Shown here piece by piece: positions 1-34,972 of a stretch of 34,972 bases of DNA. Source of the stretch: Betaproteobacteria bacterium (lineage in GTDB: Bacteria > Pseudomonadota > Gammaproteobacteria > Burkholderiales > Burkholderiaceae_A); assembly GCA_016868305.1 (NCBI GenBank), contig VGHK01000022.1:1-34972 (forward strand). Reading direction: 5' to 3'. Numbering within the stretch: the stretch's first letter is position 1; the number at the start of each line of letters is the position of its first letter. The notes under the pieces are model-generated. The model did no database searches. It saw only the letters and a list, made by a program, of their open reading frames with translations, and had not been told where the DNA came from. The position numbers and the translations under genes are program-made.

Positions 1-1
1 T

Positions 2-607
2 TTAATTCGGATTACAAAGATCTATCCATCCCGTTATGATGTATTTTGATCCAGAAAACACCACATTGCCTTTGTGCGCATGCGTCCATTCAGCTGGCCA
101 AATCAAAGTGAGCCCCTTCCTTGGCTGTATCTCAAGGTCATAATGAGCGAATGATGTGGCACCCCCATCTGCAACATCGTTCAAGTAGGTCATCCAAGCA
201 AAAATACGGTGAAGCGTCGCCAGGGACGATCTTTCACAATGTATTTGTTGAAAATGCTCTCCTGCCTGATATCGTTGAATATTAAATCCGCCGATTTCAA
301 CCTTGTTTGCAAACATCGTTAGATGAGGCCATTGCAAGAGGTAGTCTTTATAGCATGCGAAAAGTTCTTCAAAATATTTTATAAATATTTCATTCCCAGG
401 TAATCTGATTTCGTTGGGTTGTAGCGTTAAATCTACACTGCGTTTTACGAGATCATTCAGTCCGTTATCTGTTCTACCAAGGGCATGCTTGTCAGGATTT
501 GATTCAAAATAAGATACAATTACATCACATAGACCTAATGGCTCTAGATCCCATGATCCAATAAAATTGGGGGCAAGTTTTGCACGGCCTAAATCTACTC
601 GCTGCAC
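2..607 (-). CDS. 2-oxoglutarate/Fe(II) oxygenase domain (C-terminal part of a broken TPR-oxygenase gene)
   Basis: The 201-residue product resembles the prolyl-4-hydroxylase-like 2OG-Fe(II) oxygenases, which hydroxylate protein or small-molecule substrates. Visible signatures are an HxE pair (His123, Glu125 in IHCERSS), the segment FAWMTYLNDVADGGAT, and the distal WPAEWTHAHKG (His176) followed by GSKYIITGW (Lys188 as candidate 2OG-binding residue). The start used is GTG at 607, but this frame is the same as that of the upstream TPR gene and is separated from it by only TGA and three codons. The segment PNFIGSWDLEPLGLCD just after the stop looks like the normal linker of TPR-oxygenase fusions. 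I infer that this was the C-terminal half of one protein. It may be translated alone from GTG, with no convincing ribosome site, or be dead. Confidence 0.75.
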   Translation of the reverse strand: MQRVDLGRAKLAPNFIGSWDLEPLGLCDVIVSYFESNPDKHALGRTDNGLNDLVKRSVDLTLQPNEIRLPGNEIFIKYFEELFACYKDYLLQWPHLTMFANKVEIGGFNIQRYQAGEHFQQIHCERSSLATLHRIFAWMTYLNDVADGGATSFAHYDLEIQPRKGLTLIWPAEWTHAHKGNVVFSGSKYIITGWIDLCNPN

Positions 608-616
608 GCGACACCT

Positions 617-1522
617 TCAGCTGATGCTCAGGCCATTAACCATATCGAAACATATACTACCGCAGGCCTGTCTGATTATCTTTAATCCCGCTTCATGTTG
701 ATTTTGTTCCATCAATAATCTACCCAGATTTGCACTTATGCCTTGAAGCTCAGGCCTGATTGAGACTGCTTTTTCATAATTTGATTTAGCCTCGTCGTAT
801 CTGCCTAGCTGTTTAAGCACATTACCCAAATTGCCGTACGCCTCTGCAAACGCAGGACGAAGATCAATTACTTTTTTATAGCTTGATTCTGCTTGTTGCG
901 GCCTGCACAGATCGCTGAGCGCATTACCCAAGTTAAAGTAAGCTTCTGCATAATCAGGTGCAAATCTGATTGCATTTCGGTAGCTTGACTCAGCCTCCTC
1001 CAGACTTCCTGTTTTTTGCAAAAGTATCCCTAAATTGTTATGGGCTTTCGCGTACCCTGCATCAATTACAATCGCATTCCTGTAACTCGTGATTGCATCC
1101 TTGGGTCTTCCAAGCGCTTGAAGCGTGATGCCCAAGTTGTAATGGGCTTGCGCAAAATCTTTGTTTAATGCCAAAGCAGCTTTGTAACTGCTCTCGGCCT
1201 CTGTAAGTTTACCTAGGTCTTTCAGCGTATTTGCTAAGTTGCAGTGGGCTTCAAAATCATGTGGCGCCAGGTATACTGCTTTTTTATTAGCGCTCAACGA
1301 TTCTTCTAACCGTCCAGCCCGCTTGAACACGATGCCAAGAATTTTCCAGGCTAGTTGATGATTAGGATATTTTTGAGTCAGGGCTTTTGCAAGCAACTCT
1401 GTCGGCTCGAAGCTGCCTTTTCGAAACTGCGTTAGTACCTCGCTCACCTCCAACTCGGACGGGTGAGCTTGGTTATACGCTATGCCGGATTTATTTGAGA
1501 ATTTTTGAATACTGACCCCCAT
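617..1522 (-). CDS. Tetratricopeptide repeat protein (N-terminal part of a broken TPR-oxygenase gene)
   Basis: This encodes about 300 residues, most of them 34-residue TPR units with the usual pattern (A.AHYNLG..L..LGR...A..SY..AI). At least six units are visible, from about residue 65 to 275 of the ATG form. TPRs form protein-binding helical scaffolds. I chose ATG at 1522; a TTG at 1555 would add 11 residues and neither has a strong ribosome site. The end of the protein (GSICFDMVNGLSIS) runs into TGA at 617-619, after which the frame stays open through the 2OG oxygenase. In relatives I remember, TPR and oxygenase parts are one polypeptide, so this is probably the front half of a gene carrying a nonsense mutation. 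No signal peptide is visible. Confidence 0.8.
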   Translation of the reverse strand: MGVSIQKFSNKSGIAYNQAHPSELEVSEVLTQFRKGSFEPTELLAKALTQKYPNHQLAWKILGIVFKRAGRLEESLSANKKAVYLAPHDFEAHCNLANTLKDLGKLTEAESSYKAALALNKDFAQAHYNLGITLQALGRPKDAITSYRNAIVIDAGYAKAHNNLGILLQKTGSLEEAESSYRNAIRFAPDYAEAYFNLGNALSDLCRPQQAESSYKKVIDLRPAFAEAYGNLGNVLKQLGRYDEAKSNYEKAVSIRPELQGISANLGRLLMEQNQHEAGLKIIRQACGSICFDMVNGLSIS

Positions 1523-1692
1523 CAAAGCACAACCAGCAGTGGTGCCCTCATTCAACCTAGGGTAAAGGGCGTCCCATTTATCAAGTTCGCTCCGAATAGT
1601 TCTGGCGGCTACTTTCCGGCATCAACACGCTATTCAAGCCCTATCCAGGTTGACCTAGATTGCCTGAGTACTCACCTCGTATAACAAGTCAA

Positions 1693-4600
1693 CTACAGCG
1701 GCTGAATAAGCAATGTGTACGCACCTGCGTCATAACCTCCCACCGCAATTATTGCATTCACTGCTTTAGTAGGTGAAAATTCCAACAGTGAGTCAAGCTC
1801 TGTACCACCATCATCGTCAAATAAGCCGTCAAGGAAAAAGCGATCCTCATCGACAAAGATAACTGGGTCTTCTAACGGATCTTGACCCGCACCCGGGAGC
1901 ACGGTAATGCGGTATCGAACTGGGCTAAGCGCAATGGTGTAAACGTCGTATCCCGTTTCACTCGCAAGAACACCATTAACGGTGGTACCGAGCCCAAGAA
2001 CTCCAGCATCGCGCACGCTGCTCACTGTTTCACTGGTTGCGACTTGAGAGCTCATACCAAGCGAGTAGCTACCAGTATCCAAGTTGCCGTAAACACTGGC
2101 TGCTATGTAAAAAGTTCCATTACTGGTTGGTGCAAAGCGAAGTAAAGAATCAGTGCCTCCACCGCCATCGTCGTCAAACGCTACGAAATCTCCGCTGCTA
2201 TCAAAAAGCTTGAGCAGGCTATCCGGGAGACCACTGAGGGAAAAACTGTACTGATTACCTGCCTGTAAATCTACTCGGAACCAATCCTCATCTCCTTGGT
2301 AGTCGACATTCCCACTTACGCTGCCGGCGACTGCGAGGCTTGCTTGGGTTGACTTATTACCCGGTATTTCAGGCGGGCCACTGTATACCTGGCTACCAAT
2401 CTGCAAGGTGTAACTTCCAGATTCAGTAAGTGAATAGCCCGATGCGACTAAGGTATAGCTTCCCGAAGTGGAAGGAATAAAATTGATTCGTGAATCTAGT
2501 CCGACACCGCCGTCATCACTGAACACAATTAAAGAATCGTTTTGAAACAACTCAAGGTAAGGGTCGGGCAGGGTACCCACACCGGAATCAGCACCGCGTA
2601 GTGAGAACGTATAGAGCCTCCCGGTATTGAGCTCGATTGTGTGCCGATTTAGCTCTCCGCCAAAGGCAATCTCTCCGGCAACCACTTTATCGTTGCTAGC
2701 CACCGAGAAGCTCCTGACGCCGCCCGCCGGTGCAGCTGTTCCGGCTGAAATCTCAAGTGAGTAAGTCCCCGTCTCGCTTCCAAGAGAGGAATCGGCTGAT
2801 ACGTAATACCGGCCAGTTCTCTGAATGTTGAGATCCAAAACTGAATTCAGACCATCATCTCCGTCGTCGTCCTCACCAAGAAGACTGCCATCAGGGTTGA
2901 ACACGCGCAGATATGGGTCGTCCAGCGTATCTCCAGTAAGCGCTATCTCGTAGATATTGCCAGCGGATAGGTTCACTGCGAAGAAGTCGGGCTCATCTGC
3001 CGTCTCAAGTTTGCCTGATACAGTCTGCCCCGCATTGATGTCAATAGCACCCACTAATTTATCGAGGTATGAATTGCCACCACCACCACCGATGGAGTCA
3101 TTGCCACCACCACCGCCGATAGAGCCATTGCCACCGCCGCCACCAATGGAGTCATTGCCACCACCACCGCCGATAGAGCCATTACCTCCACCGCCAAGCG
3201 CCAGGATCGCCTCTCCCATGGCTTTAATATCCAGGTGTCGAAAGTTCGCACCAGTATTTTTCACGGCGTCAGTTGCACTCTCTCCGTCAGTAAATCTGGA
3301 CGCACTTGACTGCATAACTTGATAAACCTCGGCGACTGTTAGTCTGCGGCCGAGCGTGGACTGCGCAAGCTCCTGCGCGAGTGCAACAGAACCAGCGACG
3401 ACCGGTGCGGCCATACTGGTACCGCTCAAAGGTATAACTCCGCCGCCAGAGCTGGCGCCAAGAACATTACTACCTGGCGCGACGATGTCAGAGAGCTTCT
3501 CGCTACGCTGCGAAAACTCCGAGAGTACTTTTACGCTACCGTTCGATGAGCTCACTCCAAGTGCGAACGTGTCATCAGCAGGAGAGCCTACACCCAGCGC
3601 CTGATACTCTTCGTAGCTGTTTCCAGCGGCCACAGTTGGAACGACACCAAGCTTAACCAATGCTGATAATTCATCACCAAAAAAGGTCGTCGATGCGACA
3701 TCAACATTAGAATCGCCTCCCCAAGAATTATTTACTGCAACGATGTTATAAAAGGCAGCATTTTTTACAACCCACTGAAGTGCTTGCTGCAAGTCCCCGT
3801 TTGACCCACCGCCCTTTTCCTGAAGTCCTTGTAGCAGAATAAGATTGGCACCCGGGGCGATACCTCTCGCGTCACTAAGCTGTCCAGCCGCAATTGAAGC
3901 AACATGAGTTCCGTGCTTATCTTCGGCTGTATTGACTGTATTTGCGCCATTGCGCTCAGGTGTGAAGTCGGCGTGATAAACGATGCGATCAGCAACACCA
4001 TCGCCGTTAGCGTCGGGACCGAAAGCAGGATGGTTGAGATCAAATGAACTATCGATAATTGCGATTGTTTGACCCTTACCGGTTATCCCCGAGAACCGAG
4101 CATCGGCAACGAACGCGTCTAAGCCTGCCAATTCAGTCATCTTGTTACTGGCAAAAGACGATGCTTGTAGCGTGTAGAGACTTACTAGCCCGCCTGGGTT
4201 ATCGGTCGAAAGCGGGGAACCCTTCTTGGCAACATCCTTGTTCGCAATGATCAGGCTGACTGCGCGTTCGACAAGGCTAAGGGCAGCTTGGAGGCTACTA
4301 TCATCCGAGCCGACATCAGCAATGAGCCCGCGTAAGGAAGTCGCCGCAGAGTTTCCACTATAGGCCGTACCAAAATTAGGATTACTAAGTTGCGCCACGA
4401 AGGCATCAACGACTTTGAGTTTATTCGAGATAACTAAAGCATCTTGATTTCGCGCGCTATTTAGCACGGCGAGGGGCAACTGCTCAGGACTTAGGCGACC
4501 TGCCTGAAGCTCTCCAACCCAGTATCTCGCACCATCGGGGTCAGCAAGGCGCCCGAACAAATGCGTATAAACATTGTCAACCAGCTCTCTGGGAGTGTCA

Positions 4601-4758
4601 GAGGCTCTACTGAAAAGCATCGCACCAGCTTCTGACGACGACGCGATGGCCGCAACAGCCGCAGTAGGGGCGGCGTTACCATAAAAACTCAGCCCTGACT
4701 GATCTGGCGGGCGGCCTAAATAGGCCAGATAAGCTTTCAAAACAGTATTCGCGCTCAT
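1693..4758 (-). CDS. Secreted subtilisin-like serine protease with DUF4214 and PPC-type domains
   Basis: This is a 1021-residue modular protease. Residues 1-125 resemble DUF4214 (YLGRPPDQSGLSFY; LFGRLADPDGARYW). Residues 230-515 are a peptidase S8 domain with Asp236 (IAIIDSSFD), His282 (KHGTHVAS), oxyanion Asn380 (VAAGN) and Ser448 (LSGTSMAAP), so the triad is intact. Residues 522-561 are a Gly-rich linker. Four PPC-like beta domains follow to the C-terminus, each with a D-D-G-rich turn and a GSYTL-type end. Start ATG 4758 has an excellent AGGAGG eight bases upstream; the longer frame to 4833 lacks this. There is no Sec signal peptide. DUF4214 proteins are often type I secretion substrates, so leaderless export is my inference. 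It is divergent from the amidohydrolase at 4904. Confidence 0.9.
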   Translation of the reverse strand: MSANTVLKAYLAYLGRPPDQSGLSFYGNAAPTAAVAAIASSSEAGAMLFSRASDTPRELVDNVYTHLFGRLADPDGARYWVGELQAGRLSPEQLPLAVLNSARNQDALVISNKLKVVDAFVAQLSNPNFGTAYSGNSAATSLRGLIADVGSDDSSLQAALSLVERAVSLIIANKDVAKKGSPLSTDNPGGLVSLYTLQASSFASNKMTELAGLDAFVADARFSGITGKGQTIAIIDSSFDLNHPAFGPDANGDGVADRIVYHADFTPERNGANTVNTAEDKHGTHVASIAAGQLSDARGIAPGANLILLQGLQEKGGGSNGDLQQALQWVVKNAAFYNIVAVNNSWGGDSNVDVASTTFFGDELSALVKLGVVPTVAAGNSYEEYQALGVGSPADDTFALGVSSSNGSVKVLSEFSQRSEKLSDIVAPGSNVLGASSGGGVIPLSGTSMAAPVVAGSVALAQELAQSTLGRRLTVAEVYQVMQSSASRFTDGESATDAVKNTGANFRHLDIKAMGEAILALGGGGNGSIGGGGGNDSIGGGGGNGSIGGGGGNDSIGGGGGNSYLDKLVGAIDINAGQTVSGKLETADEPDFFAVNLSAGNIYEIALTGDTLDDPYLRVFNPDGSLLGEDDDGDDGLNSVLDLNIQRTGRYYVSADSSLGSETGTYSLEISAGTAAPAGGVRSFSVASNDKVVAGEIAFGGELNRHTIELNTGRLYTFSLRGADSGVGTLPDPYLELFQNDSLIVFSDDGGVGLDSRINFIPSTSGSYTLVASGYSLTESGSYTLQIGSQVYSGPPEIPGNKSTQASLAVAGSVSGNVDYQGDEDWFRVDLQAGNQYSFSLSGLPDSLLKLFDSSGDFVAFDDDGGGGTDSLLRFAPTSNGTFYIAASVYGNLDTGSYSLGMSSQVATSETVSSVRDAGVLGLGTTVNGVLASETGYDVYTIALSPVRYRITVLPGAGQDPLEDPVIFVDEDRFFLDGLFDDDGGTELDSLLEFSPTKAVNAIIAVGGYDAGAYTLLIQPL
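3073..3195 (-). repeat. 27-bp coding minisatellite (Gly-rich linker)
   Basis: Four 27-bp units at 3073, 3100, 3127 and 3154, plus a partial fifth at 3181, encode GGGGGN(D/G)SI repeats inside the subtilase. Units 2 and 4 are identical and units 1 and 3 differ at three bases, so the array is built as a 54-bp higher-order repeat. It lies between the protease domain and the first PPC-like domain and probably acts as a flexible linker of variable length. Confidence 0.9.
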
Positions 4759-4903
4759 GGCTCTCCCCTCCTGGTTGGCAAACCAATATAATGCAATACC
4801 GGAGAATGTCAAGATAGTTGTCGCGTCCATCATGCAGCCTTCACCTTACATGCAATATGCGATCGAGCAGCAAGTCTTTGATTAAATTTTTGAGATATAA
4901 CCG

Positions 4904-5869
4904 GTGATCCTTTCCTTGCTCAAGCCACGAATAGCTCTCGTGTTCGTTGCGGTCTTAACTGCTTCGGCGGCGACGTCGGCTACATCACCCTCAGATGAGA
5001 CTCGTGAGTTGGCGAAGTCTATTCCGCTTGCCGACCTTCACATGCACGTCTACGGAATTGGTCGTAGCACTCCCCGTAACATGCTCCGCGATATGGAACG
5101 ACATAATGTCCGTTGGGGCGGGGGGGTGGGTAATTACCAGACTGAACTACAGGAAAAGTTAGGCCCTCGATACATTGCTGCCATAGGGAATGAGGCTTGG
5201 CTCACCGTCTTTAATAGTCGGGGGGAGAGCGGGCTGACTATTCTTGATCAGTATGCGTTTAATGAGTTATTTCGTACTGCGGAGCGGTTGTTTAAAGAGG
5301 GCAAACTCAAAGGGTTCGGTGAGATCCATGTGAAAAACAAAACAAAGTTTTCCGCCGGTTTCGGACGTAGTATTCCCTTGGACAGCCCCGTGATCAATAG
5401 GATGTATGAAATCGCCAACCAATATGAGGGATTTGTCCAGATTCACACTATGGGTGGGATATTCGGCGGGTATGAAGAAATCTCTGTCATCGCGGATCGC
5501 TACCCTAGGGCACTCACAATCCTCTCGCATTGCTTATCCGGCACGCCTCCTCATCTGTTGAGCAAACTCTTTGACAAACACCCCAATGTTGTCTGCGAGA
5601 TCTCCTCTGGGGGCCTAATCCACCTACCTCCCCCTGTTGGGGGCCGGATTTTCAATCAAGACGGACTTCGCCCCGAATGGGCAGAGGTTATCGAGCGGCA
5701 TCCGACGCGCTTTTTTGTTGGCACCGACCCTTGCTGCGGGCTTGAGGGCAGATACGGAGAGCTTATTGAGGAAATTAGACGAGACTTTTTGCCCTATCTC
5801 ACTCCCGCTACCCTTCGAAAAGTGGCCTACGAAAATGCTGTCGAGCGGTTCAATCTGCCCAGCCCATGA
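4904..5869 (+). CDS. Exported amidohydrolase-family (TIM-barrel) hydrolase
   Basis: The 321-residue protein begins with a Sec-type signal (Lys/Arg, then a hydrophobic stretch ending near ATSATS), so it is likely periplasmic; no lipobox Cys is seen. It has amidohydrolase-2 features: the metal-binding DLHMH motif at about residue 43, then GEIHV, QIHTMGG, TILSHC and FVGTDPCCG, in the order expected for the metal and catalytic residues of the barrel. Substrate cannot be deduced. The start is GTG at 4904; the ribosome site is weak. It diverges from the subtilase, with about 145 bases between the two starts. It carries two adjacent Cys (DPCC) near the catalytic Asp, which is slightly unusual. Confidence 0.8.
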   Translation: MILSLLKPRIALVFVAVLTASAATSATSPSDETRELAKSIPLADLHMHVYGIGRSTPRNMLRDMERHNVRWGGGVGNYQTELQEKLGPRYIAAIGNEAWLTVFNSRGESGLTILDQYAFNELFRTAERLFKEGKLKGFGEIHVKNKTKFSAGFGRSIPLDSPVINRMYEIANQYEGFVQIHTMGGIFGGYEEISVIADRYPRALTILSHCLSGTPPHLLSKLFDKHPNVVCEISSGGLIHLPPPVGGRIFNQDGLRPEWAEVIERHPTRFFVGTDPCCGLEGRYGELIEEIRRDFLPYLTPATLRKVAYENAVERFNLPSP

Positions 5870-6416
5870 GGTTTTGATTCGCGCCCTCTGGATTCTAGTT
5901 GAGCGGAGCGTATTGGCTTTGTTCGAGCAAATTCGAGCGTATAGGGCCAGTAGGTGGCACCAATCGATTGGAGGGTTTTTTACCTTACGGTGAGGTCAGG
6001 CCCCAGGAACTGAGGACTCTGCAGGTTGGGTTGCTCCCGCCGATTCACCCACTCTGCGCTTACCAAAGAAGCATCAACGGTTTGCAAGATGATAAGCAAA
6101 TCCGCAATGTATTCAAAAAAACCAACCGCGGCCTGCGTCTGGCGGCCCAGAAGCGATTGTTTAACTAACTCGCTCAGTTTTCGACCCCCCTATTTTTGGT
6201 GGGGTCGGGGATTCGAACCAAAAAGAGTTAGCACCCCTTGCGAGCAAATCACTGCGCTTCACGCATAGCCCTTCCCAGTTCGTCGTGACCCTTGGCACTT
6301 AAGGTATCGGCTGCTTTCAGACGATCGCGGAGCCACTTCTGACTGATTGACTGATACGAATTGCTTTGACGCTTGCATCTTTAGACCTTTTTGTACGGGG
6401 TGTTGCAAGCTAGTTC
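5870..6416. other. Stretch of about 550 bases without a convincing gene
   Basis: No open frame here has recognisable protein features. It contains a weak terminator-like element (CCAATCGATTGG at 5960-5971, followed by T6) after the amidohydrolase. An inverted repeat lies at 6183-6207 (CGACCCC and GGGGTCG arms). On the minus strand, 6197-6219 resembles the 3' end of a tRNA (GGTTCGAATCCCCGACCCCA then CCA), but no T-stem partner is present. A minus-strand open stretch at about 6257-6389 reads QKWLRDRLKAADTLSAKGH and ends in a stop, but has no start codon. It may be a decayed gene end. Confidence 0.5.
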
Positions 6417-6809
6417 TCAAACAATGCGTGCCAAGATGCAGCCAGTCAAAGCGATGTGACTCAGCGTCACGAGCACAGATGCACCGTGCAGCCATTTGAA
6501 ACGCAGCCGGTCATCAGAGTCAGTGGCTAGATTGATTGCTGGCATCAGCAACTGCCGCACGGGGATGGTCGTTAAAGCAACGGCAGCCATAACAGTTGCA
6601 GCCATGGTGTCGTGAGACCACCACAATAAAGCGGCAACGGCCGCCGTAGCCACCACAAACAAATAGAACCAAGGAAAAGCAAGCCGCAGCGTAGCACCAG
6701 CAGATGGGGCTGGAAGTGCTTTGAATAAAAAAGCAGCAAAGCCAAAGGAGTACAGGGTCATGCCGCCGAACAACAGCGCGGTGACCAATATTGCCAATGA
6801 GTGTGTCAT
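6417..6809 (-). CDS. DUF4149-type integral membrane protein
   Basis: This 130-residue protein has about four hydrophobic helices. Its opening LAILVTALLFGGMTLYSFGF and the AFPWFYLFV segment are typical of the DUF4149 family, whose function is unknown. The start ATG 6809 lies 10 bases downstream of the MerR gene's stop on the same strand, so the two are probably co-transcribed, possibly with translational coupling because no clear ribosome site is visible. A TTG three codons upstream is the alternative start. It closes the leftward arm of the photolyase cluster. Confidence 0.75.
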   Translation of the reverse strand: MTHSLAILVTALLFGGMTLYSFGFAAFLFKALPAPSAGATLRLAFPWFYLFVVATAAVAALLWWSHDTMAATVMAAVALTTIPVRQLLMPAINLATDSDDRLRFKWLHGASVLVTLSHIALTGCILARIV

Positions 6810-6819
6810 ATCGAGCAAA

Positions 6820-7893
6820 TTAATTTGAGGCGGGATTGGATGCAGGTGGCAGAGGCAAGCCTTCTGCGATGGCTACTTGTTCGAGTGCTTTTTCAAAAAG
6901 CATACGAGCAGAGCCAGCGACATGCTGCAAGTAGGCATGCAGTCGCGCGTCAGCAGCGCTTCTGTTGGCACACTCGCTACTGTATTTTTCAAAGGATGAG
7001 ACCTGCAGAAGCAACTCTGCCAAGTGGCTGGGACACTCACATGCGACCGTCGTGGAAAGTCCAGCAAATTGAGTTAGGGCAGCATCGTCAAACAAGGGGG
7101 GCGAGACCGTTTGTTCACCAAGGCCGACTGAAACAAGTGGTGTTGAATGTCGAACGTCAGTAGCTTTTTTTCCTTGTGCATCGTTGCGCTGCAAGGTCGC
7201 TAGCCATTGGCGCAGTAATTTGTCATCTGAAGGCTCAGACAAAACTTCCACCCCAGCATTCGTTAACTCTGCTCGTGCTGCTGCGCTGGAAAAGCGATAC
7301 AAAACCGCCACTGAAGAGGCACGCCATGCGTCTTGGGCTTCAATTAGTTCTTTGTGAATGCCAGTTTGAAGGCTTCCAGCTTGCAAGATGATCATGTCGG
7401 CGGTGTCTTCATCCGACATCCCTCCAGCTTTTGCTGATGCGTTCAAACTGTCAAATACTCCCACCAGTTGCACCTTCAGCCCGAAGGGCTGTAGGTAAAG
7501 CAAGCGCTGTACTCGGCTTGCCAAGGAATGCCCGACCACCACAATCTTTATTGAACTTTGCAAATGAGATTCAACCCAATTAGCTTGAGTTACCTCAGGG
7601 GCACGCATCATTTCCCGCATTTGTTCTGTCTCTAGTGAAGCAAGCAATCTAATGGCATGCCCCTGCGCGGTCAGCCGACGCAGCAGGGTAGCTCTCTCCA
7701 CATCTGCTGGCGAATACAACCGATGACCTGATGCTGCAGTGTTGGGACGTACAGCCTGGTAGCGCTGCTCCCAAATGCGCAACGTGGCAACGGGCATACC
7801 CGCAATCCTCGCCACAGCACCAGCTCTAAAAGTGGGCTGTGTTTTGTTTTGCTGAGTAGCTTGTGATGTACCTGCGGTGTCGGAAAGCGGCAT
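6820..7893 (-). CDS. MerR-family regulator of the photolyase cluster (LitR/CarH-like architecture)
   Basis: The protein has 357 residues. A MerR winged-helix domain occupies about residues 22-90 (FRAGAVARIAGMPVATLRIW, then SGHRLYSPADVERATLL). Residues 114-240 form an alpha/beta domain resembling a cobalamin-binding fold, but the DxHxxG cobalamin motif is degenerate: the region reads VVVGHSLASR, keeping a His and losing the Asp and Gly. The C-terminal helical domain (about 275-350; ACECPSHLAELLLQVSSFEKY) is one I associate with MerR proteins next to photolyases in Betaproteobacteria. LitR/CarH proteins repress light-inducible genes using adenosylcobalamin as chromophore. Here B12 sensing is doubtful. 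It diverges from ubiG and the photolyase operon, so control of that operon and of itself is the likely role. ATG 7893 has a weak GGA ribosome site. Confidence 0.85.
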   Translation of the reverse strand: MPLSDTAGTSQATQQNKTQPTFRAGAVARIAGMPVATLRIWEQRYQAVRPNTAASGHRLYSPADVERATLLRRLTAQGHAIRLLASLETEQMREMMRAPEVTQANWVESHLQSSIKIVVVGHSLASRVQRLLYLQPFGLKVQLVGVFDSLNASAKAGGMSDEDTADMIILQAGSLQTGIHKELIEAQDAWRASSVAVLYRFSSAAARAELTNAGVEVLSEPSDDKLLRQWLATLQRNDAQGKKATDVRHSTPLVSVGLGEQTVSPPLFDDAALTQFAGLSTTVACECPSHLAELLLQVSSFEKYSSECANRSAADARLHAYLQHVAGSARMLFEKALEQVAIAEGLPLPPASNPASN

Positions 7894-7903
7894 TTTTTTT
7901 CCA

Positions 7904-7980
7904 ATGAGTTGAATTTGAGTTTGATTATTACACCTTTTTTGATCTATTGAGTTGATTTTTTTCTTTTAAACGCTACAATA
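7904..7980. promoter_or_regulatory. Divergent control region: candidate promoter and TTGA-rich operator repeats
   Basis: A plus-strand promoter candidate has -35 TTGATT (7952-7957), a 16-base spacer and -10 TACAAT (7974-7979), directed at the ubiG-photolyase operon. Overlapping it and the region toward merR are repeated TTGA/TTGAG elements: TGAGTTGAATTTGAGTTTGA at about 7905-7924 and TTGATCTATTGAGTTGA at 7940-7956. They share the TTGAGTTGA-like core. I infer that these are binding sites for the divergent MerR regulator; no binding is shown. Confidence 0.5.
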
Positions 7981-8074
7981 GTGTTTTTTTGACCAACTCG
8001 CACCACCATCAAAGTCGTTAGTCAAGCTCAAAAGCTGCGGTGACCTTGATCCGCCATATTTGAGTGATGCAAAA

Positions 8075-8815
8075 ATGACAGCTATCGCAGCAGAAATCGA
8101 ACGCTTTAACCGCCTGAGTGCCACTTGGTGGGACAGCCGTGGACCCATGCGGCCTCTGCACGTTGTTAACGCCCTAAGGCTTGACTTCGTAGTCGAACAA
8201 ATTGCCTCGCATTTGAATCGAGTCAGATCCAATGCGCTAAATGGGCTGAGAATTTTGGATGTGGGATGCGGCGGCGGCTTGATGTCTGAAGCGCTGGCTC
8301 GCTTCGGAGCTAACGTCGTTGGCGTGGATGCTTCACCAGGTAACGTCGCCGCTGCTCGCCTGCACGCTCAATCGCAGAACGTCAAAGTTGACTATCGGCT
8401 CGGCGAACTCGCCGAAGTACTTTCCCCAAACGAGCGTTTTGACGTGGTGCTCGCGCTTGAGGTAGTCGAACACGTGAGTGACGTACCCGCATTTTTGGCC
8501 GGCGCCGCTGACCGTCTCGCCCCAGGCGGCATGCTCTTTGTCTCCACCATCGATCGTACTTTCAAGAGCTTTGCAGTGGCCATCGTTGGAGCTGAATACC
8601 TGCTGCGAGTTCTGCCGCGCGGCACCCATCAGTGGTCAATGTTCGTGCGTCCCGAAGAGTTGCGGTCTGCTTTGGCTCCCTCAACATTACACATGAATAA
8701 CTTGCGCGGCATGCGCTACTTGCCTGTATTGCACAAAGCTTCGTGGTGCAAGGACACAAAGGTGAACTACATCGCCACGTTCACGCACGCTGCCCGTTCC
8801 AACCTCGTCCATTAA
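8075..8815 (+). CDS. ubiG: UbiG-type SAM-dependent O-methyltransferase (ubiquinone biosynthesis family)
   Basis: The protein has 246 residues, close to the usual ~240 for UbiG, which methylates two hydroxyl groups of ubiquinone intermediates using S-adenosylmethionine. Family features are EIERFNRLSATWWD at the N-terminus, the SAM motif ILDVGCGGGLMSEAL, the EVVEHV motif, VGAEYLLRVLPRGTH, and the C-terminal VNYIATF. ATG 8075 was chosen over an in-frame TTG at 8060. It is the first gene of the rightward photolyase operon, with eight bases to the next start. As Burkholderiales usually carry ubiG elsewhere as well, this may be a second copy acting on another substrate; that is inference. Confidence 0.85.
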   Translation: MTAIAAEIERFNRLSATWWDSRGPMRPLHVVNALRLDFVVEQIASHLNRVRSNALNGLRILDVGCGGGLMSEALARFGANVVGVDASPGNVAAARLHAQSQNVKVDYRLGELAEVLSPNERFDVVLALEVVEHVSDVPAFLAGAADRLAPGGMLFVSTIDRTFKSFAVAIVGAEYLLRVLPRGTHQWSMFVRPEELRSALAPSTLHMNNLRGMRYLPVLHKASWCKDTKVNYIATFTHAARSNLVH

Positions 8816-8823
8816 AGGCCTCC

Positions 8824-10383
8824 ATGCACCTTGTTAGACATCTAATTTTGGTGCTGGGCGATCAACTCGACTTAGACGCTGCAGCCTTTGACGGATTTGA
8901 TCCCGCACAAGACGCTGTGTGGATGGCTGAAGCTCACGAAGAGTCCACACTCGTTTGGTCAAGCAAGCAGCGAATCGCCTTGTTTTTGAGCGCCATGCGT
9001 CACTTCGCACAAGCACTGCGCGACGCGGGCCGACCGCTTTACTACCACCGGCTCGACGGACCCGGCGCTGCCGCCAATCTGCAAAGTCTTGGAGCCAAGC
9101 TGCAGGCTGATATTGCTTCCCTAGCGCCTCAGCGCGTAGTGATGACCGCGCCGGGCGATTGGCGCGTGTTCCAGCAACTCAAGGCTGCGGTCGAGGCTGC
9201 AGGTCTAAAGTTGGAAGTTTGCGAAGACCGGCACTTCTTTACGACAGTGAGTGAGTTCGTAGCGCATGCCAGTGGGCGCAAGTCGCTGCGGCTGGAGTAT
9301 TTTTACCGCGAGCTGCGGCAACGCTACAACATCCTGATGGACGACGGCAAGCCCACGGGTGGCCAGTGGAATTTTGACGCCGACAACCGCGAAGCCTTTG
9401 GTCCTGAAGGCCCCGGCCAGGTCCCGGCCCGCGCGACCTTCGACCCCGACGCCCTTACGCAAGAAGTCATTGCACTGGTGAACACCCGCTTTGCTGACCA
9501 CCCCGGCACGCTCGATAGTTTTGCCTGGCCAGTTACACGCAGCCAAGCCTTGCAAGCATTGCAGCGCTTTGTTGATGAGCGTCTGCCGCTTTTTGGACGC
9601 TATGAAGATGCCCTATGGCCTGGCGAGCCCTGGCTGTACCACTCGCATCTGTCCTCAGCCATGAACCTCAAACTTCTCAGTGCACATGAGGTCGTTCATG
9701 CGGCAGAGGCTGCCTACCGGGCTGGTCATGCGCCGCTTCAAAGCGCTGAGGGGTTTATCCGCCAGATCCTGGGATGGCGCGAATACGTGCGCGGTATTTA
9801 CTGGATGCAAATGCCCAGCTACATCGAGCGCAATGCCCTGAATGCCAAGGAAGAATTACCAGACTGGTTTTGGACAGGTAAGACAGACATGGCCTGCTTG
9901 CGCGATGCCATCACGCAGACTCTTGAACACGGCTATGCGCACCACATACAGCGCCTGATGGTCACAGGCCTTTATGCCCTGCTGCTGGGCGTGCGGCCCC
10001 AGCAGGTTCACGCTTGGTACCTGTCGGTTTATGTGGACGCAGTCGAGTGGGTGGAATTGCCCAACACCTTGGGAATGAGCCAGTACGGCGACGGCGGCCT
10101 CATGGCAAGCAAGCCCTATGTTGCGACGGGCAAGTACATCCAGCGCATGGGTGGGCCTTGCAAAGGTTGCCGCTACGACCCAGCGCTGCGCGAGGGTGAA
10201 CGTGCCTGCCCTTACACCACGCTGTACTGGGATTTTCTGATACGACACGAAACACTGCTGGCCAAAAACCCCCGCATGGCTTTGCAGGTCAAAAACGTGG
10301 TGCGCATGACTGACAGCCAAAAGCAAGCTGTGACGCTTCGTGCCGATGCAATTCGCCGTGGTGTAGTCGGTGTAGCACAATGA
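8824..10383 (+). CDS. phrB: Iron-sulfur (FeS-BCP/PhrB-type) photolyase, likely (6-4) photolyase
   Basis: This is a 519-residue cryptochrome/photolyase with an N-terminal photolyase-related domain (HLILVLGDQLD) and a C-terminal FAD-binding domain (GFIRQILGWREYVRGIYW; NTLGMSQYGDGGLMASKPY). The four Cys expected to hold a [4Fe-4S] cluster are present at 358, 446, 449 and 462. Their spacing (88, 3, 13) is the same as in Agrobacterium PhrB (350, 438, 441, 454). That family repairs UV (6-4) photoproducts with light, using FAD and a lumazine antenna. The ATG at 8824 follows the ubiG stop by eight bases; the longer frame into ubiG is not coding. Its stop overlaps the next gene's start as ATGA, indicating tight translational coupling to the second photolyase-like gene. 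Confidence 0.93.
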   Translation: MHLVRHLILVLGDQLDLDAAAFDGFDPAQDAVWMAEAHEESTLVWSSKQRIALFLSAMRHFAQALRDAGRPLYYHRLDGPGAAANLQSLGAKLQADIASLAPQRVVMTAPGDWRVFQQLKAAVEAAGLKLEVCEDRHFFTTVSEFVAHASGRKSLRLEYFYRELRQRYNILMDDGKPTGGQWNFDADNREAFGPEGPGQVPARATFDPDALTQEVIALVNTRFADHPGTLDSFAWPVTRSQALQALQRFVDERLPLFGRYEDALWPGEPWLYHSHLSSAMNLKLLSAHEVVHAAEAAYRAGHAPLQSAEGFIRQILGWREYVRGIYWMQMPSYIERNALNAKEELPDWFWTGKTDMACLRDAITQTLEHGYAHHIQRLMVTGLYALLLGVRPQQVHAWYLSVYVDAVEWVELPNTLGMSQYGDGGLMASKPYVATGKYIQRMGGPCKGCRYDPALREGERACPYTTLYWDFLIRHETLLAKNPRMALQVKNVVRMTDSQKQAVTLRADAIRRGVVGVAQ

Positions 10384-11606
10384 CAATGCTAGACACCTTT
10401 CCGCCCACGCGCCAAGCTGCATTGGCCCGAGTCAGTGACCTGATACCTAGCGACTATGCGCGCAGCCGCAACGCCCTTGAGGGTGCAGTCACAGGGCTGT
10501 CGCCTTACATCACCCATAGATTGATCAGCCTGCCCGAGGTTCTGGCCGGTGTGACCGCCAAGCACCCGCTGGATGTCCAGCACAAGTTCGTGGTCGAGTT
10601 GGGTTGGCGCGAATACTTTCGACATGTCTGGGCGTTTCGAGGTAACGAAATTTTTGAATCTCTACACGAAGGCCCGCTGCCTCACGCGAGCTACGCTGCC
10701 ATGCTGCCTGCCGACATTCGCCAAGGTGCTACCGGTGTACCTGTCATTGATATGGCCGTACGCACCTTGTACGAAACTGGCTATTTGCACAACCATGCCC
10801 GCATGTGGCTAGCCAGCTACATCGTTCACGTGCGCAAAGTGGACTGGCGGATTGCTGCAGACTGGCTTTACAGCCATCTGCTAGACGGCGATCTTGCCAG
10901 CAACCACCTCAGTTGGCAGTGGGTGGCTGGCACCGGCAGCAGCAAGCCATACCTTTTCAATGCAGACAACGTTGCCCGCTACGCGCCTGCTTCCTGGCAC
11001 AGCCCGGGCAGTGTGATCGACCAATCCTATGAAGCGTTGGACAGACTCGCGCGACAACCCACTCGCCGCGTACCTACCCGCGCCCGCGCCGAGCATGACT
11101 CGACCACCTCAGACGCGCTGATCGAACCTTTGCTGCTTGCAGAACCGCCATCAGACCTTGGTTGGGCACAGCCTGACGCTGCTGCTGTAGCAGGCCGCGA
11201 TGTATGGCTGGTGCACCCCTGGAACTTGGGAGATCTGCCCACTACCTTGCCTGCAAACACGGTGGTGGTAGGCGTCTTTATCACCGACTTTCACCGCGCC
11301 TGGCCTTGGAGCGAGCGACGCTGGCGTTTTGTTGCCACCCGAATGGCTGAACTTACTGCGTTGCGTTGGCGAAGTGATGCGACTGTAATTGGTGCAGCAC
11401 TGCAAGGTGCTGCCCGTGTGCGCAGCGTGGAAGAGCCGCACCTTGCACCGTGGTTAGCAAGCTTAGCATTTTGCGAAGCGGCGGTTGAGCTTTTCCCGGC
11501 GGTTAATCGACGCTGCGACTCCTTTAGCCAGTGGTGGACTCGGGCATCGCGCAGCTTTGCAACAGCATCTGACTTGCTGGCTGCACGACAAACGCCAGCG
11601 TGGTGA
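10380..11606 (+). CDS. Photolyase-like FAD-binding protein with apparently inverted domain order
   Basis: The protein has 408 residues. Residues 20-205 match the C-terminal FAD-binding domain of class I photolyases/cryptochromes: GWREYFRH, TGYLHNHARMWLASYIVH, DWLYSHLLDGDLASNHLSWQ and STG-like AGTGSSKPY. The usual N-terminal alpha/beta antenna domain is missing from the front. Instead, after a linker rich in Arg and Ala, residues ~275-408 (VWLVHPWNLGDLP, VVVGVFITDFHRAWPWSERR, FSQWWTRASR) look like a shortened alpha/beta photolyase domain placed at the C-terminus. I infer a circularly permuted photolyase-like protein. DNA repair and photoreceptor roles are both possible. It overlaps the previous gene by four bases. 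Confidence 0.8.
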   Translation: MTMLDTFPPTRQAALARVSDLIPSDYARSRNALEGAVTGLSPYITHRLISLPEVLAGVTAKHPLDVQHKFVVELGWREYFRHVWAFRGNEIFESLHEGPLPHASYAAMLPADIRQGATGVPVIDMAVRTLYETGYLHNHARMWLASYIVHVRKVDWRIAADWLYSHLLDGDLASNHLSWQWVAGTGSSKPYLFNADNVARYAPASWHSPGSVIDQSYEALDRLARQPTRRVPTRARAEHDSTTSDALIEPLLLAEPPSDLGWAQPDAAAVAGRDVWLVHPWNLGDLPTTLPANTVVVGVFITDFHRAWPWSERRWRFVATRMAELTALRWRSDATVIGAALQGAARVRSVEEPHLAPWLASLAFCEAAVELFPAVNRRCDSFSQWWTRASRSFATASDLLAARQTPAW

Positions 11607-11624
11607 GACCGTTTGAACCAAACT

Positions 11625-12032
11625 ATGAACAATACAAATCAGACCAACTCAAGCCAGTGCAATGGATTACTGACCGTGCTCTACGACGGCGCGTGCCCGC
11701 TATGCAGGCGCGAAATTGCCGTCTACCGAGACCTGCAACCGCTACAACCAGGCTCGACTGTGAGCTTTGCCGACATCAGCGACACGGCTGTACCACTGCC
11801 AGCCGGTACAACTCGCGAACAGTTACTGGCGCGGTTTCATGTGCAAGGCCGCGATGGTCAACTGCTAAGCGGAGCTCAGGCATTTTTGGCCTTGTGGGCC
11901 GCCCTACCCGGTTGGCGCTGGCTGGCCATGATCGGACGCTTGCCGGGAGCTGGCTGGATGATGGAGCGGATGTACCGGTTATTTTTAAGGTGGCGGCCAA
12001 CGATTCAGCGCTGGGCATTGCGCTGGGACTGA
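11625..12032 (+). CDS. DCC-family thiol-disulfide oxidoreductase (YuxK/DUF393)
   Basis: The protein has 135 residues. Near the start is the family signature VLYDGACPLCRREI, with a CPLC redox pair and the D-G of the DxxCxxC motif. Later segments GAQAFLALWAALPGWRWLA and YRLFLRWRP are typical of DUF393. The family is assumed to do thiol-disulfide exchange, but no substrate is established. ATG 11625 is used; TTG at 11613 is in frame and less likely. It starts 18 bases after the photolyase-like gene and belongs to the same operon. A short hairpin and T-run follow at 12063-12083. Confidence 0.85.
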   Translation: MNNTNQTNSSQCNGLLTVLYDGACPLCRREIAVYRDLQPLQPGSTVSFADISDTAVPLPAGTTREQLLARFHVQGRDGQLLSGAQAFLALWAALPGWRWLAMIGRLPGAGWMMERMYRLFLRWRPTIQRWALRWD

Positions 12033-12062
12033 TATCTCTCAACAAAGTCTGCATTTATACGT

Positions 12063-12083
12063 TAAGCAACAGCTTATTTTTTT
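12063..12083 (+). terminator. Weak intrinsic-terminator-like hairpin inside the operon
   Basis: TAAGC (12063-12067), loop AACA and GCTTA (12072-12076) are followed by seven Ts (12077-12083). The stem is only five pairs and AT-rich, so it could attenuate rather than end transcription between the DCC gene and the SDR gene. Confidence 0.4.
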
Positions 12084-12107
12084 CACTCCAGCTTCTCAAG
12101 GCATTTC

Positions 12108-12839
12108 ATGGAATCCATCGTTCTCATTACAGGCGCCAGTGGCGGCGTTGGAAGGGCTCTCGCACATCAACTCCATAGCATGGGACTGCAAGTTGCCGTA
12201 GTCGGGCGTGATATGGACCGTTTGACCAACCTTGATGCGGCATTGCGCATTTCTGCAGACACAACCACGCCGGAAGGCGCAGCACAAGCAATATCAACCT
12301 GCCAAGAGTCGTTGGGCGCGGCGCCCTCGCTGCTGGCACATTGCGTGGGCAGCACTTTGATTGCGCCTCTGCATCGCACCAGTGTGCAAGCCTACCGAGA
12401 GGTCATGCGCATCAATCTGGATAGCGCTGTATTCATGTTTCAGGCTTGGGTTACCGCGCTTCAGGGCGGCCCTGGCGCTGCCGTGATGGCAAGCTCCGTG
12501 GTGGCTCGCATTGGTGTGGCCAACCACGAAGCAATTGCCGCCGCTAAAGGAGGAGTTGAAGCTTTTGTACGCAGTGCCGCTGCAACCTACGCCGCTCAAG
12601 GACTACGCATCAATGCAGTGGCACCTGGTCTGACCGAAACACCCATGACAGCCAACATGCTCAAAATGGCAGCCATGCGCGAGGGCGCTGCACGCCAGTA
12701 CCCATTGGGTGGCATTCAATCAGCTGAGCAGGTCGCCGATGTCATGGCATTTTTACTGGGAGATGGTGCCGCCCGGCTGACGGGTCAGGTCATTGCGGTG
12801 GACGGTGGGTTCACCACTGTCAGGCCCTTGGTGCGTTGA
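12108..12839 (+). CDS. Atypical short-chain dehydrogenase/reductase lacking the catalytic Tyr
   Basis: This 243-residue Rossmann protein has the nucleotide-binding TGASGGVG motif (residues 8-15), structural Asn103 (RINLDSA) and Ser130 (VMASSV). The conserved C-terminal signature ITGQ..VDGG appears as LTGQVIAVDGGFT. At the catalytic YxxxK position the sequence is IAAAK (Ile143, Lys147), exactly 13 residues after Ser130, so the active-site Tyr is replaced by Ile. It therefore may not be a normal oxidoreductase. NAD(P) binding could still serve a sensing or other catalytic role. I recall the HEAIAAAK pattern in homologues near photolyases, so the change is probably a family trait rather than damage. 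It follows the DCC gene by 75 bases. Confidence 0.85.
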   Translation: MESIVLITGASGGVGRALAHQLHSMGLQVAVVGRDMDRLTNLDAALRISADTTTPEGAAQAISTCQESLGAAPSLLAHCVGSTLIAPLHRTSVQAYREVMRINLDSAVFMFQAWVTALQGGPGAAVMASSVVARIGVANHEAIAAAKGGVEAFVRSAAATYAAQGLRINAVAPGLTETPMTANMLKMAAMREGAARQYPLGGIQSAEQVADVMAFLLGDGAARLTGQVIAVDGGFTTVRPLVR

Positions 12840-12857
12840 CTGACAATTTTCAGTTCC

Positions 12858-13418
12858 ATGAAGCACGGCTTAGAGACATCGCAGGATATTCGCCAGCAAA
12901 TTTGGAAGGAGCTTGGCCGCGCCAGCGTAGACCGTCACCACGCCTGGCGAACTCCTGTGCTTGCCACAGTGGGTTGCGATGGCTCGCCCAATGCACGCAC
13001 AGTAGTGCTTCGTAAGGTAGACGGCAACCAACAGACGCTTTGCTTTTATACGGACGCACGCAGCGCAAAGGTCAGCGAACTTACAAAAGAGCCCAAGGCG
13101 GTACTTGCCTTTTGGAGTGGTCGGCTTAACTGGCAACTGCGCGTAAAAGTTGAAATTTCAGTTGCCACAGACGGTCCTGAAATTCAAGCCCTTTGGCAGC
13201 GGATCCAGCAGTCGGCATCTGCTTCAGACTACTTGGCTACTGAAGCCCCAGGCACCGAGCGCACTACAGGATTCAGAATCGCGCAAAATCTGAGTGGTGA
13301 CCATCATTTCGCCTTATTGAACGCCCAAGTCCTCCAGATGGACTGGTTGGAATTGGGCCATGGCGCACATCGACGTGCGCGCTTGAGCGCCGACACATGG
13401 CAGTGGCTCATCCCCTGA
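12858..13418 (+). CDS. Pyridoxamine 5'-phosphate oxidase-like flavoprotein
   Basis: The protein has 186 residues and a split-barrel FMN-binding fold. The visible family pattern is TPVLATVGCDGSPNARTVVL, then LCFYTDARSAKVSEL and AVLAFWSGRLNWQLRVK. It resembles the Alr4036/PNPOx_2 group rather than true PdxH, so vitamin B6 synthesis is not assured. It may reduce or oxidise another small substrate with FMN. It starts 18 bases after the SDR gene and appears to be the last intact gene of the photolyase operon; a separate promoter region for the broken gbsR gene follows. Confidence 0.85.
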   Translation: MKHGLETSQDIRQQIWKELGRASVDRHHAWRTPVLATVGCDGSPNARTVVLRKVDGNQQTLCFYTDARSAKVSELTKEPKAVLAFWSGRLNWQLRVKVEISVATDGPEIQALWQRIQQSASASDYLATEAPGTERTTGFRIAQNLSGDHHFALLNAQVLQMDWLELGHGAHRRARLSADTWQWLIP

Positions 13419-13480
13419 AAAATTCAAACAAAACCCTCCGCCTTCCAATGTCTTAAATGGCGATAACTTCTCAGATTTAC

Positions 13481-13514
13481 TGTAAGTTTTACAATTTCAA
13501 GAATTACTGAAATT
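13481..13514. promoter_or_regulatory. Palindromic elements upstream of the gbsR remnant
   Basis: TGTAA-GTT-TTACA (13481-13493) is a perfect short palindrome. AATTTCA (13493-13499) and TGAAATT (13508-13514) form a second inverted repeat. A -10-like TACAAT sits at 13490-13495. The pair lies just before the GTG of the GbsR/MarR gene, so autoregulatory operator sites are likely; this is inference from position and symmetry. Confidence 0.4.
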
Positions 13515-13524
13515 TGGAGAACCT

Positions 13525-13749
13525 GTGAATTTGCCACCTTTGACCCAACGCTTTGTTCTGCACTTTGGCGAGATGGGCGGCCGCTGGGGCATCAACCGAA
13601 CAGTTGGACAAATTTACGCACTGCTGTTTGTCTCACCCAAGCCGCTTAACGCAGATGAATTGGGAGAGGCTCTGGGGTTTTCTCGGTCCAACGTCAGCAT
13701 GGGGTGCAAGGGGTCGGATGTTCGAATCATCTCGCCCCGACCAATCTAG
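13525..13749 (+). pseudogene. GbsR/MarR-family regulator truncated and fused to a tRNA-Pro 3' end
   Basis: The first ~58 residues read as the N-terminal winged-helix portion of a GbsR/MarR regulator (LTQRFVLHFGEMGGRWGINR, GQIYALLFVSPKPLNADEL, LGFSRSNVSMG). Such proteins are normally about 180 residues. Immediately after the codons for SNVSMG the DNA stops resembling the regulator and becomes the 3' half of a tRNA-Pro gene. The frame then runs through tRNA sequence to a TAG at 13747-13749, giving a 74-residue chimera. It starts with GTG, preceded by TTTGGAGAACCT (GGAG ribosome site). The recognition helix and dimerisation regions are lost, so it is surely non-functional. Confidence 0.85.
13698..13743 (+). 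tRNA. 3' half of tRNA-Pro(GGG), partial
   Basis: The sequence from GCATGGGGTGCAAG to CGCCCCGACCA matches the 3' part of tRNA-Pro(GGG). It has anticodon loop ATGGGGT (13699-13705) with anticodon GGG at 13701-13703, 3' anticodon strand GCAAG, and T-arm GGATG-TTCGAAT-CATCT (five pairs including one G-U). The 3' acceptor strand CGCCCCG, discriminator A and encoded CCA (13741-13743) follow. The 5' half (acceptor CGGGGCG, D-arm, 5' anticodon strand) is absent; gbsR coding sequence takes its place. This is the typical shape of an att-site tRNA fragment. Confidence 0.85.
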
Positions 13750-13775
13750 TTTCAGTGACAGTGATTACTGAATTA

Positions 13776-13836
13776 CAATTACGGTGACAGTTTACTTAAT
13801 TCACTTCGTGAATTAAGTAAACTGTCACCGTAATTG
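13776..13836. repeat. 29-bp perfect inverted repeat with a 3-base loop
   Basis: The left arm at 13776-13804 (from CAATTACGGTGACAGT) and right arm 13808-13836 are exact reverse complements, separated by TTC. Just upstream (13751-13775) lies a degenerate copy with the same GTGACAGT and ACTGAATT words. The element sits eight nucleotides beyond the stop side of nothing obvious on the left and 17 bases from the hemerythrin stop on the right. It could act as a bidirectional terminator, or be a REP/MITE-like mobile palindrome; the perfect symmetry suggests recent origin or selection. Confidence 0.85.
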
Positions 13837-13852
13837 ATTGCGTCATTCAGAA

Positions 13853-14404
13853 TTAAACGTAGCCGGTAACCCGCAAGGGGGTATGCCGCATATGCAAAGA
13901 CATACCGAGAGCGGCGATGCCATTGGGATTGCGGGCGAGAATCTCTTCTGACAAGGGCAGAAATGCGGTCTCTTCGAACTCCGCATGGGCCCGGTAACGG
14001 CTGGTTAACTGGGCAATCGCCTCAAGGTCAACGTCGCTTTCCTTGCCCTTGGCCACACGCTTTAGGTCTCCCTCAAGCGACTTCCAGAGCTTTTCAAGGG
14101 TACGGTGCTCTTCGGTCAGTCGATCAATAATCTGGCGAACACGCGGGCGCTCCTCCCCTTCGCGGGTCTCGGCGAGCACCGCCGGAAACAGTTCGCGCTC
14201 TTCGTCTAGATGATGTTCGAAAATGGCTTCGCGAAAAAATTCGACAGACTGTTCCGAAAGCTGGCGGGCACGCTGAAACTTGGGGAGAAGCTCGGCCAGC
14301 TCGGTGAGCGCCTCTAACTTCCTAAAGATGCCGGAATGGCAGTTTTTGAAGTCGGAAATGGGGGCGTAGTCTTGGCTGGCGGTCTGGGATTCGGGGGTCT
14401 TCAT
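13853..14404 (-). CDS. Hemerythrin HHE-domain protein
   Basis: The protein has 183 residues with helices carrying the di-iron ligand pattern: His23 (NCHSGIF), His64/His65 and Glu68 (FEHHLDEERELFP), His100 and Glu104 (EEHRTLEKLW), and a later His and Glu in YRAHAEFEETAFLP. Hemerythrin-like proteins bind O2 or NO, or act in iron-sulfur repair and oxygen sensing. I chose ATG 14404, preceded by GAGAGG, over the longer frame beginning at 14464. An FNR/ANR-like box lies about 87-100 bases upstream, suggesting induction under low oxygen. Confidence 0.88.
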   Translation of the reverse strand: MKTPESQTASQDYAPISDFKNCHSGIFRKLEALTELAELLPKFQRARQLSEQSVEFFREAIFEHHLDEERELFPAVLAETREGEERPRVRQIIDRLTEEHRTLEKLWKSLEGDLKRVAKGKESDVDLEAIAQLTSRYRAHAEFEETAFLPLSEEILARNPNGIAALGMSLHMRHTPLRVTGYV

Positions 14405-14490
14405 AGTTGCCTCTCGTGGCGCTTTTGCAAGGGCCCGCTGCCCTGCGCAGCAGGTTAGCTGCAAGGTAGCAGACCCGTCTGAAGATCCGC

Positions 14491-14504
14491 TTGATCTAGA
14501 TTAA
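14491..14504. promoter_or_regulatory. FNR/ANR-like box (TTGATCTAGATTAA)
   Basis: TTGAT-CTAG-ATTAA matches the FNR/ANR consensus TTGAT-N4-ATCAA with one mismatch. On the minus strand a -10-like TACCTT sits at 14463-14468. It would place the box centre (14497.5) at about -41 relative to the start of hemerythrin transcription, the class II activator position. It could also affect the divergent B12 receptor transcript. Confidence 0.6.
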
Positions 14505-14587
14505 GGCCACGTCAACATTTATGACCCCTACCGGTGTCATTTTCTTGTTACACTTGCAGCTGTTCATTCTTGTGTGAACAGCCTGTC

Positions 14588-14830
14588 ATGGTGCCCATTT
14601 AGCGTGGGGTAAACGGGAAGTTGGTGCGAATCCAATGCTTTCCCCGAAACAGTAACGGGTGTCTGGCTCTTCGATGTGCTGCCTCCACAGCCATCGGTCA
14701 CTGGATCAGGCGTTCGGCCTTTTGGCCTCTACGCCTAGTCTGGGAAGGCGAGCACAGACGGAGGAAGGCTTCCACAGACCCTGTCTGCGGAACCAGTCCT
14801 CCAAGCCCGAAGTCTGGATACCGGCCTCTC
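14588..14830 (+). ncRNA. Cobalamin (AdoCbl) riboswitch
   Basis: The leader upstream of the TonB-dependent receptor contains the conserved core GGGAAGTTGGTGCGAATCC (14615-14633), then CCCCGAAACAGTAACGG (14642-14658), a GGGAAGGC element (14741-14748), and a B12-box-like segment AGCCCGAAGTCTGGATACCG (14804-14823) ending near 14826. Order and spacing fit the cobalamin riboswitch family, which shuts off expression when B12 is plentiful. The receptor start lies about 55 bases further on, so translational control through the ribosome site is plausible. Exact ends are approximate. Confidence 0.87.
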
Positions 14831-14883
14831 AGGACCACTTCTGTTCGTCGCTTCGGGGGTTGGGCGGCCTGAAAGGATATCTC

Positions 14884-16902
14884 TTGAAGGTTGCGCGCAT
14901 TGCGTTCGTTGCCGCTTTGGCTCCCATAACGGCTACACAGGCCGACACAACAACCCATCTTGCTCCTGTCGTAGTCACTGCAAGCCGCTCCGTCGAGAGC
15001 GTGGCAGTCGTACCCCAGTTCGTTGAAGTGTTTGACCGGGAAAATATTCGTGCCTCTGGACAGACCAGTATTCCTGATTTTTTGAAGTGGGTAGGTGGGC
15101 TAGAGGTACGCACCACCAATCCGGGCGCTCTTGGTATCAACGCGACTGTAGATATGCGGGGCTTTGGCGCGAGCGCGAAAGACAACACGCTTGTTTTACT
15201 GAATGGCGAGCGGCTTAACCCCATCGATGGCTCATTAGTTCCCTGGGATCGAATACCTGTTGCAGCTGTCTCTCGCATCGAAGTCATTCATGGCTCCGGG
15301 GGGGTGGAATATGGAGATCGTGCAGTGGGCGGCGTGGTCAACATTATTACAAACAGTACCTTTGATCGCGAGCACCGTGCTGAAGTCCTGGTAGGGTCGC
15401 ATGGGATGAAAGGACTCTTTCTATCCACAGGGAAGGCGGCAGAAAGCTCCGCCACCCAGATCCATGTTGAAGAACAACGGGAAGACGGTTGGAGAGAGGG
15501 TTCGCGCGCAAAGCGCACCTCTATAAACCTGACACAACGTTATGAATTGAGAGACGCGGGCTTTCTTGCGGCAAGTCTGCAACTGGGGAAGCGCATGTTC
15601 TACAGTCCGGGGGGAGTCCTCGGACAAGTCGGTCAGGGTGACCGCGATCGCCCTAAGTTCAACAATGTGGACGATCGGACCGACTCTGATGTCTACATTC
15701 TCAGTGTGCAGAGTAGTGGCCCAGTTCCTGGGAATTGGACACTACAAAACCGGTTCTGGGTATACGATCGATCAGATACACAGACAACCCCTTTCTCGAC
15801 CACACCGGTAAAGAGGATCGATCTCGCGAAGCAGGGGTGGGGGCTATCATCTGAGGTAACCCGCGAGTTTACGCACCGCACACGCCTTGTATTGGGTGCT
15901 GATGTCTCCCAAGATCAGGCAACCTACAAGCCCAATACTGGCGATCTGCAGGATGCGAGCCTAGACAACCTTAGCATTTTTGGGTCGCTTAGAAGAGATA
16001 TCGCTTCAGGGCTTCTTGGCTCCCTGGGTGCACGATTTCAGACGCAACATGCAAATGCTTACGATTTCACTGCTGGCGTAGGAGCAAATCGTGCGAAGAA
16101 GCATCAACAAGCCTGGGCATATGAAGCCGGCATCACCTGGACTGATTCACCAATGGCAGACAAGGTTTCCGTTGCCTACGCACGTGGCTACCGGTTTGCC
16201 AATACGGATGAGTTTTGGGGTAGCCAATATCCCGAGGAACTCAATTACGCCCTTCAGAGGGTCTTCACCGGAATATTGAAGCCACAGCAATCCGATAGCC
16301 TCGACCTGACCCTTGGGTGGGCGTCAAAGATGGACCGATTAACGGTAAACTTCTTTGCGTTAACAACGAAAGATGAAATTCGATACTGTGTGCTGGAGGA
16401 CTGCGACTACGGCTCAAATATCAACGCACCAAGAATTGAACGAAGGGGTGTCAATCTCCGTCTGCGGAAGGCGCTGTATAGAAATCTGACGCTGACCGCT
16501 CGCGCAACTATGCAATATGCTGAGTTTGCGCGAGGTGAACTGTCGGGGAAGAAGGTTCCCTTAACTCCAAAAACGCTTGCTGGGTTCGCCTTAGAAAGAG
16601 AGATCACCGCATCCACCAAAACTTCGCTGGCTATGTCTTACGTAGGCAGACAGTTGTACGAAGGCGACGAACTCAACACTCTTGCACGCATTCCGTCTTA
16701 CACAGTGGCAGACATCAGCCTGACAAGAACGGTGGGGCCTTGGTCTCTGCGTGGATCGATCAACAATCTGTTCGACAGCAAATTTGCTTCGTGGGGAGGA
16801 TATGGATTCGTCAATCTCAGTCCGACAAGCTCAGGTTTCAGCTACTACTACTACCCCGCAAGCCCTCGTTCACTTTATTTGAGTATCGCGCGTTCTTTTT
16901 AG
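14884..16902 (+). CDS. btuB: TonB-dependent outer membrane receptor, probable cobalamin (BtuB-type) importer
   Basis: The precursor has 672 residues. A signal peptide (LKVARIAFVAALAPITATQA) is followed by a TonB-box-like APVVVTASR and a plug domain (GQTSIPDFLKWVGGLEVRT, VLLNGERLNP, GVEYGDRAVGGVVNIIT). A long beta-barrel follows, ending in a terminal Phe (YLSIARSF), the outer membrane assembly signal. The start is TTG 14884, chosen because AAAGGATA lies eight bases upstream and because the longer frame runs through the riboswitch. Riboswitch control and the nearby cobC-cobS-cobT genes support cobalamin or cobinamide as substrate. No terminator is visible after the stop. Confidence 0.88.
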   Translation: MKVARIAFVAALAPITATQADTTTHLAPVVVTASRSVESVAVVPQFVEVFDRENIRASGQTSIPDFLKWVGGLEVRTTNPGALGINATVDMRGFGASAKDNTLVLLNGERLNPIDGSLVPWDRIPVAAVSRIEVIHGSGGVEYGDRAVGGVVNIITNSTFDREHRAEVLVGSHGMKGLFLSTGKAAESSATQIHVEEQREDGWREGSRAKRTSINLTQRYELRDAGFLAASLQLGKRMFYSPGGVLGQVGQGDRDRPKFNNVDDRTDSDVYILSVQSSGPVPGNWTLQNRFWVYDRSDTQTTPFSTTPVKRIDLAKQGWGLSSEVTREFTHRTRLVLGADVSQDQATYKPNTGDLQDASLDNLSIFGSLRRDIASGLLGSLGARFQTQHANAYDFTAGVGANRAKKHQQAWAYEAGITWTDSPMADKVSVAYARGYRFANTDEFWGSQYPEELNYALQRVFTGILKPQQSDSLDLTLGWASKMDRLTVNFFALTTKDEIRYCVLEDCDYGSNINAPRIERRGVNLRLRKALYRNLTLTARATMQYAEFARGELSGKKVPLTPKTLAGFALEREITASTKTSLAMSYVGRQLYEGDELNTLARIPSYTVADISLTRTVGPWSLRGSINNLFDSKFASWGGYGFVNLSPTSSGFSYYYYPASPRSLYLSIARSF

Positions 16903-16996
16903 CGAGGACAAGGACCTTTTGGCTTTGTGTCGACGACTACACGAAAGAAAGCGTTAAACTTAGCGTCGTGTGGTCACAAATTAATAGCTCACGCTC

Positions 16997-17245
16997 ATGC
17001 CGATCAAAACCACCATATGTCGTATCGGAAACTCCCGCGGGATCATTCTCCCGGCATCTGTCCTGGAACAGGTCGGGGCATCTGATGCACTGAACCTTTC
17101 GATTGAGAACGGCTGCATTATCCTGGCGCCCGTGCAAGAACCCCGTCAGAGCTGGTTTGATAACGCCGCTGGCTACCAGGCCACGCAAGAAGAGAGCGCA
17201 TGGGAGTCCGGGCGGCTGTCAGAAGATTCCGAGTGGGTCTGGTAA
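16997..17245 (+). CDS. MazE/AbrB-type antitoxin, orphaned
   Basis: This is an 82-residue protein with a swapped-hairpin AbrB/MazE DNA-binding domain (TTICRIGNSRGIILPASVLEQ, then LNLSIENGCIILAP). The acidic and aromatic tail (SAWESGRLSEDSEWVW) is of the kind that wraps and inhibits MazF. It normally pairs with a MazF endoribonuclease gene directly downstream. Here only a nine-codon stump of that gene remains. ATG 16997 has no strong ribosome site. Confidence 0.85.
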   Translation: MPIKTTICRIGNSRGIILPASVLEQVGASDALNLSIENGCIILAPVQEPRQSWFDNAAGYQATQEESAWESGRLSEDSEWVW

Positions 17246-17274
17246 TGGCAGTTAAACGCTTGGACATTCCATGA
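17245..17274 (+). pseudogene. mazF toxin remnant (first nine codons)
   Basis: The antitoxin stop overlaps an ATG as TAATG, the usual mazEF arrangement. It is followed by MAVKRLDIP and a stop. MAVKRLDI strongly resembles the start of MazF/PemK toxins (M..KR.DIYLV), after which the sequence is the 3' end of cobC on the other strand. I infer that a recombination event near 17270 removed the toxin. Confidence 0.6.
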
Positions 17275-17815
17275 CAACAAGCCCCCCGGGGTCGGGCGCG
17301 TGTTTCGGCCATTCGCCTGCACTGGTGATTTTCCTGCTCCCCGCAACAGACAAATAAGCCACTGCCCGAATGACCCCGGCATGTGTGACCCAAACCGCCT
17401 CTTTCACCGCCTGATTGCGTAACTCCTCGATGGCATCGGCCACTCGTTGGATCACTTGCTGCGTACTTTCCACACCGCCAAAACGGTAATGGGCGAAATC
17501 GGCCATCCAGTCATCAAATGCGGTCTGAGGAATTTTGTCCCAGCGCTGAAGCTCCCAAGACCCAAAGTCCATTTCGTTCAGGCGTTGATCGACCACTGGC
17601 GGCTGAAGATCGGAGCGCAAGCGGCACAGTTCAAGCGCTAGCTGCTGCGCTCGTTTCAGACCCGACACCCTCAGGGGTAATCCCAGCGGCAACTCCTTTG
17701 CGGCGGCTCGTGCGGCCTTTAGACTCAGATGATCAATAGCAGCTAAGTCGCTCACACCGTAACAAAGCCCCGCGTCCAGCGCGGCCTTCGCGTGACGTAA
17801 TAGCCAGAGCTTCAC
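17252..17815 (-). CDS. cobC: Alpha-ribazole-5'-phosphate phosphatase (CobC), histidine phosphatase family
   Basis: The protein has 187 residues. It removes the phosphate from alpha-ribazole phosphate, or from adenosylcobalamin phosphate, in the last steps of cobalamin synthesis. The phosphohistidine motif LWLLRHAK is at the N-terminus, CYGVSDL follows, and the second catalytic His is in VWVTHAGVIRAV. GTG 17815 is chosen because GAGG lies five bases upstream, overlapping the cobS stop; GTG 17821 is the alternative. Its final codons overlap the mazF remnant on the other strand, so its 3' end may have been reshaped by the recombination, although the C-terminus (GGLVVMECPSV) looks normal for the family. 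Confidence 0.88.
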   Translation of the reverse strand: MKLWLLRHAKAALDAGLCYGVSDLAAIDHLSLKAARAAAKELPLGLPLRVSGLKRAQQLALELCRLRSDLQPPVVDQRLNEMDFGSWELQRWDKIPQTAFDDWMADFAHYRFGGVESTQQVIQRVADAIEELRNQAVKEAVWVTHAGVIRAVAYLSVAGSRKITSAGEWPKHAPDPGGLVVMECPSV

Positions 17816-17822
17816 CAGCACC

Positions 17823-18623
17823 TCATAAGGCCAGCGCCAAGCCAAGATAGAACAGTAGCTCGCTGAGCTGCTGCGTCGTACCGAGGCCATCGCCGGTAAA
17901 GCCCTGCAGGCGCTGCTGTAATAGTCGCCACGTCCACGCGAAGCCGGCCAATGCGCCCAGCACCCCAGCGAGCCAGGGCAGGCTCGGCGCCATCGAGATG
18001 GCCAGCGCCATGGCGGCCGCCCACCACGTAAGACCTGCCAACAGCCCGGCGGCACTGATAGTCTCGGCTAGGGGCTTACTCTTGGACTGAGCGGTATCGC
18101 CCACATGCGGCAGCGTGTGGATCACAAACAGGGGCGTCAAGCGAGACGTGACATGTGCAGCAAATAGCACCCAGGCCGCCTGCTGCGCTCCTCCGGCTTG
18201 CGTGAGCAAACCCAGCAGAAGCACCTTAGCCAGCAGGGCCAGCATAAGGGCGAGGGCGCCATAGCTGCCAATTCGCGAGTCCTTCATGATCTCCAGTGCG
18301 CGTTCGCGGCCCACAGCACCGCCCAGCCCGTCGGCCGTGTCGGCAAGGCCGTCTTCGTGGAATGCGCCCGTTAGCCAAATACTGAAGGCAGTACTCAGCA
18401 CCGCCGCCACCCAGGGTGCAGCCGGCTGGGCCGCCAAGGTCTGCAGCAGCCCAAAGAACACTAGCGCTGTCAGACCACCCACCACGCAGCCTACTCCAGG
18501 AAAGTGTGCCGCGCTGGCGCGCAGCATCACGGGCGAAAATCCCACCCAGTCTGCAAGCCGCCCCGTGACCGGGATTCGGGTGAAGAACTGAATAGCGATC
18601 AAGAAGTGCCGGATGGGGGACAT
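17823..18623 (-). CDS. cobS: Adenosylcobinamide-GDP ribazoletransferase (CobS)
   Basis: This 266-residue integral membrane protein joins adenosylcobinamide-GDP with alpha-ribazole (phosphate) to make cobalamin. The family's metal-binding motif is clear (FHEDGLADTADGLGG), followed by EIMKDSRIGSYGALAL. The rest is hydrophobic helices. The opening FLIAIQFFTRIPVTG is the classic CobS start, so ATG 18623 is used rather than the longer frame that runs into cobT. It begins four bases after the cobT stop and overlaps the cobC ribosome site, making cobT-cobS-cobC a tight operon. Confidence 0.95.
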   Translation of the reverse strand: MSPIRHFLIAIQFFTRIPVTGRLADWVGFSPVMLRASAAHFPGVGCVVGGLTALVFFGLLQTLAAQPAAPWVAAVLSTAFSIWLTGAFHEDGLADTADGLGGAVGRERALEIMKDSRIGSYGALALMLALLAKVLLLGLLTQAGGAQQAAWVLFAAHVTSRLTPLFVIHTLPHVGDTAQSKSKPLAETISAAGLLAGLTWWAAAMALAISMAPSLPWLAGVLGALAGFAWTWRLLQQRLQGFTGDGLGTTQQLSELLFYLGLALAL

Positions 18624-18627
18624 GCTT

Positions 18628-19686
18628 TTAGCGCACCAAGACTTGAACTTCGCTCTGTCGCGATACACCGGCCGACGCGAAGCTAGCCATCTCGCGCAGG
18701 ATGGCGCAGGCGCTGATAAGCAGCGGCCAGGCAAGGGCGGCTCCCGAGCCTTCGCCCAAGCGCAGGCCGAGGTCTAACAGCGGCTGGGCACGCAGGTGGG
18801 ACAGCATTTGCGCGTGACCGCGTTCGCCCGAGCGGTGGGAGAAGACGCAGCGCTGCAGCACAGCCGGCTGCAGTTTGCTCGCCACCAGCACGGCGGAGGT
18901 GGTAATGAAGCCGTCCACCACAATCACTCGGCGCTCCGCCGCTGCCTGCAGCACCGAACCGACCATGGTGGCGATCTCGAAACCACCGAAGGCGGCGAGC
19001 GCCTCCAGTGGCGCCTTGGCGCCCGGGTGCCGGGCCAGCACTTCTTTGAGAATCTCAATCTTGCGTTGCAACGCTTGAGCACCAAGGCCGGTACCCGCGC
19101 CGGTGCAGTCTACGATGGACAGGCCAGTTAGTCGGCTCATCAGCAAGGAGGCGGCTGAGGTATTGCCAATTCCCATCTCGCCCAGCAGTAGCGCATTACC
19201 TGGCAGGCCTCGGATCAGCGCGGCTCCGTTGGCCAGCGCTTGATCACAATGATCGGCGCTCATCGCCGGACCCTCGAGCGCATCGGTGGTGCCAGGCGCT
19301 ATCTTATGGATCACCAAACGGGCGCGGGGCGCGAAATTGTGTCGCACGCCGCAGTCCACTGCCGTTAGACCGATTCCGTTCTGACGCGCCAGCACGCTAA
19401 CGGCCGCGCCACCAGCCAGGATATTCTCGACCATCTGCCATGTCACGTCGCTTGGATAGGCCGAGATCTTGCGCGCTGCGAGACCGTGGTCGCCTGCGAA
19501 TACCACCATCTGCGGGTCGTTCAGTTCAGGCGCTTCGCTGCCCAGCGTCAGGCCGATTCGTTGCGCCAAACGTTCGATCTGGCCCAGTGAGCCGACCGGC
19601 TTGGTCTTGTTGTCCAGCAGGTTCTGCAGACGGGCGGCCAATTCGGGCTGAGTAATGTCGTCAATGACAGGCATTGTGAAAGACAT
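18628..19686 (-). CDS. cobT: Nicotinate-nucleotide:dimethylbenzimidazole phosphoribosyltransferase (CobT)
   Basis: This 352-residue enzyme (usual length ~350) makes alpha-ribazole phosphate from 5,6-dimethylbenzimidazole and nicotinate mononucleotide. Family segments visible are NKTKPVGSLGQIERLA near the N-terminus, VVFAGDHGLAA, GEMGIGNTS, DCTGAGTG and, near the end, LDLGLRLGEGSGAALA with the presumed catalytic Glu. ATG 19686 is preceded by AAGGAC at seven bases. It is the first gene of the cobT-cobS-cobC operon. No cobalamin riboswitch is recognisable in its 196-base leader. Confidence 0.96.
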   Translation of the reverse strand: MSFTMPVIDDITQPELAARLQNLLDNKTKPVGSLGQIERLAQRIGLTLGSEAPELNDPQMVVFAGDHGLAARKISAYPSDVTWQMVENILAGGAAVSVLARQNGIGLTAVDCGVRHNFAPRARLVIHKIAPGTTDALEGPAMSADHCDQALANGAALIRGLPGNALLLGEMGIGNTSAASLLMSRLTGLSIVDCTGAGTGLGAQALQRKIEILKEVLARHPGAKAPLEALAAFGGFEIATMVGSVLQAAAERRVIVVDGFITTSAVLVASKLQPAVLQRCVFSHRSGERGHAQMLSHLRAQPLLDLGLRLGEGSGAALAWPLLISACAILREMASFASAGVSRQSEVQVLVR

Positions 19687-19882
19687 GTTTTAGTCCTTGT
19701 GAATGATTACCACCCGGGGCAGACCGCTGGGCTGCCGTCCTTAGGCGCGCTCCAAAGGTAAGAGGGCACGCATACTAGTAGATCAGATTCGGTCGGTCTA
19801 CAAGTCTCGTCTGGTAAGCCCCTCGGGCGAAATCCCTCTGGCCGTGTGGAAGCCCGTTTTGCTCGAGATGTTCGCCTAGCGA
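19687..19882. other. Intergenic region between cobT and the DUF2863 gene
   Basis: No gene is seen. An inverted repeat (GGCAG...CTGCC) lies at about 19718-19736 close to the cobT start. The region could hold the cobT promoter and the end of the DUF2863-acnA-side transcript, but I see no clear promoter boxes, terminator or B12 box. Confidence 0.4.
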
Positions 19883-21052
19883 CTAATGCAGATGCTGCCC
19901 AGCAGGCTCGCTTTCCTCGGGAAGCTCGGCATGCACCAGTTCGCCGTCTAAAGTGGGATACAGGGGCGCGCCACAGTCTTCGCAATATTCCATAGGCATG
20001 CGCTGACGCAGAAACTCCACGCGCTGCACGCCGGCCTCTTTGAGCGTGGTCTCGATCTCCTCAAGAACATCGCTCATCTCGTCTTCGGCCCCTAGTAGGG
20101 GCCAGACCACCCCATGAATCACCTCTTCGTCATTGCTCACTAGGAAAGAGATTCGGTATTCCTCAAGCTGCCGGTTATAGCAGCCGGCAACCACGGCAGA
20201 GAGCATGGCTGGGGTAATGCCCAGCGTGGTGGTGAGAAAGGCAACCGACGCAGAGACGGAGAAAGGCCTTGCCGCACGATCGGCGTCGCGGCAGGCCACG
20301 TAATAGGCGCGCGGCAGCATGGGCTCAAAGCCGCAGGCTGGCAGCAGGTGCGTGAGGCTTTCTTGCGCGGCCTTTCGCCAGGCGGCCAGTACCTCATCGC
20401 GGCTCAGAATGCCTTCCTGCCAACGAAAGAGAGACTGCCCCTGCGGCACACTGGCCACCCCCAGAATATAGCGCTGGTCCGCAAGAAACTGCGCGGTTTC
20501 GCCAAGCGACTGGGCGTTAATCGCCAGATGGCCCTTAGGCAGGTTCTGGGCCAGTGACAGCCGCAGGTCTGCTGTTTCGCCAAAGCTTGAGGGCAGTTGA
20601 TCGGGCGAAAAAAAGTAGTTGGCCAGGGCAAGGTCGGCATGCTCGGAAAACACATGCTCTGCCAGAGCAGCCTTCAGTCCCGCCAAGACACTGTCAGTTA
20701 CCGAACGTGTGGGCAGCGGCATACGCGACCAGGCCAGCACCGGCGCGGCAAACAAGAGCAGGTCGCGCGGGCCATCGCTTGAGGCCACGGTGCTGTGCTC
20801 CACCCGGCCTTCGATGGCATCCGCCAGCTCTTCATAGGCGCGTGACTCGCGATCGGCCAGCCGATCAAGCGCTGCGTTGAGCGACCCTTCATCGCCCTGT
20901 TCCAGCAGGGCGTCGATCTCCTGGTCAAGGCGATGCTCCCAGAACCGGTCTTCTGCGCGACTGCCAGACAGTGCCAAGCCCTCAGCGAGCTGAATCAGCA
21001 GGTCGGCCTCTCGCGAGGCCCGGCCGCGCCGTGATGATGGAGATGTTTTCAT
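19883..21052 (-). CDS. DUF2863-family protein, acnA-linked
   Basis: The protein has 389 residues and no known function. It resembles DUF2863, a family I associate with Betaproteobacteria. It opens with a Ser/Arg-rich tail and SREADLLIQLAEGLALSGSR, has LLFAAPVLAWSRMPLP in the middle, and ends in a Cys pair motif (YCEDCGAPLYPT) that could bind metal. ATG 21052 has AAAGGATCTC directly before it. It starts eight bases after the acnA stop and is probably co-transcribed with it. A cytoplasmic location is likely, since no signal or membrane segment is seen. Confidence 0.82.
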   Translation of the reverse strand: MKTSPSSRRGRASREADLLIQLAEGLALSGSRAEDRFWEHRLDQEIDALLEQGDEGSLNAALDRLADRESRAYEELADAIEGRVEHSTVASSDGPRDLLLFAAPVLAWSRMPLPTRSVTDSVLAGLKAALAEHVFSEHADLALANYFFSPDQLPSSFGETADLRLSLAQNLPKGHLAINAQSLGETAQFLADQRYILGVASVPQGQSLFRWQEGILSRDEVLAAWRKAAQESLTHLLPACGFEPMLPRAYYVACRDADRAARPFSVSASVAFLTTTLGITPAMLSAVVAGCYNRQLEEYRISFLVSNDEEVIHGVVWPLLGAEDEMSDVLEEIETTLKEAGVQRVEFLRQRMPMEYCEDCGAPLYPTLDGELVHAELPEESEPAGQHLH

Positions 21053-21060
21053 GAGATCCT

Positions 21061-23754
21061 TTACGCCGCCATAAGCTCCCGCAGGACAAAGGGAAGAATA
21101 CCCCCGTGATGGAAGTAGTCAACCTCAATGGGTGTGTCAATTCTGCACAGGGCGGTGAACTGCATCTTGCTGCCGTCTTTACGTGTGACCGAGACCACCA
21201 GGTCTTGCTGCGGTACTAGGTCTTTGGGAATCTCGATGTCATAGACCTCAGACCCTTCCAGCCCCAAAGACTGCGCCGAATCACTGCCCTTAAACTGCAA
21301 CGGCAGCACGCCCATACCTACGAGGTTAGAACGGTGAATCCGCTCAAACGACTTTGCAATGACCGCGCGAACGCCCAGCAGCTGCGTGCCCTTGGCCGCC
21401 CAGTCGCGCGAAGACCCGGTGCCATATTCCTCGCCACCAATCACCACCGTGGGCGTGCCCGCCTTCTGGTAGGCCATCGCGGCATCATAGATAAATGTTT
21501 TCTCGCCGGAAGGCTGCATGAGCGTAAGCCCGCCTTCTTCGCGGCTGCCATCGGCCTTGGGCGGCAGCATGAGGTTCTTAATGCGCACGTTGGCAAAGGT
21601 GCCGCGCACCATGACATCGTGGTTGCCGCGCCGAGAGCCGTAGCTGTTGAAGTCGGCCTTGACCACGCCGTTGTCCACCAGATACTTACCCCCAGGAGAA
21701 ACTTCTTTAATAGAGCCCGCGGGCGAGATATGGTCTGTCGTCACCGAGTCGCCGAGAATGGCAAGCACCCGCGCACCCGTAATACTTCCCGTGGCCGACG
21801 GCGACATCGAGAAGCCATCAAAGAAGGGTGGCCGGGCAATATAGGTGGACTTTGGCCAGTCGTAGACCTGGCCTGCAGTACCCTTAATGTTGTTCCAAAG
21901 GTGATGGTCTTTGGTAAGGTCGCCATACAGACGCTGGAAGGTCTGCGGGTCACGGGCATGGCCCATGACGGCCGCCACCTCGTGGCTGGTGGGCCAGATG
22001 TCTTTTAGGTACACCGGGCCATCCTTGCCCTGTCCGAGCGGCTCGGTATTAAGGTCTTTCTGCACAGACCCGGCAATAGCGTAGGCCACTACCAACGGGG
22101 GTGAGGCCAGGTAGTTGGCACGCAGATTGGGGTGAATACGCGCCTCAAAGTTACGGTTACCCGAGAGCACCGCCGCACAGACCAGGTCTTCCTTCACAAT
22201 GGCATCGTTAAACTCTGGGGTCAGGTCGCCCGCGTTTCCAATACAGGTGGTACAGCCATAGGCCGCCACGCTAAACCCAAGCTGCTCGAGATAGGGCAGC
22301 AGGCCTGCCTTGGTGAGGTACTCGGTGACCACGCGGCTTCCGGGTGCCAGCGAAGTCTTTATGCGCTTATTAACGGTAAGCCCCTTCTCTACCGCCTTTT
22401 TCGCGAGCAGGCCTGCGGCCAGCAGCACGCCAGGGTTCGAGGTATTGGTGCAAGAGGTAATCGCAGCAATAAGCACATCGCCATGGCCCAGGTCGGTGCT
22501 GCCCGCCTTCACCCGCTTGGTAAGCTCTGCCGCAGGCTTGGCAAAGCCGTTTTCGGCCACTGGCTTGCTAAAGAGCTCAGCAAAGGTGTTTTTCATCGCG
22601 ATCAGTTCTATGCGGTCTTGCGGGCGCTTCGGGCCAGCCAGCGAGGGCTTGATGGCCGAGAGGTCGAGCGAGAGCACCTTGGTGTAGTCGATCTGGCCTT
22701 GGCGGGGAATACCGAACAGGTTCTGTGCCTTGAAGTAGGCCTCAAAGGCCTCTACCTCTGCCGCAGTGCGACCGGTGGCCTTCATGAAGTCAACCGTGAC
22801 CGCATCCACCGGGAAGAAGCCCATGGTGGCGCCATACTCGGGCGCCATGTTCGCGATGGTGGCGCGGTCGGGCAGCGAGAGCGTCTCGGTGCCTTCGCCA
22901 AAAAACTCCACAAACTTGCCCACCACTTTTTCTTTGCGCAGCATCTCGGTAATAGTGAGCACGAGATCTGTCGCGGTGGTGCCCTCAGGCAGCTTGCCGG
23001 TGAGATTCACGCCAATCACATCGGGGGTGAGGAAGTAGAGCGGCTGTCCCAGCATAGCGGCCTCAGCCTCAATACCACCCACGCCCCAGCCCACCACGCC
23101 AATGCCATTAATCATGGTGGTGTGGCTGTCGGTACCGACAAGCGTGTCGGGGTAACTGATGTTGTTCTTGGTATGAATGCCGCGTGCCAGGTACTCCAGA
23201 TTCACCTGGTGCACGATGCCAATGCCGGGGGGCACCACCTTAAAGGTGTCAAAGGCCTGCATGCCCCACTTCATAAACTGATAACGCTCTTCGTTGCGCT
23301 GAAACTCGAGCTTCATGTTCAGATCAAGCGCATCTTTGGTGCCGTAGTGGTCAATCATTACCGAGTGGTCGACCACCAGATCGACCGGTACCAGGGGCTC
23401 GATGAGCTTGGGGTTCTTGCCCATGCTGTGGGCCACATTGCGCATGGCCGCAAGGTCTGCCAGCAAGGGCACACCGGTAAAGTCTTGCAGAACCACACGC
23501 GCCAGTACAAACGGAATCTCATCGACACGCTCTGCAGTGGGCTTCCAGTTGGCCAACTGGCGCACATGGTCTTCGGTTACCTTCTTGCCGTCGCAGTTGC
23601 GCAGCACCGACTCGAGCACGATGCGAATCGATACCGGAAGCCTGGATACGGGGCCAACACCCGCCTTCTCAAGGGCCGGCAGGCTATAAAACTTATGGCT
23701 TGCGCCAGAACTGGTCTTGTAGTCTTGAAACGTGTTGTGCAGGTTGTGTGACAT
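21061..23754 (-). CDS. acnA: Aconitate hydratase A (AcnA/IRP type)
   Basis: This 897-residue enzyme interconverts citrate and isocitrate. The [4Fe-4S] ligands are Cys435 ([10 protein letters not shown]), Cys501 and Cys504 ([10 protein letters not shown]). Other signatures include [26 protein letters not shown] region pieces around 205-230 and [16 protein letters not shown] in the C-terminal swivel domain. ATG 23754 has GGGAG about nine bases upstream; the longer TTG frame to 23796 overlaps the neighbouring gene and is less likely. It is in the leftward arm mdh, CitE-like, acnA, DUF2863. The C-terminal [10 protein letters not shown] is typical of the AcnA family. Confidence 0.97.
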
Positions 23755-23792
23755 GGTGACGGCTCCCTTGGTCATATAAAAATTTTGTGTAC

Positions 23793-24827
23793 TCAAAAAA
23801 ATGCGGCCTCAGCGGCCTGAGGAATGGGGCGGTGCATCGCCCGCGCCTTTTTCAATAGTGTCCAAAAATACCGGTAACTCGCGCGGTCGTGCAGCTTGCC
23901 GCCAAAGGCAATCGGCCCCCACTGGCTGGCCTGCGCATGAAGCAGCAAGGCAGCCGCGGCCTCTACCTCATCGCCACTCGGGGCAAACGACTCGACAATC
24001 GGGCCCACCTGGCTGGGGTGAATACTCCACATGCGCAGAAAACCGATGGCGCGTGCCTGCTGGGCATCGGCGCGGGTCTGGTCAGAATCGGCAAAGTTCA
24101 CAGTGGGATTGTGCGTGGGAATCTTTCCGGCTGCATGACAGGCCGCGAGAATTTCGACTTTGGCCCTGCGCAGCAGCGGGTGATCAAACTGGCCAGGGCT
24201 GTGCATGGCCTCGGCCGATATCGCCCCATGATGCGCGCTGGTGAAGTCCATCTGGCCAAACGACAGAAAACGCACCTCGGGCAGCGCGGCAAGCCCAAAG
24301 GCCTCGCGTACCGCGCCATGGGTTTCCACCAGAAGCTGCACGGGGGGCAGGCGCTTACCGGCTGCTGCAAAGGTCTGCGCCGCATGGGCAATGGCCGCGG
24401 TGGCATCTGCCACCCCTTCTGTTTTGGGAATGGTGAGGTAGGCCAGCGGCACACGAAGCGCGTGGGCGAGCACATGTAGATCGTCTGCAAAGGCCGGGTG
24501 CTCGCGCGGATGCACCCGGCAGCCAATCGCGTGGCGCTGCCCAGACCCATGGATCGATTCACCGCCATTGGCCGACACAGACCCGCCCTGGTCTGTGTCC
24601 CACTGGTTAAGAAAGGCCACCAGGGCGCGCACCGCATCGGCCTCGGCCCCGGCAGGCGCCCCGTCTTCAAGGTCCATCGTGACATCAAAGTCGCAGCCCC
24701 GCGAGGCTTGCAGGGCAAGGGCCTTGGCAAGCTTGCGGGCATCGCCCGCGTAATGCTCGCAGGCCGCCACGAGGGCGTCACTGCCGCCCGTTGCCGCCAA
24801 GACCTCCTCCGGGTGAAGGCCTGCCAT
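23793..24827 (-). CDS. HpcH/HpaI aldolase/citrate lyase-like (CitE-like) protein
   Basis: The 344-residue protein resembles CitE-like lyases of the HpcH/HpaI superfamily. Visible are [11 protein letters not shown] (metal-binding Asp/Glu region), [18 protein letters not shown] and [15 protein letters not shown]. The true reaction is unknown. Such proteins cleave or form acyl-CoA esters such as malyl- or citramalyl-CoA. It lies between mdh and acnA, as in many Burkholderiales, without the other citrate lyase subunits. ATG 24827 is used, 31 bases after the mdh stop. Confidence 0.85.
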
Positions 24828-24858
24828 GGTGTCTGCGCTGAGAACGGGGATAGAAGGC

Positions 24859-25851
24859 CTAGCCCAGCAGATGCTTTACGCCGTCCTGTTCTTCGAGCAG
24901 CTCGTTTAAGGTGTGGGTCATGCGCTCACGCGAGAAGGCATCGATCTCCAGCCCTTGCACCACGCTGTATTCGCCATTGGCACAGGTCACCGGAAAACCG
25001 TACATCACATCTTTGGGTATCTCATAGTCGCCGTTAGAGGCAATTCCCATGGTGACCCAACGCCCTGCAGTGCCAAGCACCCAGTCGCGCATATGGTCAA
25101 TCGCCGCATTGGCCGCAGAGGCGGCCGAGGACAAGCCCCGTGCCTCAATAATCGCCGCCCCCCGCTTACCTACGGTAGGAAGGAAGGTGTTGCGGTTCCA
25201 TTCCTCATCATTAATCATGGACTTCACAGGCTGGCCGGCAATGGTCGCAAACCGGTAGTCGGCGTACATGGTGGGCGAATGGTTGCCCCAGACGCAGAGC
25301 TTTTCGATCTGAGAGACGGGCTTACCGGTCTTAGCCGCAATCTGCGAGGCGGCGCGGTTATGGTCAAGCCGTAACATGGCCGTAAAGTTTTTGCGGGGCA
25401 GGTCGGGGGCAGATTTCATGGCAATGTAGGCATTGGTGTTGGCGGGGTTTCCCACCACCAAGACCCGCACGTTGCGCGAGGCGGCCGCGTTAAGCGCCTT
25501 ACCCTGGGCAGTAAAGATCTGGGCATTGGCCGAGAGCAGGTCTTTGCGCTCCATACCGGGGCCACGAGGCCGGGCACCTACCAACAGGGCAATGTCGGTA
25601 TCCTTGAAAGCAGTGTTGGGGTCGCTATGGGCAGACATTCCGGTAAGAAGCGGGAACGCACAGTCTTCTAGCTCCATCATCACCCCTTTGAGCCCCTTTT
25701 GTGCCTTTTCGTCTGGGATCTCCAGCAATTGAAGAATTACCGGCTGGTCTTTGCCGAGCATCTCGCCACTGGCGATTCTGAAAAGAAGGCTGTAGCCAAT
25801 CTGGCCTGCAGCACCAGTAACCGACACGCGCATGGGGGATTTCTGCGACAT
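24859..25851 (-). CDS. mdh: Malate dehydrogenase (NAD-dependent)
   Basis: This 330-residue enzyme oxidises malate to oxaloacetate. It has the nucleotide-binding [19 protein letters not shown], active-site loop with [15 protein letters not shown], substrate Arg in LRLDHNRA and catalytic His in [12 protein letters not shown] 25851 has AAGGAG six bases upstream, within a GGAGCTCC palindrome. It is the first gene of the leftward TCA arm and diverges from sdhC with 134 bases between. Confidence 0.98.
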
Positions 25852-25911
25852 AAGGAGCTCCTTATTGCTTCAAGTAAGAGAAATGGAAAGAATTTGAACG
25901 AGGCTGCAGTT

Positions 25912-25925
25912 TAGGGTTCACCCTA
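25912..25925. promoter_or_regulatory. Palindrome TAGGGT-TC-ACCCTA in the mdh/sdhC intergenic region
   Basis: A perfect 6+2+6 inverted repeat lies between the divergent mdh and sdhC arms, 23 bases before the sdhC -10 box. Its symmetry and place suggest an operator for a regulator of both arms; no regulator gene is encoded next to it in this window. Confidence 0.45.
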
Positions 25926-25947
25926 GGCGGTGTCAAAGGCTGGGCTC

Positions 25948-25953
25948 TATAAT
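25948..25953 (+). promoter_or_regulatory. Candidate -10 box (TATAAT) of the sdh operon
   Basis: A consensus TATAAT lies 33 bases before the sdhC start. No good -35 hexamer is found at 16-18 bases upstream (the sequence there is AGGCGG), which suggests that an activator may be needed. Confidence 0.5.
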
Positions 25954-25985
25954 ACGGAGATAAAAAAAAACTTCAGGGAGTAGAA

Positions 25986-26396
25986 ATGTCTGAATTGCCG
26001 CGAAAACCGCGCCCGCAGTTTCGCAATATCCATGTCAGCCAGATTCTTAGCTATCGGCTGCCGATTGCTGGGGTCATGTCTATTCTGCACCGCATCAGCG
26101 GGGCGGGAATGTTTCTGCTTCTGCCAGTCATCGTCTGGCTCTTCGACCTGAGCCTTACCTCGGAGCTCAGTTACGCCACCCTTATGGAGCTAACCGACCT
26201 GGTATTGGTCAAGCTCATTCTCTGCGGTCTTGCCTGGGCCTTTATCCACCATTTTTTTGGGGGCGTGCGGCACCTCATCAGCGACCTGCATCTCGGCATC
26301 ACCAAAGAATCCAGCCCTCAGATTGCGACGATCTTTATGGGTCTTAGTCTCGTGGTCTCGCTTCTGGCCTGGCTTGCGATTTTTGGAGTGCTCTAA
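25986..26396 (+). CDS. sdhC: Succinate dehydrogenase cytochrome b556 subunit (SdhC)
   Basis: This 136-residue protein has three membrane helices. SILHRISGAGMFLLLP is the family signature, and AFIHHFFGGVRHLISDLHLG holds the presumed heme b ligand His. It anchors the succinate dehydrogenase complex and helps form the quinone site. ATG 25986 has AGGGAG five bases upstream. Its stop directly abuts the sdhD ATG. Confidence 0.95.
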   Translation: MSELPRKPRPQFRNIHVSQILSYRLPIAGVMSILHRISGAGMFLLLPVIVWLFDLSLTSELSYATLMELTDLVLVKLILCGLAWAFIHHFFGGVRHLISDLHLGITKESSPQIATIFMGLSLVVSLLAWLAIFGVL

Positions 26397-26762
26397 ATGT
26401 CAGAACCTCGTATCGGTCAAAAGCGGCTCGTTGTGGGCGCGCATTACGGGCTTCGCGACTGGCTGTCGCAGCGTATTACAGCGGTCATACTGGGCAGTTA
26501 CAGTGTCATCCTGGTGGTTTCGGCGCTGTTGGCGCCCGAGCCGGGCTACTACGGCTGGTCGGGCTTGTTTGCCCAGACCTGGATGAAGGTCTTCACCCTG
26601 CTGGCGTTCTTGGCATTTTTCTATCATGCCTGGGTGGGCGTGCGTGACATCTGGATGGACTATGTCAAGCCCCTGGGGCTGCGGCTTGCGCTACAGGCCT
26701 TCACTATCGTCTGGCTGTTGGGATGCGCCATCTGGGCGATCGATGTGCTTTGGAGGGTGTAA
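26397..26762 (+). CDS. sdhD: Succinate dehydrogenase hydrophobic anchor subunit (SdhD)
   Basis: The protein has 121 residues and three membrane helices. FFYHAWVGVRDIWMDYVKP carries the heme-ligand His and the quinone-site Asp/Tyr of SdhD. Start ATG immediately follows the sdhC stop, so translation is probably coupled. Confidence 0.94.
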   Translation: MSEPRIGQKRLVVGAHYGLRDWLSQRITAVILGSYSVILVVSALLAPEPGYYGWSGLFAQTWMKVFTLLAFLAFFYHAWVGVRDIWMDYVKPLGLRLALQAFTIVWLLGCAIWAIDVLWRV

Positions 26763-26765
26763 AAA

Positions 26766-28556
26766 ATGGCTGAGATTCAAATGCACCAAACCCGTAACCT
26801 GCCGCGTCGCCGGTTCGACGCGGTAATTGTTGGGGCCGGTGGATCAGGCATGCGCTGCTCGCTGCAACTGGCAGAGGCAGGGCTTAATGTGGCGGTTCTC
26901 TCCAAGGTGTTTCCCACGCGGTCACACACCGTAGCGGCCCAGGGCGGTATTGGCGCGTCGCTGGGCAACATGAGCGAGGACAACTGGTACTGGCACATGT
27001 TTGACACTGTAAAAGGGTCTGACTACCTCGGTGACCAAGACGCCATTGAGTTTATGTGCCGCGAGGCACCCAAGGTGGTCTATGAGCTTGAGCACTTTGG
27101 CATGCCGTTTGACCGCAACCCCGACGGCACCATCTATCAGCGGCCGTTTGGCGGGCACACCGCCAACCTGGGCGAAAAGCCCGTGCAGCGGGCCTGTGCG
27201 GCCGCCGACCGCACCGGCCATGCGCTCTTGCACACCCTCTATCAGCGCAATGTCCGGGCCCGCACGCAGTTCTTTGTGGAATGGATGGCCCTTGACATTA
27301 TTCGTGATAGCGAAGGTGCCTGTGTCGGGGTGGTTGCGCTCGAAATGGAGACCGGCGAGGTCATGGTGCTTGAGGCTAAGGTCACGGTCTTTGCCACCGG
27401 CGGGGCCGGCCGTATCTGGGCCGCCTCTACCAATGCCTTTATCAATACCGGCGATGGCATGGGCATGGCCGCCCGTGCGGGCATTCCGCTCGAAGACATG
27501 GAGTTCTGGCAGTTCCACCCCACGGGCGTCGCGGGCGCGGGCGTGCTGATTACCGAAGGCGTGCGCGGAGAGGGCGGCATTCTGCTCAACTGCAATGGCG
27601 AGCGGTTTATGGAGCGCTATGCCCCAACTCTTAAAGACCTGGCACCGCGCGACTTTGTCTCGCGGTCGATGGACCAGGAAATTAAAGAGGGCCGTGGCTG
27701 TGGCCCGAACAAAGACCATGTGCTGCTCAAGCTCGACCACCTGGGCGCAGACAAGATTCTGAAAAAACTGCCGTCCATTCGCGAGATCGCCCTAAAGTTT
27801 GCAAACGTCGATCCCATTAAAGAACCCATTCCGGTCGTGCCCACCATTCACTACCAGATGGGCGGCATTCCCACCAACATCCATGGCCAGGTGGTGGCAC
27901 CCAAGAATGGCAACCCCAACGAGATCGTGGATGGGCTCTATGCCATTGGCGAATGCGCCTGTGTGTCGGTGCACGGGGCCAACCGTCTGGGCACCAATTC
28001 GCTGCTCGACCTGGTGGTCTTTGGCCGTGCCGCGGGCAACCATATCGTGGGCCGTAAGCTGCGCGATGACTCGCACCGCAGCTTTCCAGAGCATGGGGCC
28101 GACCCAACCCTGGAGCGCCTCGCCCATATCAACCAGTCCACCTCAGGCGAGCGGGTGCAAGACATTGCCGGCGATATCCGCCAGACCATGCAGACCTACT
28201 GCGGCGTGTTTCGTACCTCGGCATTGCTGACCGAAGGCAAAGAAAAGATCCTGTTGCTTGCCGACCGGGCCCAGCATATCCATGTAAAGGACAAGTCGCA
28301 GGTCTTTAACACAGCGCGTATTGAGGCCTTGGAGCTTGCCAACCTTGTCGAGACAGCAAAGGCCACGATCGTGTCTGCCGAGGCCCGCACCGAAAGCCGC
28401 GGCGCACACGCCCACAGCGACTTCCCCGAGCGTAACGACGCCGAATGGATGCGGCATTCGCTATGGTACTCCGAGGGCAATCGTCTGGACTTCAAGCCGG
28501 TAAACCTCAAGCCGCTCACCGTCGAAACCTTCCAGCCTAAGAAACGTACTTTCTAA
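26766..28556 (+). CDS. sdhA: Succinate dehydrogenase flavoprotein subunit (SdhA)
   Basis: This 596-residue catalytic subunit oxidises succinate to fumarate. It has an N-terminal FAD site ([14 protein letters not shown]) and covalent-FAD His54 ([13 protein letters not shown]). Catalytic elements include [18 protein letters not shown] and [18 protein letters not shown]. Its length is normal for the family. GGAGG lies nine bases before the ATG. It starts three bases after the sdhD stop. Confidence 0.98.
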
Positions 28557-28605
28557 CGCGTTCCGCTATTTCCGACAGACCCACTGCCGAAAAGGACAAA
28601 CAGGT

Positions 28606-29325
28606 ATGACCACCGCCACGCGCACGGTTCGATTCTCGATCTACCGTTACGATCCTGATGTTGATGCCAAACCTCGCATGCAAGACCTTACCGTGGAGCT
28701 GCAGCCCACCGACAAGATGCTCTTAGATGCGCTCATGCGTATCAAGTCAGACTTCGACGACTCGCTGTCGTTTCGCCGGTCCTGTCGTGAGGGGGTCTGT
28801 GGCAGCGATGCCATGAACATCAATGGCAAAAATGGGCTGGCCTGTACCACCAACCTGCGTGAGCTTAAAGAGCCGATTGTCTTAAAGCCTCTTCCAGGGC
28901 TTCCGGTGGTCCGCGACCTGATTGTCGACATGACCCAGTTCTTTAAGCAGTACCACTCGATCAAGCCGTTTCTTATTAACGAAACACCGCCGCCCGAAAA
29001 GGAGCGTCTGCAGAGCCCCGAGGAGCGCGAAGAGCTCGATGGCCTCTACGAGTGCATTCTCTGCGCTTGTTGCTCCACCAGTTGCCCCTCTTTCTGGTGG
29101 AATCCAGACAAGTTTGTCGGTCCGGCGGGCCTCTTGCAGGCCTATCGGTTTATCGCCGATAGCCGTGACCAGGCTACCAGTGAGCGTCTAGATAACCTTG
29201 AAGACCCCTATAGGCTCTTCCGCTGTCACACCATCATGAACTGCGTGGATGTCTGCCCGAAAGGTCTTAACCCCACCAAGGCCATCGGTAAGATTAAAGA
29301 GTTGATGGTCCGTCGCACCGTCTAG
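28606..29325 (+). CDS. sdhB: Succinate dehydrogenase iron-sulfur subunit (SdhB)
   Basis: This 239-residue subunit carries electrons from FAD to quinone. The [2Fe-2S] ligands are in [12 protein letters not shown] and GLAC (Cys60, Cys65, Asp68, Cys80). The [4Fe-4S] and [3Fe-4S] clusters are in [16 protein letters not shown] and [20 protein letters not shown] 28606 is preceded by AAGGA. It lies 49 bases after sdhA. Confidence 0.98.
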
Positions 29326-29368
29326 GTGCGAAGCGCGAACAGCAACCGCGAGCTATTTGGTAACGCTT

Positions 29369-29692
29369 ATGCTGCCACAGTCCAGCGAAGCGGCTTTCTC
29401 AGGGGGGCCAGCTTCTGTGAGCGGCGGTGGGTCAGACCCCGTGCCGCCCGACTGGGTGCGCCGCATTCAGTGGCGCGCGCGGCGCGGGCTTCTCGAAAAC
29501 GATCTTTTGCTGACGCGCTTTTTCACGCGTAAAGGCGATTTTTTTACGCGAGACGACCATGATGGTCTAGCCGAGATCCTCGAACTCACTGACAATGACC
29601 TTTTAGATTTGTTGGTGGGTCGCCGGCCTGCGCACGAACTGCTCTCCAGCCCGCAGGCACAGCGCGTACTCAACGAGATCCGGGCGGCATAG
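29369..29692 (+). CDS. sdhE: FAD assembly factor SdhE
   Basis: The protein has 107 residues. The C-terminal ~80 match SdhE/Sdh5, which promotes covalent FAD attachment to SdhA: WRARRGLLENDLLLTRFF and LLDLLVGRR. The normal SdhE is about 90 residues; the extra N-terminal Ser/Gly/Pro-rich segment (AAFSGGPASVSGGGSDPVP) is disordered. ATG 29369 is used. Its place between sdhB and gltA fits the role. Confidence 0.9.
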   Translation: MLPQSSEAAFSGGPASVSGGGSDPVPPDWVRRIQWRARRGLLENDLLLTRFFTRKGDFFTRDDHDGLAEILELTDNDLLDLLVGRRPAHELLSSPQAQRVLNEIRAA

Positions 29693-29752
29693 CGCGGCCC
29701 CAGGCCCGCGCTCAGGCAGCATCACTATAAAACTACTTAAGGGAAGGGCGCT

Positions 29753-31060
29753 ATGACTACAGAGCACAAGGCCACAATGAGCTTTAGCGATGGCACGCCA
29801 TCGGTGGAGTTTCCAATCCTCACGGGAACCATCGGCCCCGACGTCATTGATATCCGTAAGCTCTATGGGCAGGCGGGCAAGTTCACCTACGACACGGGTT
29901 TTTTGTCTACCGCCTCGTGTAACTCCAGCATCACCTACATTGATGGCGACAAAGGCCAGCTCTTGTATCGTGGCTATCCCATTGAGCAGCTGGCCGTGCA
30001 CTGTGACTTTCTTGAAACCTGCTACCTCATCTACTACGGCGAGCTTCCCACGCCTGCGCAGTACCAAGACTTTCAGTCGCTGGTAATGCACCACACCATG
30101 GTGCACGAACAGATGCAGTTTGCCGTGCGGGGGTTTCGCCGCGACTCGCACCCCATGGCAATTCTGGCCAGCCTCAGCGGCAGTATGGCAGCGTTCTACC
30201 CCGATAGCCTCGATATCAATTCGCCCGAGCAGCAAGACATTTCTTTTGTGCGGCTGATCGCCAAGATGCCCACGCTGGCTGCCATGGCCTACAAGTACTC
30301 GATTGGCCAGCCCTATATGTATCCGCAGAACCACCTGTCGTATGCGGGCAACTTCATGCACATGATGTTTGCCACGCCCTGCGAGAAGTACGAGCCCAAT
30401 CCCGTGCTTGAGCGTGCCCTTGACCGCATTCTTATTCTGCATGCAGACCACGAGCAGAATGCCTCCACCTCTACGGTGCGGCTCTGCGGCTCATCGGGCA
30501 CCAGCCCCTTCTCCGCCATTGCGGCTGGAGTAGCCTGCCTCTGGGGCCCAGCCCACGGTGGCGCCAACCAGGCCTGCCTCGAGATGCTTGAAGAAATTCA
30601 GGCCAATGGGGGCCTGGAAAAAGTGGGCGAGTTTATGGAACGGGTAAAAGACAAAAACTCTGGCGCACGGCTCATGGGCTTTGGCCACCGCGTGTACAAG
30701 AACTTCGACCCACGGGCCAAGCTGATGCAGGAAACCTGTCGCGAAGTGCTGGCAGAACTGGGCCTGGAGAACGATCCACTCTTTAAGCTTGCCATGGCAC
30801 TAGAGAAAATCGCGCTGGAAGACGACTATTTTGTGCAGCGTAAGCTCTATCCCAATGTCGACTTCTATTCGGGCATCGTGCAAAGGGCCCTGGGCATCCC
30901 AGTCAACATGTTTACCTGTATCTTTGCCGTGGCCCGCACCATAGGCTGGGTATCGCAGTGGAAGGAAATGATCGTAGATCCGGAGTACAAAATTGGCCGC
31001 CCGCGCCAGTTGTATACCGGGCTCACCGAGCGGCCAGTAAAACCATTAGAGTCGCGATAA
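29753..31060 (+). CDS. gltA: Citrate synthase (type II)
   Basis: This 435-residue enzyme condenses acetyl-CoA with oxaloacetate. Active-site segments are [44 protein letters not shown] and the catalytic Asp region [14 protein letters not shown]. The length suits the hexameric, NADH-sensitive type. ATG 29753 has AAGGGAAGG upstream. A terminator-like hairpin follows its stop. Confidence 0.98.
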
Positions 31061-31075
31061 GTTTTTGTTTGGGGG

Positions 31076-31099
31076 AGGGGCTTTCTAGGCCCCTTTGTT
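31076..31099 (+). terminator. Intrinsic-terminator-like hairpin after gltA
   Basis: AGGGGC (31076-31081) and GCCCCT (31089-31094) form a stem with loop TTTCTAG, followed by TTGTT. The T-tract is weak, so partial readthrough into sucA is possible. The 157-base gltA-sucA gap therefore may hold a sucA promoter. Confidence 0.6.
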
Positions 31100-31217
31100 C
31101 ATTGGAGGAGGGGGTAGGGGACTTTTAACAGTTGCAATCTGTGACGGTGACATCGTTACCCAGCAGAGGGGTTCCCCGCATCGTTTCAGGCCATAGGCTA
31201 AGAAAGGTGAAGCAATC

Positions 31218-34073
31218 ATGATGAAGAGCTTTCAGCTCAATTCGTATCTCTTTGGGGCCAACGCGCCCTACGTCGAGGAGCTCTACGAGATGTACCTCGA
31301 CAACCCAGGGTCGGTTACCGACAACTGGCGTCGTTATTTTGATCAGCTGCAAAATGTTCCTGCAACCAATGGCGACGCGGACACCCGAGACCTACCGCAT
31401 GCGCCGGTTATCGAGTCGTTTGCCCAACGGGCCAAGCACAACCAGTTTCTGCCGCGTGTTGCCGAGCGTGACCTCTCGGTTGCCCGCAAACAGATTCACG
31501 TCCAGAGTCTGATCGCGGCCTATCGTTACCTGGGCAACCAGTGGGCAGATCTCGATCCTCTAAAGCTGCGCGAGCGGCCGGCGATTCCTGAGCTCGAGCA
31601 TGCCTTCTACGACTTTTCCGAGTCCGACCTCGACACGCCCTTTCGGGCGGACAACCTGTATTTTGGCCAGGAGCAGATGAGCCTGCGCGATATTATTCAG
31701 GCCCTTAAAGATACCTACTGCAGCAAGATCGGTGCTGAGTTTATGTACGTCTCTGATCCGGCCGAAAAGCGCTGGATTCAGGAGAAGCTGGAATCAAGCC
31801 GCACCAACCCGCACTTTTCGGCTGACAAAAAGGTCAGCATCCTCAAGCAGGTAACCGCCGCAGAAGGCCTGGAGCGATACCTGCACACCAAGTATGTTGG
31901 CCAGAAGCGGTTCTCGCTTGAAGGCGGCGAGTCGTTCATCGCCGCCATGGACGAACTCATCGAAGCCTCTGGCGCCCGTGGCGTTGAAGAGATCGTGGTT
32001 GGCATGGCCCACCGCGGCCGGCTCAATGTGCTGGTAAACACCCTGGGCAAAATGCCCAAAGACCTGTTTGCCGAGTTTGAGGGCAAGCATGCCGAAGACC
32101 TGCCTGCCGGCGATGTGAAGTATCACCAGGGATTCTCCAGCGATGTGTCCACATCGGGCGGCCCAGTGCACCTGTCGCTGTCCTTTAACCCGTCGCACCT
32201 AGAGATCGTAAACCCCGTGGTTACCGGCTCTGTGCGGTCGCGGCAAGACCGTCGCGGACACAACTCGGGGGAGAAGATCCTACCCGTTCTGGTGCATGGC
32301 GATGCCGCATTTGCAGGCCAGGGGGTGGTGATGGAGACGCTCAACATGGCCCAGACCCGAGGCTATGGCGTGGGCGGCACCATGCACATCGTGATTAATA
32401 ACCAGATTGGCTTTACCACCTCAGATCCTCGCGACACACGGTCAACCCTGTACTGCTCTGATGTGGTGAAGATGATCGAGGCGCCGGTGTTTCACGTGAA
32501 TGGCGATGACCCCGAGGCGGTGGTGTTCGTTACCAACCTTGCGGTGGAATACCGCACCCGGTTCAAAAAAGATGTGGTGATCGACATCATCTGTTTCCGC
32601 AAGCTGGGCCACAACGAGCAAGATACGCCATCGCTTACCCAGCCCATGATGTATCGCGCCGTAGGCGCCCATCCTGGTACCCGCAAGCTCTATGCAGACC
32701 GTCTTGAGGCGCAGGGCGTGATCGCCCCAGGCGAGGGCGATGCCCTGGTAAAGGCCTTCCGGGCTGCAATGGACGAGGGCAGCGGCACCCGCGAACCGGT
32801 GCTCACCAACTACAAGAGCAAGTTCTCGGTCGACTGGGCACCGTTCCTTAACAAAAAATGGACCGATGATGCCGACACGGGGCTTCCGCTCTCCGAGCTG
32901 CAGCGCCTCTCCGAGCGCGTGACCACCGTGCCCCAGGGCTTTAATGTCCACCCCTTGGTAGAAAAGGTGCTCAACGATCGCCGCGCCATGGGCAGAGGCG
33001 AGCTCAATGTCGACTGGGGCATGGGCGAACACCTTGCCTATGCCTCGCTGGTATCCAGCGGCTATGCCATTCGGCTCAGTGGCCAGGACTGCGGCCGGGG
33101 TACCTTTACCCACCGCCATGCCGTGCTGCACGACCAGAAGCGTGAGCGTTACGACTCGGGCACCTATATTCCCTTGCAGAACGTGTCGCCTGAGCAGGCC
33201 AACTTTACGGTGATCGACTCGGTGCTGTCTGAAGAGGCCGTGCTGGGGTTTGAGTACGGCTACTCCACCGCAGAGCCCAACGCCCTTGTTATCTGGGAGG
33301 CCCAGTTTGGCGACTTCGCCAACGGCGCCCAGGTGGTGATTGATCAGTTTATTGCCTCAGGCGAGGTGAAGTGGGGCCGCCAAAGTGGCCTCACGCTGCT
33401 ACTGCCCCATGGTCATGAGGGCCAGGGGCCGGAGCATTCCTCGGCCCGACCAGAGCGGTTCTTGCAGCTCTGCGCCGACATGAACATGCAGCTCTGCCAG
33501 CCCACCACCGGCGCCCAGATCTTCCACCTTCTGCGGCGGCAGATGATTCGGGCTTTCCGCAAGCCACTGGTAGTCTTCACACCGAAGTCGCTGCTGCGAA
33601 ACAAGGATGCCAGTTCGCCCTTAGACCAGCTGGTGCATGGCCGATTCCAGACCGTCATTGGCGAGGTGGACCCCACCATTCAGGCCAAGAAGATCAAGCG
33701 CATGATGGTCTGCTCCGGCAAGGTCTATTACGACCTGGTAACCCAGCGCCGAGAGCGCGACCGCGACGATGTGGCAATCGTACGGGTGGAGCAGATCTAT
33801 CCCTTTCCGCACAAGCAGTTTGGAAATGAGATTCGCAAGTACCCCAACCTCACCGAGATTGTCTGGGTGCAAGACGAGCCTCAGAACCAGGGCTTCTGGT
33901 TCCAGGCCCAGCACTATCTGCGCGAGCACATGACCGACGGCATGAAGCTGGGCTATGCCGGGCGTCCCGCCCTGGCCGCACCTGCCTCTGGCTATTACGA
34001 GGTCTTTGTGAAGCGCCAGAAAGATCTGCTCGATGCGGCCTTTGCGCGACTGAAAAACGCCCAGATTATCTAG
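31218..34073 (+). CDS. sucA: 2-oxoglutarate dehydrogenase E1 component
   Basis: This 951-residue thiamine-diphosphate enzyme decarboxylates 2-oxoglutarate and passes succinyl to the E2 lipoyl group. It has the N-terminal motif YLFGANAPYVEELYEMYLD (E2-binding region). It also has MAHRGRLNVLVN, FNPSHLEIVNPVV, the pyrophosphate-binding region GDAAFAGQGVV, and C-terminal LLPHGHEGQGPEHSSARPE. ATG 31218 (or the next codon, 31221) follows AAAGG at about ten bases. sucB follows after 67 bases. Confidence 0.98.
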   Translation: MMKSFQLNSYLFGANAPYVEELYEMYLDNPGSVTDNWRRYFDQLQNVPATNGDADTRDLPHAPVIESFAQRAKHNQFLPRVAERDLSVARKQIHVQSLIAAYRYLGNQWADLDPLKLRERPAIPELEHAFYDFSESDLDTPFRADNLYFGQEQMSLRDIIQALKDTYCSKIGAEFMYVSDPAEKRWIQEKLESSRTNPHFSADKKVSILKQVTAAEGLERYLHTKYVGQKRFSLEGGESFIAAMDELIEASGARGVEEIVVGMAHRGRLNVLVNTLGKMPKDLFAEFEGKHAEDLPAGDVKYHQGFSSDVSTSGGPVHLSLSFNPSHLEIVNPVVTGSVRSRQDRRGHNSGEKILPVLVHGDAAFAGQGVVMETLNMAQTRGYGVGGTMHIVINNQIGFTTSDPRDTRSTLYCSDVVKMIEAPVFHVNGDDPEAVVFVTNLAVEYRTRFKKDVVIDIICFRKLGHNEQDTPSLTQPMMYRAVGAHPGTRKLYADRLEAQGVIAPGEGDALVKAFRAAMDEGSGTREPVLTNYKSKFSVDWAPFLNKKWTDDADTGLPLSELQRLSERVTTVPQGFNVHPLVEKVLNDRRAMGRGELNVDWGMGEHLAYASLVSSGYAIRLSGQDCGRGTFTHRHAVLHDQKRERYDSGTYIPLQNVSPEQANFTVIDSVLSEEAVLGFEYGYSTAEPNALVIWEAQFGDFANGAQVVIDQFIASGEVKWGRQSGLTLLLPHGHEGQGPEHSSARPERFLQLCADMNMQLCQPTTGAQIFHLLRRQMIRAFRKPLVVFTPKSLLRNKDASSPLDQLVHGRFQTVIGEVDPTIQAKKIKRMMVCSGKVYYDLVTQRRERDRDDVAIVRVEQIYPFPHKQFGNEIRKYPNLTEIVWVQDEPQNQGFWFQAQHYLREHMTDGMKLGYAGRPALAAPASGYYEVFVKRQKDLLDAAFARLKNAQII

Positions 34074-34140
34074 ACCCTAGTCACCAATCCCATTTCCTTA
34101 TTCCAAACACATTTCAAGACAGACTGAGAGACATATCAAA

Positions 34141-34972
34141 ATGGCTATTCATGAGGTAAAGGTTCCACAGTTATCGGAGTCCGTGGCAGAGGCCACCCTG
34201 TTGCAGTGGAAGAAAAAACCCGGCGAGGCGGTTACGCAAGACGAGACGCTCATCGAAATCGAAACCGACAAGGTGGTGCTTGAGGTACCCGCGCCTGCCA
34301 GTGGGGTTCTGACAGAGCTGCTCAGAGACGATGGCGGCAGTGTGGTGTCCAACGAGGTGATCGCCAAGATCGACACCGAGGCCAAGGCGGGTGCGGTATC
34401 GGCTGCGGCGGCCCCTGCTTCGGCGCCTGCGGCAACACAGGCGGCCTCGTCCGGTGCTTCGGCCGGCGTTGCCATGCCCGCTGCGGCTAAGCTCATGGCC
34501 GAGACCGGCGTGTCGGTATCGCAAGGTACCGGCAAAGACGGACGCATTACCAAAGGCGATGTGCTGGCAGCCGCCACCAAAGGGAGTGCCCCTGCTCCAG
34601 CCCCTGCGTCTGTTTCTGTGCCCAAGCCTGCGGCTATACCCACCCCCTCGATGGGCACAAGCCTTCCACCGGTAGCGGCCAGCTTCGGCCCCGATGCCAT
34701 GCTCGAAGGACGCCCAGAGCAGCGGGTGCCGATGAGCCGACTGCGGGCCCGGGTGGCAGAACGTCTGCTGCAGTCGCAGTCCACCAATGCCATTCTGACC
34801 ACCTTCAACGAGGTGAACATGGCGCCGGTGATGACCCTGCGCAAGCAGTATGTCGACCGGTTTGAAAAAGAACACGGCGTGAAGCTGGGCTTCATGTCCT
34901 TTTTTGTGAAAGCGGCGGTGGCGGCGCTCAAGAAATACCCCGTGCTTAATGCCTCGGTGGATGGCAATGACA
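34141..34972 (+). CDS. sucB: 2-oxoglutarate dehydrogenase E2 component (partial at the right edge)
   Basis: The reading frame opens at ATG 34141 and is still open at the window's end, so the product is truncated here (277 residues of an expected ~400). It has the lipoyl domain with lipoyl-Lys in IETDKVVLEVPAPASG, an Ala/Pro linker, the peripheral subunit-binding domain (AAAKLMAETGVSVSQGTGKD, RITKGDVLAA), a second Pro/Ala linker, and the start of the catalytic domain (RVPMSRLRARVAERLLQSQS). GAGAGA precedes the ATG. Confidence 0.97.
   Translation, partial: MAIHEVKVPQLSESVAEATLLQWKKKPGEAVTQDETLIEIETDKVVLEVPAPASGVLTELLRDDGGSVVSNEVIAKIDTEAKAGAVSAAAAPASAPAATQAASSGASAGVAMPAAAKLMAETGVSVSQGTGKDGRITKGDVLAAATKGSAPAPAPASVSVPKPAAIPTPSMGTSLPPVAASFGPDAMLEGRPEQRVPMSRLRARVAERLLQSQSTNAILTTFNEVNMAPVMTLRKQYVDRFEKEHGVKLGFMSFFVKAAVAALKKYPVLNASVDGND

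Follow-up and report, generated by a model that had tools for sequence, protein, structure and literature searches.

An in-frame fusion of a GbsR/MarR regulator gene and the 3′ half of tRNA-Pro(GGG) as the probable border of a genomic island

Introduction

How does a protein gene come to end in half of a tRNA gene? The question is raised by a 34,972-nucleotide stretch of a betaproteobacterial draft genome (termed the window here; it belongs to contig C22), where the first 60 codons of a GbsR/MarR regulator gene continue in frame into an exact 3′ half of tRNA-Pro(GGG). The explanation favoured here, with a probability of about 0.8, is that the junction is the attR of a genomic island in tRNA-Pro(GGG), with gbsR as the island edge. 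Table 1 lists the features of the locus.

Table 1. Features of the window discussed in the text
Feature	Position	Strand	Remarks
Segment common to other genera	6343–13703	+	pieces 88–93% DNA identity, Limnohabitans Rim28 / Rhodoferax MAG
Chimeric 74-aa frame through the tRNA half	13525–13749	+	GTG start, TAG stop
gbsR/MarR 5′ part, 60 codons, edge of imported-looking DNA	13525–13704	+	96.6% aa identity to the intact 185-aa gene, Limnohabitans sp. Rim28 and Rhodoferax MAG
GCATGGG, 7 bp common to gbsR and tRNA-Pro, probable crossover place	13697–13703	+	intact gbsR diverges at 13704
tRNA-Pro(GGG) displaced 3′ half with CCA, plus AT; probable attR	13697–13745	+	49/49 identical to C70:1-49
Native downstream neighbourhood of tRNA-Pro	13746–34972	+	DUF2863 after intact tRNA in 10/14 same-family genomes
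DUF2863 gene (389-aa ORF)	19883–21052	+	within native flank
AcnA-type aconitase, 911 aa	21061–23796	+	within native flank
HpcH/HpaI-like gene	23793–24827	+	within native flank, which runs on beyond

The junction and its reading frame

Residues 1–60 of the chimeric frame are the N-terminus of a GbsR/MarR protein, and the remainder is translated tRNA. The Pfam profile MarR_2 aligns with residues 22–59 over its positions 2–39 of 61 (22.8 bits, below the cut-off of 27); as the match reaches only profile position 39, the domain is cut. A complete GbsR/MarR protein has about 180 aa, and the 60 residues left here are a fragment.

The tRNA part of the junction, positions 13697–13743 plus AT, is repeated without a mismatch on a separate contig, C70, where an intact tRNA-Pro(ggg) is encoded at positions 3–79. 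No tRNA was called by ARAGORN within the window, and the window bases preceding 13697 differ from those of the tRNA; therefore the tRNA 5′ half is absent at the junction. The intact gbsR genes of Limnohabitans Rim28 and the Rhodoferax MAG have a C at 13704, and the window has a G (GTCAGCATGGGC in intact gbsR versus GTCAGCATGGGG at the same place in the window), so that the stretch common to gbsR and the tRNA is exactly GCATGGG. In a scan of 33 gbsR loci the motif searched for was seen in 28, and 24 of these 28 have AGCATGGGN (one chance-match row left out). The anticodon loop of the tRNA, read around ARAGORN's anticodon, is ATGGGGT. It should be noted that GCATGGGG by itself is not rare, with three occurrences in the window versus 2.34 expected; the weight of the junction rests on the 49-base identity together with the endpoint of the gbsR match, and not on GCATGGGG alone. 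Searches for the same junction elsewhere gave no match in a database of genome contigs, and two patterns gave none in viral contigs.

A preliminary description of the locus had proposed an in-frame union of gbsR with a tRNA-Pro(GGG) 3′ half that is intact through CCA and lacks its 5′ counterpart, with about seven shared bases. These points hold in full. The break, placed near codon 58 in that description, actually follows codon 60.

One may ask if the frame is a natural short form of GbsR with this particular ending, as it is open up to a stop. Homologues of gbsR are present in 93 of 399 genomes of the order, host included, and their frames, measured stop to stop, are long (175–272 aa, with four longer still) apart from the host's 87 and one other short frame of 93 aa (G260). 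Moreover, the extra residues are translated tRNA. A natural short form is extremely improbable.

An assembly or library chimera was also considered. The genome is a draft of 97 contigs, and C70 terminates 2 bases past the CCA of its tRNA, just where the 49-base repeat ends. Among 61 contigs compared (ten all N), 10 pairs of ends overlap by exactly 127 bases and one pair by 53, which indicates a k of 127, and a false assembly join across 7 bp is therefore unlikely: at such a k the join needs reads that carry the junction. In addition, a random join would not hit the crossover site. A chimera has very little probability.

The tRNA-Pro(GGG) copies and the right flank

Two copies of the 46-base tRNA 3′ part are found in the host genome with up to three mismatches allowed, namely those at the junction and on C70. 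Upstream of the C70 tRNA are genes for IF-3, ribosomal protein L20, PheT, an HU/IHF-type protein and a MerR-type protein, and by reading of the sequence rpmI and pheS are there as well. The two contigs are unlinked in the assembly; a comparison of 61 contigs (ten all N) gave neither an end overlap nor a third tail that would join the tRNA end of C70.

For 14 same-family genomes (G001–G007, G009–G015), the sequence that follows the tRNA, or its 3′ half, was read. The DUF2863 gene stands downstream of an intact tRNA-Pro(GGG) in ten of these (G002–G007, G010, G011, G013, G015), at distances of <1 kb to ~7 kb, and in G001 it is downstream of a displaced 3′ half. It was not found in G009 (where the contig ends), G012 and G014. 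The window's AcnA-type aconitase is matched in 8 of the 14, and the genes of window positions 19883–34967 stand after intact tRNA-Pro(GGG) in same-family genomes. This order in relatives shows that the DNA from 13746 onward is the proper continuation of the end of tRNA-Pro. Positions 13746–19882 are a variable stretch. G001 has the displaced 3′ half followed by a cobalamin riboswitch and a TonB-receptor-like gene, and the same pair is present in the window, here preceded by a hemerythrin-domain gene.

Several properties of the right flank can be added as separate observations. The cobalamin riboswitch (Rfam RF00174) is at 14576–14843, before the TonB receptor; CobS, DBI_PRT and histidine phosphatase genes follow at 17.2–19.7 kb. 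At the aconitase position (21061–23796), the window and most relatives have the AcnA-type gene and G001 an AcnB-type gene, an apparent swap of enzymes of unrelated subfamilies. A 61-base hairpin with a 29-bp stem (13776–13836; −44.4 kcal/mol, z −14.3) begins 30 bases to the right of the tRNA half. This stretch takes 63 of the 65 matches in the search that also gave the C70 identity (both strands, single arms and the window's own inverted match counted), and its 13-base core is absent from the 17 relatives' loci checked.

The left flank and its relatives in other genera

The segment at 6343–13703 carries genes for DUF4149, MerR, a methyltransferase, a DPRP photolyase-related protein, an FAD-binding photolyase-like protein, a 192-aa ORF, SDR and PNPOx, and then the gbsR 5′ part. 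The second photolyase-like gene matches the FAD-binding domain only. A search for relatives of the PNPOx gene that neighbours gbsR yielded 11 loci. Two of them, from Limnohabitans sp. Rim28 (L225) and the Rhodoferax MAG (L226), have the SDR–PNPOx–gbsR order with a whole 185-aa gbsR, and a gbsR match is absent from the remaining nine. DNA identity to L225 is 93.0% over 1774 bp, and this match stops at window position 13703; for L226 it is 88.7% over 5709 bp, with the alignment reported to 13711, beyond the divergence at 13704. A second, damaged copy in Rim28 (L235) matches in pieces of 88.7–91.7% and reaches left to 6343. Less similar records are those of Limnohabitans Rim8 (L230; 69–83%), L231 (70–83%) and the same-genus genome G004 (L227; 76–83% DNA). 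As an aside, the copy at positions 1694–8280 of L235 shows no match to the FAD-binding photolyase-like gene, and the middle of its PNPOx is missing.

As a yardstick, 19 pieces of core DNA shared by the window and same-family genomes are 69–84% identical (pieces aligned over >400 bp at E ≤ 1e-30, shorter ones left out). With pieces 88–93% identical to the Rim28 and Rhodoferax records against this range, the left flank looks imported from outside, a putative transfer that could have run in either direction. Clusters of this type are nevertheless known within the genus, since G004 has its own related but shorter MerR–DPRP–PNPOx group without gbsR, on the contig of its tRNA-Pro and ~350 kb away from it, and the host has an additional DPRP gene on C10 (66% aa).

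A search of 24 genomes of the same genus or family, several of which are <90% complete, gave no gbsR; the gene is present in the host and in 4 of 16 genomes from other families. The 3′ part of gbsR was not found in the host genome (97 contigs, ten small ones all N). These results bear on the view in the preliminary description, that an element carrying a tRNA half in its attP entered a resident gbsR, the DNA to the right being the element. The left junction would look identical in that case. The right flank, however, is the tRNA's own neighbourhood, which fits a resident gbsR only if that flank moved, and the left side is common to other genera, with gbsR missing from the 24 relatives and its 3′ part from the host. 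This reading is highly improbable. What the description had right is the kind of structure, an att junction with its crossover in the anticodon arm at a 7-bp site inside gbsR; it had host and guest exchanged. Of what it had suggested should lie elsewhere in the genome, the intact tRNA-Pro(GGG) is there, on C70, and the rest of gbsR was not found.

Other displaced tRNA-Pro halves and integrases

Displaced tRNA-Pro 3′ halves are found in other genomes of the order. A pattern that excludes intact tRNA matches 7 of 399 genomes, the host and six others including G029, but it should be pointed out that the pattern itself favours a start in the anticodon arm and gives occurrence, not position. ARAGORN called no tRNA at the seven places (the tRNA in L220 sits elsewhere in the locus). 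The displaced halves of G001 and G029 share their starting place with the one in the window: the BLAST match begins at tRNA base 29 for G001 (with a gap), and at bases 32 and 34 for G029.

In G029 (L079, L078) an intact tRNA-Pro is accompanied by two displaced 3′ halves, at distances of ~2.4 and 58 kb, an arrangement like that of tandem islands. In G008 (L080, 1–34) a contig breaks off inside tRNA-Pro, on the first base of the anticodon loop, and this is perhaps another occupied site.

The neighbours of the displaced halves in G001 and G369 were scanned with Pfam. In G369 the 3′ half adjoins an integrase gene that has both an Arm-DNA-bind_3 and a Phage_integrase domain, and in G001 it adjoins an Arm-DNA-bind_3 fragment. 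The G001 island also has repeats, GATTGGGTACAA, inside both ends, and these repeats are absent at the host junction. An integrase, which the preliminary description had proposed to look for, was found neither near the junction nor on C22. The host genome gives three integrase-family hits, of which two resemble Xer genes and the third, on C73, is degenerate. The latter (L088) sits where its contig ends, close to small ORFs resembling an antitoxin and a nucleotidyltransferase.

Proposed formation of the island edge

A native right flank and an imported-looking left flank together indicate that the tRNA half is the host's own displaced 3′ end, and that gbsR is the island edge. DNA inserted at the anticodon arm would have pushed the original 3′ half of the host tRNA (13697–13745) away from its 5′ half, and a 3′ copy carried by the island would complete the intact tRNA on C70, the attL side. 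On its left, the window would then hold the island's inner right end, with a photolyase cluster common to Limnohabitans and Rhodoferax that probably came in from outside. The attL on C70 and attR on C22 presumably bound one and the same island.

The gene appears to be cut where it is because the GCATGGG in its conserved S-M-G codons equals the 7 bp of the tRNA crossover. Recombination of this internal gbsR site with the original attR, through the island integrase or through slippage between short repeats, would have joined gbsR to the tRNA half, with loss of the right end of the island, including the remainder of gbsR and perhaps the gene for the integrase. Such recombination, by either agent, is the most likely way in which the right end was removed, and the loss was probably a deletion after arrival. 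The gbsR edge has no integrase where G369 and G001 have an integrase gene or a fragment of one, which suggests that a right end, perhaps including the integrase, was lost. That the integrase itself acted at the gbsR/attR site is conceivable; taken alone, deletion by integrase falls somewhat short of even odds.

Slippage is possible with repeats of 7–8 bp. A deletion mediated by microhomology, with no integrase involved and the 7 bp merely a short repeat, is compatible with this and with the lack of an integrase near the junction, but it requires a coincidence, as the break falls where other tRNA-Pro fragments start. It is judged unlikely. To a similarly low degree one may entertain events on the donor side, where an integrase would have recombined the attL of an island with the GCATGGG of a gbsR further along the chromosome and excised a larger circle. 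This circle, its joint consisting of the gbsR 5′ part, GCATGGG and the tRNA 3′ half, would then have entered tRNA-Pro here; junction and attR are the same, and the photolyase cluster would be captured chromosomal DNA. This route would give the junction exactly as observed and leave an intact tRNA at attL, and the six cluster loci scanned (each ≤16.6 kb) contain no called tRNA, so that the cluster is not visibly in a tRNA island there. On the other hand, it requires more events and predicts that the island still contains the old attR as a third tRNA half, and only two copies were found (ten contigs unreadable). Donor-side capture and integrase-free slippage would leave letters identical to those of a deletion by integrase.

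A further candidate, direct integration of a circle through a gbsR pseudo-attP alone, was rejected: it would leave the tRNA 5′ half joined to the gbsR 3′ part, and the C70 tRNA is intact and the gbsR 3′ part was not found.

The preferred reading, an island whose right end was lost by recombination at gbsR, leads to a tentative and rather doubtful generalization, that the S-M-G codons (AGC ATG GGN) of GbsR/MarR genes are a ready-made second crossover site for tRNA-Pro(GGG) integrases. If this is true, islands could lose or gain whole ends at GbsR/MarR genes; here the integrase would have been shed and the photolyase cluster stranded in the chromosome. The locus may offer a base-by-base view of an island edge forming in a cargo gene by way of a 7-bp tRNA crossover sequence, and the intact gbsR copies in other genera permit comparison with the junction. 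In addition, a photolyase cluster common to Burkholderiales genera at high DNA identity is now documented.

Comparison with known systems

The integrase elements at the tRNA-Pro 3′ halves of G001 and G369, with Arm-DNA-bind_3, are taken here to be P4-type. They share the tRNA-Pro(GGG) 3′ half and the break with the present junction, and differ in having an integrase gene or fragment beside the half, where gbsR stands here.

GbsR/MarR proteins are described as regulators of cytochrome bd in the cases of cioRAB (PMC11837568) and CydE (PMC6096048). In keeping with this, a cydA-like gene is downstream of gbsR on the same strand in 30 of 33 loci examined in the order. The gbsR of the photolyase cluster differs: no cydA match is beside it in either of two loci (Limnohabitans Rim28 and the Rhodoferax MAG), a DoxX-domain gene is there instead (tested in Limnohabitans), and in the host gbsR is cut. 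No cydA, expected after gbsR from most homologues, was found in the host genome (the control was positive in 10 of 14), and this absence says little because the closest intact gbsR copies also have no adjoining cydA.

Use of a second site by a tyrosine integrase has a parallel in SGI1, for which a secondary attB and a putative 7-bp overlap region are described (PMC2297512). SGI1 enters an intergenic chromosomal site, whereas here the second site would be within island cargo. A literature search for islands that gain or lose DNA via second sites gave no match at the level of titles or abstract openings, and no claim is made that such cases are unpublished.

The closest comparison is with the class A islands of Islander. 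As outlined for that database, 2083 of 3919 islands are anticodon-centred, the larger class, and 3760 have a 3′ fragment (PMC4383910). Alike are the intact tRNA with a displaced cognate 3′ fragment that reaches the 3′ end, the start of this fragment in the anticodon arm, and native flank beyond the fragment with foreign DNA between, the foreign part being judged by cross-genus identity, transfer direction apart. The differences are that an integrase was not found, the degenerate one on C73 being the single candidate besides the Xer-like genes, and that the far end is unlinked: tRNA and fragment, which in this class lie in the right order on one replicon at 2–200 kb, are here on C70 and C22. 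Islander's CDS filter, as presented there, excludes fragments that overlap coding domains (PMC4383910), and the junction does not pass it: MarR_2 runs to residue 59, base 13701, and the fragment starts at 13697, an overlap of a few bases. This criterion is a filter of the program and not a property of islands, and edges that overlap coding domains may be missed because of it. The structure is an ordinary kind of tRNA island border, and the edge inside gbsR is its unusual part.
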